Source of the DNA: Streptomyces sp. NBC_01283
GTDB lineage: Bacteria; Actinomycetota; Actinomycetes; Streptomycetales; Streptomycetaceae
Length of the DNA: 64,000 nt
Assembly (NCBI RefSeq): GCF_041435335.1
Contig: NZ_CP108430.1
Location: forward strand, 4,247,501 to 4,311,500
Reading direction: 5' to 3'
Shown: piece after piece, positions 1 through 64,000 of the stretch
How the letters are laid out: every line of letters begins with the position of its first letter
Numbering within the stretch: the first letter of the stretch is position 1
Made by a program: the position numbers and the translations under genes
Notes under the pieces: model-generated
The model's input: only the letters and a program-made list of their open reading frames with translations
Told to the model about the DNA's origin: nothing
Database searches by the model: none

Positions 1-333
1 ACCGACAGCGGGTCCGAGGTCGAGTACGACCGTGAGGCCAAGCCGGGCATCTCGAATCTGCTGGAGATTCTTGCGTCTTGTGAGGGTGGGAACCCCGAGG
101 GCTTGAGCGGTGCATACGAGACGTACGGGGCTTTGAAGAAGGACACCGCCGACGCCGTGGTGGAGCTCTTGAGGCCCCTGCAGGAGAGGCACAAGGAGCT
201 GGTTGCCGACCCCGCGTATGTAGAGGAGGTGTTGCGGCGGGGGGCCGAGCGGGCGAGGGCGATGGCCAGGCCGACGGTGGACACCGCTTATCGCGCGATC
301 GGTCTGCTGCCGCCGGTGAACGAGGCGCGGTAG
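1..333 (+). CDS. trpS: Tryptophan--tRNA ligase, C-terminal part (5' truncated by window)
   Basis: The reading frame is open from base 1 and stops at 331-333, giving the last 110 residues. They read as the C-terminal helical region of a class I tryptophanyl-tRNA synthetase: the GISNLLEI segment, the spacing GLSGAYETYGALKKDTADAVVE, and the RARAMARPTVDTAYRAIGL ending are typical of actinobacterial TrpS. The enzyme charges tRNA-Trp in the cytoplasm. The catalytic HIGH and KMSKS motifs lie upstream of the window and cannot be inspected. The 3' end overlaps the convergent regulator gene by 46 bp, so no terminator separates the two. Identity is inferred from the C-terminal sequence only. Confidence 0.85.
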   Translation, partial: TDSGSEVEYDREAKPGISNLLEILASCEGGNPEGLSGAYETYGALKKDTADAVVELLRPLQERHKELVADPAYVEEVLRRGAERARAMARPTVDTAYRAIGLLPPVNEAR

Positions 334-1346
334 GCGCGGGGGCTGGTGGTGAGGCGCGATGCGAAGTGCTGGCGCATGGTGACCTCGCTGCCGAAGCCCG
401 CGCGGCGTGCGACTTCGGGCATGGGCAGGTCGGTGCGTTCGAGGAGCTTCTGCGCGGCCGCCAGGCGCTGGTCCAACAGCCAGCGCAGTGGAGTGGTGCC
501 GGTGGCCGCGGTGAAGTGACGGGCGAAGGTGCGTGCCGACATACCTGCCTGGGCGGCGAGGTCGGTGACGGTGAGCGGTTCGTGGAGGTGACAAAGGGCG
601 TACTCGCGTACGGAGGCGAGGGCATCGGCGTCGCGGTCGGCGTGCGGGGTGGGGTGCTCGATGAACTGGGCCTGGGTGCCGGTTCGGAAGGGGGCGGTGA
701 CCATCGAGCGGGCGATGGTCGCGGCTGCTTCGGAGCCGTGGGCCTTGCGGACCAGGTGCAGGCAGAGGTCGATGCCGGCGGCCGTGCCTGCGGCGGTCCA
801 GATGTTGTCGTCCTCGATGAAGAGGGCGTCGGGTTCGACGGAGACGAGGGGGTGGTGGGCACGGAGCAGGTCGACGAGGCCCCAGTGGGTGATCGCGCGG
901 CGGCCGTCGAGGAGGCCTGCCTGGGCGAGGGTGAAGGCGCCGCCGCAGAGGGCCGCGATGGTGGTGCCTCGGGTGTGCGCCTTGCGCAGGGCTTCCAGGA
1001 CCGGGGGTGGTGCGGGGGTGAGGTGGTCGTCGAGGCCGGGGACGACGATCAGGTCGCTGCCGGTGAGGCGGTTCAGCCAGGCGAGGGTGCGGTCGGGGGC
1101 GAGGGTGAGGGCGCCGCGCATCGGGACGGGGGCGGGGTCGGTGCCGACACGGCGGAGATTGAAGGGGGGTACGCCTCGGTCGGTGCGGTCCGTGCCCCAG
1201 ACCTCCGTGATGACCGAGACGTCGAAGGCGCGGATGCCGGGGAAGGCGAGCAGGGCGATGCGCTGTGGGGCGGTGCGCTGTGGGGCGGTGGTGGCTGTGG
1301 TGACCGCTGTGGCGGGGGTCGCGGCGGTGACGGGAGGCTTGGGCAC
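288..1346 (-). CDS. GlxA-family transcriptional regulator (DJ-1/PfpI-like domain + AraC HTH)
   Basis: 352 aa from a GTG start. Residues about 27-210 form a DJ-1/PfpI glutamine-amidotransferase-like domain with the nucleophile-elbow sequence ALCGGAF (Cys134). Residues about 240-345 form an AraC-type double helix-turn-helix ending in ARRAGFGSEVTMRQHF, the conserved second HTH. This architecture is that of GlxA-type regulators, in which the amidase-like domain is thought to sense a ligand rather than act as a peptidase. The N-terminus is low-complexity (Thr/Ala/Pro), so the true start may be a little downstream. The gene lies 74 bp from the divergent cysteine hydrolase gene, which is a plausible target. 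Its 3' end overlaps trpS convergently. Confidence 0.85.
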   Translation of the reverse strand: MPKPPVTAATPATAVTTATTAPQRTAPQRIALLAFPGIRAFDVSVITEVWGTDRTDRGVPPFNLRRVGTDPAPVPMRGALTLAPDRTLAWLNRLTGSDLIVVPGLDDHLTPAPPPVLEALRKAHTRGTTIAALCGGAFTLAQAGLLDGRRAITHWGLVDLLRAHHPLVSVEPDALFIEDDNIWTAAGTAAGIDLCLHLVRKAHGSEAAATIARSMVTAPFRTGTQAQFIEHPTPHADRDADALASVREYALCHLHEPLTVTDLAAQAGMSARTFARHFTAATGTTPLRWLLDQRLAAAQKLLERTDLPMPEVARRAGFGSEVTMRQHFASRLTTSPRAYRASFTGGSRPIAR

Positions 1347-1420
1347 GGTGGCAGTAAACCATCGGTCGATGGCTTTCTTCCCTCTGGGCCCGAGGGTGGT
1401 GCGTTGGCAGCATCGTCGTC

Positions 1421-2008
1421 ATGGAGATCGCAGGCAACGCAGCGCTGGTCGTGGTGGACGTGCAGAAGGGGTTCGAGGAGGAGGAGTTCTGGGGAGCGCG
1501 GAACAACCCGGGGGCCGACGAGAACATCGCGTCGCTCATCGACACCTGGCAGGCCACGGGGCGGCCGGTCGTCTTCGTACGGCATGACTCGTCTCATCCG
1601 CGGTCGCCGCTGCGACTGGGGCATGAGGGCAACGACTTCAAGGAGTACGTCGAGCAGCGGCGTGGGAAGGGGGCCGGGTCGGAGCTGTTCGTGAAGAAGA
1701 CCGTGAACTCTGCCTTCTACGGGACGCCGGATCTGGACGCGTGGTTCAAGGCGGAGGGGATCGACGAGTTCGTCGTGGCCGGGATCCAGACCAACATGTG
1801 CGTGGAGACGACGGCGCGGATGGGAGGGAACTTGGGGTATCGGGTGCTGTGCGCGCTGGATGCCACGCACACGTTCGACCTTGAGGGGCCGTTCGGCTGG
1901 CGGCGCAGTGCGGAGGAGCTGGCGCAGGCCACGGCGGTTTCGCTGCACGGCGGGCACTTCGCCGAGGTGCTGACCACGGAGGCTGTCGTCGACGCCGCGG
2001 GGCGGTGA
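1421..2008 (+). CDS. Isochorismatase-family cysteine hydrolase
   Basis: 195 aa from ATG, the usual length for the family. The catalytic triad is visible: Asp13 in ALVVVDVQKGF, Lys93 in FVKKTVNSAFYGT, and Cys127 in VAGIQTNMCVETTAR. Members hydrolyse amide or vinyl-ether bonds (nicotinamidase, N-carbamoylsarcosine amidase, isochorismatase); which substrate is used here cannot be read from sequence. It is divergent from the GlxA-like regulator (start 1346), an arrangement that suggests regulation by that protein. It is followed by a strong hairpin at 2069-2091, so it is probably monocistronic. Confidence 0.88.
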   Translation: MEIAGNAALVVVDVQKGFEEEEFWGARNNPGADENIASLIDTWQATGRPVVFVRHDSSHPRSPLRLGHEGNDFKEYVEQRRGKGAGSELFVKKTVNSAFYGTPDLDAWFKAEGIDEFVVAGIQTNMCVETTARMGGNLGYRVLCALDATHTFDLEGPFGWRRSAEELAQATAVSLHGGHFAEVLTTEAVVDAAGR

Positions 2009-2068
2009 GGGCGTGAGGCGGTGACGCGGTGATGCGGGGGCTTCCGGGGGTGGGGAAGGGTCGGTGTT

Positions 2069-2091
2069 GGGGGCGCCGGGAGGGCGCCCCC
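2069..2091. terminator. Bidirectional hairpin terminator between convergent genes
   Basis: Perfect 9-bp stem GGGGGCGCC/GGCGCCCCC with a 5-nt loop (GGGAG), lying between the ends of the cysteine hydrolase gene and proC. There is no T-run, as is common in Streptomyces. Confidence 0.7.
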
Positions 2092-2115
2092 GGCCCTCCT
2101 GCCCCGGTCGGTCGG

Positions 2116-2928
2116 CTAGCTGTTGTTGCCGGAGGCCAGTTCGCGGCTGCGGTCGCGGGCGGCTTCGAGGGCGGCGATGAGGGCTGCTCGTACGCCGTGG
2201 TTCTCGAGTTCGCGGATGGCGTTGATGGTGGTGCCGGCCGGGGAGGTGACGTTCTCGCGGAGCTTGACCGGGTGTTCGCCGCTGTCGCGGAGCATCACGG
2301 CGGCGCCGATCGCGGCCTGGACGATGAGGTCGTGCGCCTTGTCGCGGGGCAGGCCGAGGAGGATGCCCGCGTCGGTCATGGCCTCGACCAGGTAGAAGAA
2401 GTACGCCGGGCCTGAGCCGGAGAGGGCCGTGCAGGCGTCCTGCTGGGTCTCGGGGACGCGGAGGGTCTTGCCGACGGCGCCGAAGATCGCTTCGGCGTGG
2501 GCGAGGTGCGCGGCGGTGGCCTGGCTGCCCGCGGAGATGACGGACATGCCTTCGTCCACGAGGACCGGGGTGTTGGGCATGACGCGGACGACGGGGGTGC
2601 CTTCGGCGAGGTGCTCCTCGATGAAGGAGGTGGTGATGCCGGCGGCGGCGCTGATGACCAGGCGGTCGGGGGCGATGTGCGGGGCGAGTTCCTCCAGGAG
2701 GCGGCCCATGTCCTGCGGCTTGACGGCGAGGATGAGGGTGTCGGCCTGCTTGGCGGCTTCGGCGTTGCTGACGGGGTCGACGCCGTAGCGGGTGCGGAGT
2801 TCCGCGGCGCGTTCGGAGCGTCGGGTGGTGACCAGGAGGTCGGCGGGGGCCCAGCCGGCCCGGATCATTCCGCTGAGGAGGGCTTCGCCGATCTTGCCGG
2901 TGCCGATGACTGCTACGGGCTGGGGCAT
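2116..2928 (-). CDS. proC: Pyrroline-5-carboxylate reductase
   Basis: 270 aa, full length for ProC. An N-terminal Rossmann fold is marked by VIGTGKIGEALLSGM (GTGKIG at residues 9-14). The C-terminal dimerisation/catalytic domain carries the P5CR signature region GSGPAYFFYLVEAM followed by LGLPRDKAHDLIVQ. The enzyme reduces delta-1-pyrroline-5-carboxylate to proline with NAD(P)H, the last step of proline synthesis. The gene stands alone: the next minus-strand gene upstream is the exporter permease, with a 75-bp gap. Confidence 0.96.
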   Translation of the reverse strand: MPQPVAVIGTGKIGEALLSGMIRAGWAPADLLVTTRRSERAAELRTRYGVDPVSNAEAAKQADTLILAVKPQDMGRLLEELAPHIAPDRLVISAAAGITTSFIEEHLAEGTPVVRVMPNTPVLVDEGMSVISAGSQATAAHLAHAEAIFGAVGKTLRVPETQQDACTALSGSGPAYFFYLVEAMTDAGILLGLPRDKAHDLIVQAAIGAAVMLRDSGEHPVKLRENVTSPAGTTINAIRELENHGVRAALIAALEAARDRSRELASGNNS

Positions 2929-3003
2929 GTGTGGGTCACCCTCCAGGTGCGGGGCTAGCGGGTCAGCGCTTCAGCTGGGTGGGGTCATCCTCGCATTGGT
3001 GGG

Positions 3004-3741
3004 TCAGGCGGTGCGGCGGCGGAGGGTGGCGGCACCCAGGGCGAGGACGAGTACGGCGCAGCCCGCGACGATGACGGCGTCGCGGATGAAGTCGCCGGTG
3101 ATGTCGGGGTGGCGGAGGACTTCGTTCATGCCGTCCACGGCGTAGGACATGGGGAGGACGTTCGAGATCGCTTCGAGGGCGGGCTGCATCTGGTCGCGCG
3201 GAGTGAACAGGCCGCAGAGGAGGAGCTGGGGGAAGATCACGGCCGGCATGAACTGGACGGCCTGGAACTCGGATGCCGCGAAGGCGGAGACGAAGAGCCC
3301 GAGTGCCGTGCCGAGCAGGGCGTCGAGGAGAGCGACCAGGAGCAGCAGCCAGGCGGAGCCGGTGACGTCGAGGCCGAGGGCCCACAGGGCCAGGCCGGTG
3401 GCGAGGACGGACTGGATGACGGCGAGGAAACCGAAGGCGAGGGCGTAGCCCGCGATGAGGTCGCCCTTGGCGAGGGGCATCGCGAGGAGGCGTTCGAGGG
3501 TGCCCGAGGTGCGTTCGCGGAGGGTGGCGATGGAGGTCACCAGGAACATCGTGATGAGGGGGAAGATGCCGAGGAGCGAGGCGCCGATGGAGTCGAAGGT
3601 CTGCGGGCTGCCGTCGAACACGTACCGCAGGAGCAGGAGCATCACGCAGGGGACGAGCAGCATCAGCGCGATGGAGCGGGGGTCGTGGCGGAGCTGCCGC
3701 AGGACACGGGCCGCGGTGGCGAAGGTGCGGTAGGTGTTCAT
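3004..3741 (-). CDS. ABC-2 type transporter permease
   Basis: 245 aa with about six hydrophobic segments and the ABC-2 (DrrB-like) pattern: an N-terminal cytoplasmic helix with LRQLRHDPRSIALMLLVPCVMLLLL, a large region after TM1, and the conserved ERTSGTLERLLAMPL coupling segment at about residues 75-90. It should form the membrane channel of an exporter with the ATPase encoded immediately upstream. The start ATG at 3741 overlaps the ATPase stop (ATGA), so translation is probably coupled. The substrate cannot be predicted; drug, lipid or antibiotic export is typical for the family. Confidence 0.9.
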   Translation of the reverse strand: MNTYRTFATAARVLRQLRHDPRSIALMLLVPCVMLLLLRYVFDGSPQTFDSIGASLLGIFPLITMFLVTSIATLRERTSGTLERLLAMPLAKGDLIAGYALAFGFLAVIQSVLATGLALWALGLDVTGSAWLLLLVALLDALLGTALGLFVSAFAASEFQAVQFMPAVIFPQLLLCGLFTPRDQMQPALEAISNVLPMSYAVDGMNEVLRHPDITGDFIRDAVIVAGCAVLVLALGAATLRRRTA

Positions 3742-4535
3742 CGGGGGCTCCTGGTGGGGGTGGTGTCAGGGGACTTCTGGGCGGCTACTGCCTCGTCGAC
3801 CAGGTGGAGGAAGGCCGCTTCGACGGTTTCGGTGGCGGTGCGGGTGCGCAGGGCCTCCGGGGTGTCGTCGGCGAGGAGCTCGCCCTCGCGCATCAGGAGG
3901 AGGCGGTGGCAGCGTTCGGCCTCGTCCATGACGTGCGAGGAGACGAGGATCGTGGTGCCTCGGTCAGCGGCGATGGAGTGGAAGAGGTTCCACAGGTCGC
4001 GGCGGAGTACGGGGTCGAGGCCGACGGTGGGTTCGTCGAGCACGAGGAGTTCCGGGGCGCCGAGGAGGGCGACCGCCAGGGAGACGCGGCTGCGCTGGCC
4101 GCCGGAGAGGTTGCCCGCGAGGGCGTCGGCGTGGGTCGTGAGGTCGACGTCTTCGATGGCCCGCGTGACGTGTTCGTGGCGGCGGTGGGCGGCGGGGCCG
4201 CGGCCGGGGTCAAGGACGGCTGCGAAATAGTCCAGGTTCTGGCGGACGGTGAGGTCGTCGTAGACCGAGGGGCTCTGGGTGACGTAGCCGATGCGGGAGC
4301 GGAGGCCGGGGGCGCCGGCCGGCTGGTCTAGGACCTTCAGGGTGCCGATGACCTTGGCCTGGGTGCCGACCGTGGCGCGCATGAGGGTGGATTTGCCGCA
4401 CCCCGAGGGGCCCAGGAGGCCGGTGATCTGTCCCTTCGGGACGGTGAAGTCCAGGCCCTTCAGGACGGTGCGGGGGCCTCGGACGACGGTCAGGTCCGCC
4501 GCCTCGATGGCAGGCGGTTCCTCAATATTCATCAT
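3738..4535 (-). CDS. ABC transporter ATP-binding protein
   Basis: 265 aa. Walker A is GPSGCGKST (42-50), the Q-loop glutamine is near 87 (GYVTQSPS), the signature is LSGGQ (143-147), and Walker B is LLVLDE (163-168), followed by PTVGLDP and the H-loop SSH. This is a complete nucleotide-binding domain of the DrrA/multidrug or ABC-2 exporter type. It partners with the downstream permease, overlapping it by ATGA. Two adjacent ATGs (4535 and 4532) could serve as start; both lie within a short palindrome (4531-4543), suggesting that expression may be blocked by a repressor bound at the start codon. Confidence 0.92.
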   Translation of the reverse strand: MMNIEEPPAIEAADLTVVRGPRTVLKGLDFTVPKGQITGLLGPSGCGKSTLMRATVGTQAKVIGTLKVLDQPAGAPGLRSRIGYVTQSPSVYDDLTVRQNLDYFAAVLDPGRGPAAHRRHEHVTRAIEDVDLTTHADALAGNLSGGQRSRVSLAVALLGAPELLVLDEPTVGLDPVLRRDLWNLFHSIAADRGTTILVSSHVMDEAERCHRLLLMREGELLADDTPEALRTRTATETVEAAFLHLVDEAVAAQKSPDTTPTRSPR

Positions 4536-4543
4536 GTGATGAT
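4531..4543. promoter_or_regulatory. Palindrome over the start codon of the ABC exporter operon
   Basis: ATCAT-GTG-ATGAT, a perfect 5-bp-arm dyad covering the ATG of the ATPase gene in a locally AT-rich patch. Its position would suit a repressor operator or a leaderless transcript start. No regulator gene lies next to it. Confidence 0.35.
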
Positions 4544-4587
4544 TATGGCGTCTCCGGCGCGGGGGCCGTCAAGGGCTTCCGGCGGCG

Positions 4588-5370
4588 CTACCGGGGGGCG
4601 GGGCGGAGATTGCGTACGACCGTGAGGTCCACGGCGTATGCCTCCTCCACCGTCCCGTCCGGGAAGAGGTCGAGCAGATGTGCGCGCTCGGCGGCGAGGA
4701 CCGGTGCGGACTTCTCCGGGCCGAGCACCGCGAAGTAGGAGCGGCTGCCGAGGTGCGCGAGGTGTACGTCGACGGGGACGCGGCGGGTCCAGTACAGGCG
4801 GCGGTAGACCGGACGGAGGTCCGGGAACAGGCCGAGGATGATCCCGGCGGCGTCGGCCGTGATGCCGTGCGTGTGATAGCCGGGGAGGCGCGACTTGAGG
4901 CGTTCCTCCTGGTCGACGGTCCAGGCTGTGTCCGGGTCGGGCACGTTCCACCAGAGGGCGAGCGCGCCGCCGGGGCGCAGGACCCGTAGTGCCTCCGACA
5001 GGGAGCGGGCCGGGTCGGTCCAGTGCCAGGACTGGGCGTAGGTGATGAGGTCGGCCGTGTCGTCCGCGAGGGGGAGAGCGTCGCCGACGGCCCGCAGGAG
5101 AGGGGTGTCCGGCAGCGCCGCCCGCAGCTGGGCACCCATGGCGGGGCCCGGTTCCACGGCCACGACCCGCGCGCCTCGGTCCAGGAGGAGACGGGTGGCT
5201 ATACCGGTACCGGCACCCACGTCGACGGTACGGGCGCCGTGCAGGGGTAGTTCCGCGAGTTCCTCGACGGTGGTGAAGAGGTGGGGCGGATAGCCGGGGC
5301 GGGCGGCGGCGTACTGGGCGGCCACGGAGTCGAAGGAGAGGGCGAAGGGAGACGCGGCGTGATCATCCAT
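4588..5370 (-). CDS. Class I SAM-dependent methyltransferase
   Basis: 260 aa. The glycine-rich SAM-binding motif I is VDVGAGTGIATRLL (residues 49-62), followed by an acidic residue in VVAVEPGPAM and the post-motif segment ITYAQSWHWTDP, typical of UbiE/Methyltransf_11-like enzymes acting on small molecules. The C-terminal part (about 150-260) has aromatic and basic residues and would form the substrate lid. Substrate is unknown. It lies 52 bp upstream of the ABC exporter on the same strand and could be cotranscribed with it. Confidence 0.85.
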   Translation of the reverse strand: MDDHAASPFALSFDSVAAQYAAARPGYPPHLFTTVEELAELPLHGARTVDVGAGTGIATRLLLDRGARVVAVEPGPAMGAQLRAALPDTPLLRAVGDALPLADDTADLITYAQSWHWTDPARSLSEALRVLRPGGALALWWNVPDPDTAWTVDQEERLKSRLPGYHTHGITADAAGIILGLFPDLRPVYRRLYWTRRVPVDVHLAHLGSRSYFAVLGPEKSAPVLAAERAHLLDLFPDGTVEEAYAVDLTVVRNLRPAPR

Positions 5371-5440
5371 ACCCTCATCGTGACCGCTTCGGGGGTGGGG
5401 CGGGAGGGCTGGGCGTGGATCTGCCGCGCGTGCGGGCTGC

Positions 5441-5965
5441 TCAGGCTCTTCTCTTCTTCCGGGAGGGGTTGCCAGTGCGGCGGGCGGTGCGTTGGGTGTA
5501 CTGCTGGCGGGCTGCTTCGTATTCCTCGCGGTGGAGCTTTTCGCCGGGGGCCTCGGTGAGGGAGCGGAAGAAGTGGGCGAGGAGTACGCCCACGAAGCCG
5601 ATCGTCAGGAGGCCGCGCATCGACGACTGGGACGCCGGGTCGTGGCGCCGGGTGAACCCCTCCCAGGTGCGGCGGAAGGCGACCGCGCTGCAGATCGAGA
5701 ACATGATGAGGACCAGGAAGTTCACGAACGTCCCCACGTCCGCGACCGCCATGCCCTCGTACGCGAAGCGCAGCACGAAGCAGCCGGCCGCCGCCGCCAG
5801 CAGCGAGCCCACCGCGACGCCCGCGCGGCGCATTCCGTAGCCGTTGTCGTGGCCGACCCAGGTCGTGCCGAAGAAGCGGAGGGGCTCGGGCTGCGGGCCG
5901 GGGGCCGTCGAAGGTGCCGCGGCTGCCGTGCCCGTGCTGTCGGGGGTGCTGGAATCTGCGCTCAC
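5441..5965 (-). CDS. Conserved membrane protein of unknown function
   Basis: 174 aa. The first 30 residues are Ser/Thr/Ala/Pro-rich and probably disordered. About three hydrophobic segments follow (near residues 48-66, 73-93 and 120-135), then a strongly basic Arg/Lys tail ending KKRRA. I do not recognise the family. The predicted topology is an integral membrane protein with a cytoplasmic basic tail. It is 70 bp upstream of the methyltransferase gene on the same strand. Confidence 0.7.
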   Translation of the reverse strand: MSADSSTPDSTGTAAAAPSTAPGPQPEPLRFFGTTWVGHDNGYGMRRAGVAVGSLLAAAAGCFVLRFAYEGMAVADVGTFVNFLVLIMFSICSAVAFRRTWEGFTRRHDPASQSSMRGLLTIGFVGVLLAHFFRSLTEAPGEKLHREEYEAARQQYTQRTARRTGNPSRKKRRA

Positions 5966-6137
5966 CCGTCGAGTATCGCCCGCCGTGGCCGCGGTGCGGG
6001 TCCAGGACCTCGCCGGGCAGGCTCGCCCTATTCGTCCCCCGCCTTGCCCTCCCCTACCACTCGGCGGCTAGTTTGTGGGGCAGGACCGATAAACGGGCTC
6101 ATGCGAAAACTGGTGCACGCGGGACGGGAGGTCGAGA

Positions 6138-8405
6138 GTGTCGCTCCGCGGAGGTGACCCCGCCGAGATCGGCGGTTACCCGCTCGAGGCACGGCTCGGC
6201 TCGGGCGGCATGGGCACCGTCTACCTGGCGCGCACGGCGTCCGGGCGGCCCGTGGCGATCAAGCTGATCCACCAGCAGTTCGCGGGGGACGAGGAATTCC
6301 GCATCCGCTTCCGGCAGGAGGTCGCGGCGGCACGGCGGGTCAGCGGAGCGTTCACCGCCGCCGTGATCGACGCCGACCCGGAGGCCGAGCACCCGTGGAT
6401 GGCGACGACCTATATAGAGGGACACACCCTCGCCCAGCAGATCGCCAAGAACGGCCCGCTGACCGGCGCGGATCTGCGTACGCTCGCCATCGGTCTGACG
6501 GAGGCGCTGCGTGACATCCACCGGGTGGGCGTCGTGCACCGTGACCTCAAGCCCTCGAACGTCGTGCTCTCGCCCGAGGGGCCGCGCGTCATCGACTTCG
6601 GCATCTCGCGCGCCGCGGACCAGCAGACGCTGACGATGACGGGGCGGGTCATCGGCACGCCGCCCTTCATGTCGCCGGAGCAGTTGCAGGCGCCGCGCGG
6701 CGTCGGGCCGCGCTCCGACGTCTTCTCGCTGGGCACGCTGCTGGTGTACGCGGCGACGGGGCAGGGGCCGTTCGATGCGGACAGCCCATATATGACGGCG
6801 TATCAAGTGGTGCACGAGGCGCCGGAGCTGGACGCCGTACCGGCCGCGCTGCGTGCGGTGGTCGAGCCGTGCCTCGACAAGGACCCCGACGCGCGGCCCT
6901 CCGCGGACCAGCTCCTGGAACGGCTGCGGGACCTGCCGGTCGAGTTGGGGGACGCGGCCGGGGTGCGGGCCAGTCGTACGCGGGACATCGATACCCAGCA
7001 TCACCGGTCCTCCGTGGACAGGACCGGGCCCGGGTCAGGTCCAGCCGAAGCCGAAGCGGCAGCCGACGGTGCTCTCAACACCCCTCGCCCACGCCGTCGT
7101 TGGCGCACCGTGCTCGCCGCCGCCGTAGCCGTGGCCGCGCTCGGCGGCGGGATCGCGGCGCTCCAGCTCGGCTCGTCCGACGAATCCACCGGTGATGACG
7201 GCGACGGCAAGGACCGCACCGTCGCGGCGGCCGAGGCCCCTCTGCCCGGCGGCTTCCGGCCGTGGCGCACGACGGTGCCCAACGACAAGGGCATCCCGGA
7301 CGAGGTGCGCTGCGTGCCACGCGGGGACGCGTTGTTCTGCGGGGGCGGCGGAGTCATCGCGAGCCGGCTGCGGATCTCCGACGGCAAGGAGGTCTGGAAG
7401 GTCCAGAGCCCCGGTGTGCCCATGCAGGGCATGCACATCGTGGGCGCGACCAACGACACCGTCCTCGGCTACCGCATCCCGGATGGCGCGTCGTCCGGCA
7501 AACCCGTCGAACTGGCGGCCCTGGACGCCAGGACCAGCAAGGAACTGTGGTCACGGCCGATCGGCAGCCAGTCCCAGATCTACACCGGGCGTTCGCAGGA
7601 CGCGGTCCTCTCCGGCTCGACGGTCCTCTCGGTCGACGCGGGCCGTACGCACGTCGAGGCCAGGGACGCGCACAGCGGGCGTTCGCTCTGGTCGACGCCG
7701 TTCCCCGCGGGCTCGGAGTGCACACCGGTCCCGGCGGGCCAGCGGATGTACGCGATGTGCGCGCCCTCCGCCGAGGTCGACAACGTCGAGGTGAACCATC
7801 CCGTCCTCCACACTCTCGACCTCAAGGGGGGCACCTTCGGCAAGGGCATCCCGGTCGAGGGGCCCGTGCACCCGGTGGGTGACAGCGAGGGCAGGCTCGT
7901 CCTCCTTCACCAGCGTCTGAAGGGGCCCGAGTTCATCGGGTACGACAAGGTGCTGCGGGTCGAGCCGGGCAGCGGCCGTGTCTCGGCCCGGCCGCTGAAG
8001 AAGACGTACGGCGCCACGTCCGGCATCGCGGACGGCACGGTCTACTTCACGGAGCAGACCGGGCGGATCAGCGCGGTGGATCCGGCGACCGGCCGGCAGA
8101 AGTGGTCCCGGCAGACGAACGTCGAGGGCGCTTCCGGGCCCGTGCCGGACGCGAATCCGGTCGGCGGCAGCGGCACCGGGTCAGGTGCCGGGGCCCTGTA
8201 CTTCAGCTCGGCCAGCGGACGCGTCGTCGCCCTCTCGCCGCGCGGCGGCACACCCCTCTGGACCACGGATCCGCGGGCGGAGGGCCTCGCCGGTGAGGTG
8301 AACGCGAGTCCGCGGGTCGCGGTCTCGGGGCGTGTGGTGGTCGTGACGGCGGCCAAGAACACCGTGTTCTCGTTCGACGCGACGAGGCCGCCGAAGTCCG
8401 GGTGA
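6138..8405 (+). CDS. Serine/threonine protein kinase with PQQ-like beta-propeller ectodomain
   Basis: 755 aa from GTG, with GGGAGG 6 nt upstream. Residues 13-270 form a complete Hanks-type kinase: glycine loop GSGGMGTVY, Lys42 in VAIK, catalytic HRD at 134-136 (Asp136), DFG at 153-155, and GTPPFMSPEQ in the activation segment. A Pro/Ala-rich juxtamembrane linker leads to one TM helix (about 320-347). The remaining ~400 residues show repeated W-x-x-P/G segments such as GKEVWKVQSP, TSKELWSRPI and GRQKWSRQT, typical of PQQ-like beta-propeller blades, and should be extracellular. It probably couples an envelope ligand to cytoplasmic phosphorylation. The stop codon sits within a 14-bp hairpin. Confidence 0.92.
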   Translation: MSLRGGDPAEIGGYPLEARLGSGGMGTVYLARTASGRPVAIKLIHQQFAGDEEFRIRFRQEVAAARRVSGAFTAAVIDADPEAEHPWMATTYIEGHTLAQQIAKNGPLTGADLRTLAIGLTEALRDIHRVGVVHRDLKPSNVVLSPEGPRVIDFGISRAADQQTLTMTGRVIGTPPFMSPEQLQAPRGVGPRSDVFSLGTLLVYAATGQGPFDADSPYMTAYQVVHEAPELDAVPAALRAVVEPCLDKDPDARPSADQLLERLRDLPVELGDAAGVRASRTRDIDTQHHRSSVDRTGPGSGPAEAEAAADGALNTPRPRRRWRTVLAAAVAVAALGGGIAALQLGSSDESTGDDGDGKDRTVAAAEAPLPGGFRPWRTTVPNDKGIPDEVRCVPRGDALFCGGGGVIASRLRISDGKEVWKVQSPGVPMQGMHIVGATNDTVLGYRIPDGASSGKPVELAALDARTSKELWSRPIGSQSQIYTGRSQDAVLSGSTVLSVDAGRTHVEARDAHSGRSLWSTPFPAGSECTPVPAGQRMYAMCAPSAEVDNVEVNHPVLHTLDLKGGTFGKGIPVEGPVHPVGDSEGRLVLLHQRLKGPEFIGYDKVLRVEPGSGRVSARPLKKTYGATSGIADGTVYFTEQTGRISAVDPATGRQKWSRQTNVEGASGPVPDANPVGGSGTGSGAGALYFSSASGRVVALSPRGGTPLWTTDPRAEGLAGEVNASPRVAVSGRVVVVTAAKNTVFSFDATRPPKSG

Positions 8406-8419
8406 ACTTCGGCGGCCTC
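8384..8419. terminator. Hairpin terminator overlapping the kinase stop codon
   Basis: Perfect 14-bp stem (8384-8397 pairs with 8406-8419, GAGGCCGCCGAAGT arms) with an 8-nt loop that contains the TGA. It lies between convergent genes and can serve both strands. Confidence 0.7.
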
Positions 8420-8453
8420 GGCCGTCCGTGCCGTGCCGTGCCTGTCGTGCGTA

Positions 8454-8756
8454 TCAGCAGCGAGGCGCCACGTAACCGTCGCTGCCCGTGCGGACGTACG
8501 TGTCGGAGACGTAGCGACCGCTGCCGATGCGGTCCCAGAGCTTCGACGTGCCGGTCGGACCCGTGACGTTCTCGCCCGGCTTCTGGCACTGGATCGTCAC
8601 TCGGGTGCCCGCCGAGAGGCGGCCCACCTTGCCGTACGACGTACCCGGGCCGGAGCGGACGTTGACGTCCGCCGCGATCGCGTACGTCCGTGCCGCCGCG
8701 GCCTCGACCGCCTCGACGGCCTGCGCCGACTCCGGTGCGATGACGTTCTCGCTCAT
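8454..8756 (-). CDS. Small SH3-like domain protein
   Basis: 100 aa from the ATG at 8756, chosen over the upstream start because GGGGGAGAG lies just before it. Residues 35-100 fit a bacterial SH3 (SH3b) domain: ADVNVRSGPGTSYGKVGRLSAGTRVTI is the canonical opening, and two cysteines follow (QCQKPG and the terminal RC). No signal peptide or TM is visible, so secretion is uncertain, although these domains often bind cell-wall peptides. The gene is monocistronic between the kinase and ilvD. Confidence 0.8.
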   Translation of the reverse strand: MSENVIAPESAQAVEAVEAAAARTYAIAADVNVRSGPGTSYGKVGRLSAGTRVTIQCQKPGENVTGPTGTSKLWDRIGSGRYVSDTYVRTGSDGYVAPRC

Positions 8757-8863
8757 GCTTCTCTCCCCCGTGAAGCGGCGGCTCGGGGCCGCCCTCTGCA
8801 TGTTCGTCACAGGGTGGACGCGTGAGCGAGGCGGGACGGTTGCGGCTTCGCCGGGCCGGCTGC

Positions 8864-10717
8864 CTAGCCGAGCTTCGACACGTCGCGCACCGCGCCGCGG
8901 TCCGCGCTCGTGGCCATCGCCGCGTAGGCCCGCAGGGCCGCCGAGACCTTGCGCTCACGGGACTTGGGGGCGTAGACGCCGCCCAGGGCCTCGCGGCGGC
9001 GGGTCAGCTCGACGTCGTCCACGAGGAGTTCGATGCCACGGTTCGGGATGTCGATGCGGATGCGGTCGCCGTCCTCGACCAGGGCGATCGTGCCGCCGGA
9101 CGCCGCCTCGGGCGACGCGTGGCCGATCGACAGGCCCGACGTGCCGCCGGAGAAGCGGCCGTCCGTGACCAGGGCGCAGGCCTTGCCGAGGCCGCGGCCC
9201 TTCAGGAAGGAGGTGGGGTAGAGCATCTCCTGCATGCCGGGGCCGCCCTTGGGGCCCTCGTAGCGGATGACGACCACGTCGCCTTCCTTGATCTGCTTCT
9301 TGAGGATCTTGTCGACCGCTTCTTCCTGCGACTCGCAGACCACGGCCGGACCCTCGAACGTCCAGATCGACTCGTCGACGCCCGCCGTCTTCACGACACA
9401 GCCGTCCACGGCGAGGTTGCCCTTGAGGACCGCGAGGCCGCCGTCCTTCGAGTACGCGTGGGCCGCGTCCCTGATGCAGCCGCCCGCGGCGTCCGTGTCC
9501 AGGCTGTCCCAGCGCTTCGACTGGGAGAAGGCGGTCGCCGAGCGCTCGCAGCCCGGGGCCGCGTACCAGAGGTCGACCGCCTCGTCCGACGGCGAACCGC
9601 CGCGCACGTCCCACGTCTCCAGCCAGTCCTTGATGGACGCGGAGTGGACCGTGTGCACGTCCTCGTTCAGGAGGCCCGCGCGGTACAGCTCGCCGAGGAT
9701 CGCGGGGATGCCGCCGGCGCGGTGCACGTCCTCCATGTAGTACGTGCCGCCGGGGGCGACGTTCGGGGCGACCTTGGCCAGGCAGGGCACGCGGCGCGAG
9801 ACGGCGTCCATGTCGGCCAGGGTGTAGTCGAGCTCCGCTTCCTGGGCGGCGGCCAGGAGGTGCAGGATCGTGTTGGTGGAGCCGCCCATGGAGATGTCGA
9901 GCGCCATGGCGTTGTCGAAGGCGGCGCGCGTGGCGATGTTGCGCGGCAGGACCGACGCGTCGTCGCCGTCGTAGTAGCGCTTGGCGATCTCGACGACCGT
10001 CCGGCCCGCGTTCTCGTACAGCGCCTTGCGGCCGGTGTGCGTGGCGAGCATCGAGCCGTTGCCCGGCAGGGAGAGGCCGATGGCCTCGGTCAGGCAGTTC
10101 ATGGAGTTGGCGGTGAACATGCCCGAACAGCTGCCGCACGTCGGGCAGGCGTTCTCCTCGATACGGAGGATGTCCTCGTCCGAGACGCTCTCGTCGACCG
10201 CGTCACTGATCGCGTTGACCAGGTCCAGCTTTCGGACCGTGCCGTCGACCAGCGTGGCCTTGCCGGCCTCCATCGGGCCGCCGGAGACGAAGACCGTCGG
10301 GATGTTGAGGCGCAGGGCCGCGTTCAGCATGCCGGGGGTGATCTTGTCGCAGTTCGAGATGCAGATCAGGGCATCGGCGCAGTGCGCCTCCACCATGTAC
10401 TCCACCGAGTCCGCGATCAGGTCGCGGGAGGGCAGGGAGTAGAGCATGCCGCCGTGGCCCATCGCGATGCCGTCGTCCACCGCGATGGTGTTGAACTCGC
10501 GGGGGATGGCGCCCGCCGCGGTGATCGCCTCGGAGACGATCCGGCCGACCGGCTGCAGGTGGGTGTGGCCCGGGACGAACTCGGTGAAGGAGTTGGCGAC
10601 GGCGATGATCGGCTTACGCCCGATGTCCGCGCCGGGTACACCGGAGGCACGCATAAGGGCGCGCGCGCCCGCCATGTTGCGGCCGTGGGTGACTGTGCGG
10701 GACCTGAGCTCGGGCAT
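8864..10717 (-). CDS. ilvD: Dihydroxy-acid dehydratase
   Basis: 617 aa starting [13 protein letters not shown], the usual actinobacterial length; an in-frame upstream extension lacks family similarity and was dropped. Cluster and catalytic residues are visible: C123-D-K-ITPGM, and [11 protein letters not shown] (Cys191, 194 and 197), which together ligate the Fe-S cluster. The enzyme dehydrates 2,3-dihydroxy-isovalerate and its methyl-valerate homologue to the keto acids, the third common step in valine, leucine and isoleucine synthesis, and its product also feeds pantothenate synthesis. Other ilv genes are not in the window. Confidence 0.97.
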
Positions 10718-10872
10718 CGTCGCTCGCTCCTTCAGGATCGGAGAATCCGGGTAGCAGAAGCCATCTTCAGAGAGATATGACTGCTGTCGAGCGTACGCCG
10801 CCGCTCCACGATCTGGACAGGCTGTCCGGATATCGGGACGGCCGTCTCGGTGAGCGGCCTGCCCGGAGGACC

Positions 10873-11517
10873 TCAGGGCCCGGTCAGATGCCCCTGCACC
10901 ACCGGGGCGATCCGGGCGATGATCGCCTCCGGGTCCGCCGACGCGAGCGGCTCCACCTGGATCACGTACCGCAGCATCGCCGTGCCGACGAGCTGCGCGG
11001 CCGCCAGTTCCGCCCGCAGCTCCGCGTCCGGCTGGTCGATCCGGCTCGCCATCCTGCCGAGGAGCTGCGCCGCGATGAGGCGGCGGAAGACGGCAGCCGC
11101 CGTGTCGTTGTTCACCGCCGAGCGCACGATCGCCAGGAGCGGGACGCGGGTCGCGGGGTTCTCCCACACGCCGAAGATGAAGCGGGTCAGGCGCTCGCCG
11201 ACGCCGTCGAGGGGGCCGTCCTCGATCGCCGAAGGGGCGTCGAGCGCGGGCGCGAAGGCCACCTCGATCGACGAGGCGAAGACCTGCTCCTTCGTACCGA
11301 AGTAGTGGTGCACGAGCGCCGAGTCCACCCCGGCGGCCTTGGCGATCCCGCGCACGGACGTCTTCTCGTACCCACGGGCGGAGAACTCGGTGCGGGCCGC
11401 CTCCAGGATGCGGTCCCGCATCGCCGGGCCCTCGGCGGACTGCGTACGGGAGGGGCGCCCCCTGCGGCGGGGTGCCGCACCGTCCTGTGCCGCACCGCCC
11501 CGTGCCGACGCCGTCAC
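10873..11517 (-). CDS. TetR/AcrR-family transcriptional regulator
   Basis: 214 aa from the GTG at 11517, which overlaps the stop of the upstream sugar isomerase gene (GTGA), implying translational coupling. The N-terminal 30 residues are basic and flexible. The TetR HTH spans about 34-80 ([15 protein letters not shown], then [24 protein letters not shown]). The C-terminal ligand domain is all-helical. Coupling to the isomerase suggests it controls that operon, possibly together with ilvD downstream, from which it is separated by 155 bp. Confidence 0.9.
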
Positions 11518-12338
11518 GACCGGGGCACCTTCACCGCGGACGCCAGATGCAGCCGCGTGTAGGCGAGGGCCTCGGCGAGGTCGGCCTCGCGTTCGGCGCT
11601 GGACATCGCCCGGCGCGTATTGACCTCGATGACGACGTGGCCGTCGAAGCCGGTCGTCGCGAGGCGCTCCAGGAGTTCGGCGCACGGCTGCGTGCCGCGG
11701 CCGGGCACCAGGTGCTCGTCCTTCGCGGAGCCCTTGCCGTCGGCGAGGTGGACGTGCCCGAGGCGGTCGCCCATGCGGTCGATCATCTGCATCGCGTCCG
11801 TGCGGGCGGTCGCGGTGTGGCTGAGGTCGACCGTGAAGTGGCGGTAGTCGTCCTTGGTGACGTCCCAGTCGGGGGCGTAGGCGAGCATCTCGCGGTCGCG
11901 GTAGCGCCACGGATACATGTTCTCCACAGCGAACCGGACGTCCGTCTCGTCCGCCATCCGCCAGATTCCGTCGACGAAGGCGTTCGCGTACCCCCGCTGC
12001 CAGCGGAAGGGCGGATGCACGACGACGGTCGACGCGCCCAGCTTCTCGGCGGCGGCCTGCGCGCGCTGGAGCTTCACCCAGGGGTCCGTGGACCACACGC
12101 GCTGCGTGATCAGCAGACAAGGGGCGTGAACGGCGAGGATCGGGATCTGGTGGTAGTCGCTGAGTCTGCGCAGGGCCTCGACGTCCTGGCTCACGGGGTC
12201 GGTCCACACCATGACCTCGACACCGTCGTAACCCAGGCGTGCGGCGATCTCGAAGGCCGTCGCCGTCGACTCCGGATAGACCGAGGCCGTCGACAGGGCG
12301 ACCTTCGCATCCGGGATGCGCACCACTGGTTCTGCCAC
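11514..12338 (-). CDS. Sugar phosphate isomerase/epimerase family (TIM barrel)
   Basis: 274 aa from the GTG giving (V/M)[15 protein letters not shown]; the longer frame from 12392 adds a Pro/Cys-rich stretch that looks non-coding. The pattern is of an AP-endonuclease-2-like xylose-isomerase TIM barrel: [11 protein letters not shown] near the start, [12 protein letters not shown] mid-protein, AVENMYPW, and HVHLADGKG with EVNTRR near the end, carrying the His/Glu/Asp residues expected to bind metal. Its substrate is unknown. It is translationally coupled to the downstream TetR gene and lies 76 bp from the Ppx/GppA gene on the same strand. Confidence 0.85.
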
Positions 12339-12414
12339 GAGGGACAGCGTACGGGCCGCGCCCGGGCACCGGGGAGGTGGTCTCCCGCACACCCGGGCCG
12401 GATGTGACGTACGT

Positions 12415-13374
12415 CTACGCGTCGTCGTCGTTGGTGGCGACCTGGGTGGCCGGAAGGTGGTCGAGCCGGCGCAGGATCACGCCCTCGCGCAGCGCCCACG
12501 GGCAGATCTCCAGCGTCTCGACGCCGAAGAGATCCATCGCACCCTCGGCGACGAGCGCCCCCGCGAGCAGTTGTCCCGCCCGCCCCTCGGAGACCCCGGG
12601 CAGCTCGGCACGCTCGGCCGCCGTCATCGCGGCCAGCTGCGGGACCCAGTCCTCCAGGGACTTCCGCTTCAGCTCGCGCTGGACGTAGAGGCCCTCGGCG
12701 GAGCGCGCGGCGCCCGCGAGCCTGGCCAGCTGCTTGAACGTCTTCGACGTCGCCACGACGTGGTCCGGGGCGCCGAAGCGGGTGAACTCGCCCACCGTGC
12801 GCGCGATCTGGGCGCGCGCGTGCCGTCGCAACGCCCGCACGTCGGCGGGGTCCGGCGGGTCCTGGGTCAGCCAGGCCGAGGTGAGGCGGCCCGCGCCGAG
12901 CGGCAGGCTGACCGCCGCGTCCGGTTCCTCGTCGATCCCGTACGCGATTTCGAGCGAGCCGCCGCCGATGTCGATGACCAGGAGCTTTCCCGCCGACCAG
13001 CCGAACCAGCGGCGGGCCGCGAGGAAGGTGAGGCGGGCCTCCTCGGCGCCGGAGAGGACCTGGAGGTCGACGCCGGTCTCCTCCTTGACCCGGGCCAGGA
13101 CCTGGTCGGCGTTGCTGGCCTCGCGGACGGCGGAGGTCGCGAACGGCAGCAGATCCTCCACGCCCTTGTCCTCGGCGGCCTCCATCGCGTCCCGCACGGT
13201 GCGGACGAGGAGATCGACGCCTTCGGGGCCGATGGCACCGGCGTCGTCGAGCAGTTGGGCGAGGCGCAGGTCCGCCTTGTGCGAGTAAGCGGGCAGGGGG
13301 CGCGCACCGGGGTGGGCGTCCACCACCAGCAGATGCACCGTGTTCGAACCTACGTCGAGGACACCGAGTCTCAT
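12415..13374 (-). CDS. Ppx/GppA-family phosphatase
   Basis: 319 aa from the ATG giving [17 protein letters not shown]. The ASKHA-fold phosphate-binding motif 1 (DVGSNT) and motif 2 ([14 protein letters not shown] at about residues 135-150) are both present. Family members hydrolyse polyphosphate or the pppGpp gamma-phosphate. The short length (about 320 aa) fits actinobacterial Ppx1/Ppx2-type proteins without the C-terminal HD-like domain. It is first in a minus-strand run with the isomerase and the TetR gene. An in-frame extension to 13611 is low-complexity and was rejected. Confidence 0.88.
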
Positions 13375-13445
13375 ATACGGAACGCTACTGCGCGTACGGC
13401 CGTCGCTGGTCCTCGGACCGGGTACCGCGCGCATACCCTGGAGAC

Positions 13446-14279
13446 GTGCCAAAGACGAAAAAGGCGAAGACCGACAAAACGAAGTCAAAGAAGCAGTCGG
13501 GGAAGCCGGGGAAGGTGCAGCCGGACGAGAAGGGCCTCGACTTCGCCCGCGCCTGGGTGGAGTTCCCGGATCCCGCGGACGACGAGCAGGTCTTCCGCTG
13601 CGATCTGACATGGCTGACCTCTCGGTGGAGCTGCATCTTCGGCAGTGGCTGCCAGGGCATCCAGGCGGGCCGGGCGGACGACGGCTGCTGCACGCTGGGC
13701 GCGCACTTCTCGGACGAGGACGACGAGAAGCGGGTCGCCGAGTCCGTGGCGCGGCTCACCCCCGACATCTGGCAGCACCACGACATCGGCACGGTGAGCG
13801 GCTGGGTGTCGACCGACGACGACGGCGAACGCCAGACCCGTCCGTACAACGGCTCCTGCATCTTCCAGAACCGCCCCGGTTTCGCCGGGGGCGCCGGGTG
13901 CTCGCTGCACATCCTGGCGCTGAAGGAGGGGCGTGAGCCGCTGGAGACGAAGCCGGACGTCTGCTGGCAGCTGCCGGTCCGGCGGACGTACGACTGGATC
14001 GACCGGCCCGACGACACGCGCGTCCTGCAGGTGACGATCGGGGAGTACGACCGGCGCGGCTGGGGCCCCGGAGGCCACGACCTGCACTGGTGGTGCACGT
14101 CGGCGACGTCGGCGCACGGCGCCGGTGACCCGGTGTACGTCTCCTACCGCCCCGAGCTGACGGAGCTGATGGGCAAGGAGGGGTACGACCGGCTCGCGGA
14201 GCTGTGCGAGGAACGCCTCGCGTCCCAGCTGCCGTTGCTCGCGCCGCATCCCGCGGATCCTCCCCGGAAGGCGGACTAA
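13446..14279 (+). CDS. Cys-rich conserved protein, possible YkgJ/DUF3109-like metal-chelating domain
   Basis: 277 aa from GTG. The first 25 residues are very Lys-rich ([17 protein letters not shown]). The core carries clustered cysteines: [19 protein letters not shown], then [23 protein letters not shown] and VCWQLPVRR, with a His/Trp-rich HDLHWWC near residue 215. The GCC and C-x-F-x(n)-CSLH patterns resemble proteins of the YkgJ/DUF3109 type predicted to bind zinc or an Fe-S cluster. Function is not established. It is divergent from the Ppx/GppA gene, and its stop overlaps the convergent BACON-protein gene by 4 bp. Confidence 0.75.
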
Positions 14280-15976
14280 CTTTCGCTCGGACTCGGGCCA
14301 CCGCTGTCGCTCGGCGGTGGTGACGAGTCCCCGGGGTCCGACGGCGTCGGGGTCGGGTCCGGGGAGCTGGGGGTGGGGTCCGGGTCCGGCGGCGTGGGTG
14401 TCGGGTCCGGGGTCGAGGGCGTCGGCCTGGGCTTCGGCGGCGTCGGGATCGGCCTGGGGCCGGGATGGGTCGGGCGGCCCGATCCGTTGCCGTACCCGTC
14501 GATCGAGATGATCGCCCCCGAGGGTGCGATGGAGACGCGTGCGCTCCAGTGTCCGGCCGGCTCGCGCGCGTGGTCGACATACACCCTGATCGTGAACGTC
14601 TCCCCCGGTGAGAGCGTCCCGGACGCACGGCTCAGGTAGAGCCAGGACGCCCCGGAGCTCGCCGACCAGTGGACCGGCTCGCCCCCGGACGCGGAGAGCG
14701 TGATCAGTGTCGTGCCGCCGCTCGACTGCGCCTGGACGGTGAGGCGTCCCGCGCCGGTCCCCGAACGGGACGGGGGCGCCCCGGGGCTGATGACCTCCAC
14801 GGAGACGTCCGGCGAGCGGCTGCCCGCGGTGAAGCGGGGGTCGGGCGGGGTGTCGGCGTTGCCCGCGTTCTCGTAGTCCTCGCGCCTGCGGTCGCCGTTC
14901 ATCGAGTCGGAGCCGTCCTCGCTCGCGCTGACCGAGCGGCCGTCCTGGCCCTCGCCGGTCAGGGGCGCGCCCCGGTACGCCGCCCAGAGCGCGAGCACGG
15001 GGGCGGCCACCACGGTGGCGACGACCGTCGTCGTCACGGCACGCGCGCGCATCCGGTCGCGGCGGGCCGCGTGGTCCTTGGGGTCCATCGGGAAGCCGCG
15101 CCGGTCGAAGCGCGGAGCGGCGCCCCGCGCGCGCGGGACATGCGCCATCGCCATGTGCACGGCGGCCCGGGGTGCCTCGATGACGGGCAGCGCCGCGGGC
15201 GACGCGGCCGTGCCGGGCCAGGCACCGGAGCCGGCGCGCTCGGCGGTGCGGCGGCAGCGCGGGCAGTCGTCGACGTGCCGGACCAGTTCGCGGCGCAGGG
15301 CCGTGCCCAGGAGGAGCTGGTTGTCGCCGGTGAGGCGGGCGACGATCGGGCAGGTGCCGGTCTCCACGACGGCGAGCGCGGCGCGGGTGCGCTCCACCTC
15401 GCAGGCGGCGGACGCGAGCAGGTCGCGCGCCTTCACGAGGTCCATGCCGATGACCGCGGCGACTTCCTTGGGGGTGAGCTGGTGGCGTACGGCGAGTTCC
15501 AGGGCCTCGCGCTGTTCGGGCGTCGTCCCCGCGGCCTCCGGCCAGGCCAGCTGGGCGAGTTCACGGCGGCGCTGCCGCTGCGTCTCGTCCGGCGGCGCGT
15601 CGGCCCCGTCCTGCTTCGGGACGCGGGACGCCGCTCCGGAGGCGTGCGCGCCCTGCCGCTTGCGCTTGGCGTCGGCGAGGGCGCGCAGGCAGACCCAGCG
15701 GGCGAGTGCGTACAGCCAGGACTTCAGTTCGGCCTCGGTGTCGGGGCCGCGGGAGCCGCGGCGCTCGGCGATGGCGAGGACGTCGCCCAGGGCGGCGGTC
15801 GCGGCGTCGTGATCGCAGAGCACGGACAGGCAGTACGTGAACAGGCCGTCCAGACAGGGCTCATAGCGTGCGGGGGGCGCCTGCGGCACCGAGCGGGGCA
15901 CAACGCGCTGGCGCGCGTCACGATGCGCCCGGTGTGCGCCGGTTGCTTGGGTGGGGGTTTCCGGCCTGCTGCTCAT
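14276..15976 (-). CDS. Sigma-factor-like / zinc-finger / membrane-anchored BACON-domain protein
   Basis: 566 aa from the ATG at 15976. Order of parts: ECF-like sigma region (about residues 38-195; region 4-like [26 protein letters not shown]), an anti-sigma-like zinc-binding motif [10 protein letters not shown] (about 230-240), a basic stretch, one TM helix (about 309-333), a Gly/Ser linker, a BACON-type beta domain (about 388-495; [23 protein letters not shown] is characteristic), and a Pro/Thr/Asp repeat tail. The TM would place the sigma-like part in the cytoplasm and BACON outside. Whether it acts as a genuine sigma factor or only as a signalling scaffold is not known. Confidence 0.8.
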
Positions 15977-16174
15977 CACCCGTGCGAAGTTAGGCGGATG
16001 ATGCCGGGGCCCTCTTCCCACTTGAGCACATTTAATCCTTACGGGTGAACAGATCCCTCAAAAGGGGACAGGAACCCATGATTCCGTGACGCGCGCCCCC
16101 GAGCGGAACGGAGCGCGTGCGCCGTTGTCAGCACGTTGTCAGCGTTGTCAGTGGCGCCCGCTACGGTTCGGTTC

Positions 16175-17584
16175 ATGGCCACCCGTACGAAGTCCGCCAA
16201 AGACCGGCCGTCCTATCGCTGCACCGAGTGCGGCTGGCAGACGGCCAAGTGGCTCGGCCGCTGCCCCGAGTGCCAGGCCTGGGGGACGGTCGAGGAGTAC
16301 GGCGCGCCCGCGGTCCGCACCACCGCCCCCGGCCGGGTCACCTCCTCCGCCCTGCCCATCGGCCAGGTCGACGGCCGCCAGGCCACCGCGCGCTCCACCG
16401 GCGTGCCCGAGTTCGACCGCGTCCTGGGCGGCGGCCTCGTCCCCGGCGCCGTGGCGCTCCTCGCGGGCGAGCCGGGCGTCGGCAAGTCGACGCTCCTCCT
16501 GGACGTCGCGGCGAAGTCGGCGAGCGACGAGCACCGCACCCTGTACGTCACGGGTGAGGAGTCGGCGAGCCAGGTCCGCCTGCGCGCCGACCGCATCAAG
16601 GCGATCGACGACCACCTCTACCTGGCGGCGGAGACCGATCTCGCCGCCGTTCTGGGCCACTTGGACGCGGTGAAGCCGTCCCTCCTGATCCTCGACTCGG
16701 TCCAGACGATCGCCTCGCCGGAGATCGACGGGGCGCCGGGCGGCATGGCCCAGGTCCGCGAGGTGGCGGGCGCGCTGATCCGCGCCTCCAAGGAGCGCGC
16801 CATGTCGACGCTCCTGGTCGGCCACGTCACGAAGGACGGCGCGATCGCGGGCCCCCGCCTTCTGGAGCACCTCGTGGACGTCGTCCTGTCCTTCGAGGGC
16901 GACCGCCACGCGCGCCTGCGTCTCGTACGGGGCGTCAAGAACCGGTACGGGACGACGGACGAGGTCGGCTGCTTCGAGCTGCACGACGAGGGCATCACCG
17001 GCCTCGCCGACCCCAGCGGCCTCTTCCTCACCCGCCGCACGGAGGCCGTCCCCGGCACCTGCCTGACCGTCACGCTCGAAGGCCGCCGCCCGCTCGTTGC
17101 CGAGGTCCAGGCGCTCACCGTCGACTCGCAGATCCCCTCCCCCAGGCGCACCACGTCCGGCCTGGAGACCTCCCGGGTCTCGATGATGCTGGCCGTCCTG
17201 GAGCAGCGGGGCCGCATCACCGCCCTGGGCAAGCGCGACATCTACAGCGCGACGGTCGGCGGCGTGAAGCTCTCCGAGCCGGCCGCGGACCTCGCGATCG
17301 CGCTCGCCCTGGCCAGCGCGGCGAGCGACACCCCGCTGCCGAAAAATCTCGTGGCGATCGGCGAGGTGGGCCTCGCGGGCGAGGTCAGACGGGTCACGGG
17401 GGTCCAACGCAGGCTGGCCGAGGCGCACCGTCTGGGCTTCACACATGCCCTCGTACCCGCCGATCCGGGCAAGGTCCCGCCCGGTATGAAGGTCACCGAA
17501 GTCGCCGACATGGGGGACGCGCTGCGAGTCCTTCCGAGGTCGCGTCGCAGAGAGGCCCCACGGGAGGGCGAAGAGCGCCGGTAG
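16175..17584 (+). CDS. radA: DNA repair protein RadA (branch-migration ATPase)
   Basis: 469 aa from the ATG giving [16 protein letters not shown]. The C4 zinc finger is Cys16, 19, 30 and 33; Walker A is GEPGVGKST (98-106); the RadA-specific KNRxG motif is KNRYG (255-259); and a Lon-protease-like C-terminal domain includes [14 protein letters not shown]. RadA processes recombination intermediates by branch migration. It lies 79 bp upstream of disA on the same strand, the conserved radA-disA pairing; in Bacillus the two proteins interact, and the same is likely here. Confidence 0.96.
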
Positions 17585-17663
17585 ACTTTGCCCTGGTCTC
17601 GCCCATCCGTACGAAGCAGTCGTCCGGACCGGGGCTAGGACAACCCGCGACCCGAGGAGTGCA

Positions 17664-18788
17664 GTGGCAGCCAACGACCGGGCGTCAGCTCCCGGCAAGC
17701 CCGGCGGGAGCTCCGGTGCCGAAGGGCTGATGCGCGCCTCCCTGAGCGCGGTCGCGCCCGGCACGGGCCTGCGCGACGGACTGGAGCGCATCCTCCGCGG
17801 CAACACCGGAGGGCTCATCGTCCTCGGCTGGGACAAGACCGTCGAATCGATGTGTACGGGCGGCTTCATCCTGGACGTCGAGTTCACGGCGACGCGCCTG
17901 CGCGAGCTGTGCAAGCTCGACGGCGGCATCGTCGTCGACAAGGACATCACCAAGATCCTGCGGGCGGGCGTGCAGCTCGTCCCCGACCCGACGATCCCCA
18001 CGGAGGAGACGGGCACCCGGCACCGCACCGCGGACCGCGTGTCCAAGCAGGTGGGCTTCCCCATCGTCTCCGTCTCCCAGTCCATGCGCCTGATCGCGCT
18101 CTACGTGGACGGACAGCGCAAGGTCCTGGAGGACTCGGCGGCGATCCTGTCCCGCGCCAACCAGGCCCTCGCGACCCTGGAGCGCTACAAACTGCGCCTC
18201 GACGAGGTGGCGGGCACGCTGTCGGCCCTGGAGATCGAGGACCTGGTGACGGTCCGCGATGTCACGGCCGTCGCCCAGCGCCTGGAGATGGTGCGCCGCA
18301 TCGCCACGGAGATCGCCGAGTACGTGGTGGAGCTCGGCACCGACGGCCGTCTTCTCGCCCTCCAGCTGGACGAGTTGATCGCGGGCGTCGAGCCCGAGCG
18401 CGAGCTGGTCGTCCGGGACTACGTGCCCGAACCGACCGCGAAGCGCTCCCGCACGGTCGAGGAGGCGCTCTTCGAACTGGACGCGCTGTCGCACGCGGAG
18501 CTGCTTGAACTGCCGACCGTGGCGCGGGCGTTGGGGTACACGGGCTCGCCCGAGGCCCTGGACTCCGCGGTCTCCCCGCGGGGCTTCCGCCTCCTGGCGA
18601 AGGTGCCGCGGCTGCCCGGGGCGATCATCGACCGGCTCGTGGAGCACTTCGGGGGGCTGCAGAAGCTGCTCGCCGCGAGCGTCGACGACCTTCAGACGGT
18701 GGACGGGGTGGGCGAGGCCCGCGCCCGGAGCGTGCGCGAGGGGCTCTCGCGGCTTGCGGAGTCTTCGATCCTGGAGCGGTACGTCTGA
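17664..18788 (+). CDS. disA: DNA integrity scanning protein DisA (diadenylate cyclase)
   Basis: 374 aa from GTG preceded by CGAGGAGTG. The N-terminal diadenylate cyclase domain has the RHR motif at 119-121 (GTRHRTAD) and the active-site loop DGG at 86-88, where many DisA proteins have DGA. A helical linker follows, then a C-terminal HhH DNA-binding domain ([28 protein letters not shown]). DisA makes c-di-AMP and stops when bound to branched DNA. In Streptomyces c-di-AMP acts on osmotic balance and on muralytic gene control. It is followed by a hairpin terminator at 18815-18842. Confidence 0.96.
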
Positions 18789-18814
18789 GCGGGACGGCTG
18801 GAGGGTGCGGGTGA

Positions 18815-18842
18815 GTGGGTGGTGATTTTCCCGCCCACCCAC
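18815..18842. terminator. Terminator after disA
   Basis: GTGGGTGG/CCACCCAC 8-bp stem with a 12-nt loop, placed 27 bp after the disA stop and before the convergent gene. Confidence 0.55.
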
Positions 18843-18857
18843 CCGATCACTCGGTAG

Positions 18858-19676
18858 TTAACTGTCCTCAAGCACGAACGACGCCTGCACCGAACCGAGT
18901 CCGGGTGACGTGGCCTCGATCAGGTACGTCCCCGGCTTCGCGCTCGCCGCCGGAGGCGTGGCGCAGTGCGGTTCGCTCCCCCGGCGGTCCCACTCGACGG
19001 TGCGCGTGACGCGCCCGTCGCCCGGCACCCGCAGCAACAGGCTCCCGCCGCCGGAGGGGCAGTCCGCCGAGGACCAGATCTCCTTGTCGCTGTCGGCCTG
19101 AGTGATCGTCAGCACCGTCTTCTTGCCGCCGAGATCCACCTTGCAGGCCTTGCCCGCGCTGTTCAGGGCGATGAGTTCGAACTTCGGCTTCTCGCCGACC
19201 TCGTACCGGTTGTGGACGCTGCGCAGCTTCAACTTCACGTCGCCGCTCACGCAGTTGGGCAGGCTCGACCCCGCGGGGAGCTGGCCGCCCGAACCGCCGC
19301 CGCCCTTGGCGCCGTCGTCCGAGCCGCTGCCGTCGCCGCCGGAAGCGCCCGAGCCGCCCGACCCCTCGGAGTCACCGGAGCCGCCGCCGGAACCGCCGGA
19401 GCCGGAGCCGCCGCCGTCGCCCTCGTCGTCCGACTCGTCGCGCCCGCCCGGGTTTTGACTGATGGCGGGCCCGGAACTGGAGGGCCCCGGTGTGATGGAG
19501 GTGGCGGGTCCGGAGCCCGAAGGACCGTCGGCCCCGTCGTTCTTGCCCCCACCCCCCATGGTGAGCACCCACACGACCAGAAGCGCCATCAGTCCGATCA
19601 AGGACAGCAGAACGGCCCTCCGACGCCAGTAGATGGTGGAGGGAAGCGGCCCGACCGGATTGCGCAGAGATCCCAC
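18858..19676 (-). CDS. Membrane-anchored Ser/Gly-rich secreted protein, unknown function
   Basis: 272 aa from the GTG giving (V/M)GSLRNPVGPLPS. A single TM/signal anchor occurs at about residues 20-42 (RRAVLLSLIGLMALLVVWVL). A long low-complexity linker of Ser, Gly and Asp follows (about 45-150), with runs of GSGGSGG type. The C-terminal domain (about 155-272) has three or four cysteines (PNCVSGDVKL, KACKVDLGG, ADCPSGGG, HCATPP) and beta-strand-like alternation ending VQASFVLED. The domain looks like an immunoglobulin-like extracellular module. No enzyme motif is seen. It is convergent with disA. Confidence 0.75.
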   Translation of the reverse strand: MGSLRNPVGPLPSTIYWRRRAVLLSLIGLMALLVVWVLTMGGGGKNDGADGPSGSGPATSITPGPSSSGPAISQNPGGRDESDDEGDGGGSGSGGSGGGSGDSEGSGGSGASGGDGSGSDDGAKGGGGSGGQLPAGSSLPNCVSGDVKLKLRSVHNRYEVGEKPKFELIALNSAGKACKVDLGGKKTVLTITQADSDKEIWSSADCPSGGGSLLLRVPGDGRVTRTVEWDRRGSEPHCATPPAASAKPGTYLIEATSPGLGSVQASFVLEDS

Positions 19677-19757
19677 GGCCCAAACCTTACGAGAGATCCG
19701 CGCGTTGTCCTGCCCCACCCGCCGCCCAGAGTCACAAAGTTTGCGGATCATCATCAC

Positions 19758-19774
19758 GGAACGGCGTGTTCCGC
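19758..19774. promoter_or_regulatory. Small dyad in the divergent intergenic region
   Basis: CGGAAC-GGCGT-GTTCCG, a perfect 6-bp-arm inverted repeat followed by CTTTTC, between the Ser/Gly-rich protein gene and the PAP2 gene. It could be an operator or a weak terminator. Confidence 0.3.
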
Positions 19775-19861
19775 TTTTCGTACCCCTGTCTTTCGTCAGG
19801 GGGTGTGACGGGTCGATCGCCGGGTGTGACGATTCGGCCCCACTCCGTACCGTCCGTAATC

Positions 19862-20521
19862 ATGGACACCATGGACGACGATCTCTATCGCGATGTCACC
19901 GACTTCGCCCACGACACCCCTACCTGGTTCCAGCATCTCGCCGAGGTGTGGACGGAGCTCGGCCTGCTGCTCTTCGGTGTGCTCTTCATCGCCGCCTGGT
20001 GGCGGGCACGGCGCGGCGACCCCCGCGCCCTCGCGATAGCCGTTCTCGCGCCCCTCGTCACGGCGGTGGCCTATGTGTGCAGCGAACTGCTCAAGTCCGC
20101 GATCGACGAGGAGCGTCCGTGCCGGGCGGTCTCCGGGGCGCTCACCTCGATCGTCGAGTGCCCCGCGTACGGCGACTGGTCCTTCCCCAGCAACCACTCG
20201 ACGATCGCGGGCGCGGCGGCCGTCGGCCTCGCGCTCGCCTGGCCGCGGATCGCGGCGCTGACGCTGCCGATGGCCGTGCTCATGGCGTTCTCGCGGGTGT
20301 TCGTGGGCGTGCACTATCCGCATGACGTGCTGGTGGGACTGCTCCTCGGCGCCGCGATCACCTTCGTCCTCGTACGGCTGGCGACCCGGCCCGTGGCGCG
20401 TGTCGTCGAGGCGATGCGCGGTTCCTCGACGGGCGTCGTCAGGTGGTTCGCGGGACCGGGTCTGCCGGTCGCGCAGCCGCACGCGACACCGCAGCGGCGG
20501 CCCGCGTCGCATCGCCGCTGA
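19862..20521 (+). CDS. PAP2-superfamily phosphatase (membrane lipid phosphatase)
   Basis: 219 aa from the ATG giving MDTMDDDLYRD. All three PAP2 motifs are present: K-x6-RP as KSAIDEERP, the PSNH motif as FPSNHSTIAG, and SR-x5-H as SRVFVGVHYPHDVLVG. Hydrophobic segments between them give about five TM helices. Members dephosphorylate undecaprenyl pyrophosphate or phosphatidic acid at the outer membrane face. A role in undecaprenyl-phosphate recycling is plausible given the envelope-related neighbours, but is inferred. Confidence 0.9.
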   Translation: MDTMDDDLYRDVTDFAHDTPTWFQHLAEVWTELGLLLFGVLFIAAWWRARRGDPRALAIAVLAPLVTAVAYVCSELLKSAIDEERPCRAVSGALTSIVECPAYGDWSFPSNHSTIAGAAAVGLALAWPRIAALTLPMAVLMAFSRVFVGVHYPHDVLVGLLLGAAITFVLVRLATRPVARVVEAMRGSSTGVVRWFAGPGLPVAQPHATPQRRPASHRR

Positions 20522-20571
20522 GGCGTCGGAGCCACGCCTCGTGAGGCGTCCGCCCCACAAGGCGTGAGGTG

Positions 20572-21225
20572 TCAGAGCCGCACAAGTCCCGCCTCGTGGG
20601 CGACGATCGCCGCCTGAACGCGGTTCTTGACCTCCAACCGGTCGAGGACCGCGCTCACATATGCCTTGACCGTGCCCTCGACGAGGTGGAGCCGGGCGGC
20701 GATCTCCGGATTGGAGAGCCCCTCGCCGACGAGCCCGAGCACTTCGCGCTCGCGCGGGGTGAGGGCCGCGGTCCTCGCGCGGGCGTCGGCGCCGCGGACC
20801 GTGCGCTGGGCGCCGTAGCCGTCGATGACGTGCCGGGCCACCTTGGGCGAGAGGAAGGCGGCGCCGCCGGCCACCGCACGTACGCCCGCGATGAGTTCGT
20901 ACGGATCGCCGGACTTCAGCAGGAACCCGGTGGCTCCGCCGCCGAGCGCCCGCGCGACGTACGCGTCCTCGGAGAAGGTCGTCAGCATCGCGACCGCGGT
21001 GCCGGGCATCGTCCGTACGATCTCCTCGCCCGCGGCCAGGCCGTCGAGCCCCGGCATGCGGATGTCGAGCAGCGCGACGTCGGGCCGGTGGGCCTGGGCC
21101 AGCGAGACGGCCGCCCGGCCGTCGCCCGCCTCCGCGACGACCTCGATGTCCTCGCCGGCGGCGAGGATCGCGCGGACGCCCGCGCGGATCATCGCCTCGT
21201 CGTCGGCCAGCAGTACGCGGATCAC
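20572..21225 (-). CDS. NarL/LuxR-type response regulator
   Basis: 217 aa from the GTG at 21225, which overlaps the kinase stop as GTGA; another GTG at 21234 is possible. The receiver domain has the acidic pair in LLADDE, phospho-acceptor Asp54 (VALLDIRMPG), and the Lys in FLLKSGDP. The C-terminal LuxR HTH reads LTPREREVLGLVGEGLSNPEIAARLHLVEGTVKAYVSAVLDRLEVKNR. It is translationally coupled to the upstream histidine kinase and is its cognate regulator. Targets are unknown. Confidence 0.94.
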   Translation of the reverse strand: MIRVLLADDEAMIRAGVRAILAAGEDIEVVAEAGDGRAAVSLAQAHRPDVALLDIRMPGLDGLAAGEEIVRTMPGTAVAMLTTFSEDAYVARALGGGATGFLLKSGDPYELIAGVRAVAGGAAFLSPKVARHVIDGYGAQRTVRGADARARTAALTPREREVLGLVGEGLSNPEIAARLHLVEGTVKAYVSAVLDRLEVKNRVQAAIVAHEAGLVRL

Positions 21226-22796
21226 CGCACCCACTCCTTCTCGTGCTCCCGGACCTCGCCCATGGGTCCGGCCTTGGGGATCACACTCTTCTCCACGACG
21301 GCTCCGTCCCTGAAGCAGACCCTGAAGTGCTCGACGGTGACGAAGAGCTCACCGCTGGCGCGGTAGTAGCGGCAGTCGGCGCCTCTGGGCGGCGGGGTCG
21401 GGGCGCGCTCGTCGGGCGGGTCGGACGCGGCCCTGTCGGGGAGCAGCCGTTCGGCGTCGGACTGCGCCTGGCCGACCGACAGCCTCGCGAAGTCGGCCGG
21501 TTCGAGGACCGCGTGCGATCTGGAGTACGCATACCAGGCGAAGGCGCCGCCGACCAGCAGGACGCCGGTGGCCAGGGCGGCGCCGAAGGCCAGCAGGGTG
21601 CGCCGGCGTGCGTGGGCGGGGCTGGGGTTGGGGCCGGGGCTGAGGGGTGCGGGCGCCGGAGTGGGGATGTACCCGTCCTGCGGGGGGAGCAGGACGGCGA
21701 CGCGGAAGCCGTCGCCGTGCGGCCCCGCGTCGAGGGTGCCGCCGAGGTCCTCGACCCTGGCCCGCAGGCCTACGAGGCCGGAGCCCGCCCCCGGGCCCGA
21801 ACCCGGCTGCCGGGCGGCTCCGTTGGTGACGACGACGGCTGCTTCCCGCACCTCTACGGTGACGGGGGCGCCGGGGGCGTGCTTGGCGGCGTTGGTGAGG
21901 GCTTCCTGAACAACGCGATAGACGACCCGCTCCCTCTCTCCCGCGGACGTCTCCGCACGGTCGCCCGCCGCATCCCCCACGACGTACCGGACCGGGAGCC
22001 CCGAAGCCGCGGCCCTCTCCACGAGGGCCCGCACGCTTTCGCCCGCCGGGGCGAGGGGGGCGGCCTCGTCCCCCTCTTCCCTCAGCAGCCCGATGATCTC
22101 GTGCAGCCGGCCCGTGGCGTCCGATGCGGCCCCGCGCAGGTCGGCGACGGCGCCGCGATGCCGTTCCGGCAGATCGGCGGCCACCTGGAGGGCGCCGGCC
22201 CGTACCGCGATGAGGCTCAGCTCATGGCCGAGGGAGTCGTGCATGTCCTGGGCGATCCTGGCCCGTTCGCGCAGCCGGGCCCGGTCGGCGACGATGCGCT
22301 GCTCGCGCTCCAGGTGTGCCGCACGGGTCCAGCCTGCCGCGGTCAGCTCCCGGCCCTGCCTCAGGTATCGGCCCGCGAGCCACGGGAAGACGGCGCCGAA
22401 GAGGAGGGTGCCCATGAGGACGAGCCACTCCACCACGGGGTCGACCTCGCGTACGGCGATCTTGGCGGTGCCGAGCAGGGCGGTGGCCCCGAAGGTGAGG
22501 AGGGCGGGCCTGACGCGGGCGGCGCGGCTGCCCATGAGCAGCGCGAAGACCGCCAGGGCGGGCCCGTACGAGAGCGTGAACAGGGAGGGCGCCGCCGCGA
22601 GCCCCAGCCCTGCCGCCGTCGCGAACGCGCCCGTCGGCCACCGTCGCCGGCCGCCGACGGCCAGCGCCAGCGCGGCGGCTCCCGCGGCCTGCTGCCAGGC
22701 GGGGCGCGGTTCGTTCAGCCCCACGCGGTCCACGAGCAACGCGGGCGCGGCCAGGACCCCCCACAGGAGGACATCCCACCCTCTCCGACTCTCCAC
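21222..22796 (-). CDS. Sensor histidine kinase with extra C-terminal TM and extracytoplasmic domain
   Basis: 524 aa from GTG. The N-terminal part has about five hydrophobic segments. The HisKA_3-type dimerisation motif RARIAQDMHDSLGHELS carries His186; the ATPase domain has the N box QEALTNAAKHA (298-308) and GSGLVGLRARVEDLGG (338-353). Unusually the protein does not end there: a Pro-rich linker (about 376-395) leads to another TM (about 399-424) and a 100-residue C-terminal domain with VGQAQSDAERLLP and two cysteines (475 and 494) in CRYYRASGELFVTVEHFRVC. That domain should lie outside the membrane and may sense the signal. It resembles small BamE/SmpA-like lipoprotein folds only faintly. 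Confidence 0.9.
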   Translation of the reverse strand: MESRRGWDVLLWGVLAAPALLVDRVGLNEPRPAWQQAAGAAALALAVGGRRRWPTGAFATAAGLGLAAAPSLFTLSYGPALAVFALLMGSRAARVRPALLTFGATALLGTAKIAVREVDPVVEWLVLMGTLLFGAVFPWLAGRYLRQGRELTAAGWTRAAHLEREQRIVADRARLRERARIAQDMHDSLGHELSLIAVRAGALQVAADLPERHRGAVADLRGAASDATGRLHEIIGLLREEGDEAAPLAPAGESVRALVERAAASGLPVRYVVGDAAGDRAETSAGERERVVYRVVQEALTNAAKHAPGAPVTVEVREAAVVVTNGAARQPGSGPGAGSGLVGLRARVEDLGGTLDAGPHGDGFRVAVLLPPQDGYIPTPAPAPLSPGPNPSPAHARRRTLLAFGAALATGVLLVGGAFAWYAYSRSHAVLEPADFARLSVGQAQSDAERLLPDRAASDPPDERAPTPPPRGADCRYYRASGELFVTVEHFRVCFRDGAVVEKSVIPKAGPMGEVREHEKEWVR

Positions 22797-22961
22797 GCCT
22801 CGAGGCTACTTCCCCCTCCCCCACGCCCACCCCTGCCGATCGTCAGGTCTTCCCCCCTGAACCCCACGCACCCCACCCCGCCACCCCCCAAAGCGAAATC
22901 TCGCCCCAAGGCGCCCCGCCTGGCTCGACCTCCGGTGCCCCCGTGGCAGGATCGTCATGCC

Positions 22962-23885
22962 ATGACTGCGCCCACGAAGCCCATGCCAATGTCAGACAGC
23001 CCCGAGCCCGCCGGCGAGGCCCTGCACAGCCCCGTCATCGCCTGGTTCGACGCGAACGCGCGCGACCTGCCGTGGCGGCGGCCCGACGCCGGACCCTGGG
23101 GCGTGATGGTCAGCGAGTTCATGCTGCAGCAGACGCCGGTCAGCCGCGTCCTGCCCGTGTACGAGCAGTGGATCGCCCGCTGGCCCCGCCCCGCCGACCT
23201 CGCCGAGGAGGCCCCGGGTGAAGCCGTCCGCGCCTGGGGGCGCCTCGGTTACCCCCGCCGCGCGCTCCGGTTGCACGGCGCCGCCGTGGCCATAACGGAA
23301 CGGCACGGCGGCGACGTACCGGCCAAGCACGCGCAGCTGCTCGCGCTGCCCGGCATCGGTGAGTACACGGCCGCGGCCGTCGCCTCCTTCGCGTACGGCC
23401 AGCGTCACGCCGTACTCGACACGAACGTGCGCCGCGTCTTCGCACGCGCCGTCACCGGCGTCCAGTACCCCCCGAACGCCACCACCGCCGCCGAGCGCAA
23501 GCTGGCCCGCGCCCTCCTCCCCGAGGACGAGCGCACCGCGTCACGCTGGGCCGCCGCCTCCATGGAGCTCGGCGCCCTCGTCTGCACCGCCAAGAACGAG
23601 AACTGCGCCCGCTGCCCCATCGCCGCCCAGTGCGCGTGGCAGGCGGCGGGCAAACCGGCTCACCAGGGTCCGGCCCGCCGGGGCCAGACGTACGCGGGAA
23701 CGGACCGCCAGGTCCGCGGCAAGCTGCTCGCGGTCCTCCGCGAGGCCGTCGCCCCCGTACCGCAGGCGACCCTCGACCGGGTGTGGGACGAACCCGTGCA
23801 GCGGGCCCGCGCCCTGGACGGGCTCGTCTCCGACGGTCTCGTCGAGCCGCTCCCCGAGGGGCTCTACCGCCTGCCCCTCACCTGA
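22962..23885 (+). CDS. mutY: A/G-specific adenine DNA glycosylase
   Basis: 307 aa from ATG. The HhH-GPD core has catalytic Glu52 in SEFMLQQTP, the hairpin LPGIGEYTAAAV (129-140) and catalytic Asp153 in VLDTNVRR. The [4Fe-4S] loop is Cys208-x6-Cys215-x2-Cys218-x5-Cys224. MutY removes adenine mispaired with 8-oxoguanine. The C-terminal NUDIX-like 8-oxoG recognition domain of E. coli MutY is shortened to a stub of about 70 residues, as is common in actinobacteria. It lies 196 bp upstream of sigE but has no obvious functional tie to it. Confidence 0.95.
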   Translation: MTAPTKPMPMSDSPEPAGEALHSPVIAWFDANARDLPWRRPDAGPWGVMVSEFMLQQTPVSRVLPVYEQWIARWPRPADLAEEAPGEAVRAWGRLGYPRRALRLHGAAVAITERHGGDVPAKHAQLLALPGIGEYTAAAVASFAYGQRHAVLDTNVRRVFARAVTGVQYPPNATTAAERKLARALLPEDERTASRWAAASMELGALVCTAKNENCARCPIAAQCAWQAAGKPAHQGPARRGQTYAGTDRQVRGKLLAVLREAVAPVPQATLDRVWDEPVQRARALDGLVSDGLVEPLPEGLYRLPLT

Positions 23886-24081
23886 GAGCAGCCGACAACT
23901 CCGCTCAAAACGCCCGTGCTTTACAGCCCGCCTACATCTGTTACACAACCGACGGAAGGCCGTGCGTCCTCCGCTGGCTGCTCCGCACAGCCCCGTGACA
24001 ACCCATCCGTAGCTTCATTCGAGTACCGCACAGGCAAGGACAGCGGTCGGAAGCATGTGGGTGGAACGGAGGCGGTTAGGT

Positions 24082-24630
24082 ATGGCGCACGGCGAGGTGC
24101 TCGAGTTCGAAGAGTACGTCCGCACTCGGCAGGATGCCCTGCTGCGCAGTGCCCGGCGCCTGGTCCCCGACCCCATCGACGCCCAGGACCTGCTGCAGAC
24201 CGCCCTCGTGCGGACGTACGGCCGCTGGGACGGCATAGCCGACAAGCGGCTCGCGGACGCTTACCTGCGCCGCGTCATGATCAACACGCGTACGGAGTGG
24301 TGGCGGGCCCGCAAGCTCGAAGAGGTCCCCACCGAGCAGATGCCCGACGCCCGCGTGGAAGACTCCACCGAACAGCATGCGGACCGGGCCCTCCTGATGG
24401 ACATCATGAAGGTCCTGGCACCCAAGCAGCGCAGCGTCGTCGTGCTGCGACACTGGGAGCAGATGTCCACAGAGGAGACGGCCGCCGCGCTCGGCATGTC
24501 AGCGGGAACGGTCAAGAGCACGCTGCACCGGGCGCTCGCCCGGCTCCGCCAGGAGCTGGAGAGCCGGGACCGCGAGGAGCCCGCCACCGGCGCGCTCGAA
24601 CGTGAGGAGCGGGAGCGTTGCGCGGCCTAA
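24082..24630 (+). CDS. sigE: ECF RNA polymerase sigma factor SigE (cell-envelope stress)
   Basis: 182 aa from the ATG giving MAHGEVLEFEEYVRTRQ; GGAGG lies 9 nt upstream, favouring it over an in-frame start at 24055. Region 2 covers LLRSARRLVPDPIDAQDLLQ and region 4 covers ALGMSAGTVKSTLHRALARL. The sequence and the following lipoprotein, response regulator and kinase match the Streptomyces sigE-cseABC operon, whose sigma factor switches on cell-wall repair genes under lysozyme or wall-antibiotic stress. Its own transcription is driven by phosphorylated CseB in S. coelicolor. It overlaps cseA by 13 bp. Confidence 0.94.
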   Translation: MAHGEVLEFEEYVRTRQDALLRSARRLVPDPIDAQDLLQTALVRTYGRWDGIADKRLADAYLRRVMINTRTEWWRARKLEEVPTEQMPDARVEDSTEQHADRALLMDIMKVLAPKQRSVVVLRHWEQMSTEETAAALGMSAGTVKSTLHRALARLRQELESRDREEPATGALEREERERCAA

Positions 24631-25271
24631 GCACCCGGGCTGGCAGGACCTTGAGGGCGGGGAGCGCGGCAGGGGTCGCGCTCGCCGCCATCGGCCTTTT
24701 CGTCACGGCCTGCTCGACCGGCGGCTCCGGCGCCAGGGACGAGGGCCCCGGCAACCGGGGCGAGACGGTGATGACCCCCTCGCCGTCCCCCACGCCGACG
24801 ACGACGTCCGCGCCCGCGCCGCCCACCAGCCTGGAGGCGGTGAAGCTCGTCAAGGACGACCCGAAGGTGAGCCAGACGGTCAAGCGCGACCTGAAGCCCT
24901 GCGTCGCGGACGAGTATCCGGTCGACGTCTCGTACGGCAACCTGACCGGAGGATCCGCCTCCGATGTCGTCGTGAACATCATGACCTGCGGCGATGCGGT
25001 CGGCACCAGCAGTTACGTGTATCGCCCCGAGGGCAAGAAGTACGAGAATGTCTTCCAGGACGAGGAGCCGCCCGTCTACGCGGAGATCGACCGGGGCGAC
25101 CTGGTGGTCACCAAGCAGGTGTACGAGAAGGGTGACCCGGTGTCGTATCCGTCCGGCGAGGAAGTCATCACGTACCGCTGGTCCTCGAACCACTTCACCG
25201 AGACGGACCGCACCCGCAGTCACTACAGCAGCGCGGCGGGCAGCGACGCACCCGCTCCGACGGAGAACTGA
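24618..25271 (+). CDS. cseA: CseA-like lipoprotein, negative modulator of SigE signalling
   Basis: 217 aa from a TTG start at 24618 preceded by GGAGCGGGAGCG. A lipoprotein signal peptide runs to the lipobox FVTAC (Cys32). A Ser/Thr/Pro linker follows, then a domain with SLEAVKLVKDDPKVSQ, two conserved cysteines (LKPCVADEYP and IMTCGDAVG), and YRWSSNHFTETDR near the end. In S. coelicolor CseA is an extracytoplasmic lipoprotein that dampens the response. The 13-bp overlap with sigE plus the rare TTG suggest coupled and reduced translation. Confidence 0.88.
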   Translation: MRGLSTRAGRTLRAGSAAGVALAAIGLFVTACSTGGSGARDEGPGNRGETVMTPSPSPTPTTTSAPAPPTSLEAVKLVKDDPKVSQTVKRDLKPCVADEYPVDVSYGNLTGGSASDVVVNIMTCGDAVGTSSYVYRPEGKKYENVFQDEEPPVYAEIDRGDLVVTKQVYEKGDPVSYPSGEEVITYRWSSNHFTETDRTRSHYSSAAGSDAPAPTEN

Positions 25272-25280
25272 GAGCACCCG

Positions 25281-25994
25281 ATGGCAGAACACACCCATGT
25301 CCTGTTCGTCGAGGACGACGACGTCATCCGCGAGGCGACGCAGCTCGCGCTCGAACGGGACGGCTTCGTCGTCACCGCGATGCCCGACGGGCTCCAGGGC
25401 CTTGAGGCGTTCCGTGCCGACCGGCCGGACATCGCGCTCCTCGACGTGATGGTGCCGGGGCTCGACGGCGTCTCGCTCTGCCGCCGCATCCGTGACGAGT
25501 CCACGGTCCCGGTGATCATGCTCTCGGCGCGTGCCGACTCCATCGACGTCGTCCTCGGCCTGGAGGCTGGGGCCGACGACTACGTGACCAAGCCCTTCGA
25601 CGGCGCCGTCCTGGTGGCCAGGATCCGCGCCGTGCTGCGCCGCTTCGGGCACGCGAGCGGCCCCGACTCGGCGGCGCCCGCCGCCGGTGAGGGCGGTCCG
25701 GCGGACGGCGGTGTGCTGCACTTCGGCGATCTGGAGATCGACACGGAGGGCATGGAGGTCCGCAAGGACGGTGCCCCGGTGGCCCTGACGCCCACCGAGA
25801 TGCGTCTGCTGCTCGAATTCTCGTCCGCGCCCGGCACGGTCCTCTCCCGCGACAAGCTCCTGGAGCGCGTGTGGGACTACGGCTGGGGCGGCGACACCCG
25901 TGTCGTAGACGTCCATGTGCAGCGGCTGCGCACGAAGGTGGGCCAGGACCGGATCGAGACGGTCCGCGGCTTCGGCTACAAGCTCAAGGCCTGA
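25281..25994 (+). CDS. cseB: Response regulator CseB (OmpR/PhoB type)
   Basis: 237 aa from ATG, 9 bp after cseA. The receiver domain has the acidic cluster VEDDD (10-14), phospho-acceptor Asp55 (IALLDVMVPG) and Lys104 (YVTKPFDG). A Pro/Ala/Gly linker leads to a winged-helix domain with LTPTEMRLLLEF and RDKLLERVWDYGWGGDTRVVDVHVQRLRTKVG. In S. coelicolor CseB activates the sigE promoter when phosphorylated by CseC. The position in the operon and full motif set make the assignment strong. Confidence 0.94.
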   Translation: MAEHTHVLFVEDDDVIREATQLALERDGFVVTAMPDGLQGLEAFRADRPDIALLDVMVPGLDGVSLCRRIRDESTVPVIMLSARADSIDVVLGLEAGADDYVTKPFDGAVLVARIRAVLRRFGHASGPDSAAPAAGEGGPADGGVLHFGDLEIDTEGMEVRKDGAPVALTPTEMRLLLEFSSAPGTVLSRDKLLERVWDYGWGGDTRVVDVHVQRLRTKVGQDRIETVRGFGYKLKA

Positions 25995-26065
25995 GCCGAC
26001 GGCATGGCTGATCTCAACCACGTCACGCGGCGGCTCGCAGGCGTGACGCGTCTCGGGGGACACAT

Positions 26066-27436
26066 ATGAGCAGGGGGACGGTGGCCGCGCTGCGCGCCCG
26101 CCTGCGCACGCGTCTTGGCTCCGGCCTGCGTACCGGCGTGCGCTGGAAGATCAGCGCGGCGATCGCGCTGGTCGGCGCCCTTGTCGCGGTGGCGCTGAGC
26201 CTGGTCGTGCACAACGCGGCGCGCGTCTCGATGCTCGACAACGCGCGCGACGTGCAGGACGAGCGGATCCTGTACGCCCAGCGGATCTACGAGACGTCCG
26301 GGCGCACGGGCCAGTTCGGCATGAAGATCGACGACCCGGAGATGCCCAAGGATCTCCTGACGAAGGTGCTCGCCGGACGCCGCGCGACCTTCGTGGAGGA
26401 ACACGACGGCGGGGTGCCTGACATCTGGGCGGCGGTGCCGCTGAGCGACGGCCACATCCTGTCGCTGCACACCCGCTTCACCGACCGCAGCGCCACCGTC
26501 ATGAAGGACCTCGACCAGGCCCTGGTCATCGGCTCCATCTCGGTCGTCTTCGGCGGCTGCGCGCTCGGCGTGCTCATCGGCGGCCAGCTCTCGCGACGCC
26601 TGCGCAAGGCGGCGACCGCGGCGCAGGAGGTCGCCCAGGGGCAGACCGACGTGAGCGTACGAGATGCCATCGGCGGAGTCGTACGCGATGAGACCGATGA
26701 TCTCGCGCGGTCGGTGGACGCGATGGCGGACGCGCTCAAGCAGCGCCTCGAAGCCGAGCGGCGGGTGACGGCGGACATCGCGCACGAGCTGCGTACGCCG
26801 GTGACCGGCCTGCTCACGGCGGCCGAACTGCTGCCGCCCGGCCGTCCGACGGAGCTGGTCAGGGACCGGGCGCAGGCGATGCGCACGCTCGTCGAGGACG
26901 TACTCGAAGTGGCCCGTCTGGACAGTGCGGCCGAGCGGGCCGAGCTGCAGGACCTGATGCTCGGCGAGTTCGTGACGCGGCGGATCGCGGTGCTGAACTC
27001 GGACGTGAGCGTGACGGTGGTGCACGAGTCGGAGGTGACCACCGACCCGCGCCGTCTTGAGCGCATCCTGGGCAACCTCCTCGCCAACGCGGCCAAGCAC
27101 GGGAAGCCGCCGGTCGAGGTCAGCGTCGAGGGCCGCGTGGTGCGGGTCCGCGACCACGGCCCCGGGTTCCCCGCGGGTCTCCTGGAGGAGGGGCCGAGCC
27201 GCTTCCGCACCGGCAGCACGGACCGTGCGGGCGTCGGCCACGGCCTGGGCCTGACGATCGCGGCGGGCCAGGCGCGGGTCCTCGGCGCGCGGCTCACCTT
27301 CCGCAACGTGACCCCGGCGGGCGCGGGCCCGGACGATCCGGCGGAGGGCGCGGTGGCGGTCCTCTGGCTCCCGGAGCACGCCCCGACCAACACGGGGAGC
27401 TTCCCGATCCTGCAACTGCCGGACAAGTACAAGTAG
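26066..27436 (+). CDS. cseC: Sensor histidine kinase CseC
   Basis: 456 aa from ATG. TM1 is about residues 29-50 and TM2 about 153-176, enclosing an extracytoplasmic sensor of about 100 residues. A HAMP domain (about 175-230) is followed by the H box ERRVTADIAHELRTPVTG (His240), the N box LGNLLANAAKHG, and the G boxes DHGPGFPAG and GVGHGLGLTIAAG. It is the sensor kinase for envelope damage in the sigE operon. The gap to cseB is 71 bp, longer than the others. A strong hairpin terminator follows at 27464-27499. Confidence 0.93.
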   Translation: MSRGTVAALRARLRTRLGSGLRTGVRWKISAAIALVGALVAVALSLVVHNAARVSMLDNARDVQDERILYAQRIYETSGRTGQFGMKIDDPEMPKDLLTKVLAGRRATFVEEHDGGVPDIWAAVPLSDGHILSLHTRFTDRSATVMKDLDQALVIGSISVVFGGCALGVLIGGQLSRRLRKAATAAQEVAQGQTDVSVRDAIGGVVRDETDDLARSVDAMADALKQRLEAERRVTADIAHELRTPVTGLLTAAELLPPGRPTELVRDRAQAMRTLVEDVLEVARLDSAAERAELQDLMLGEFVTRRIAVLNSDVSVTVVHESEVTTDPRRLERILGNLLANAAKHGKPPVEVSVEGRVVRVRDHGPGFPAGLLEEGPSRFRTGSTDRAGVGHGLGLTIAAGQARVLGARLTFRNVTPAGAGPDDPAEGAVAVLWLPEHAPTNTGSFPILQLPDKYK

Positions 27437-27463
27437 CCGTACGGGCGTTCCCGGCGGGAGCGC

Positions 27464-27499
27464 AAAGGGCCCCGGCACCTTCAGGTGCCGGGGCCCTTT
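27464..27499. terminator. Bidirectional terminator of the sigE-cseABC operon and the MFS gene
   Basis: AAAGGGCCCCGGCACC pairs with GGTGCCGGGGCCCTTT around a TTCA loop (16-bp stem). A-run on one side and T-run on the other make it a good intrinsic terminator in both directions, between convergent cseC and the exporter gene. Confidence 0.85.
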
Positions 27500-27523
27500 C
27501 AGCCGAGGGAGTCGGAGCGCGGG

Positions 27524-29245
27524 TCAGACGGACTCTGCGACCGTGTCCCGCGTCCCGGGTGCGGCGTCCCCAGCCACATCCCCGGCCGGCTTCACGGACC
27601 CGGAATCCTTGGGCTCGGAGTCCTTGAGCTCAGCGGCCTCGGGCTCGGCAGCCTCGGGGGCCTTGCTCTCGGAGGGCGCGGCATCCTTGCCCGCGGAATC
27701 CTTGGGCTCGGCGTCCTTGGGCCCGGCGCCCCGCAGGGGGACCTCCTTCACGAACAGCGCGGCGACCAGCGCGGCGAGTCCGATGATCGCGCCCAGCAGG
27801 AACGCGGAGTGCGTACCGGCCGACACCGCGTGCTGGTACGCGGACTGCACCACGTCCGGCAGCTTCTCCAGGCTCTTCGCGTCCAGCTGCGCCGACTGCT
27901 CGGTGACCTTGCCGCCCAGTTCCCCGGCCCGCGAGGCCATCGTGTCCTCGACCCGGCTGTTGAAGAGCGCGCCCATGATCGCGACGCCGAACGACGAACC
28001 GAGCGTACGGAAGAGCGTGGCCGAGGACGACGCGACGCCCATGTCCTTCATCTCGACGCTGTTCTGCGCGACCAGCATCGTGATCTGCATCAGGCAGCCC
28101 ATGCCCGCGCCGAGCACCGCCATGTAGAGGCCCGACGTGAACCGCGTGGTGTCGGTATCCATCGTGGACAGCAGGAACAGACCCAGAACCATCAGGACGG
28201 TACCGGCGATCGGGAAGATCTTGTACTTGCCGGTGGAGGTGGTGAACCGCCCCGAGAAGAACGAGACGACCATCATCGAGAGCAGCATCGGCAGGAGCAG
28301 CAGACCGGAGTTGGTGGCCGATGCGCCCTGCACCGCCTGCTGGTAGAGCGGCAGGAACAGCATCGCGCCGAACATCACGAAACCGGTGAGGAAGCCGATC
28401 ACCGACATCAGCGTGAAGTTGAGGCTGCGGAAGATGTGCAGCGGCAGAATCGGTTCCGCGGCCTTCTTCTGCACGATGACGAAGCTGATGAGGGCGACGA
28501 CACCGATCGCGATGAGCTCCATGATCACGGTCGAGGTCCAGGCGTACTCCGTGCCGCCCCAGGTGGTGACGAGCACGAGCGAGCTGATGCCGACGGTCAG
28601 CAGCGCCGCACCGAGGTAGTCGATGCGCCCCTTCGCCTTCTTCTTCGGCAGGTGAAGGACGGCGGTCACCATGGCGAGGGCGACGGCGCCGAGCGGCAGG
28701 TTGATGTAGAAGGCCCAGCGCCAGCCGAGGTGGTCGGTGATGGTGCCGCCGACGAGCGGTCCGCCGATCATGGCGACCGCCATGACGCCGGTCATCATGC
28801 CCATGTACTTGCCGCGCTCCCGCGGCGTGACGAGCTCACCGATGATCGCCATGACGCCGACCATCAGACCGCCGGCGCCGAGTCCCTGCACGGCCCGGAA
28901 GCCGATCAGCTGGCCCATGTCCTGGGCCATGCCGCTGAGCACGGAGCCGGCCAGGAAGATCACTATGGAGGTGAGGAAGACGCCCTTGCGGCCGTACATG
29001 TCGCCGAGCTTGCCCCAGATGGGGGTCGAGGCGGCGGTCGCGAGCATGTAGGCGGTGACGACCCACGACAGGTGCTCCATGCCGCCGAGATCGCCGACGA
29101 TCGTCGGCATCGCGGGGCTCACGATCATGTTGTCGAGCATCGCGAGCAGGATCGTCACCATCAGCGCCATCATCACGACGCGCACACTGCGCGGCTGAGG
29201 CGCTTCCTTCGCCTGCTCCCCCGGTTTTTGCCTGATCTCCGACAT
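27524..29245 (-). CDS. DHA2/EmrB-QacA-type MFS multidrug transporter
   Basis: 573 aa from the ATG giving MSEIRQKPGE; GGGGAG lies upstream, and the in-frame TTG at 29254 was rejected. Fourteen hydrophobic segments are expected. MFS motif A appears as GKLGDMYGRKGVFL (between TM2 and TM3), and TM1 carries LDNMIVSPAMPTI, the D1 motif of the DHA2 family. The C-terminal 80 residues are a charged Ala/Glu/Lys/Pro tail rich in AEPKDS-type repeats. It should export drugs by proton antiport. It is divergent from a TetR gene that is the likely repressor. Confidence 0.93.
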   Translation of the reverse strand: MSEIRQKPGEQAKEAPQPRSVRVVMMALMVTILLAMLDNMIVSPAMPTIVGDLGGMEHLSWVVTAYMLATAASTPIWGKLGDMYGRKGVFLTSIVIFLAGSVLSGMAQDMGQLIGFRAVQGLGAGGLMVGVMAIIGELVTPRERGKYMGMMTGVMAVAMIGGPLVGGTITDHLGWRWAFYINLPLGAVALAMVTAVLHLPKKKAKGRIDYLGAALLTVGISSLVLVTTWGGTEYAWTSTVIMELIAIGVVALISFVIVQKKAAEPILPLHIFRSLNFTLMSVIGFLTGFVMFGAMLFLPLYQQAVQGASATNSGLLLLPMLLSMMVVSFFSGRFTTSTGKYKIFPIAGTVLMVLGLFLLSTMDTDTTRFTSGLYMAVLGAGMGCLMQITMLVAQNSVEMKDMGVASSSATLFRTLGSSFGVAIMGALFNSRVEDTMASRAGELGGKVTEQSAQLDAKSLEKLPDVVQSAYQHAVSAGTHSAFLLGAIIGLAALVAALFVKEVPLRGAGPKDAEPKDSAGKDAAPSESKAPEAAEPEAAELKDSEPKDSGSVKPAGDVAGDAAPGTRDTVAESV

Positions 29246-29284
29246 GTTCCCCAACTCCCCGGTTGCCCCGACTGCGTTTTGCCA

Positions 29285-29355
29285 CTTACTTGCCGACCGG
29301 CAAGCTGGCTACACTGAGGGAAACTAGACCCCTAACTAGCCGGGCGTCAAGTAAG
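29285..29355. promoter_or_regulatory. Operator-like repeats between the MFS gene and its TetR regulator
   Basis: A perfect 7-bp-arm palindrome CTTGCCG-AC-CGGCAAG (29289-29304), plus CTTACTTG (29285-29292) with its reverse complement CAAGTAAG at 29348-29355, and AACTAG repeated at 29322 and 29334. This is a likely TetR operator region controlling both divergent promoters. Confidence 0.6.
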
Positions 29356-29402
29356 TAAAGTCGGGTCCAAGGATTCGAGCCGAGGGAGCCAAGGAGCAAG
29401 AG

Positions 29403-29978
29403 ATGGTCACGGGCAAGCAGCAGCGCCGCGGGGACACCCGCCAACGCATTCAGGACGTGGCCCTCGAACTCTTCGCCGAACACGGCTACGAGAAGACGTC
29501 ACTGCGCGAGATCGCGGAGCGTCTCGACGTCACGAAGGCGGCTCTGTACTACCACTTCAAGACCAAGGAAGACATCCTCACCAGCATCTTCGAGGACCTG
29601 ACCAGGCCCATAGACGAGCTGGTGGAGTGGGGCAAGGAGCAGCCGCGCACGCTGGAGACCAAGCGGACGATCCTGACCAGCTACAGCGAGATCCTCAAGG
29701 ACGCGTCCTCGCTCTTCCGCTTCATGCAGGAGAACCAGGCGACGATGCGGGACCTGAAGACGGGTGAGACCTTCAAGGACCGCATGTTCAGCCTGCTCGA
29801 CATCCTGCGGGACCCGGACGCGCCGATGACGACCCAGGTGCGCTGCTTCAGCGCGCTGTTCACGATGCACGGCGGGATGTTCGTGCTCAAGGACGCCGAA
29901 GGCGACCCCGAGGAGAAGCGCAAGGCCATCCTGGAGGTCGCCATCGATCTGGTGACGCAAGCGCACGAAGGCGCCTGA
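29403..29978 (+). CDS. TetR/AcrR-family transcriptional regulator
   Basis: 191 aa from ATG. The N-terminal HTH is canonical: TRQRIQDVALELFAEHGYEKTSLREIAERLDVTKAALYYHFKTKEDIL. The remaining helical domain would bind a ligand, for example a drug exported by the divergent MFS pump. The 157-bp intergenic region contains dyads that fit a TetR operator. It ends 31 bp before the convergent M23 peptidase gene with no clear terminator, only GTCAGACGGG-type short repeats. Confidence 0.93.
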   Translation: MVTGKQQRRGDTRQRIQDVALELFAEHGYEKTSLREIAERLDVTKAALYYHFKTKEDILTSIFEDLTRPIDELVEWGKEQPRTLETKRTILTSYSEILKDASSLFRFMQENQATMRDLKTGETFKDRMFSLLDILRDPDAPMTTQVRCFSALFTMHGGMFVLKDAEGDPEEKRKAILEVAIDLVTQAHEGA

Positions 29979-30009
29979 GCGACTGCTGGGGTCAGACGGG
30001 GCAGACGGG

Positions 30010-30669
30010 TCAGACAGTGACGCCGTTGGAGCGCAGGAACGCGACCGGGTCGACCGCCGAGCCGTAGTTCGGGGTCGTACGGATCTCGAAGTGCAGGTGC
30101 GGGCCGCTGGAGTTCCCGGTGTTGCCGGAGGCGGCGATGTGCTGGCCGGTGCCGACGGTCTGGCCGACGCGCACGTCGATCTTCGACAGGTGCGCGTACT
30201 GCGAGAACGTGCCGTTGTCGTGCTTGATCACGATGGCGTTGCCGTACGCGGGGCCGTCACCGGCGCCGTTGCCGCCGGCCTTGACGACGGTGCCGTTGTG
30301 CACGGCCTCGACGGAGGTGCCGATCGACACGGCGAAGTCCTGGCCGGAGTGCTTGCTGGACCACATGTTGCCGCCGAGCCCGAAGGACGCGGAGAGCGTG
30401 TACTTGTCGACCGGGTCCTGCCAGGCGGCGGCCTTCTTGGCGGCGGCCTGCTGAGCCTTGGTCGCGGCCTTGGCCTGCGCGTCGGCCTGGGCCGATATCG
30501 AGTTCGCGGAGACGCCGGGCAGGGCGCCGCTCTTGGCGTCCGCGGCGGCCGCGATCCCGGAACCGAGGGCGGCCGATGCGCCGAGCCCGAGGGTGGCGAC
30601 GGTGATGACGGCCGTCCGCGTACGGAGCAGGGACAGGCCGGACTGGTGGGACGTGGCGCGCTTCGACAT
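30010..30669 (-). CDS. Secreted M23-family metallopeptidase (peptidoglycan endopeptidase)
   Basis: 219 aa from the ATG at 30669, preceded by CGGAGG. A Sec signal peptide spans about residues 1-43 (hydrophobic core AVITVATLGLGASAALG, AAAADA cleavage region). A short Ala/Lys/Gln-rich helical linker (55-82) leads to the M23 domain: zinc ligands H107-x3-D111 (HSGQD) and HxH at 191-193 (HLHFE), with His160 as catalytic base (YAHLS). It should cut peptide cross-links in the wall. Similar streptomycete enzymes act in germination and growth and several are controlled by c-di-AMP riboswitches. Confidence 0.93.
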   Translation of the reverse strand: MSKRATSHQSGLSLLRTRTAVITVATLGLGASAALGSGIAAAADAKSGALPGVSANSISAQADAQAKAATKAQQAAAKKAAAWQDPVDKYTLSASFGLGGNMWSSKHSGQDFAVSIGTSVEAVHNGTVVKAGGNGAGDGPAYGNAIVIKHDNGTFSQYAHLSKIDVRVGQTVGTGQHIAASGNTGNSSGPHLHFEIRTTPNYGSAVDPVAFLRSNGVTV

Positions 30670-31188
30670 GGCGGATGACCTCCGGGATGGGGAGCGTGTA
30701 CGTGACACCGCCGCTGTCGCTGCGTGGCACGGACTGGGACATAAAGGGACCCGGCAGACGCTTCGCTGCGTTCCGTCGGGGCCTCACCTTGGTAACCCGC
30801 ACCCCACCCCCTGCTCAAACCCCCCATCTACTACCTAAAGCCGTAGCCGACCGCCCCCCTTTCGACCTCTTGACACCTACAAATCCCGACAATTCCCCCT
30901 TCAACTACTTGCCGGTTTTAACGGCTGACGTCAGGTTTAACCCCACTTCGAGAGGGCATCTCGGGCCAGCACTGGCACGTCCCGGGGGTGAACCCCGCCG
31001 ACGCGTCGAAGGTCCCGGGGGTTGCGTGCCGAAGGTCCCGACGAGGCGGCTGGGCGGCACCACTATTCCGTCTAGTACCGGACATATCGCCTGTGCGTCA
31101 TGTCACCGGACCGCAAGATCCACCGAGGGGTGAGTGTGACGGGGACTACGCTTGGCCACCGATTCACGGCCCTCGGGGGGAACGGCAC
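30670..31188. promoter_or_regulatory. 519-bp divergent intergenic region, M23 peptidase / NACHT1
   Basis: No gene is visible. On the minus strand the part near the peptidase forms a hairpin ACGC-AGCGAA-GCGT (near 30756-30769) enclosed by CCCG/CGGG arms, consistent with a structured leader. Mid-region is AT-rich for this genome, with the 10-bp palindrome CTGACGTCAG (30925-30934) flanked by TTTTAACGG and GTTTAACC. Towards NACHT1 there is an 11-bp direct repeat CGAAGGTCCCG (31007 and 31030). I looked for the conserved c-di-AMP (ydaO) riboswitch elements and could not convincingly find them. Confidence 0.5.
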
Positions 31189-34100
31189 ATGGATCCCGCA
31201 GTCCTCGGCACCCGCCTGGCATCGAGCCTGGTCGCACCGCTGGTCAAGAAGCTGTTCGTGCAGGAAGGGCCGGGCGCGGGCCTGGTGGACCGGCCCGTGC
31301 GCATCTCCGGGCTCGTCTCCTTCCGCGGCGAGAAGCGGACCCTCACAGACCAGGACGTGCAGCGGCTCGCGGCCCGGCTGGTGGATCAGTCCCTGTCCTC
31401 GCCGGGTGAGCGGCCCTTTCCCGAGGAGGAGAGGACAGCGGTCGCCCACGCCCTGGCCCGCGTGCTCCTCGCACTCGGCGACCTCGGCCTCAATGACATC
31501 GAGGCGGTCACCAGGGGCCACCGCGCGCTCGCCAAGGAGCTGCTCCGTGCGACGCCCCCGACCGGCCTGTCGGCCGACGCCGACTTCTTCCTCGGCTCGG
31601 TCACCGAGTGGGCCTGCCTCCAGATCCTGCACTTCTTCACGCAGCGCTCCACGTTCGTGGCCCGCTCCCTGGTCGAGCAGAGCCGTACGCAGGCGGAGCT
31701 CATCGTCAGGCTCGACGAGCTGATCGCGCGCAGCCCCCGCGTGGATGCCCTCGACGCGCGCTTCGAGCGGCGCTACCTCGCGGCGGTCGCGAGGAAGCAC
31801 AACCGACTGACGATCTTCGGGATCGATCTGGTGAATTCGCCGGGACGGTGGCCCTTGGACGCGGCGTACATGTCGCTGGAGGCGACGGCACGCCCCTCGC
31901 CCGACACGTCCTTCGAGTTGGATTTCGAGACGCTGCCCTCGGGCTCCGACCCGGAGATGAGGGCCTCTTCCCTGCGGGAATCCCTCGGCGAGGCGCTGGC
32001 GACCTTCAACCAGAAATTCGAGGCTGCCCGCCCCGCCGACCAGGCCCTGGCGGACCACGACCGCGTGCTCCTGCGGGGCGAGGCGGGCTCCGGCAAGACG
32101 ACGCTGGTGCAGTGGCTCGCGGTGAGCGCGAGCGCGGCCGACCCCGTCGGGCCCGACGGCCGGATGACGTACCTCCACGACCGCATCCCCTACGTACTCC
32201 CCCTGCGCACCCTCACCCGCCACGGCGAGCGCCTCCCCGCCCCCGCGGACTTCCTCAGAGCGGTCGGTTCCCCCCTGGCGGGTTCGCAGCCCACCGGCTG
32301 GGAGACCCGCGTACTGACGTCGGGCCGGGCACTGGTCCTGGTCGACGGCATCGACGAGATCCCGGAGTCGGAGCGCTCACGCACGCGCGAGTGGCTCGGC
32401 GACCTGATCGACGCGTATCCCGGCAACCGGTGGCTCGTGACGTCGCGCCCTTCGGCCGTGGGTGAGGACTGGCTGGCCGAGCAGGCGTTCACCGAACTGA
32501 CGCTGTCGCCGATGAGCCGGTCGGAGGTGGCCGCGTTCATCCACCGCTGGCACCGGGCGGCACGCGCAGGTACGCCCGAGGAGGACGAGCCCCTCCTCGC
32601 GTACGAGGGGCAACTCCTGGAAGCGGTGGCGGTGAAGCCGGACCTCGGCCGCCTCGCGACCAACCCGCTCATGTGCGGTCTGATCTGCGCGCTGCACAGG
32701 GACCGGCGGGGCTTCCTCCCCCTGGGCCGGAAGGATCTGTACGCGGCGGCCCTGTCGATGCTGCTGATCCGCCGGGACCGGGAACGCGACATGCACGTAC
32801 CGGAGCTCCGGGAGGAGCCGCAGCTCCAACTGCTGCAACGCCTCGCCTACTGGCTGATCCGCAACGGCCGTACGGTGATGGACCGTTCACGGGCCGAGGC
32901 CATCATCGCGGACGCCTTGCCGGCCGTCCCGGAGCTGGCCGCACTGGGCGACGCGGAGGCGGTGTACGCCCACTTCCTCCACCGCAGCGGACTCCTCCGC
33001 GAGCCGGGTCCTCGTACGGTCGACTTCATCCACCGCACGTTCCAGGACTTCCTCGGCGCGCGGGCCGCCGTGGACGAAGGGGACTTCGGTTTCCTCGCCC
33101 GCCAGGCGCCCGACGACCAGTGGGAGGACGTGATCCGGATGGCGGTGGCTCAGGCGCGCCCCCGTGAACGGGCGGAGATATTCCGGGACTTGCTCGAAGT
33201 CGCGGACAAGCTCCCCGCTGGGCACGTCAGGAAACGGGTCCACCTGCTGACGGCGGCCTGCCTCGAACATGCGGCAGAGCTGGCACCGGCGGTGCGGACG
33301 GAGGTGGAGCAGCGGATGTCGGCTCTCATTCCGCCGCGCAACGCGCTGGACGCACGTGAACTCGCCGCGGTCGGGCCCATGGTCCTGGACCTGCTCCCGG
33401 GGCCGGACGGACTGGACGGACTGGATGACGAGGACGCCCGTCATGTGGCGATCACCGCGACGCACGTCCAGTCGGACGCGGCGATCCCCTTCCTCGCACG
33501 ATTCGCGCGTCATCCCGGCATCGGCGTCCGCAGCCAGCTCATGTGGGGCTGGAGCCGTTATGACTGCCGGGCCTACGCGGACCAGGTCATTTCGCAGCTG
33601 GACGACGGGGTTACCCACTTCGTCCTCCGCACCGACGAACAGGTGGCGGAGATAACACGGTTGGGGCTGCGTCCCCGTCATCTCGATATCCGCGAGGGCG
33701 TCTCCCCACAGGCTGCCTCCCATTTGCTCGTGGCCTGTGAACCCACCTTCCTGATGCTCAAGATCCACCCGGCACGCCTCACGACGGAGGCTCTCGGAGC
33801 GTTGCGCAACCTCATTGCTCTGCGCGTATTCAACGTGTACGAGCCCTGGAGCCTCTCCCTTTTCCCGCCCGACGCGCCCCTGCGCACCTTGGGGATCTTC
33901 GAGGCCCTCAGTCACCTGACGGACCTGCGGCACATGGACAGATGGCCCGGGCTGAAGTGGGTGATCTTCGGTGAATCCGACCTCCTGAACACCGGGGAGG
34001 CATGGGAGCCCCTCACGCGTCTCCCCCAGCTCACCGAGCTGTCACTGGCCTCCGCGAGCTTCGCCTGCGCCCCCTCCGACCTGAGACTGCCCGACATCTC

Positions 34101-34341
34101 ACTGCTGCAGCTGTTTCCGACAGGGGGGCAGAGAATCGCGGCATCCCGCATTCCGAGGATCCTGCCAGGGCTCAAGGCGCTGAACGTGCTCCCCTCGGCA
34201 AGTCCGACGACGTTCGATGTCGCCCCCTTGGCGCAACTTCCGGCTCTCGAACAGCTCAGAGTCCCCGTTCCCGGCGTCACCGGCCTGGACGCCATCCCCG
34301 CCGACGTCGACGTGGTCACCTACCACCCGTTCAACGATTGA
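31189..34341 (+). CDS. NACHT-domain NTPase 1 (STAND/NLR-like, LRR C-terminus)
   Basis: 1050 aa from the ATG giving MDPAVLGTRLASSLVAPL; the upstream in-frame extension is rejected. Order: N-terminal helical region (about 1-230; shares LVAPLVKKLFV and FFTQRSTFVAR with NACHT2), NACHT NTPase with Walker A GEAGSGKT (297-304, Lys303) and Walker B LVLVDGIDE (to Glu390), the winged-helix-like TNPLMCGLICALHRDR (491-) and FIHRTFQDFL region, a helical repeat zone, and leucine-rich-like repeats in the last 200 residues (ALRNLIALRVF, LPQLTELSLAS). STAND NTPases of this kind oligomerise on ligand sensing; several bacterial NACHT proteins protect against phage. Effector activity is not evident. Confidence 0.92.
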   Translation: MDPAVLGTRLASSLVAPLVKKLFVQEGPGAGLVDRPVRISGLVSFRGEKRTLTDQDVQRLAARLVDQSLSSPGERPFPEEERTAVAHALARVLLALGDLGLNDIEAVTRGHRALAKELLRATPPTGLSADADFFLGSVTEWACLQILHFFTQRSTFVARSLVEQSRTQAELIVRLDELIARSPRVDALDARFERRYLAAVARKHNRLTIFGIDLVNSPGRWPLDAAYMSLEATARPSPDTSFELDFETLPSGSDPEMRASSLRESLGEALATFNQKFEAARPADQALADHDRVLLRGEAGSGKTTLVQWLAVSASAADPVGPDGRMTYLHDRIPYVLPLRTLTRHGERLPAPADFLRAVGSPLAGSQPTGWETRVLTSGRALVLVDGIDEIPESERSRTREWLGDLIDAYPGNRWLVTSRPSAVGEDWLAEQAFTELTLSPMSRSEVAAFIHRWHRAARAGTPEEDEPLLAYEGQLLEAVAVKPDLGRLATNPLMCGLICALHRDRRGFLPLGRKDLYAAALSMLLIRRDRERDMHVPELREEPQLQLLQRLAYWLIRNGRTVMDRSRAEAIIADALPAVPELAALGDAEAVYAHFLHRSGLLREPGPRTVDFIHRTFQDFLGARAAVDEGDFGFLARQAPDDQWEDVIRMAVAQARPRERAEIFRDLLEVADKLPAGHVRKRVHLLTAACLEHAAELAPAVRTEVEQRMSALIPPRNALDARELAAVGPMVLDLLPGPDGLDGLDDEDARHVAITATHVQSDAAIPFLARFARHPGIGVRSQLMWGWSRYDCRAYADQVISQLDDGVTHFVLRTDEQVAEITRLGLRPRHLDIREGVSPQAASHLLVACEPTFLMLKIHPARLTTEALGALRNLIALRVFNVYEPWSLSLFPPDAPLRTLGIFEALSHLTDLRHMDRWPGLKWVIFGESDLLNTGEAWEPLTRLPQLTELSLASASFACAPSDLRLPDISLLQLFPTGGQRIAASRIPRILPGLKALNVLPSASPTTFDVAPLAQLPALEQLRVPVPGVTGLDAIPADVDVVTYHPFND

Positions 34342-34759
34342 GCTGGAACCACACGCCTTTGCCCCTCCCGGCAGGCGTCACCCCGCAGAGGTCCGACAGT
34401 GCGGTCACGAGGAACAGGCCCCGGCCGCCCTCGGCCTCGGCGGGGGCGCTTCTGGGGGAGGGCAGGCGGTCGCTTCCGTCGTACACCGCGACGCGTACGT
34501 GCGTGGGTGCGATGGCGGCTCTCAGGTGTACGTCGCCCTTGGTGTGCTGATGGACGTTGGTCACCAGCTCCGAGGTGCAGAGCGCGGCGGCCTCGGCGAG
34601 GTGGGCGAGGCCCAGGGTCAGCAGTGCGCCGCGCACGAAGTCACGGCAGATCTTCGGGGAGCTCGCGTCCGCCAGGGCGAACAGGGTGTAGGCACGCGGG
34701 AGTTCGGGTTGCTCCGGTTGTTCGGGTCCGCATACCGGGTCATGCACGGTTACGCCCAT
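34331..34759 (-). CDS. ATP-binding (HATPase) anti-sigma-like regulator, WhiJ/AbaA cluster type
   Basis: 142 aa. A GHKL ATPase fold: N box CTSELVTNVHQHT (61-73), acidic VAVYDGSDR, and G box EGGRGLFLVTALSD. There is no dimerisation or receptor domain, as in RsbW/SpoIIAB-like and AbaA-associated ATPases of Streptomyces. Together with the WhiJ-like HTH gene and the DUF397 gene just downstream it makes the three-gene module recurrent in streptomycetes and linked to developmental control. Its 3' end overlaps NACHT1 convergently by 11 bp. Confidence 0.85.
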   Translation of the reverse strand: MGVTVHDPVCGPEQPEQPELPRAYTLFALADASSPKICRDFVRGALLTLGLAHLAEAAALCTSELVTNVHQHTKGDVHLRAAIAPTHVRVAVYDGSDRLPSPRSAPAEAEGGRGLFLVTALSDLCGVTPAGRGKGVWFQLNR

Positions 34760-35080
34760 GAGACGCCTCCAAGGCGCGCGTCGGGGGTTCGCTGTGGCGG
34801 TGATGATCTCGCCTGACCTGCCAATCGCCCGGCCGCAGTGGCTTACCGCCCCTCGCGAACAAGTCGCCGTCCGGCACGGGGACTTGGATCGGGCAGTGCG
34901 CTTCTGCGGGCAGGCACGGGGTTACTGCGCCAGCAGCGAGGCTTCCACCATCAGCGTGTGAGCGTCGCCATACACACCGTAGCGATACAGGGGTTACTTG
35001 TTCAACCTAAAGCTCACCTTTGGTGGACCGAGACCCCGGCGCGGGGCAAACTGTCCCCACCTTCACAAGGGGAGACAGCG
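34760..35080. promoter_or_regulatory. 321-bp divergent intergenic region of the WhiJ-like module
   Basis: No protein-coding gene is supported. The half nearest the HTH gene is AT-richer and carries one copy (34990-35009) of a 20-bp motif that recurs inside the HTH gene, the small dyad CACC-TTT-GGTG (near 35020), and GGGGAGACAGCG just before the TTG start. It should hold divergent promoters for the ATPase and for the HTH-DUF397 pair. Confidence 0.5.
34990..35009 (+). repeat. 20-bp motif, copy 1 (putative operator)
   Basis: GGGGTTACTTGTTCAACCTA, 72 bp upstream of the HTH gene start. It differs at one base from the copy at 35276-35295. It contains a near-palindrome GGTT-(N8)-AACC. Confidence 0.6.
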
Positions 35081-35983
35081 TTGGCACTGCGAACAGCTCC
35101 CACCGAGCGGCAGGTCCGACTCGGTTTTGAGCTCCGAAGGTTGCGTGAGCGCAGTGGGCTGACTGTGCAGGCAGCCGGAGAAGTCATCGGCATGGGACGC
35201 GTACACCTGACCCACGCGGAGAACGGGCGCACCCCGATCTCCGCCGAACGCATCCGCACCCTGTGCCAGGCATTTGGGGTTACTAGTTCAACCTACGTCG
35301 ATGCCCTGGTGGGCCTGGCCGAGTCGAACGGGAAGGGCTGGTGGACCGGCTACAAATCCCAACTCCCGGCGTCCGCACTCGACCTGGCCGAGCTGGAGGC
35401 CGAAGCCGCAGCGCTCAGCTCCTACGAGTCGTTGTTCCTGCCGGGGCTGTTCCAGGTCGACGCCTACACACGCGCCATCTTCGAAGCCAGCGACGCGGTG
35501 AGCACGGCGGAGGAGATCGAGGCCTCTGTCCGCTTCCGCCAGGAGCGCCAGCGCGCACTCAGGGCCGACAATCCTCCGCACATCCACGCCGTCATCCATG
35601 AAGCCGCCCTCCACATGCGCTTCGGCGGCCCGCACGTCATGCACCAGCAACTGCTCAAGCTGGTCGAACTGTCCGAACTCCCGCATGTGGAGATCCAGAT
35701 CATGCCCTTCACCGCAGTCGCGGTGTCGGCGCTCACCACACCGTTCTGCCACATCGCCTCGCACGACAGCGCGCTGGAGACCGTACTGCTGGAGCATCCG
35801 GCACAGTCCATGTTCCTGTACGAAGAGGAACCTCTGGCCAAGTACCGCCGCCAGTTCGAACGGCTGAGCGCTGCCGCGCTCCCCGCCATCGACGCGACGG
35901 TGATCCCGGTGACACACGCGGCAAGGGACTCGCTCGGCCTCGTACAACACGTTCTGTACACGCTCCAGGAGGCACAAGCATGA
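35081..35983 (+). CDS. WhiJ-like HTH regulator (Scr1/DUF5753 family)
   Basis: 300 aa from a TTG start at 35081 with GGGGAG 6 nt upstream. An Xre-type HTH occupies about residues 10-70 (LGFELRRLRERSGLTVQAAGEVIGMGRVHLTHAENGR). The rest is the DUF5753 domain: YESLFLPGLFQVDAYTRAIFEA, RQERQRAL, the HAVIHEAALHMRFGG core and PVTHAARDS. Such proteins partner with small DUF397 proteins in developmental modules (WhiJ-BldB type) and have also been described as toxin-antitoxin-like. It overlaps the DUF397 gene by ATGA. Confidence 0.9.
   Translation: MALRTAPTERQVRLGFELRRLRERSGLTVQAAGEVIGMGRVHLTHAENGRTPISAERIRTLCQAFGVTSSTYVDALVGLAESNGKGWWTGYKSQLPASALDLAELEAEAAALSSYESLFLPGLFQVDAYTRAIFEASDAVSTAEEIEASVRFRQERQRALRADNPPHIHAVIHEAALHMRFGGPHVMHQQLLKLVELSELPHVEIQIMPFTAVAVSALTTPFCHIASHDSALETVLLEHPAQSMFLYEEEPLAKYRRQFERLSAAALPAIDATVIPVTHAARDSLGLVQHVLYTLQEAQA
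35276..35295 (+). repeat. 20-bp motif, copy 2, inside the HTH coding sequence
   Basis: GGGGTTACTAGTTCAACCTA, 19 of 20 bases identical to copy 1 and 286 bp downstream of it. It encodes part of the segment GVTSSTYVD. It may be an intragenic operator or a codon-level coincidence. Confidence 0.6.
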
Positions 35984-36174
35984 CCACGCTCGACTGGCAG
36001 AAGTCGTCCTTCAGCGGCGACCAGGCCAACTGCGTCTACCTCGCCGCCCCCCAGGACGGCACCGTGCGCCTCCGTGAGAGCGACGCCCCGGAGACGACCC
36101 TCACCACTACACCCGAAGCTCTCGCGGCCCTGATACGTACCCTCAACGGCCCGGCTATTCGATGGTCAGGGTGA
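35980..36174 (+). CDS. DUF397-domain small protein (BldB-like partner)
   Basis: 64 aa, ATG overlapping the HTH stop (ATGA). The sequence follows the DUF397 pattern: LDWQKSSFSGDQANCVYLA at the start, VRLRESD in the middle and a final helix ALAALIRTLNG. These small proteins accompany WhiJ-like HTH regulators and are related to BldB, a developmental protein of Streptomyces. Its end overlaps the convergent tube-like protein gene by 20 bp. Confidence 0.9.
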   Translation: MTTLDWQKSSFSGDQANCVYLAAPQDGTVRLRESDAPETTLTTTPEALAALIRTLNGPAIRWSG

Positions 36175-36697
36175 AGAACCTGACCGTGAGCGTCTCGGCG
36201 CCCGGGGTCTCGGGGTTCGGGGTCGCGGGGCGGTCGATGCGCTCCACGAACGCGCCCTTGAGGTGATACTGCTTCACGGCGTTGTCCTGGTAGTCGAGCA
36301 TCTCAAGGGTGACGTCCTTGAGGCGTCCCTCGCGGTCCTCGGTGGCGGCTTCGATCCAGCGGTCGACCTCGGCGCTGTGGGTGGCGCCCCGCACCAGGGT
36401 CACCTTCTGTTCCTCCAGACCGGAGACCTCCTGGAGGTTCTCGACGGGGGCGCCGTCCATCCGCAGGCGGAAGTTGTGCGACGCCAAGGCGTCCCCCGGC
36501 TGGAGCTGGCCCTTCGTAACCGTTCCCTTGTCCGCACTGGCCTTCGCGGGGGCGGCAGTGGAAGCGGAGGCACGCGGCGCGGAGTCGGAGTCCGAACCCG
36601 TGGCCACCGCCACCGTGGTGCCGCCCGCGGCGAGTAACAGGGCACTGGCGAGGCCGACCCAACGCGCCTTGCCGCTCCTCAGGAAAGTGCTGCTCAT
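36155..36697 (-). CDS. Secreted or membrane-anchored protein with phage tail-tube (gp19-like) domain
   Basis: 180 aa. The N-terminus is a signal peptide or anchor (about 12-33: RWVGLASALLLAAGGTTVAVA) followed by a Ser/Ala/Lys linker (35-62). Residues 74-180 have the layout of T4 gp19-type tube proteins: NFRLRMDGAPVENLQEVSGLE, a LVRGATHSAEVDRWIEAA helix, then VTLEMLDYQDNAVKQYHLKGAFV and a final LTVRFFTLTIE strand. Tube proteins are normally cytoplasmic, so a leader is unexpected. No sheath, spike or baseplate gene is in the window. Fold assignment is by pattern recognition only. Confidence 0.7.
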   Translation of the reverse strand: MSSTFLRSGKARWVGLASALLLAAGGTTVAVATGSDSDSAPRASASTAAPAKASADKGTVTKGQLQPGDALASHNFRLRMDGAPVENLQEVSGLEEQKVTLVRGATHSAEVDRWIEAATEDREGRLKDVTLEMLDYQDNAVKQYHLKGAFVERIDRPATPNPETPGAETLTVRFFTLTIE

Positions 36698-36778
36698 GAC
36701 GTTCCCCTCGGGAAGAAGCCGATCCTTGGTGGCGTGCTCGGTGAGGTACTGGATGACGTACTGAGTGGTCTGCGGGGC

Positions 36779-37510
36779 CTATGAGGCTCCGCCCTGGCCC
36801 GCGCTGCCGATCGGGAAGACCTTGACCGGGGAGCCGGCGCCGTCGGTGACGGGCAGGCTGGAGGCGCCGGGCCACTCGATGGAGAGCGACTTCGACTGGC
36901 CGGGCGGGGTCACGGTCAGGCCCGTGATGCCCACGCCGGAACCGCCCGAGTCGTTCATCGGGTAGCTGATGCTGAAGAACACCGACTTGCCGTTCTTGAG
37001 GACCATCCGGTCTGCGGGCTGGCCACTGCGCGCGGCGGACAGCGGGCCCTCGCTGGTCTCCAGGTCCACACCGGCGAACCCGGACATCACGCAGTCCTTG
37101 CCACCGACGTTCTTCAGCTCCACCGCGACAGAGCCCTCGTCGTCGCCGTCGATGGTGCTGTCCGAGGCCGAGGCATCCACGTCGTCGGTGCGGCACTTGC
37201 CGAGCGCGGCACTCTGATCGCTCTGACCCGAACCGCCGCTCCCGGCAGCCGTGCCCTGCCCGGCGGAGCTCTTCTCGGCGGAGTCCTTACCGCCGCCCTG
37301 CTCCGACCCGCCCGAGCCCGGCCCGCCGCCCGACGAACCGGAGCCGCTGTCCGAGGAGGACGCACTCGACGCGGCCGAGGGATCGCCCTGCCCCATCACG
37401 TCATCGCCGTTGCAGGCGGTCAGCGAGAGGCTCGCGGCCACGGTCAGAGCCGCGGCGGCGAAGCGCAGGTTGCGGCGACGGTTTCCACGGATGGTGGTGT
37501 TGGAGCGCAT
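36779..37510 (-). CDS. DUF4232-like lipoprotein
   Basis: 243 aa from the ATG giving MRSNTTIRGNRRRN; upstream extension rejected. A lipoprotein signal peptide ends in the lipobox SLTAC (about Cys33). Residues 35-100 are a low-complexity Ser/Gly linker. The C-terminal 130 residues carry two cysteines (GKCRTDDVD and KDCVMSGFAGVDL) and NVGGKDCVMSGF, typical of DUF4232, a Streptomyces extracytoplasmic beta-domain. It is 81 bp upstream of the tube-like gene on the same strand, so both secreted proteins may be made together. Confidence 0.8.
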   Translation of the reverse strand: MRSNTTIRGNRRRNLRFAAAALTVAASLSLTACNGDDVMGQGDPSAASSASSSDSGSGSSGGGPGSGGSEQGGGKDSAEKSSAGQGTAAGSGGSGQSDQSAALGKCRTDDVDASASDSTIDGDDEGSVAVELKNVGGKDCVMSGFAGVDLETSEGPLSAARSGQPADRMVLKNGKSVFFSISYPMNDSGGSGVGITGLTVTPPGQSKSLSIEWPGASSLPVTDGAGSPVKVFPIGSAGQGGAS

Positions 37511-37645
37511 GGCGTGTCCCCCGGTAAGTAGTGGGTGGCGTTCCCTCCCTGGGAACAACACCGACTCTGGTGGAGGCCGCTAATGGCGGGTTCCTGTCCC
37601 GCTAACTTCCGCCTAACGCATCCGCGACCAGCCTCAAAGGCCTGT

Positions 37646-38662
37646 TCACGGGGCTTCCCGCCGGGCAGCCGACACCGCAAGGCGTTCGGCGAACTCCGTT
37701 ACCAGGCCACGTAGTTCATCAGGTCGCTCGATGACGAAGGGGCGGTCCAGCGAGGCGAGTACGGCAGGCAGCCAGTCCAGCCGCTCCACCCGCATGCCGA
37801 CGCGGGACCAGGGCTCGGCGGCCCCCGGATCCGCGTCACCCGGCGGCGGCAGCTCCTCCACGACGGCGATGCCCGCCGGAAGTCGCGCGCGGACGTCCTC
37901 GGCCGTGCCCTGAACGCACAGACTCACCTCGTGCCGGTACGGAGCGGTGGCGAGCCCCGTCAGCACGCGCCGCGCCGCGTCGACGTCGGCCGGCGGGTCG
38001 AACGAGCCCGGCAGGGTCCGCACCTCGGTGATGCGGTCCAGCCGGAACATCCGGTCCTCGCCGCTGCCGAGATCCGCAGCCGTCACGTACCACTTGCCCG
38101 AGTGCGCGACGAGCCCGTGCGGGTGCAGCGTGCGTTCGCTGCGGCGGCCGTTCCCGGCGGTGTACCGGATCGAGACCGGCCGGTGGTGGGCCACGGCGTC
38201 GGCGACCGGGAGCAGGACCGCCGATTCCGGGGCGACCGACCCCGCAGCGGTCGCCCCGCCGGGCGGAACCGTGAAGGCGACCGAGTCCAGCACCGCGTCG
38301 AGCCTGCGCCGCAGCCGCTCCGGCAGCACCCGCCGGATCTTGGCCGCCGCCGTCTCGCTCGCCGTGCCCGTAGCCGTCGTCAGGCCGGCCTGTCTCCCCG
38401 CGACCAGGCCGAGCAGCACGGCGAGCGCCTCGTCGTCGCTCAGCATGAGCGGAGGCATACGGAAACCGGCGGTGAGCCGGTAGCCGCCGTGGCGTCCACG
38501 CACCGACTCGACGGGCACGTCGAGGTCGACGAGGTGGCCGATGTAGTGCCGCACCGTGCGTTCGTCGACGTCGAGCCGGTCGGCCAGTTCGGCCGCGGTC
38601 CGGAGACCGCCGGACTGCAGGAGCTCCAGCAGGGTGAGTACGCGGGCGATGGGACGGGACAT
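37646..38662 (-). CDS. WYL-domain (YafY/DeoR-like) transcriptional regulator
   Basis: 338 aa. An N-terminal winged HTH (residues 1-60; RVLTLLELLQSGGLRTAAELADRLDVDERTVRHYI) is followed by the WYL domain (about 140-215), where the usual WYL motif reads KWYVTAADLGSGEDRMFRLDRI, and a C-terminal WCX-like extension. WYL proteins bind nucleotides or nucleic acids and regulate metabolism, DNA damage and defence loci. It is divergent from the VOC gene, with 154 bp between starts, and probably controls it; control of the NACHT2-NACHT3 genes beyond is possible. Confidence 0.9.
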   Translation of the reverse strand: MSRPIARVLTLLELLQSGGLRTAAELADRLDVDERTVRHYIGHLVDLDVPVESVRGRHGGYRLTAGFRMPPLMLSDDEALAVLLGLVAGRQAGLTTATGTASETAAAKIRRVLPERLRRRLDAVLDSVAFTVPPGGATAAGSVAPESAVLLPVADAVAHHRPVSIRYTAGNGRRSERTLHPHGLVAHSGKWYVTAADLGSGEDRMFRLDRITEVRTLPGSFDPPADVDAARRVLTGLATAPYRHEVSLCVQGTAEDVRARLPAGIAVVEELPPPGDADPGAAEPWSRVGMRVERLDWLPAVLASLDRPFVIERPDELRGLVTEFAERLAVSAARREAP

Positions 38663-38816
38663 GGGGAGAAGTCTCCCGCAGATACCGGGCGGATTCCGCC
38701 CGGTATTGGTCGTAGCGTGCGTTCAGAAGCACCGATCAGAACCACCGAGCGGCCTTGCACCGCAAGCCTGTACAGCCCTGTGCAGCCCTGTGCAGGCCTG
38801 TGACCTGGAGAAACCC

Positions 38817-39233
38817 ATGAACTTCGTCTCTGTCCGCATCATCACCGGCGACGTCGACCGCCTCGTCGCGTTCTACGAGCGCGCCACCGGAGCGACCGCC
38901 GACCGGCCCACCGAGGACTTCGCCGAGCTCAGGGTCGGCTCGGCCACCCTCGCGATCGGCAGCACCCGCACCGTCCCCCTGTTCGCGCCCGGCTCCGCCC
39001 GGCCCGCCGACAACCACAGCGTCATCCTCGAATTCCTGGTCGACGACGTGGACGCCGTGCACAAGAACCTGACCGGCTTCGTGGAGGACTTCGTCAACGA
39101 GCCCACCACGATGCCGTGGGGCAACCGCGCGCTCCTGTTCCGCGACCCCGACGGCAACCTCGTCAACTTCTTCACCCCGGTCACGCCCGCCGCCATCGAA
39201 AAGTTCGCCGCCGTCGAGAAGTTCGCCCGCTGA
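38817..39233 (+). CDS. VOC-family (glyoxalase/bleomycin-resistance-like) protein
   Basis: 138 aa from the ATG giving MNFVSVRIITGDVD. Two beta-alpha-beta-beta-beta modules are visible: DRLVAFYERATG in the first, and VDDVDAVHKNL with LLFRDPDGNLVNFFTP in the second, the latter carrying the usual metal/ligand Glu-equivalent region. Substrate is unknown. It is 58 bp upstream of NACHT2 on the same strand, so cotranscription with the two NACHT genes is possible. It is divergent from the WYL regulator. Confidence 0.88.
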   Translation: MNFVSVRIITGDVDRLVAFYERATGATADRPTEDFAELRVGSATLAIGSTRTVPLFAPGSARPADNHSVILEFLVDDVDAVHKNLTGFVEDFVNEPTTMPWGNRALLFRDPDGNLVNFFTPVTPAAIEKFAAVEKFAR

Positions 39234-39291
39234 AGTCAGGGCGGGGCCCCAACTGCCCCCGCCCACAAGCCCCTTCACCTACTCTCGACAC

Positions 39292-41847
39292 ATGGTCGAA
39301 GCCAGCGCGCTAGGCGCCCGCATCGCGTCCGGCGTCGTCGTGCCGCTCATCAAGAAGCTCTTCGTGCCGGACCAGCCGGGCGCGGCCCTGGTGGACAAGC
39401 CCGTGCGCGTCGCCTCGCTCGTCTCGTTCAGCGGCGAGAAGCGCAACATCACGCCGAAGGACGTCGAGAAGGTCGCCGACGAGCTCGTCCGCAGGGCGCT
39501 CAAGGCGGCCGGGCCCCGCGAGCAGCCCGTCGATCCGGCGGAGGCCCTCGCCGTCAGGAACGCCCTGGCCCGCACGCTCGCCGTCCTCGGCACCCTCACC
39601 ATCGAGGACTACGAGGCCGTCGCCCTGGGCCCCGAAGCCTTCGCGAGCGAGCTCCGCGCCCGGGCGCTCCTGTCCGCCTCCGCCCTCTCCCGCGACGCCG
39701 AGTTCTTCTACGACCAGCTCCTCCACACCGCCGCCCTGCACATCCTCAACTTCTTCTCCCAGCGGTCCACGTTCATCGCCCGCCAACAGCTCGTACAGAC
39801 ACAGCAGTTGGCCCGCCTCGTACAGGCCCTGGACATCCTTCTCGACCGTCTGCCCTCGCAGACCGCCGAGGACGCCGCCTTCGAGGCGCTGTACGCCACC
39901 CACATCGGCGAGCGGCACGGCACCCTCACCATCTACGGCCTGGACGCCGGAACCAGCGAGTGGCCCCTCGACACCGCCTACCTCAGCCTCGAAGCCACCC
40001 GCGAGCGCACCGGCCCCGGCGGCAGCGGACTGCACGTCCCCGCCGAGCAGGTCCTGGCGCAGCACGACCAGGTCCTGCTGCGCGGGGTCGCGGGCTCCGG
40101 CAAGACCACCCTCGTCCAGTGGCTCGCCGTGACGGCGGCGAGCCGGACGTACGAGCATGGGCTCACGCATCTCATCGGGCGCGTGCCGTTCGTCCTGCCG
40201 ATGCGGCGGATCCTGCGGCCGGGGGCCGAGCTGCCCACCCCGGGGAAGTTCCTGGACGCCGTCGCCTGCCCGGTCGCGGGCGAGCAGCCGCGCGGTTGGG
40301 TCGAGCGCGTCCTGCGTGCCCGGCGGGGCGTGCTCCTCGTCGACGGGATAGACGAGATCGCCGGTGACCGGCGGGAGAGCGCCCGCCGGTGGCTGCGCGA
40401 GCTGGCGCGGACCTTCCCCGGCAACCTGTGGCTCGTCACCTCGCGCCCCTCCGCCGTCCCCGAGCAGTGGCTGACCGCCGCCGGCTTCAACGAACTCACG
40501 CTCTCCCCGATGTCCCGGCACGACGTCGCCACGTTCGTACGCCGCTGGCACAGCGCCGCCCGGGCGGACGAGTCCACCGGGGTGTCCCTGCTCCAGGCCG
40601 TACGGACCACGACCGAGCTGAACCGCCTCGCCACCAACCCCCTGATGTGCGGCATGCTCTGCGCCCTGCACCGGGACCGGAACGGCTTCCTGCCCGAGGA
40701 CAGGAAGTCGCTCTACGAGGCCGCGCTCTCCATGCTGCTCGAACGGCGGGACAGGGAACGGGGACTGGACGATCCGGGCGGCGTACGGATTCCGTACGCC
40801 ACGCAGATCCAGCTCCTTCAGCGGCTCGCGTGGTGGCTGATCCGCAACGGCCGCTCGGAGATGGACCGTTCGGACGCGCTGCACATCATCACGCAGGCGC
40901 TCCCCTCGCTGAACCTGAACGGCGACGCCGAGGAGATCTACACCTCGCTCCTGCTGCGGTCCGGTCTGCTGCGCGAACCCGCCGACGGGCGCGTGGACTT
41001 CCTCCACCGGACGTTCCAGGACTACCTCGGCTCCCGTCTCGCCGTACAGGAACTGGACTTCGATCTGCTCCTGAACAACGCGGACAAGGACCAGTGGGAG
41101 GACGTGGTCCTGCTCGCCATCGCGCACGCGCGTCCGAAAGAGGCCGAGCAGATGCTGCGGCGGCTCGTCGAGCAGGGCACCCCGCGCGGAAAGCTCCTTG
41201 CCGCCGCCGGGCTGCCGTACGCGGCGGAGGTGGCGCCCGCGGTCCGTTCGTTCGTGGAGGTCGGGGTGCGGCTGATCGTGCCGCCCGGCTCCAGCGCGGA
41301 GGCCGAGGAACTGGCGCGGGTCGGCGGCGAGCTGGTGCTGTCGCTGCTGCCATCCGCCGAGGGGCTCGACGACGCGACGGCACGCCATGTCGTGCGGGCG
41401 GCGAGCGAGTTGGGCAGCGAGTCGGCCCTGCACTTCCTGACCCAGTTCCGCGAGCACCCGAACATGGACGTCCAGCGGACCCTCGCCGCGTCCTGGCCGC
41501 GCTTCGACCGCGAGCTCTACGCCCGCGAGATACTCGCGCATCTGCCCCGGCAGGCCCGGGTCACCGTGCGCGACACCGATGACCTGCGCGCCCTGCGTGC
41601 CATCGGCGGCTGGGCGGACATCCAGGTCGTCGGCGCCTACCGCGTCGAGGACCTGACCGAACTGATCGTGGCCGAGAAACTCACGCGGCTCGGCCTGGAG
41701 GCGTCCCACCCCGTCGAAGGACTGGCCTGGCTGTCGGTCTTCCCGAACCTCAGGAGGGTCCATGTGACCTCTGAGGTGGCTGAGGCGGTGGCTCAGCAGG
41801 CGCCGGGCCGGATCGAACTCATCACCCCGCCACCGTGGAGGAGTTGA
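39292..41847 (+). CDS. NACHT-domain NTPase 2 (STAND/NLR-like)
   Basis: 851 aa from ATG. The N-terminal helical region (1-225) is close to that of NACHT1 (VVPLIKKLFV, NFFSQRSTFIAR, LTIYGLDAGTSEWPLDTAYLSLEA). Walker A is GVAGSGKT (265-272, Lys271), Walker B LLVDGIDE (348-355), then TNPLMCGMLCALHRDR (448-) and FLHRTFQDYLGS (570-). A helical repeat region follows and the protein ends in a short LRR-like stretch (LTELIVAEKLTRLGL, LSVFPNLRRVHV). It is 51 bp upstream of NACHT3, probably in one operon. The same family role as NACHT1 is inferred. Confidence 0.92.
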   Translation: MVEASALGARIASGVVVPLIKKLFVPDQPGAALVDKPVRVASLVSFSGEKRNITPKDVEKVADELVRRALKAAGPREQPVDPAEALAVRNALARTLAVLGTLTIEDYEAVALGPEAFASELRARALLSASALSRDAEFFYDQLLHTAALHILNFFSQRSTFIARQQLVQTQQLARLVQALDILLDRLPSQTAEDAAFEALYATHIGERHGTLTIYGLDAGTSEWPLDTAYLSLEATRERTGPGGSGLHVPAEQVLAQHDQVLLRGVAGSGKTTLVQWLAVTAASRTYEHGLTHLIGRVPFVLPMRRILRPGAELPTPGKFLDAVACPVAGEQPRGWVERVLRARRGVLLVDGIDEIAGDRRESARRWLRELARTFPGNLWLVTSRPSAVPEQWLTAAGFNELTLSPMSRHDVATFVRRWHSAARADESTGVSLLQAVRTTTELNRLATNPLMCGMLCALHRDRNGFLPEDRKSLYEAALSMLLERRDRERGLDDPGGVRIPYATQIQLLQRLAWWLIRNGRSEMDRSDALHIITQALPSLNLNGDAEEIYTSLLLRSGLLREPADGRVDFLHRTFQDYLGSRLAVQELDFDLLLNNADKDQWEDVVLLAIAHARPKEAEQMLRRLVEQGTPRGKLLAAAGLPYAAEVAPAVRSFVEVGVRLIVPPGSSAEAEELARVGGELVLSLLPSAEGLDDATARHVVRAASELGSESALHFLTQFREHPNMDVQRTLAASWPRFDRELYAREILAHLPRQARVTVRDTDDLRALRAIGGWADIQVVGAYRVEDLTELIVAEKLTRLGLEASHPVEGLAWLSVFPNLRRVHVTSEVAEAVAQQAPGRIELITPPPWRS

Positions 41848-41898
41848 CCTACCCTTGACCCTCCACGACACACGACATCCCACCCGCAGGGACCCGCT

Positions 41899-44469
41899 AT
41901 GTCCATGGAGCCCGTTGTCCGCATCCCCTCGACGCTCGCCGCACCCCTGGTACAACGGCTCATCCGGCTGCCCACCGCGCAGCCGCCCGTCACGCCCGAC
42001 CTGATCGCCGCCCTCGCCACCTGGCGCGGCGCCGACGCCCCGGCGACACCGGACGACGTGCACCGTACGGCTGCGGACTTCGTCCACGTCGCCGCCGAGG
42101 CGCGCGCCGCACCGACGACCGAACTCGCCTCCGTGGTCGACGTGTTGACACGCACGCTCCTTGCCATCGGCGAACTGGAGCTCACGGACGTGGACGCCGT
42201 GCGCCTCGGGCCGCAGGACTACGCACGGCGGCTGAGGGGCGCCGTGCAGGGCGCGGACCGCTCCCTCTCCCCCGGCGCCGCGTGGTTCCACGACGAGCTG
42301 CTCGTGGCCGTGTGCCTGCACGTCCTGTACCACTTCGTCCGGCGCTCCCCGTACATCCAGCGGCACATGGCCGAGCGGGCGAGCCGCATCCGCCAGCTCA
42401 TCGACCTGAACGACGCGGAGGCCGCCGCCCGCCAGCCCGAACGCTCCCAGGAGGACCGGGACTTCGAGTCCGCGTACGCCGAGGAGGTCGTACGTCAGCA
42501 CGGCTGGCTCACCATCGTCGGCGTGGACCTGGCCAACGCTCCGGACCGCTGGGCCCTTGAGGACACCTACCTCAGCCTGGAGGCGGAGGAGAGCAGCGGC
42601 AGCGGCGTACCGGGCGAACCACGGACCGTGCTGCTCGCCGACCGGGCCCTGGAGGGCCATGAGCGGGTGCTGCTCCGCGGTGTGGCGGGCTCAGGCAAGA
42701 CGACCCTCGTGCAGTGGCTCGCCGTGGCCGCGGCGCGCGAGGGCGCCCGGGTGCCGTTCGTGCTGCCCGTACGCCGCTTCGCCCGCGAGGGCTTCCCCGC
42801 CCCGGACGACTTCCTGCACGCCATCCGCCACCCGCTGGCCGACCAGGCACCGGAGGGCTGGGTCGTGCGCACCCTCCTCGCGGGCCGCGCCATGCTCCTG
42901 GTCGACGGGATCGACGAGGCCCCGGAGGCCACCCGCGGCGAGCTGCGCAACCAACTGCGCCGCCTGCTGCGCATCTTCTCCGGCAACGGCTGCCTGGTGA
43001 CGTCCCGCCCCTCCGCCGTCGAGGACGGCTGGCTCGCCCAGGAGCGCCTCGCCGAGGAGGGCTTCAAGGAGCTCTCCCTCGCGCCGATGTCACGCGACCA
43101 GGTCACCCGCTTCATCCACGACTGGCACGCGGCGGCGATGAGCGACGACCAGTGCAAGGAGCAGGCGGACCGCGACAAGCTGCGGGAGTACGAGGAGCGG
43201 CTGCTGCACTCCGTGCGCATCTACCGCGAGCTGCGCCAGCTCGCCACCAACCCCCTGATGTGCGGCCTGATATGCGCCCTCAACCGCGACCGCTCCGGCT
43301 CCCTGCCCAAAGGCCGCAAGGAGCTGTACGACGCCGCCCTGGAGATGCTCCTCCAGCGCCGCGACCCCGAACGCGACGTCCTGTACGCCGATGACGTGCG
43401 CCTCCAGCAGGGCCCCCGGGAGCTGCTCCTGCGCAAGCTGGCCCACGCGATGGTGGAGGAGGGCGTCTCGGAGCTGCCGCGTGAGCGCGTCGTCGCCATC
43501 CTGGACGGTGCCCTGCCCGCCATCCCCTCCGCACGCGCCGAGGGCGACGGCGAGAAGATCTTCCGTCATCTGCTGCACCGCACGGGGCTCCTTCGCGAAC
43601 AGGCGGGCCTCTCGGTGGACTTCATCCACCGCACCTTCCAGGACTACCTGGCCGCCAAGGAGATAGTGGCCCGCGGCCGGCTCCGCGCCCTCGTCGAGCA
43701 CGCGCACCGGGCCGAGTGGGAGGAGGTCATCCGCATGGCCGCCGCCCACGCACGGCCCGAGGAGTGCGCCGACTTCCTGGAGCGGCTCCTGGCCGCCGCC
43801 CCCAACCTGCGCCGCCCGCACGTGAATCACCGGCGCCTGATGGCCGCGGCCTGCCTGGAGCACGTCACCGAGCTCGACCCCGCGGTGCAGCAGCTCGTCC
43901 ACGACCGCACGAAGAACCTCGTGCGCCCCACGACGGAGCTGGCCGCCCGCAGCCTCGGCTGGGTCGGCCCCATCGTCCTGGAGCAGCTGCCGGACCCCGA
44001 GCAGGTGCCGAGCGACCAGCAGGCGCTCCTTCTGGCGATCACGGCCACCCGCGTCCAGGACGACGCCGCCATCGACTACCTCGCCCGGCTGCGCCACCGC
44101 TCGGCGCTGTCCATCCGCACCGAGCTGGTCCGCCCCTGGCGGCACTTCGACACGGAGCGGTACGCGCGCGAGATCATCGCCCACCTCGATCCGGTCGGCC
44201 TGTACTTCCCGGTGTCCGACACCGCCGAGCTCGCGGCGCTGCGGCACCTCGGCGGGCGGCCGTGGATCCAGGTCGTGGGCGTCATGCGCACCGAGGAGCT
44301 GCTCGACGGCCTGGAGCACGAGCAGCTCACCCATCTGTGGGTCACCGCCGAGCTGGCCGACACGGACATGTCCTGGCTCGCCCGCTTCCCGAACCTGAGC
44401 GTGCTGCGGGTGAACCCCCGCCTCCCCCGCGTGCGGAACGTACCGGAGGGAATCACGATCACGTCGTAG
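41899..44469 (+). CDS. NACHT-domain NTPase 3 (STAND/NLR-like, divergent N-terminus)
   Basis: 856 aa from ATG. The N-terminal 120 residues differ from NACHT1 and NACHT2, though HVLYHFVRRSPYIQRHM and LTIVGVDLANAPDRWALEDTYLSLEA keep the family pattern. Walker A is GVAGSGKT (261-268, Lys267), Walker B LLVDGIDE (to Glu340), then TNPLMCGLICALNRDR (450-) and FIHRTFQDYLAA. The C-terminus ends in a short LRR-like region (LTHLWVTAELADTDMSWLARFPNLSVLRV). A divergent N-terminus may mean a different effector or partner. Two hairpins follow the stop. Confidence 0.92.
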   Translation: MSMEPVVRIPSTLAAPLVQRLIRLPTAQPPVTPDLIAALATWRGADAPATPDDVHRTAADFVHVAAEARAAPTTELASVVDVLTRTLLAIGELELTDVDAVRLGPQDYARRLRGAVQGADRSLSPGAAWFHDELLVAVCLHVLYHFVRRSPYIQRHMAERASRIRQLIDLNDAEAAARQPERSQEDRDFESAYAEEVVRQHGWLTIVGVDLANAPDRWALEDTYLSLEAEESSGSGVPGEPRTVLLADRALEGHERVLLRGVAGSGKTTLVQWLAVAAAREGARVPFVLPVRRFAREGFPAPDDFLHAIRHPLADQAPEGWVVRTLLAGRAMLLVDGIDEAPEATRGELRNQLRRLLRIFSGNGCLVTSRPSAVEDGWLAQERLAEEGFKELSLAPMSRDQVTRFIHDWHAAAMSDDQCKEQADRDKLREYEERLLHSVRIYRELRQLATNPLMCGLICALNRDRSGSLPKGRKELYDAALEMLLQRRDPERDVLYADDVRLQQGPRELLLRKLAHAMVEEGVSELPRERVVAILDGALPAIPSARAEGDGEKIFRHLLHRTGLLREQAGLSVDFIHRTFQDYLAAKEIVARGRLRALVEHAHRAEWEEVIRMAAAHARPEECADFLERLLAAAPNLRRPHVNHRRLMAAACLEHVTELDPAVQQLVHDRTKNLVRPTTELAARSLGWVGPIVLEQLPDPEQVPSDQQALLLAITATRVQDDAAIDYLARLRHRSALSIRTELVRPWRHFDTERYAREIIAHLDPVGLYFPVSDTAELAALRHLGGRPWIQVVGVMRTEELLDGLEHEQLTHLWVTAELADTDMSWLARFPNLSVLRVNPRLPRVRNVPEGITITS

Positions 44470-44477
44470 AACCCGTC

Positions 44478-44501
44478 ACGGGGCGCGGAGGAGCGCCCCG
44501 T
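44478..44501. terminator. Terminator after NACHT3
   Basis: ACGGGGCGC/GCGCCCCGT 9-bp perfect stem with a 6-nt loop, 9 bp past the NACHT3 stop. Confidence 0.65.
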
Positions 44502-44502
44502 C

Positions 44503-44575
44503 AGGGGCGCGGGGCTGTGACATGTGCGGCTCCGCCGCGGGGCGCGACCAGTCACGAAGCACGCGCAGCCAAGAG
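44503..44575. repeat. Dispersed Streptomyces-type intergenic repeat (REP-like)
   Basis: The segment beginning AGGGGCGCGGGGCTGTGACA and continuing through GCGGCTCCGCCGC to GGGGCGCGACCAGTCACGA looks like a repeat I recognise from intergenic regions of many Streptomyces genomes, usually after genes. It contains the inverted repeat GCGG-CTCCG-CCGC. Copy number cannot be tested in this window. Confidence 0.5.
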
Positions 44576-44586
44576 TCAAAGCAGAA

Positions 44587-44627
44587 GGGGCTGCCCCGGA
44601 CCGTGGAAAACGGTCCGGGGCAGCCCC
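44587..44627. terminator. Strong terminator after clpC (also facing NACHT3)
   Basis: Perfect 17-bp stem (GGGGCTGCCCCGGACCG with its complement) and a 7-nt loop TGGAAAA, between convergent NACHT3 and clpC. Confidence 0.85.
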
Positions 44628-44655
44628 TGTACTGCTGTACTGCGGGCCGGAGGCC

Positions 44656-47181
<2,526 letters not shown>

Positions 47182-47622
47182 CGTTAATCGCTCCTCAGAG
47201 CGGTCAGGCAGTAAGGGGGCTGTCCCCTCCCTGTCCTTCCGCAGCTTAGTCCCGCAAGCGGGGACCGCTCATTCCAACTGCCGACACCCGGCCGAGAACA
47301 AGAGGTGCCTCCTGACCCCGAACGCCGACAACTGCTCCAACCCGATGGTGCGAGACGATGTTCCCGCAGGCCAAGCACTTACCCTCACCACCACTACGCC
47401 GATGGCGAACGTGAGACGGCCTCGCGCGTGTGTCGCCCCTCCCCACTAGGGATGTCTTACCCGTAAGGACTGACACTCCATGCGGCGCGCGCCGGTTCCC
47501 TCCGCTACGGGCGAACACCCTTGCGCGGCCGAACACGCCCTTACGCCCTCTTTGCGGGCACTGAGCGCGATCGTGGCGACACGCTGCGTAACCTCAAACG
47601 CCTCCGGCCGGTTGCTCCATGC
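47182..47622. promoter_or_regulatory. 441-bp divergent region, clpC / SCO3374-like gene
   Basis: No gene is supported. It contains the clpC ribosome-binding site (GAGGAG on the minus strand at about 47191-47197), a CCCGC-AA-GCGGG hairpin (near 47251-47262), and a ClgR-like operator at 47393-47410. GATGTCTTACCCGTAAGGACTGACA (two short pieces) near 47451 looks AT-richer and may carry a promoter. Confidence 0.5.
47393..47410. promoter_or_regulatory. Candidate ClgR operator upstream of clpC
   Basis: ACTACGCCGATGGCGAAC fits every position of the actinobacterial ClgR consensus as I remember it (WNNWCGCYNANRGCGWWS). ClgR activates clp genes in Streptomyces and Corynebacterium. Consensus recalled from memory, not checked. 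Confidence 0.5.
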
Positions 47623-48216
47623 ATGGCTCTCACCGTTCCCCAGCCCCGTGTACCGGTCGAGCAGAGCGACCCGGTGCGGCAGTGGTACGAGAACGAGCTC
47701 GGCTGGGCGACGGAGGACCGCCGCCCCGGGCTGCCGCTGCGGCTCCTGACGGGGCTCCGCTTCGACGTACTGCAGCTGCCCGCCGAGGCCGGCTTCGCCG
47801 CGCTGAGGCATCTCGGGCCCAAGGCTCCGGTCGCTCTGCGAGGAGAATCGATGCGGCTCTTCGTGGCCGCTGGGAGCGCCGACGAACTGCCCGGGCTCCT
47901 GGAGTGGCTGGAGTGGGGTGACATCCCACTGGACCTCACGGCCATCGGTGCGGGCGGACGGATCGACGCGCCCACGCCTCCGGGGTGGTCCGGCTCGCAG
48001 GGGGCCGCCGTGTGGCTGCGGCCCCCAGAGCCCGGGTGCGAGGTGGAGCCGACGCTGCCGGCACTGCCGTCCCTGTCCTGCGTGGGGGGTGGCACCGTGC
48101 CCCACAGCGACCCCGCCGTGGGCTCCGGTCTCGTACGGCTTGTGGACACGGCGGCAACGCAGTGCCACCGGGTCCGGTTGCGACGGACCCGTCGTCAGCC
48201 GTTGGCCTTCTCGTAG
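47623..48216 (+). CDS. SCO3374-like conserved protein, unknown function
   Basis: 197 aa from the ATG giving MALTVPQPRVPVEQ. The sequence and position between clpC and lsr2 match a conserved Streptomyces protein named after SCO3374. It has QWYENELGWAT near the start, a pattern like the opening of phosphotransferase/bifunctional-primase-associated domains, and the segments LRFDVLQLPAEAG and PAVGSGLVRLV. No TM or signal peptide. The stop lies inside the lsr2 3' end (22-bp convergent overlap). Function not known. Confidence 0.75.
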   Translation: MALTVPQPRVPVEQSDPVRQWYENELGWATEDRRPGLPLRLLTGLRFDVLQLPAEAGFAALRHLGPKAPVALRGESMRLFVAAGSADELPGLLEWLEWGDIPLDLTAIGAGGRIDAPTPPGWSGSQGAAVWLRPPEPGCEVEPTLPALPSLSCVGGGTVPHSDPAVGSGLVRLVDTAATQCHRVRLRRTRRQPLAFS

Positions 48217-48533
48217 GCCTCGCGAATGGAAGCGGGGACACGGCCGCGGTCGTTGACCTCGAAACCGTTGTCCTTCGCCCAGGCGCGGATCGCCGCGGTG
48301 TCCTGACCGCCGCTCGCGGCAGAGGCACGGGCCTTGGCGCGCCCGGCCGAACCGCGGCCACCGGTACGACGACCACCCTTGAGGTAAGGCTCAAGGAGAC
48401 CGCGGAGCTTGTCCGCGTTCGACGTGGTGAGGTCGATCTCGTACGACTTGCCGTCCAGCGCAAACGTCACGGTCTCGTCTGCCTCGCCACCGTCGAGGTC
48501 GTCGACAAGAAGGACCTGAACCTTCTGTGCCAC
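48195..48533 (-). CDS. lsr2: Lsr2-family nucleoid-associated protein
   Basis: 112 aa from the GTG at 48533 (AAAGGA upstream), the standard Lsr2 length. The N-terminal oligomerisation domain (1-60) starts AQKVQVLLVDDLDGGEADETV; a Gly/Arg/Ala/Ser linker follows; the C-terminal DNA-binding domain ends IRAWAKDNGFEVNDRGRVPASI with the AT-hook-like RGR at 96-98. Lsr2 silences AT-rich, often horizontally acquired DNA and antibiotic clusters in Streptomyces. Its promoter region is AT-rich with a tandem repeat, so autorepression is plausible. Confidence 0.97.
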   Translation of the reverse strand: MAQKVQVLLVDDLDGGEADETVTFALDGKSYEIDLTTSNADKLRGLLEPYLKGGRRTGGRGSAGRAKARASAASGGQDTAAIRAWAKDNGFEVNDRGRVPASIREAYEKANG

Positions 48534-48606
48534 CGGATTTCCTTTCATCGATAACTTAGGGCCGGATCGCACGGCGTGAGCCGCAGAATCGCCGCCCCCT
48601 GTTATA

Positions 48607-48622
48607 TGCAGTACTGCAGTAC
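48607..48622. repeat. Tandem 8-bp repeat with overlapping palindromes upstream of lsr2
   Basis: TGCAGTAC repeated twice without gap. It forms the palindromes TGCAGTACTGCA (48607-48618) and GTACTGCAGTAC (48611-48622), preceded by GTTATA. Lies 74 bp upstream of the lsr2 start. Confidence 0.65.
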
Positions 48623-48756
48623 GTCGGAAAGCAAACCGCTTTTGCTGGGAAAACACAAACCCCCGGGAGAGACCGACGACCCCGAGAACCCAGGAAACAT
48701 GCGCGTTTCGGACATAGGGAACCTGGGCAGCAGGCAGCCTTGAATACCGGCGACGA

Positions 48757-49290
48757 TCACAGATGCAGAAGCATCCGGCTGTTGCCCAAGGTGTTCGGTT
48801 TCACTCGTTCGAGGCCGAGGAACTCCGCGACGCCCTCATCTTTGGAACGCAGCAGCTCGCTGTAGACATCTCCGTCGACAGGTGTCTCACCGATCTCCAC
48901 GAAGCCGTGCTTCGCGAAGAAGTCGACTTCGAAGGTGAGACAGAAAACCCGGCGGACACCGAGCCAGCGAGCGGTCTGCAGCAACTTCCCCAACACCTGA
49001 TGACCCACTCCGGCCCCCTTGACGTCGGGGTTCACCGCGAGAGTGCGGACTTCCGCGAGGTCTTCCCACATCACGTGCAGGGCGCCGCAGCCGACGACCT
49101 CGGCGTTGTCGTCCCGTTCCGCCACCCAGAACTCCTGGAGCGACTCGTAAAGCGCGACCGTCGCTTTGTCGAGCAGGATCCCCTGACGGGCGTAGGAGTC
49201 CAGGAGGTTGCGCACGACCGGCACATCAGCTGTGCGCGCCCGGCGTACGGAGACTGCTTTAGCGCTGAGTTCAGGGGGTTCTGCTGGCAT
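48757..49290 (-). CDS. GNAT acetyltransferase, ArgA-like amino-acid N-acetyltransferase
   Basis: 177 aa from ATG. A single GNAT fold: VRRARTADVPVVRNLLDSYA at the start, GCGALHVMWEDLAEVRTLAV, and the acetyl-CoA loop VKGAGVGHQVLGKLL, then FFAKHGFVEIGE near the end. The central segment resembles short-form N-acetylglutamate synthases (no kinase-like domain) that make N-acetylglutamate for arginine synthesis in actinobacteria, so ArgA is likely but not certain. It lies 9 bp downstream of the BlaI-like gene on the same strand. Confidence 0.8.
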   Translation of the reverse strand: MPAEPPELSAKAVSVRRARTADVPVVRNLLDSYARQGILLDKATVALYESLQEFWVAERDDNAEVVGCGALHVMWEDLAEVRTLAVNPDVKGAGVGHQVLGKLLQTARWLGVRRVFCLTFEVDFFAKHGFVEIGETPVDGDVYSELLRSKDEGVAEFLGLERVKPNTLGNSRMLLHL

Positions 49291-49299
49291 GACCGGACG

Positions 49300-49785
49300 C
49301 TATCGCTCTGCTTCGGGCTCCGCCTCGCCGGGGTTCTCCGCGGCTTGAGTGGCGGGATCTCGAGAGATCGGGGCTTCGGAGATCGGGGCTTCGGAGTCGG
49401 AGGCCTGAGAGATCGGGGCCTGAGAGACGGGGCCCACGATCCGCATCGCGTCACTGAGTGCTTCGCGCTGTTCCTCCGACATCATCCCGAAGAACGCGAC
49501 GAGAGCGGCGGCCGGGTTGTCGCTCTGCGACCATGCTTCGTTCATCAGTGCGGCGGCGTAGGCGGCCCGAGTGGAGACCGCCTCATATCGATAGGCACGG
49601 CCTTCCGCTTCACGGCGCACCCAGCCCTTCTGATGAAGATTGTCCAAAACGGTCATGACAGTGGTGTACGCGATGGACCGTTCCTGCTGAAGGTCTTCCA
49701 GGACTTCTCGAACGGTCACGGGGCGGTTCCACTTCCACACCCGTGTCATGACTGAGTCTTCGAGTTCTCCCAAGGGGCGAGGCAC
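49300..49785 (-). CDS. BlaI/MecI/CopY-family transcriptional repressor
   Basis: 161 aa from a GTG at 49785 giving (V/M)PRPLGELEDSVMTRVW; no clear ribosome-binding site, so possibly leaderless. The winged helix is canonical: RPVTVREVLEDL, IAYTTVMTVLDNLHQKGWVRREAEGRAYRYEA. The dimerisation helix follows (ALMNEAWSQSDNPAAALVAFFGMM). The last 40 residues are an unusual extension with APIS/SEAPIS-type repeats. No BlaR/MecR M56 sensor gene is adjacent, so the inducer route is unknown. A dyad lies 22 bp upstream of the start. Confidence 0.9.
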   Translation of the reverse strand: MPRPLGELEDSVMTRVWKWNRPVTVREVLEDLQQERSIAYTTVMTVLDNLHQKGWVRREAEGRAYRYEAVSTRAAYAAALMNEAWSQSDNPAAALVAFFGMMSEEQREALSDAMRIVGPVSQAPISQASDSEAPISEAPISRDPATQAAENPGEAEPEAER

Positions 49786-49806
49786 ACCAGAACAATAGTG
49801 GGAGAT

Positions 49807-49823
49807 GTCACTAATGACGTGAC
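49807..49823. promoter_or_regulatory. Candidate BlaI operator
   Basis: GTCAC-TAATGAC-GTGAC, a 5-bp-arm dyad with AT-rich centre just upstream of the BlaI-like gene, placed for autorepression. Confidence 0.45.
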
Positions 49824-49858
49824 GGACGTGGCGGAGGTGCCATTTCCCCAACAAAAAG

Positions 49859-49893
49859 GGCGTACGACTCGGAATGTGAGCGAGTCGTACGCC
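49859..49893 (-). terminator. Rho-independent terminator, minus strand
   Basis: 13-bp perfect stem GGCGTACGACTCG/CGAGTCGTACGCC with a 9-nt loop. On the minus strand it is followed by CCTTTTTGTT, a real U-tract, unusual for this genome. It ends transcripts coming from the small membrane protein gene at 49958. Confidence 0.85.
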
Positions 49894-49957
49894 AAGAGTG
49901 TGCGGGTGGTGACCTCAGGTCACGGGAAACCCTGGTCAGGCCTCGGCCTGGTACCGG

Positions 49958-50128
49958 TCAGGCCTTGGGGGTCTGCCGGGCGCCTTCGGCGCGGGAGAGC
50001 ACGGCGTCGACGGCCGCGTCCTCCTTCGCCTTGTTGGCGCCGCCCTGGGTCTTCACGATCGTCACGATGAGACCGCCGAAGAACACGGCCATCACTACGG
50101 GGGGCAGGAGCGCGGAGACGTATTCCAT
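49958..50128 (-). CDS. Small single-pass membrane protein
   Basis: 56 aa from the ATG giving MEYVSALLPPVVMAVF. One TM helix (about 5-28) followed by a charged tail (KAKEDAAVDAVLSRAEGARQ). It matches a small conserved Streptomyces protein of unknown role. It lies 13 bp downstream of the 213-aa gene on the same strand and is followed by a minus-strand terminator. Confidence 0.75.
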   Translation of the reverse strand: MEYVSALLPPVVMAVFFGGLIVTIVKTQGGANKAKEDAAVDAVLSRAEGARQTPKA

Positions 50129-50141
50129 GCCCCCAGAGTAG

Positions 50142-50783
50142 CTAGCCCGCGGCGAGCTGATGCGGCGGGTCCGTCGGGCGGCGCTTGGGAGGGAAGACCT
50201 CGGCCGGGGTCGGCACCGGGCGTGGCGGCTCGGGCTGGGCCGGTTTCCCCGGCGGGGAGTTCGGCGTCTTGGGCTTGGGCGCCGTCCGGTCGTCCGCCTC
50301 GCCGCGGCCGCCGGGCAGAGCCAGCAGGCGCGTGCGCGAGGCGGGGACGAGGGGGCGGGGCGCCGGGACGGTCGTATGGGACCGGCCCGAGAGACGGGCG
50401 CGTACGGCCTGTTCGGCGACGGTCCGGCAGCGGTCCAGGAGGGCGGCGGCGGCCGGGTTGCCGCGCAAGGCACGCAGCGCGGCGAGGTCGTCGGCGCCCG
50501 GCTGGTAGCCGGCGCCGAGGACGTCCTCAAGGAGCGCGAGGTAGCCGCTCGCGGTGCCGGGCAGGGCCGCTCGGTAGCGGGAGAGATCGGCCAGCAGGAA
50601 GGCGCGGAGCCTGGCGCCCTCGCTGACCGCTTCGTCGACGGCGTCGGCTAGGCGTAGGCAGTCCTGGACGTCCGCGTCGGAGACGGGGCTGGGATGCAGG
50701 GCGAGGGCCAGAGCGCGGCGGAGCACACGCAGCTCCTCCGCACCGAAGGCCATGCCGCCGCGAGATCCGTATGGCGTGGGCAT
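50142..50783 (-). CDS. Conserved protein of unknown function
   Basis: 213 aa from the ATG giving MPTPYGSRGGMAFG. The first 130 residues look helical and Ala/Leu/Arg-rich (AEELRVLRRALALAL, CLRLADAVDEAVSEG, LARAFLLADLSRYRAALPG-like). The last 80 are Pro/Arg/Lys-rich and probably disordered (PKPKTPNSPPGKPAQPEPP). No signal peptide, TM or enzymatic motif. Probably cotranscribed with the small membrane protein downstream. Confidence 0.7.
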   Translation of the reverse strand: MPTPYGSRGGMAFGAEELRVLRRALALALHPSPVSDADVQDCLRLADAVDEAVSEGARLRAFLLADLSRYRAALPGTASGYLALLEDVLGAGYQPGADDLAALRALRGNPAAAALLDRCRTVAEQAVRARLSGRSHTTVPAPRPLVPASRTRLLALPGGRGEADDRTAPKPKTPNSPPGKPAQPEPPRPVPTPAEVFPPKRRPTDPPHQLAAG

Positions 50784-50886
50784 GGACTGACGATACGTGC
50801 GAAGTGGACAAAATCCGCTTAACGCCAATATGTGGCGTGGCTTCTGCGGGTGGTTTCTTTCGGGGCGGGCGCGGCGGCGCCCCGGG

Positions 50887-52521
50887 TCACTCCGAGCGGC
50901 GGCGGACCGTCGCGAAGACGACCGCTCCGACGCCGAGCAGCGCGGCGGCCCCCGCCGCGATCCAGGGCAGGACGCCCGCGCCCGCTTCCGCCATGGGGCG
51001 GGCCTGCGCGTCGGCGGTCGCCTTGCCGACGACGATCTCCGCCTTGTCGTTGGACGGAACCGGGTCGTTGATCTCGAAGCCGCCGTCTCCGGGGCGGTCG
51101 GTGCCTCCGGTGCGCACCCGGACCGTTCCCCTGACGTCCTCGACGTCCTTTTCGTAGCGGACCTCGAAGTGGAAGTACTGGCTGTCCCCGGAGTCCTGCC
51201 ACCCGGCATCGGGGCACAGATAGCGCCGGTGCCCCGCCTGGAACGGCTTGCGCTCGCCGTTCTCGTACGTGAAGCAGTCGCCGCCCGCCTTCTCGTCCGG
51301 CTCTTCGTCGAGCTGTACGGAGGTCGCCACGACGCCCTTGGGGAGTGTCACGTCTACGTAGAGGGCCGGTTCGCGCAGGGGGCGGGCGACCAGGGCGGGT
51401 CCCGCGTTGACCAGACCGAAGGAGAGCTCGCGGGTCGCGCCCTTCGCGCCGGGCTTCAGGGTGTCGCCCAGTGCGCGGACGTCCGCGGTGTTCCGGGCCG
51501 CGTACCGCACCACGTGCTCGGTCGCGAAGTCCGTGCCCCGGCCACGCGCGGGGACGAGGCCCAGCTCCGGGCCGCTGCCCGTGTCGCCCGCGACGCTCGT
51601 GTCCTCCTCCGCCGGTACGGCCTGCGCGGAGTACGTCGCCCAGGTGTGGAAGGCGTCGCTGGTGAGCGATCCGGGCAGCGGCGCGGACAGGGCCACGGTC
51701 TCGCCGGGTCGCACCGCCCGCTTGAAGTAGCAGGTGGCCTCGGAGTCGTAGTCCCCGTAGGAGCCCACTCGGTAGTGGCAGTTGCTGTGCCGCCCGGCGA
51801 GCTTCATGCCCGCGTCGCCGGCCACCTTGAGGGCGATCTGTTCGGTCCGCAGATCGCCGGTGTTGCGCAGCACGACCGGGAGCCCGATGTCCTGTCCGGG
51901 CTTCAGCCCCTCCTTGTGCGGGAGTTGGGCGACCTCCATCCCGGGGGTCCCGACCGTGACGCGGGTCGTCTCCGTGCTGTCGGTGACGTGGTCGCCGGTC
52001 AGGGTGTAGCGGATGGTCCCGGACTTTCCCTTCGCGGCGGCGTCGCCGACGGCGGTGACGGAGAAGGCTTTGCCGGGGGTGCGCAGGTACGTGTCGAAAC
52101 CGCAGGTGATGACGGCGCCTTCGGCCGTGCACCTTTTGTTCGTGACCTTGACGGTGGCGATGCCCCGCAGGCCGCTCGTGTCGATGACGAACTTGAGGTC
52201 CCGGGGCTTGGGGAGGGACTTCGCGCCGTCGAAGAACTCGACGCGGGGGTCCGGCGAGACGGCGGATTTCGTGCGGGGCAGGGATATGTGGGCGGCGACC
52301 TGGATGCGGGACCAGACCTCGGTGGGGTCGTCAGGAGGGCCCGTGGGGCTCGGGGAGGGCTGGGGCGTCCTGGGGGCAGCCGGAGCCTGCGTGATGGCCT
52401 GTGTGGCGGCCTGGGCGGCGGCGTGCGTGACGGCCTGGGCGGGGGCTGTTGGGCCCATCGCCGGTATCGCCAGTGCCGTGGCCGCCGCCGCGGCAGCCCA
52501 CAGTCGTCTCTTACGCCTCAT
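50887..52521 (-). CDS. Large secreted, C-terminally membrane-anchored surface protein
   Basis: 544 aa. A signal peptide covers about residues 1-30 (RRLWAAAAAATALAIPAMGP, then APAQA). The ectodomain has beta-rich segments with cysteines (RCTAEGAVITCGFD, SNCHYRVGSYGDYDSEATCYF, GDCFTYENG, YLCPDAGW). The C-terminus is a TM helix (VLPWIAAGAAALLGVGAVVFATV) and a short RRRSE tail; no LPXTG sortase motif. It resembles Streptomyces proteins with repeated CARDB/DUF11-like beta modules. Function unknown, envelope-located. Confidence 0.8.
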   Translation of the reverse strand: MRRKRRLWAAAAAATALAIPAMGPTAPAQAVTHAAAQAATQAITQAPAAPRTPQPSPSPTGPPDDPTEVWSRIQVAAHISLPRTKSAVSPDPRVEFFDGAKSLPKPRDLKFVIDTSGLRGIATVKVTNKRCTAEGAVITCGFDTYLRTPGKAFSVTAVGDAAAKGKSGTIRYTLTGDHVTDSTETTRVTVGTPGMEVAQLPHKEGLKPGQDIGLPVVLRNTGDLRTEQIALKVAGDAGMKLAGRHSNCHYRVGSYGDYDSEATCYFKRAVRPGETVALSAPLPGSLTSDAFHTWATYSAQAVPAEEDTSVAGDTGSGPELGLVPARGRGTDFATEHVVRYAARNTADVRALGDTLKPGAKGATRELSFGLVNAGPALVARPLREPALYVDVTLPKGVVATSVQLDEEPDEKAGGDCFTYENGERKPFQAGHRRYLCPDAGWQDSGDSQYFHFEVRYEKDVEDVRGTVRVRTGGTDRPGDGGFEINDPVPSNDKAEIVVGKATADAQARPMAEAGAGVLPWIAAGAAALLGVGAVVFATVRRRSE

Positions 52522-52669
52522 TCGCCCCAGCCCGTCCGCACCCCGTACCCGACCCGTCCCTGCGCAGACTCTTGTATGGGGCGCAGGGTTGTGTGCGCAA
52601 GCCCCGCTTGTGAGCCGTCAGTTATGAGCCGCCGGGAGTGCGTCGGGAAGTGGGGCGGGCGTGGGGTCC

Positions 52670-53476
52670 TCAACTCCGGGAGACGTTCCGTTCGTAGACG
52701 AGGCGGAGGCCGATGAGGGTCAGCCACGGCTCGTGCTCGTCGATGACCGTGGCCTCGCCGAGCACCATGGGCGCGAGGCCGCCGGTCGCGATGACCGTCA
52801 CGTCGTCGGGGTCTCCGGCCGGACCCGCGAGCTCGCGCGCCATGCGCTGCACGACACCGTCGACCTGGCCCGCGAAGCCGTACAGGATGCCCGACTGCAT
52901 GGCCTCCACGGTGTTCTTGCCGATGACGCTGCGCGGCCGTGCCAGCTCGATCTTGCGGAGCTGGGCGCCCCGCACGCCGAGGGCTTCGACGGAGATCTCG
53001 ATGCCCGGGGCGATGACGCCTCCGGTGTACTCCCCGCGCGCGGAGACCGCGTCGAACGTCGTCGCCGTACCGAAGTCGACGACGATGGCGGGGCCTCCGT
53101 AGAGCTCGACCGCCGCGACCGCGTTGATGATGCGGTCGGCGCCGACCTCCTTGGGGTTGTCCATGAGGATCGGCACGCCGGTCTTGATGCCGGGCTCCAC
53201 GAGGACGGCGGGCACGTCTCCGTAGTAGCGACGGGTGACCTCGCGCAGTTCGTGCAGGACGGAGGGGACCGTCGAGCAGATGGCGATGCCGTCGATGCCG
53301 TCGCCCAGCTCGTCGCCGAGGAGCGGGTGCATGCCCATCAACCCGTTGAGGAGCACGGCGAGTTCGTCCGCGGTGCGGCGGGCGTCGGTGGAGATGCGCC
53401 AGTGCTCGACGATGTCTTCGCCGTCGAAGAGGCCGAGGACGGTGTGGGTGTTTCCGACGTCGATGGTCAGCAGCAT
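52670..53476 (-). CDS. coaX: Type III pantothenate kinase
   Basis: 268 aa from the ATG giving MLLTIDVGNTHTVLGLF, the ASKHA phosphate-binding motif of type III kinases. Other typical segments are GIAICSTVPSVLHELR, VGADRIINAVAA (conserved Asp), and VVDFGTATTFDAVS with GGVIAPGI. It phosphorylates pantothenate at the first step of CoA synthesis, uses K+ or NH4+ and is not feedback-inhibited by CoA. It is the last gene of the cofactor operon, 7 bp after nadC. Confidence 0.96.
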   Translation of the reverse strand: MLLTIDVGNTHTVLGLFDGEDIVEHWRISTDARRTADELAVLLNGLMGMHPLLGDELGDGIDGIAICSTVPSVLHELREVTRRYYGDVPAVLVEPGIKTGVPILMDNPKEVGADRIINAVAAVELYGGPAIVVDFGTATTFDAVSARGEYTGGVIAPGIEISVEALGVRGAQLRKIELARPRSVIGKNTVEAMQSGILYGFAGQVDGVVQRMARELAGPAGDPDDVTVIATGGLAPMVLGEATVIDEHEPWLTLIGLRLVYERNVSRS

Positions 53477-53483
53477 GTCGTCG

Positions 53484-54464
53484 TCACTCCGCCGCGCGCA
53501 GGTCGAGGCCGATGTCCAGGATCGGCGAGGAGTGGGTGAGGGCGCCGACCGCCAGGAAGTCCACGCCCGTCTCGGCGTACGCCCTGGCGTTCTCCAGGGT
53601 GAGGCGGCCGGAGGACTCAAGGATCGCGCGGCCGTCCACGAGGGCCACGGCCTCCTCGGTCTCGCCCGGCGTGAAGTTGTCCAGGAGGATCAGGTCGGCG
53701 CCCGCGTCCACGACCTCGCGCAGCTGGTGGAGCGTGTCGACCTCGACCTCGACGGCCAGGTCGGGGAAGGCCTCGCGCACGGCCTTGAAGGCCTGCTCCA
53801 CGCCTCCCGCGGCCACCACGTGGTTGTCCTTGACCAGCGCCGCGTCGGAGAGCGACATGCGGTGGTTCACGCCGCCGCCCATGCGCACCGCGTACTTCTC
53901 CAGGGCGCGGAGCCCGACCGTCGTCTTACGGGTGTCGCGGACCTTGGCCTTCGTCCCCTCAAGGGCGTCGGCCCACGCGCGCGTGGCCGTCGCCACGCCG
54001 GAGAGGCGGCACAGGAGGTTCAGCGCGCTGCGCTCGGCGGTGAGCAGGTCGCGGGTGCGGGTGGTGACGCTCAGGAGCTTGGTGCCGGCCTCCACGCGCT
54101 CGCCGTCCTCGACGTGCCGTTCCACCTCGAAGGTGTCCGTGCAGACGATGGAGATGACGGCTTCGGCGATGCGCAGGCCCGCGACGGTGCCGGCCTCGCG
54201 CGCGGTGAAGTCACCGGTGGCGACGGCCCCTTCGGGGATCGTGGCGACCGACGTGACGTCCACGCCGCCGTCCAGGTCCTCCTCGATCGCCAGGTGCGCG
54301 AGGTCCTCGACCTGTACGGGGTCGAGCCCAGCCTCGGTCAGGAGCTGCGCGAGAGCGGGGTCCAGGCCGCACTCCAGGGGGTCGTACGCGTCGTCTCCGC
54401 CGCAGCCGCAGGCATCGCCGCAGCCGCCGGTGGGGGCGAGAGGGAGGTCGTCGGGGGTGCTCAC
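53484..54464 (-). CDS. nadC: Nicotinate-nucleotide diphosphorylase (carboxylating)
   Basis: 326 aa from the GTG at 54464, chosen because AGGAGA is 7 nt upstream; another GTG at 54470 overlaps the nadB stop but is too close to that site. An N-terminal Cys-rich stretch (GGCGDACGCGG) is followed by the QPRTase fold: EDLDGGVDVTS, RDTRKTTVGLRALEKYAV (substrate-binding Arg/Lys), GGGVNHRMSLSD, then EVEVDTLHQLREVV and LLDNFTP. It makes nicotinate mononucleotide from quinolinate and PRPP in de novo NAD synthesis. Confidence 0.96.
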   Translation of the reverse strand: MSTPDDLPLAPTGGCGDACGCGGDDAYDPLECGLDPALAQLLTEAGLDPVQVEDLAHLAIEEDLDGGVDVTSVATIPEGAVATGDFTAREAGTVAGLRIAEAVISIVCTDTFEVERHVEDGERVEAGTKLLSVTTRTRDLLTAERSALNLLCRLSGVATATRAWADALEGTKAKVRDTRKTTVGLRALEKYAVRMGGGVNHRMSLSDAALVKDNHVVAAGGVEQAFKAVREAFPDLAVEVEVDTLHQLREVVDAGADLILLDNFTPGETEEAVALVDGRAILESSGRLTLENARAYAETGVDFLAVGALTHSSPILDIGLDLRAAE

Positions 54465-54466
54465 GG

Positions 54467-56260
54467 TCACTTCTCCTGGGGACTGGGACTGGGACTGGGA
54501 CTGAGGCTGGGACTGGGGCTGGGGCTTGCGCCGGGACTCGGGCTCGTGCCAGTGCCAGTGCCTGTGCCGGTCGGCGGGAAGTCGGAGGTCGCGGTCGTGT
54601 GCACCGCCAGGGTCCGGTCCGCGTTGAGACGTACGACGATGTGGCGCCGCCAGGCCTCGTCGTCGCGGTCGGGGCGGTCCTCGCGCCAGTGGCAGCCGCG
54701 GGTCTCCTCGCGGCGCTGCGCGGCGGCCACCAGGACGCGGGCGACGCACAGGAGGTTGGTGGTCTCCCAGGTGTCGACGCCGGGCTCCGCCGTCTTGCCG
54801 TCCTCGGCGAGCGCGCCCGCGGCCTCGGCGTGGATGCGGGCGAGCCGGGCCGCGGCCTCGGAGAGGGAGTCGGCGGACCTGAGCACTCCGGCGCCGTCGG
54901 TCATCACGCGCTGGATGGCGAAGCGGGCCTCGGGGGGCAGCAGGGGGTGCGCCGGGGTGTCGGGGTGGGAGACCGGTGCGGGCACGCGCGCGTGGAGGGC
55001 GTTCTCCGCGTGCCGGGAGGCGATGTCCGCGGCGATGCGCTCGGCGTAGACCAGGCCCTCCAGAAGGGAGTTGGAGGCCAGGCGGTTCGCTCCGTGCACG
55101 CCGGTGCAGGCGACCTCGCCGCAGGCGTACAGGCCCGGGACCGTGGTGTGGCCCTGCGGGTCGGTGCGTACGCCGCCCGAGGCGTAGTGCGCGGCCGGGG
55201 CGACGGGGATGGGCTCGGTCACCGGGTCGATGCCGTGGGAGCGGCAGGCGGCGAGGATCGTCGGGAAGCGGTTCTCCCACATCTCGGCGCCGAAGTGCCG
55301 GGCGTCCAGGTACATGTGCTCGGCGCCCCGTTCCTGCATGCGCCGCGTGATGCCCTTCGCGACGATGTCCCGGGGGGCGAGCTCCGCGAGTTCGTGCTGC
55401 CCGACCATGAAGCGCACGCCGTCCGCGTCCACGAGGTGGGCGCCCTCGCCGCGCACGGCCTCGGAGACCAGCGGCTGCTGGCCCTCCGCGTCGGCGCCCA
55501 GGAAGAGCACGGTGGGGTGGAACTGCACGAACTCCAGGTCGCTGACCTCGGCGCCCGCGCGCAGGGCGAGCGCGACGCCGTCGCCCGTCGAGACGGACGG
55601 GTTCGTGGTCGCCGAGAAGACCTGGCCCATGCCGCCGGTGGCGAGGACGACCGCGGGGGCGTGGACCGCTCCCACGCCGTCGTGCTGGCCCTCCCCCATG
55701 ACGTGCAGGGAGACTCCGGCGGTGCGGCCGTCGGCATCCGTGAGGAGGTCGAGCACGAGGGCGTTCTCGACGGTCGGTATGCCCTGCGCGCGCACCGCTT
55801 CGACCAGGGCGCGGGAGATCTCCGCGCCGGTCGCGTCGCCGCCCGCGTGCGCGATGCGGCGACGGTGGTGGCCGCCCTCGCGGGTCAGCTCGATGGCACC
55901 TTCGGGGCCCGTGTCGAAGTGGGCGCCGGTCTCGATGAGGCGGCGCACGGCGTCGGGTCCCTCGGTGACCAGGATGCGCACGGCCTCCTCGTCGCACAGG
56001 CCGGCACCTGCCACGAGGGTGTCGTCCAGATGCTGCTCGGGGGTGTCGCCCTCGCCGAGTGCCGCGGCGACGCCGCCCTGGGCCCAGCGCGTGGAGCCGT
56101 CGTCCAGGCTGGCCTTGGTGACCACGACGGTCTTCAGGCCCGCCGCCGAGCAGCGCAGGGCCGCGGTGAGACCGGCCACTCCGGAGCCGACGACGACGAC
56201 GTCGGCCGCCAGGGACCAGCCGGGGGCGGGGGCGTGCAGCCGTATTCCGGTGGCACTCAT
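54467..56260 (-). CDS. nadB: L-aspartate oxidase
   Basis: 597 aa. FAD-binding GxGxxG as [15 protein letters not shown] (about 25-39), then [40 protein letters not shown] and the FAD-contacting [14 protein letters not shown]. It oxidises L-aspartate to iminoaspartate, the first step of NAD synthesis. The last 40 residues are a low-complexity tail of TG and SP repeats encoded by a short tandem repeat; this is beyond the usual C-terminus. The start overlaps the panC stop (ATGA) and the stop nearly abuts nadC. NadA is not in the window. Confidence 0.95.
54479..54570. repeat. Short tandem repeat in the 3' end of nadB
   Basis: GGGACT-type hexamers repeated (GACTGGGACTGGGACTGGGACT, in pieces of six), then GGCTGG and GTGCCAGTGCC variants. 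They encode the SP and TG repeats of the NadB tail. Confidence 0.75.
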
Positions 56261-57258
56261 GTGGTGGCTCCGAACGTGAGCGGGATGTTGTCGATCAGCC
56301 GGGTCGCGCCGACCTTGGCCGCCACGGCGAGGACCGCTTCACCGGTGTGGCCGGGCCTCACGTCCGTGAAGTCGGCCGGGTCGACCAGCGCCAAGTAGTC
56401 CAGTTCGAGCGGGGGTTCGGCGCGGGCCGCCTGGTCGAGGACCTGGCGGGCGGCGGCGCGGACGGCTGCGGGGCCGCCGGGCACGGACGGGGTGACGGAC
56501 TGGGCGACCGCGTGGGTGTCGGCCGCGGCGCGGGACTCCCCCAGGGCGTTCAGGGCGTCGGCACGCGCGTGCGTGGCGGGTGCGAGCGCCGCCCGCGCGT
56601 GGAGGGCCTCCTGCGCGGCGTGCCGGTCACGGCCCGCGAAGAGGGCCTGGGAGAGCGCGAGCGCGGTGCGCCGCTCGGCCGGGGAGAGATAGCGGTTGCG
56701 GCTGGAGAGGGCCAGGCCGTCGTCCTCGCGCACGGTGGGGACGCCGACTATCTCGACGCCGAAGTTCAGGTCCCGGACCATGCGGCGGATGAGGGCGAGC
56801 TGCTGGGCGTCCTTCTGCCCGTACAGCGCGACGTCGGGCCGGGTGAGGTGCAGCAGCTTGGCGACCACCGTGAGCATGCCGTCGAAGTGTCCGGGGCGGG
56901 TGGCCCCTTCGAGGAGTGTGCCCATGGGGCCCGCGCTGATCCGCACCTGCGGTTCGCCGCCCGGATAGACCTCCTCGACGGAGGGGGCGAACACGAGGTC
57001 CGCGCCTTCCTGTTCGGCGATCTTGACGTCGGCGTCCAGGGTGCGGGGGTAGCGGTCGAGGTCTTCGCCCGCGCCGAACTGGAGGGGGTTCACGAAGACC
57101 GTGACCACGACTTCGCCCTCGTCGCCCGCGATGCGGCGTGCGGTGCGGATCAGGGTGGCGTGCCCCGCGTGCAGGGCGCCCATGGTCATGACGACGACGC
57201 GTCGCCCGGCACGCGCGCGCGTCCGAAGGAGTTCGGCGGTGTGCACCAGGCGGGTCAT
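56257..57258 (-). CDS. panC: Pantothenate synthetase
   Basis: 333 aa, slightly longer than the usual 280-310. The nucleotidyl-transfer motif is [16 protein letters not shown] (HxGH as HAGH), followed by [23 protein letters not shown] and the KMSKS-equivalent SSRNRYLS near residue 195. It condenses pantoate and beta-alanine with ATP. Its start overlaps the DUF2520 gene stop and its stop overlaps the nadB start, both as ATGA, so the three genes are translationally coupled. Confidence 0.96.
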
Positions 57259-58193
57259 CGGGTCCCTCCCTCGGCTTCGCCCGTCGCGCTTCCGCCGTTG
57301 GCCAGGACTCCCAGGAGGTCCTCGGCGAACTCGGGCTTGAGCAGTCCGTGGGCGAGCGCGCGGTCGGCGGTCGCGCGGGCCATCGCCAGATATCCGGCGA
57401 CGGTCTGCGGTGCGTGCTTGCGCAGCTCGGCGACGTGCGCGGCGACGGTGCCCGCGTCCCCGCGCGCGACGGGTCCGGTGAGGGCGGCGTCGCCGGACCG
57501 CAGTGCGTTGTCCAGGGCGGCGCCGAGCAGCGGGCCGAGCATCCGGTCGGGGGCGGCCACGCCCGCGTCACGGAGCAGCTCCATGGACTCGGCGACCAGC
57601 GTGACCAGGTGGTTCGCGCCGAGCGCGAGCGCCGCGTGGTACAGCGGCCTGGAGTCCTCGGCGATCCACTCGGGCTCGCCGCCCATCTCGATGACCAGGG
57701 CCTCGGCGGCAAGGCGCAGCTCGTCGGGAGCGGTCACGCCGAAGGAGCAGCCCGCGAGGCGCTGCACGTCGACGGCGGTACCGGTGAACGTCATGGCGGG
57801 GTGCAGGGCGAGCGGCAGGGCTCCGGCGCGCAGCGCGGGTTCGAGCACCTTGACGCCGTACCGCCCGGACGTGTGCACCAGCAGCTGGCCGGGACGGACC
57901 GCCCCGGTCTCGGCGAGTCCCTCGACAAGGCCGGGCAGGGCGTCGTCGGGAACGGTGAGGAGGACCAGGTCGGCGCGCTCCAGGACCTGGGCGGGCGGGA
58001 CGAGGGGGACGTCGGGCAGCAGGGCCGCCGCGCGTCGTACGGAGGCGTCGGAGACGCCCGACGCGGCGACCGGGCGGTGCCCGGCGAGTTGGAGTGCCGC
58101 GGCGAGCGCGGGGCCGACACGGCCCGCTCCCACGACGCCCACCGTGAGCCTCGCGGGGCGATCCCGCGGGTCTGGCTGATGAGGTGCGTTCAC
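57255..58193 (-). CDS. Rossmann-fold NAD(P)-binding oxidoreductase, DUF2520 family
   Basis: 312 aa from GTG. The N-terminal Rossmann motif is [18 protein letters not shown], followed by [18 protein letters not shown]; the C-terminal DUF2520 part has [35 protein letters not shown] and [16 protein letters not shown]. It resembles short 6-phosphogluconate-dehydrogenase-like reductases. First gene of the panC-nadB-nadC-coaX operon. A ketopantoate reductase role is a reasonable guess, because DUF2520-type reductases (PanG) carry out that step in some bacteria; this is inference. Confidence 0.85.
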
Positions 58194-58340
58194 GCGATGA
58201 CGCCTTCCCGTTCCAGTCCGCTCGGGGTACCGGACGATTTCTCGTCATGCTAACGCGATTGGTCCGCGCCGCGTCCTCGGCTGTCCACAGCCTGTGGGTA
58301 TTCATATGACCGGTGGCCGATCGCACGCCATGCTCGGGGG

Positions 58341-59534
58341 ATGACTTCACATGACGGAGCACAGGGGCAGGAGCGGGAAGCGGGGCCGGAGCGGGAAGCG
58401 GGGCAGGAACAGTCCGCGGCCCGCCGCCGGGCCGCCGCCCTCGGCGCCACCCGCGTCCTGCACCGCTGGTCCGCGCACCTCCCGCTCGCCACCCGGCTCG
58501 CGGCACTCGCGGACGCGGCCTCCGAGGTCGTGGACCCGGACGAGCCCATCGACCTCTACGGCAACGGGGTCGTCGCCCGCCTGGAGGACGAGGTCGCGCG
58601 GCTGCTCGGCAAGGAGGCGGCCGCCTTCTTCCCGACCGGCACGATGGCCCAGCAGGTCGCCCTGCGCTGCTGGGCGGGCCGTACGGGCAACGCGACCGTC
58701 GCCCTGCACCCGAAGGCGCACCCCGAGATCCACGAAGGGGGCGCCTTCTCCGCGGTGAGCGGGCTGCGCACGGTGCATCCCACGAGGGAGCCGCGGCTGC
58801 CCACGGCCGACGAGGTGCGGGACTTCGAGGAGCCCTTCGGGACGCTGATGCTCGAACTGCCGCTCCGGGACGCCGGTTTCGTGCTGCCGTCCTGGGAGGA
58901 GCTCGAAGAGGTCGTGGAGGCGGCCCGGGAACGCGACGCCGTCGTGCACTTCGACGGTGCGCGCCTGTGGGAGTGCACACCGCACTTCGGCCGGTCCCTC
59001 GCGGAGATCGCCGGGCTCGCGGACACCGTGTACGTGTCGTTCTACAAGTCCCTCGACGGCCTGAGCGGCGCGGTGCTCGCGGGCCCGCGCACCCTGGTCG
59101 ACGAGGCGAGGACCTGGCGGCACCGCTACGGCGGCCAGGTCTTCCAGCAGTTCCCGGCCGCCGTCGCCGCCCTGCTCGGCCTGAAGAACACGCTGCCGCG
59201 GCTGCCGGATTACGTGGCCCACGCGCGCGTGGTCGCCGACGCACTGCGCGAGGGGTTCGCCGCCGCCGGGGTGCCCTGGTCGCGCGTGCACCCGGAGCGG
59301 CCGTACACCCACCAGTTCCAGGTGTGGCTGCCGTACGACTCCGAGGTCCTGACCGAGGCGGCGCTCGGCCAGGCCGAGGAGACCAGGACCCAGCTCTTCG
59401 GCCGCTGGTTCCCGGACGGGCCGCCCGGCCTCTCGGTCACGGAGGTCACCGTGACCGAGGCGGGCCTGGAGTGGACGGCCTGCGAGGTCAGTGACGCAGT
59501 CGCGGAGTTCGTGCGCCGGATCCCCGGTCGATGA
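58341..59534 (+). CDS. Threonine aldolase family, PLP-dependent (beta-eliminating lyase)
   Basis: 397 aa from ATG. The first 30 residues are Glu/Gln/Ala-rich and may be disordered. The fold-type I PLP core follows: DLYGNGVVARLEDEVARLLGKEAAAFFPTGTMAQQVA, VHFDGARLWECTPHF, and SFYKSLDGLSGAVLAG with the Schiff-base Lys236. These features fit low-specificity L-threonine aldolases, which cleave threonine to glycine and acetaldehyde; substrate specificity is not fixed by sequence. The 3' end overlaps the small convergent gene by 47 bp. Confidence 0.85.
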   Translation: MTSHDGAQGQEREAGPEREAGQEQSAARRRAAALGATRVLHRWSAHLPLATRLAALADAASEVVDPDEPIDLYGNGVVARLEDEVARLLGKEAAAFFPTGTMAQQVALRCWAGRTGNATVALHPKAHPEIHEGGAFSAVSGLRTVHPTREPRLPTADEVRDFEEPFGTLMLELPLRDAGFVLPSWEELEEVVEAARERDAVVHFDGARLWECTPHFGRSLAEIAGLADTVYVSFYKSLDGLSGAVLAGPRTLVDEARTWRHRYGGQVFQQFPAAVAALLGLKNTLPRLPDYVAHARVVADALREGFAAAGVPWSRVHPERPYTHQFQVWLPYDSEVLTEAALGQAEETRTQLFGRWFPDGPPGLSVTEVTVTEAGLEWTACEVSDAVAEFVRRIPGR

Positions 59535-59718
59535 TCCTGGCCAGGGCGGCGCGGAACCGTCCGTGGGCGGGGCGCTCTTCGACGACGGCACGGAAGCGGC
59601 CGTAGTCGCGCACCTCGCGGACGGCCTGCCAGTCGTCGCGGCCGGGGGCGGGCGGGGTCGGTGCGCCGTGCTGAACGGCGCGGTAGCTGTCGAGCAGGTA
59701 CTGCTGGGTGATGCTCAT
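59488..59718 (-). CDS. Small conserved Streptomyces protein
   Basis: 76 aa from the ATG giving MSITQQYLLDSYRAVQHG; upstream in-frame start rejected. No TM or signal. The segment DDWQAVREVRDYGRFRAVVEERP is the kind of short charged helix seen in a conserved streptomycete protein of unknown role. It overlaps the 3' end of the threonine-aldolase-like gene convergently by 47 bp, so at least one of the two coding ends carries unusual constraint. Confidence 0.65.
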   Translation of the reverse strand: MSITQQYLLDSYRAVQHGAPTPPAPGRDDWQAVREVRDYGRFRAVVEERPAHGRFRAALARIIDRGSGARTPRLRH

Positions 59719-59891
59719 GACGGGTTCGCCTCTCATGACAAAGGTTACTTATCGGGCGCCCTTGGGTCGACGGGAAACAGGGTCGGCACAGGGGGCGCGA
59801 TCGGCACGGGGAGTTCGGATTCCGGGTCCGGCGGCGGCACTGCCGTGCGGCCCGGTCATCACAGACTGCTCCCGGTGCCACCCCGGCGTCG

Positions 59892-59920
59892 CGCCGATTG
59901 ACGGCGGCAGTCAATCGGCG
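59892..59920. promoter_or_regulatory. Perfect dyad upstream of the ArsR/DUF5937 gene
   Basis: CGCCGATTGAC-(7)-GTCAATCGGCG, 11-bp perfect arms, 35 bp before the start codon. The position and symmetry fit an autoregulatory ArsR-type operator. Confidence 0.65.
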
Positions 59921-59955
59921 GCCGGGATGTCGGTGGCGCGGTGCACGATGGGTCC

Positions 59956-61074
59956 ATGAGCGTGCACATCGAGATAGCGGGCCTGCCGCAGGAGCGGATC
60001 TTCTTCCACACTTCGCCCTTGGCGGAGCTGGGCGTCGCCCTGCACGCGCTGGCCGAGCCCGGGCACCATCCGGGCCTGCACGGCTGGGCCACCGCGACCA
60101 CCGCCTGCCTCAAGCCGGACCTCGCCGACCGGCTGTGCGAGGCCGACTTCCTGTGGCGGAACACGTTCTCGGACGTCTTCATGCCGTTCGCCGGGCTCGT
60201 CGACGGCGACGGCAGGCCGGGCGACACGCTCTCCGAGGAGCTGGACCTGCTCGACGGCCTGGACGACGAGCGCTTCGTCATGGCGGCCCTGGAGTTCACC
60301 TGCGGGACGACCTACAACGAAGGCGGCCCCTCACCGCTCGTCGACCCGGTCCGGGGTGCTCGCGCCCTGGAGCTCGCCGCCACGCGCGGCAGCCGCCAAC
60401 TGGACTTCGCCAACCGGCTCCTGACCGACCCGAAGGGTGTCCGGGCCTGGCTGCGCCGCCTCCTTGAGGACTGCGACGAGGCGTTCTTCGCGGACACCTG
60501 GCGGCGGGTGCGCGTCCAATTGGCCGCCGACGCACGGCACAAGACCGAGATCCTGCGCCACAAGGGCCTCGCCGAGGTACTGACCTCGGTGTCGGCCGCG
60601 CTCTCGGTGGACGAGGACCGGCGCCGCATCACCGCCGACAAGCTCGTGCCGGGCACCACGACCGCCCTGGACCACACCCTGGGCGCGGGGCTCACGTTCG
60701 TGCCGTCGCACTTCGCCTGGCCGCACCTGATGGTCCTGCACGCCCCGGGCTGGCGCCCGGTGATCCACTACCCCGTGTCCGCCCCGGACCTGGCCAGGCC
60801 CACCTCGGTGGAGACGCTGGAGCGGCGGCTCACGGCCCTCGCGCACCCCGTGCGCCTGCGGCTGTGCCGCGACATGGCCCGCGCGCCCTTCAGCACCGGG
60901 GAGCTGGCCCACGCGACGGGCCTGACGGCGCCGGAGGTCTCCCGGCACCTCACGCTTCTCAAGAAGGCGGGCCTGGTGACCACGACACGGCGCGGCCGGT
61001 ACGTGCTGCACCAGCTGGACGTCACCGTGGTGGCCCGCCTGGGCAGCGACTTCCTGGAGGGCATCCTGCGCTGA
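59956..61074 (+). CDS. ArsR-family transcriptional regulator (DUF5937)
   Basis: 372 aa from the ATG giving MSVHIEIAGLPQERIFF; a GTG 15 bp upstream is possible. The large N-terminal region (1-270) is the DUF5937-like sensor (HTSPLAELGVALHAL, EPGHHPGLHGW). The C-terminal 90 residues form an ArsR winged HTH: LTALAHPVRLRLCRDMA, STGELAHATGLTAPEVSRHLTLLKKAGLVTTTRRGRYVLHQLD. No metal-binding cysteine pair of classic ArsR is seen in that HTH, so the signal is probably not arsenic. A dyad lies just upstream. Confidence 0.88.
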   Translation: MSVHIEIAGLPQERIFFHTSPLAELGVALHALAEPGHHPGLHGWATATTACLKPDLADRLCEADFLWRNTFSDVFMPFAGLVDGDGRPGDTLSEELDLLDGLDDERFVMAALEFTCGTTYNEGGPSPLVDPVRGARALELAATRGSRQLDFANRLLTDPKGVRAWLRRLLEDCDEAFFADTWRRVRVQLAADARHKTEILRHKGLAEVLTSVSAALSVDEDRRRITADKLVPGTTTALDHTLGAGLTFVPSHFAWPHLMVLHAPGWRPVIHYPVSAPDLARPTSVETLERRLTALAHPVRLRLCRDMARAPFSTGELAHATGLTAPEVSRHLTLLKKAGLVTTTRRGRYVLHQLDVTVVARLGSDFLEGILR

Positions 61075-61118
61075 CCCCGCACCCCGGGGCAGCCGTCACG
61101 CCGCCGGAAGGACCGCCC

Positions 61119-61805
61119 TCAAGCCGTCCCGCCGCCCGCTCCGCCGCCCGCCCGCACCAGGCCCGTCTCGTACGCGAGGACCACCACCTGCACCCGGTCC
61201 CGCAGGCCGAGCTTGGTCAGGATGCGGCCCACGTGGGTCTTCACCGTGGCCTCCGACAGGACGAGCCGCGCCGCGATCTCCCCGTTCGAGAGCCCCTGGG
61301 CGACGAGGATCATGACCTCGCGCTCGCGCTCGGTGAGCCGCTCCAATTCCTTGTGCTGCGGCTGGCCGCCCGCGTTCGGCAGCATCGGCGCGAAGCGGTC
61401 GAGGAGGCGCCGCGTCGTGGATGGCGCGACCACCGCGTCACCGCTGTGCACGGAGCGGATCGCGGCGAGCAGCTCCCCCGGGGGCACGTCCTTCAGCATG
61501 AAGCCGGATGCGCCCGCCTTCAGCCCCGAGAAGGCGTACTCGTCGAGGTCGAAGGTCGTCAGGATCAGCACCTTCGGCGGGTTCTCGTCCTGGCAGATGC
61601 GCCGGGTCGTCTCCACGCCGTCCAGCTTCGGCATGCGCACGTCCATGAGCACCACGTCGACCTCGGTCGTCCGCAGCGCCTGGAGCGCCTCGACCCCGTC
61701 ACCCGCCTCGGCGACGACCTCCATGTCCGGCTGTGCGGCGAGCACCATCCGGAACCCCGTGCGCAGCAGCGCCTGGTCGTCGACGAGCATGACGCGGATC
61801 GACAT
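61119..61805 (-). CDS. NarL/LuxR-type response regulator
   Basis: 228 aa from the ATG giving MSIRVMLVDDQALLRTGF; the upstream in-frame start is rejected. Receiver with phospho-acceptor Asp55 (VVLMDVRMPK) and Lys in FMLKDVPPG. LuxR HTH: RLTEREREVMILVAQGLSNGEIAARLVLSEATVKTHVGRILTKLGLRDR. It follows the histidine kinase on the same strand after 91 bp and is its cognate partner. Targets unknown. Confidence 0.94.
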   Translation of the reverse strand: MSIRVMLVDDQALLRTGFRMVLAAQPDMEVVAEAGDGVEALQALRTTEVDVVLMDVRMPKLDGVETTRRICQDENPPKVLILTTFDLDEYAFSGLKAGASGFMLKDVPPGELLAAIRSVHSGDAVVAPSTTRRLLDRFAPMLPNAGGQPQHKELERLTEREREVMILVAQGLSNGEIAARLVLSEATVKTHVGRILTKLGLRDRVQVVVLAYETGLVRAGGGAGGGTA

Positions 61806-61896
61806 CAAAGGCCCTTTCGTGGATGTGTTCACAAGCGATGTACGAGCGAACGGCTGTGGTCATGAGCGTAGGGCGTGGGCATTTCGGTGACAGGTG

Positions 61897-63099
61897 TCAA
61901 TGTGCGGGCTTGAGCGGGAGAAGCGCGCTGATGCGGAATCCGCCGCCCGGCCGCGGCCCCGCGTCCAGCGTGCCGCCGACCATGCCGACGCGCTCCCGCA
62001 TGCCGATCAGGCCGTGCCCGCTGCCGTCGGCGCCGCCGTCCTCGTACAGCTCGTGCGGCGCGCCCTTGCCGTCGTCCTCGACGAGGAGCCCCAGGCCGTC
62101 GTCGAAGTAGACGAGGCGCACGCTCGCGCCGGTGTTCTCGCCGCCGTGCTTGCGGGTGTTGGTGAGGGCCTCCTGCACGATGCGGTACGCCGTGAGCTCG
62201 ACGCCGCTGGGCAGCGGACGCGGCGTTCCCTCGACCTTGAAGTCCACCGGGAGGCCGGCCGTGCGCACCTGCTCGATGAGCTCGTCGAGCTGCTCGACGT
62301 CGGGCTGCGGGACGTACTCACCGCTCTCCTCGTGCTCGCCGGTGCGCAGCACGCCGAGCAGCCTGCGCATCTCGGCGAGCGCCTGGCGTCCGGTGCCCGA
62401 GATGGTCTCCAGTGCCTGCTTGGCCTGCTCGGGGGCCTGGTCGAGGACGTACGCGGCGCCGTCGGCCTGGACGACCATCACCGAGACGTTGTGCGCGACG
62501 ACGTCGTGCAGCTCGCGGGCGATGCGCGCCCGCTCGGCCGCCACCGCGACCTTGGACTGCGCCGCCCGCTCCTTCTCCAGGCGGTCGGCGCGCTCCTCCA
62601 GCTGCGCGAAGTAGGCGCGGCGGGTGCGGATGGAGTCGCCGAGCACCCAGGCGAGGGCGAAGGGCACCATCTGGAAGATCGTGAAGAAGATGCTGCCGAA
62701 GGTGCTTATGTTCTCCTCGGGCCAGCGCAGCGACGACAGCGGAGCCGCGCACAGACCGCCTATGAGGGCGAACCGCGAGGCCCACTTCGCGCCGTCGGCC
62801 GACGCGGTGTAGATGATCACCAGCATCGCGAAGTCGGCCGGCATCGTCTTCACGTCGAAGATCAGCTGGGCCACGCCGAGCACGACGGCGAGGATCAGCA
62901 TCTTCTCGACGTGCTTGCGGCGCAGCGCCACCACGACGGACATGCCGAGGACGACGAAGGCGGCCGGCACCGTCGGGTCATGGCCTTCCGCGTCGGCCAT
63001 GGAGACAAGACCGATGCCGGAGACCCCGAGCAGGACGAGGGCCCAGAAGCCATCGACCCCGGTCGGGTGTCTGCGGAGGAAGTCATAGACGCGCTGCAC
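61897..63099 (-). CDS. Sensor histidine kinase (NarX/DesK-like)
   Basis: 400 aa from GTG. Five or six TM segments (about 15-160) make the sensor, with no large extracellular loop. A coiled stretch (160-190) precedes the H box AERARIARELHDVVAHNVSVM (His198). The ATPase domain has YRIVQEALTNTRKHGG and GLIGMRERVGMVGG, then FRISALLP. It belongs to the HisKA_3 class, and lies upstream of its LuxR-type partner. Confidence 0.93.
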   Translation of the reverse strand: MQRVYDFLRRHPTGVDGFWALVLLGVSGIGLVSMADAEGHDPTVPAAFVVLGMSVVVALRRKHVEKMLILAVVLGVAQLIFDVKTMPADFAMLVIIYTASADGAKWASRFALIGGLCAAPLSSLRWPEENISTFGSIFFTIFQMVPFALAWVLGDSIRTRRAYFAQLEERADRLEKERAAQSKVAVAAERARIARELHDVVAHNVSVMVVQADGAAYVLDQAPEQAKQALETISGTGRQALAEMRRLLGVLRTGEHEESGEYVPQPDVEQLDELIEQVRTAGLPVDFKVEGTPRPLPSGVELTAYRIVQEALTNTRKHGGENTGASVRLVYFDDGLGLLVEDDGKGAPHELYEDGGADGSGHGLIGMRERVGMVGGTLDAGPRPGGGFRISALLPLKPAH

Positions 63100-63204
63100 G
63101 TAACCCAGCGTAGGCAGCGCGACGGCCCTCCGGGGTCAACCGGAGGGCCGATCCGTACCCCTCGCACGTACTCCCCAAGGTGGAGGCCCGCATAGCCTTC
63201 TCGC

Positions 63205-64000
63205 GTGACGAACGAGGTCCGAGGTGAACGGCGAGACGTGCCGCGTGGCTGGCGGGAGGCCATGGAGGCCGCTCTGTACGGGCCTGACGGCTTCTATCTG
63301 CGCCCCGAGGGGCCCGCGGGACACTTCCGGACGTCGGTGCACGTGTCGCCCCTTTTCGCGGGCGCGGTGGCCCGGCTGCTGTGCCGCGTGGACGAGGCAC
63401 TCGACCACCCGGACGAGTTGGCCTTCGTCGATCTTGGCGCGGGCCGCGGCGAGTTGACCGCGGGTGTGCTCGGCGCGCTGCCCGCCGAGGTGGCCGCACG
63501 CGCGCGTGCCTATGCGGTCGAGCGGGCCGGGCGCCCGGCGGGACTCGACCCGCGCATCGAGTGGCGCGACCTGCCGCCGACCGGTGTCAACGGCCTGCTC
63601 TTCGCCAACGAGTGGCTGGACAACGTCCCCCTGGACGTCGTCGAGGTGGACCCCGAGGGCCTGGTGCGGCACGTGCTCGTGGGCGAGGACGGCACCGAAT
63701 CCCTGGGTGGCCCGGTCGAGGACGCGGACGCCTCCTGGCTCGCCCGCTGGTGGCCGCTCGCCCCCGAGCCCGGCCTGCGCGCGGAGATCGGCCGCCCCAG
63801 GGACGAGGCGTGGGCGAGGGCCGCGGCGACGCTGACGCGCGGTCTCGCGGTCGCGGTGGACTACGCGCACGACCGCGCGGGCCGGCCGCCCTTCGGGACG
63901 CTGACCGGCTTCCGCGCGGGCCGGGAGACGGCGCCCGTGCCGGACGGCACGTGCGACATCACGGCCCATGTGGCACTCGACGCGTGCGCGCCGCCCGGAG
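63205..64000 (+). CDS. SAM-dependent methyltransferase, MidA/NDUFAF7-like (3' truncated by window)
   Basis: 265 codons visible from a GTG at 63205, open at the window edge. A conserved N-terminal segment [37 protein letters not shown] fits the MidA/DUF185 family, followed by SAM motif [17 protein letters not shown] and [21 protein letters not shown] (family active-site region). In eukaryotes the homologue methylates an arginine of complex I; in bacteria the target is not settled. It is divergent from the histidine kinase gene. Confidence 0.85.

What the first reader, a model, noticed from the sequence alone, without database searches (positions are those of the whole stretch)
31189..44469. 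Cluster of three paralogous NACHT (STAND/NLR-like) NTPases
Three large genes share an N-terminal helical region, Walker A (G-E/V-A-GSGKTTLVQW), Walker B (VDGIDE), TNPLMCG and F-x-HRTFQD motifs, and an LRR-like end. NACHT proteins of this class include antiphage defence proteins, and a multi-copy set in one place suggests different sensors or a cooperating system. NACHT2 and NACHT3 are 51 bp apart; NACHT1 is 5 kb away, behind a developmental module.
Basis: partly seen in the sequence, partly recalled or inferred. Interest (0 to 1): 0.85.

Follow-up and report, generated by a model that had tools for sequence, protein, structure and literature searches.

The report
Bacterial immune-receptor hotspot beside clpB
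A Streptomyces chromosome keeps three relatives of animal immune receptors at a site where other species carry none, one, two or different ones, and two of the three look like a matched pair in which one partner changes fast and the other slowly, as expected if one recognises invaders and the other triggers the response.

Summary
NACHT1 (31189-34341), NACHT2 (39292-41847) and NACHT3 (41899-44469) each carry Pfam NNH1 and NACHT domains; NACHT1-type proteins end in leucine-rich repeats. They are old paralogues from separate clades. They sit at one chromosomal site in Streptomyces, between an M23-peptidase gene and clpB: of 75 genomes with both flanks readable, 47 have no NACHT there, 12 an NNH1-NACHT and 16 a NACHT with another N-terminus, trypsin-like where examined. 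Six of the 47 empty sites hold NACHT debris. C-terminal ends vary most: two NACHT1-type genes about 92% identical in DNA drop to 54-57% over the repeats. NACHT2 and NACHT3 look like a pair: 31 of 37 readable loci of the NACHT3 clade have an NNH1-NACHT within 400 bp upstream, though 8 of 11 more distant NACHT3-like genes stand alone. NACHT2's C-terminal regions diverge 2.4-3.1 times faster than NACHT3's, while their NNH1 domains diverge alike. Best reading: a chromosomal NLR-like receptor locus, probably anti-phage, with NACHT2 a changeable sensor and NACHT3 a conserved executor. A new variant of a known kind.

The parts
31189..34341 (+). NACHT1, 1050 aa: NNH1 + NACHT + helical region + leucine-rich-repeat end
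   Evidence: Pfam NNH1 176 bits, NACHT 100 bits; clade with L114, L159, L143
31207..31728 (+). NNH1 domain of NACHT1 (aa 7-180)
32062..32559 (+). NACHT NTPase domain of NACHT1 (aa 292-457)
33586..34338 (+). hypervariable LRR end of NACHT1 (about aa 800-1050): mean pairwise identity 37% within its clade
39292..41847 (+). NACHT2, 851 aa: NNH1 + NACHT + helical region + short C-terminus; proposed sensor of the pair
   Evidence: Pfam NNH1 150 bits, NACHT 110 bits; N2 clade, 21 rows, support 100
41107..41844 (+). fast-evolving C-terminal third of NACHT2 (aa 606-851)
41848..41898 (+). 51-bp gap between NACHT2 and NACHT3, consistent with one transcript
   Evidence: gaps of 3-51 bp in 20 of 21 readable N3-core loci
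41899..44469 (+). NACHT3, 856 aa: divergent NNH1 + NACHT + conserved C-terminus; proposed executor or helper of the pair
   Evidence: Pfam NNH1 91 bits, NACHT 106 bits; N3 clade, 23 rows within 40 and 51, support 100; C-terminus conserved
30010..30708 (-). left border of the locus: M23 peptidase gene
   Evidence: Pfam PF01551; conserved flank
44656..47181 (-). right border of the locus: clpB, convergent with the NACHT genes
   Evidence: ClpB-type; in 149 of 150 genomes; NACHT frames on the opposite strand in 73 of 73 cases

Best explanation
The three genes are NLR-like switch proteins at a chromosomal site (M23 peptidase - clpB) where Streptomyces gain, lose and remodel NACHT immune receptors. 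Each has an NNH1 output or oligomerisation domain, a NACHT switch and a C-terminal sensing region (roles inferred from NLR biology; domains shown). NACHT1 is a stand-alone LRR receptor whose recognition end is replaced or diversified as a unit (variation shown, exchange inferred). NACHT2 and NACHT3 are most likely co-transcribed and work together. NACHT2, with the fast-changing C-terminus, recognises the invader and its NACHT domain opens. It then recruits the slowly evolving NACHT3 through NACHT and NNH1 contacts, and the assembly's NNH1 domains trigger growth arrest or death, or recruit an unknown killer (assembly and output inferred). That the same slot elsewhere holds a trypsin-like-protease NACHT supports the N-terminus being the effector position. 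Rough probabilities: conflict/defence role 0.75; NACHT2 and NACHT3 function together 0.6 (lowered from 0.65 when the solitary NACHT3-like genes were counted); NACHT2 sensor and NACHT3 helper 0.45.
For: Fixed site; 30 of 41 low-contig genomes with listed hits have one within 25 kb of clpB. Gain and loss: 47 of 75 bounded sites without NACHT; debris in 6 of 47, none in the same 47 reversed. Another N-terminus at the same slot: trypsin-type in 6 of 6 scanned, with H211, D242 and S331 (the triad positions as I read them) invariant in 18 of 18 aligned. Variable ends: NACHT1-type LRR 37% against 78% for NACHT; dS in the LRR above dS in NACHT+WHD in 9 of 9 pairs; DNA identity falls to 54-60% in three of four pairs. 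Pair: 31 of 37 readable NACHT3 loci have a partner within 400 bp upstream. Asymmetry: N2/N3 divergence ratio 1.11 (NNH1), 1.47 (NACHT+WHD), 3.08 (helical), 2.36 (C-terminus) over 19 loci; dN/dS of the C-terminal third higher in N2 in 8 of 9 pairs.
Against: No phenotype, expression or interaction data. PADLOC has no good model match, and neighbours of copies elsewhere are mostly metabolic, transport or unassigned genes. NACHT3 can stand alone: 6 of 37 readable loci lack a partner within 400 bp, four of these with no NACHT gene found upstream; of the 11 further NACHT3-like rows of the 51-row clade, 8 stand alone (L148-L152, L154-L156) and 3 are paired (L136, L153, L157). Walker A and B are intact in both partners, so no degenerate switch marks the sensor; exact TSRP and FxHRTFQD motifs are kept in only 26 and 22 of 40 NACHT3 proteins, the losses being in the S. 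albus-like group. The N-terminal helix is no more amphipathic than shuffles, so a resistosome-like membrane pore has no support here. In the window-S. longisporoflavus pair the asymmetry is weak: C-terminus 91% in NACHT2, 90% in NACHT3.
Confidence: 0.5

Rival explanations
1. Three independent receptors: the site simply collects NACHT genes, and the NACHT2-NACHT3 adjacency is co-insertion followed by linked inheritance, each protein acting alone.
For: The site accepts 0 to 4 NACHT genes, with unrelated neighbours in between. NACHT3 stands without a NACHT gene upstream in L119, L120, L130 and L132, and 8 of 11 more distant NACHT3-like genes stand alone. Walker A and B are intact in NACHT3 proteins, 40 of 40.
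Against: 20 of 21 readable N3-core loci keep an N2-clade gene directly upstream on the same strand with a 3-51 bp gap. In a second lineage NACHT3 keeps the same place behind partners of other clades; the 18 partner rows tested are rejected as one clade (p 2e-41). The C-terminal rate difference recurs in 9 of 9 (helical) and 7 of 9 (C-terminus) disjoint pairs.
Confidence: 0.27
2. NACHT3 is a restraint: it binds NACHT2 (or another partner) and keeps it off, as in some plant receptor pairs (recalled); infection removes the brake.
For: Conserved partner behind a variable one; NACHT3 has the most divergent NNH1 of the three (91 against 150-176 bits), which could be signalling-poor.
Against: NACHT3 and NACHT3-like genes alone are kept in several genomes, odd for a pure inhibitor; Walker A and B intact in 40 of 40.
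Confidence: 0.12
3. Regulators of development or protein-quality stress, linked to clpB or to the DUF397/HTH genes, and not immune proteins.
For: Neighbouring clpB; HTH-DUF5753, DUF397 and HATPase genes between NACHT1 and NACHT2; STAND-type proteins such as AfsR regulate Streptomyces antibiotics (PMC10936776, listing only).
Against: clpB is in 149 of 150 genomes while NACHT genes are absent from 47 of 75 bounded sites and are convergent with clpB in 73 of 73 frames. A DUF397 match was seen in only a few loci (L103/L139, L156), at a cut-off strict for so short a protein and with the HTH query in a wrong frame, so this is weak. Variable ends, debris and a protease in the same slot fit conflict better.
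Confidence: 0.1

Closest known systems
Bacterial NACHT (bNACHT) anti-phage proteins, e.g. bNACHT25 (PMC12169576, passages read)
   Same: Central NACHT, C-terminal sensing region, N-terminal variable domain; bacterial NACHTs with LRR ends exist
   Different: N-terminus is NNH1 with no known activity; two NNH1-NACHT genes recur as a pair; fixed chromosomal site; no phage test
CARD-NLR / LypABC-type systems (PMC13236601, passages read)
   Same: STAND ATPase with trypsin-like peptidases, cell death as outcome; protease-NACHT at the same Streptomyces slot
   Different: No CARD, gasdermin or separate protease gene was among the window genes scanned (not searched for specifically); NNH1 in place of protease
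STAND conflict systems of multicellular bacteria (PMC7159879, passages and section 26; PMC8195603, passages)
   Same: NTPase switch, variable effector, multicellular hosts, DUF397 genes nearby
   Different: Not recognised as a vWA-MoxR ternary or EAD system; the word NNH does not occur in either main text
Plant sensor-helper NLR pairs and animal NAIP/NLRC4 (PMC9975940, start of abstract only; plant pairs such as RGA5/RGA4 recalled)
   Same: Adjacent or interacting receptor pair, one variable, one conserved (analogy)
   Different: Bacterial NACHT/NNH1 proteins; interaction not shown; no degenerate Walker motif in either partner

Membership tests
NNH1-NACHT protein (Pfam PF22733 + PF05729) | NNH1 and NACHT domains above curated cut-off | tested here: met
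   All three proteins; 48 of 48 members of A3 match both at E<=0.01
NNH1-NACHT protein (Pfam PF22733 + PF05729) | Intact NTPase motifs (Walker A, Walker B) | tested here: met
   All three window proteins; in clades N1 11/11, N2 20/21, N3 40/40
Bacterial NLR (NACHT with LRR) | C-terminal leucine-rich repeats | tested here: met
   NACHT1-type profile matches solved LRR proteins, best E 1e-24; not shown for NACHT2 and NACHT3
Anti-phage bNACHT | Protects a host against phage | not testable with these tools
   No experiment possible
Anti-phage bNACHT | Match to a catalogued defence model | tested here: not met
   PADLOC only weak matches, best 21.7 bits; NCBIfam EruA 30.6 of 1000 bits, DS8 21.3 of 790 bits
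Sensor-helper NLR pair | Adjacent co-oriented receptor genes kept together | tested here: met
   31 of 37 readable NACHT3 loci, 20 of 21 in the core clade; not met by 8 of 11 more distant NACHT3-like genes
Sensor-helper NLR pair | Sensing end of one partner evolves fast, the other is conserved | tested here: met
   Ratios 3.08 and 2.36 against 1.11 for NNH1, 19 loci; dN/dS higher in NACHT2 in 8 of 9 pairs
Sensor-helper NLR pair | Physical or genetic interaction of the partners | not testable with these tools
   No experiment possible; structure prediction switched off
Membrane-inserting CC/MADA-type N-terminus (recalled class) | Amphipathic first helix beyond chance | tested here: not met
   Only 13% of 60 NNH1 sequences at or below 0.05 against shuffles

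The most novel reading that the evidence does not exclude
Bacteria have true paired receptors: NACHT3 is a conserved helper NLR that serves exchangeable NNH1-NACHT sensors at a chromosomal receptor cluster, and sensors renew their recognition ends by cassette replacement, so that Streptomyces evolved an R-gene-like locus with sensor-helper division of labour.
Probability: 0.38. Interest if true: 0.88.

Novelty: new variant of a known kind. Interest (0 to 1): 0.7.

Why it matters
Bacterial NACHT defence proteins are described, in the passages I read (PMC12169576), as single proteins with their own sensor and effector ends. A pair with one variable and one conserved member, at a site that different species fill with different receptors, would show that sensor-helper division of labour and receptor-cluster evolution arose in bacteria too. 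It also gives an address: the M23 peptidase - clpB interval can be read in any Streptomyces genome to collect new receptors, and the variable ends can be swapped to test recognition.

Tried and rejected
Recent triplication: rejected; the three are in separate well-supported clades with orthologues of their own.

Operon or functional link with clpB: not supported; clpB is convergent and nearly universal.

Phage or virus origin: no match in 50,697 phage records for NACHT3; no relative confirmed in viral contigs, with only two short peptide patterns used. Relatives of NACHT1 occur in 71 plasmid records, 70 of them at under 60% identity.

Membrane-inserting N-terminal helix: tested, no better than shuffles. 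NNH1 against solved structures: nothing below E 0.18. Promoter-like and terminator-like sites are at chance numbers in the region and no Rfam family matches; one strong hairpin at 44586-44628 lies between the convergent NACHT3 and clpB.

One ancestral partner for NACHT3: the 18 partner rows tested are rejected as one clade, but the three partner clades with the members sampled, partner or not, are one side of a branch at weak support (71/82). A single old partner lineage is therefore not excluded for NACHT3 proper. Adding the partners of the NACHT3-like genes in L153 and L157 is rejected (p 4e-11).

Donor of exchanged LRR ends: not found; nearest neighbours by core and by C-terminus differ in 50 of 79, but only 5 exceed by 15 points, so exchange rather than very fast divergence is an inference from the fall in identity and the rise in dS.

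Weak points: the tree of 160 rows is FastTree. The NACHT profile for the census was built from only 16 segments, because my pattern was narrow. 'NNH1' and 'other N-terminus' in the census mean that the match to a window NACHT begins before or after residue 60 of the query; of the 28 filled sites L219 holds only pieces and L200 one broken gene. In one search two neighbour queries (HTH-DUF5753, glyoxalase) were in a wrong frame and say nothing. Dropped before the census: G001 (no ClpB match), G078 and G119 (contig end); 40 more were not fetched; of 80 fetched, 5 lacked a recognised left border (one of these, L221, has a NACHT gene). The 80 are ranked by ClpB similarity to the window, so not a random draw; the 26 added loci were chosen for having NACHT hits and are not in the 75. 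Stop-to-stop frames counted L145 as one NACHT inside the borders although it has two. In one search, 20 loci had both genes; L107, cut by a contig end, was dropped. In one search the 73 places were copied from listings that were cut short; the window's own genome and eight low-contig genomes whose places were not listed are not in it.

Full report
WHAT IS THERE. Three genes on the + strand encode proteins of 1050, 851 and 856 aa. Each has the Pfam domain NNH1 ('NACHT N-terminal Helical domain 1') followed by NACHT, far above the curated cut-offs. NACHT1 is 49% identical to NACHT2 and 45% to NACHT3; the Walker A core, VDGIDE, TNPLMCG and FxHRTFQD are shared by all three. PADLOC has only weak matches and NCBIfam only weak scores to two anti-phage NACHT/STAND models. 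NACHT1-type proteins end in leucine-rich repeats. A fourth NNH1-NACHT gene of the same genome lies elsewhere, near aconitase and oxidoreductase genes.

A FIXED SITE. Comparing neighbours of relatives showed the same borders again and again: a TetR gene and an M23-peptidase gene (window 29403-30708) on the left, clpB, a GNAT gene and pantothenate kinase on the right (names). clpB was found in 149 of 150 Streptomyces genomes. In 75 of the 80 both borders were recognised: 47 had no NACHT frame between them, 26 had one and 2 had two (in L200 the two frames are one broken gene, and in L219 only pieces remain). The empty interval has a median of 1064 bp and the filled one 3986 bp. All 73 NACHT frames near clpB, in these and in the 26 loci chosen earlier, lie on the strand opposite to clpB. 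In 41 genomes of at most 10 contigs with listed NACHT hits, 40 of 73 places and 30 of 41 genomes fall within 25 kb of clpB; 33 places lie elsewhere, so the family is not confined to this site.

TURNOVER. Six of 47 empty sites contain recognisable pieces of NACHT genes and none of the same 47 reversed does. The upstream region of a solitary NACHT3 in L120 keeps a 46-aa piece like a long partner; no such piece was found upstream of L119, L130 or L132. Even a near relative by NACHT2 and NACHT3 (S. longisporoflavus, 90% and 92%) has, in the NACHT1 position, a member of another clade, 57% identical.

ANOTHER N-TERMINUS AT THE SAME ADDRESS. 16 of the 28 filled sites carry NACHT proteins without an NNH1 match. 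Six proteins of this kind were scanned (five from these sites or from L176 and L177 beside an NNH1-NACHT; L241 the sixth) and all six match trypsin-like peptidase families. In an alignment of 18 (15 from the 16 sites, without broken L200, plus L167, L176 and L177), the histidine, aspartate and serine that I take for the catalytic triad by their motifs are invariant (H211, D242, S331). G143, G098 and G007 carry both kinds side by side. Peptidases are outputs of known bacterial NLR-like systems (PMC13236601, passages read), so this supports the N-terminus, and by position NNH1, as the output end. What NNH1 does is unknown: no solved structure resembles it by sequence, and its conserved first helix is not more amphipathic than shuffles.

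VARIABLE ENDS. Within the NACHT1 clade (10 full proteins) mean pairwise identity is 78% in NACHT, 81% in the next region and 37% in the LRR end. In nine pairs of NACHT1-type genes, dS is higher in the LRR than in NACHT+WHD in 9 of 9, and dN/dS there is 0.25-0.69 against 0.14-0.25; it never exceeds 1. In three of four NACHT1-type pairs tested, DNA identity in 75-codon windows is 80-97% up to about codon 675-750 and then 54-60%, with an intermediate window of 73% in L124 against L112 and a last window of 73% in L116 against L124; the fourth pair, the window gene against L114, declines less sharply. The ClpB flank of the one pair checked is 97-100% identical. A rise in synonymous change points to replacement by a distant allele; no donor was found, so exchange is inferred.

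THE PAIR. Counting distinct loci with an N3-clade gene above 950 bits, 37 of 40 have more than 1.5 kb upstream, and 31 of these 37 have an NNH1-NACHT within 400 bp upstream on the same strand: 20 of 21 in the core clade (gaps 3-51 bp) and 11 of 16 in the S. albus-like clade (74-281 bp). Exceptions: L114 (NACHT1-type 2.4 kb away, no NACHT2 piece found), L127 (4.6 kb), and L119, L120, L130, L132 (no NACHT gene found upstream). In the core clade all 20 partners are of the NACHT2 clade. In the other, nine are a long type and two (L128, L129) a short type, from other starred clades. Outside this 40-row clade, the 11 further NACHT3-like rows are mostly solitary: 8 alone (six of them beside clpB), 3 paired. 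So the pair is a feature of the NACHT3 clade, not of all its kin. The 18 partner rows tested are rejected as one clade (p 2e-41), although a single broad partner lineage is not excluded.

ASYMMETRY. Over 19 loci with both genes, NACHT2 and NACHT3 diverge alike in NNH1 (ratio 1.11), but NACHT2 diverges 1.47 times more in NACHT+WHD, 3.08 times in the helical region and 2.36 times in the C-terminus (the 171 comparisons share loci and are not independent). In nine disjoint pairs of loci the helical region is less conserved in NACHT2 in 9 of 9 and the C-terminus in 7 of 9; dN/dS of the C-terminal third is 0.17-0.59 in NACHT2 and 0.02-0.20 in NACHT3, higher in NACHT2 in 8 pairs and equal at two decimals in one (window against S. 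longisporoflavus). An extreme case is L113 against L126: C-terminus 56% in NACHT2 and 98% in NACHT3.

HOW IT PROBABLY WORKS. Shown: domains, motifs, site, turnover, pairing, asymmetry. Inferred: NACHT2 senses, NACHT3 executes, NNH1 domains assemble, cells arrest or die, the target is phage. The same data allow NACHT3 to be a brake, or the proteins to act separately; these rivals are scored above. A link with chaperones is a thought only: bNACHT25 needs DnaJ to protect against phage (PMC12169576, passages), and here a chaperone gene borders the site, but nothing ties the two.

RANGE AND LITERATURE. NNH1 was found in 10 of 296 genomes drawn across the phylum, 7 above cut-off, of which 6 are of this genus (the matches in G067 and G133 are the debris at this site). 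Ten searches of the open-access library listed no paper that by its title or abstract start deals with the NNH1 domain, a NACHT site beside clpB, or paired bacterial NACHT proteins. Several of the lists were capped, many subscription papers are missing from the library, and the main bNACHT survey (Cell 2023, recalled) was not read. bNACHT clade numbers could not be assigned here.

VERDICT. Observation confirmed; interpretation partly supported and extended. A new variant of a known kind, with a directly testable claim. On recheck the odds that the pair works together went from 0.65 to 0.6, and the novel reading from 0.4 to 0.38, because of the solitary NACHT3-like genes.

Noticed in passing
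window 36155-36697 (-): A 180-aa protein with an N-terminal signal or membrane segment (by eye) followed by a phage-tail-tube / contractile-injection inner-tube-like domain (Pfam PF06841 33.8 bits, weak TIGR02241 and CIS1 matches): perhaps an exported orphan tube-fold protein.
   Followed up: no
window 34331-36174: HATPase_c_2 gene, HTH-DUF5753 gene and DUF397 gene between NACHT1 and NACHT2; HATPase and DUF397 matches recur in S. longisporoflavus (L103) and a HATPase in G128 (L140). PMC7159879 (section 26) proposes DUF397/HTH as a toxin-antitoxin pair recruited to conflict systems.
   Followed up: partly
L169 (G105): A NACHT1-type gene away from clpB stands between a ClpB-like gene (50% identical) and an Hsp70 gene, another chaperone neighbourhood.
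   Followed up: no
L191, L199, L194 (G005, G052, G100): Empty M23-clpB sites with debris of a trypsin-type NACHT gene.
   Followed up: partly
window 44586-44628: A 19-pair G+C-rich hairpin with T-rich tail between the convergent NACHT3 and clpB genes, perhaps a terminator (the scan as a whole found no more sites than shuffles).
   Followed up: no
plasmids collection, H1-H14: Streptomyces and Embleya plasmids carry relatives of NACHT1; 12 of these 14 matches start after residue 130, so mostly without NNH1; a possible reservoir for exchange.
   Followed up: no
P0113 (protein): An NNH1-NACHT protein of Streptomyces sp. ActVer whose source name and precomputed domains include a PDDEXK nuclease, possibly a fusion.
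   Followed up: no
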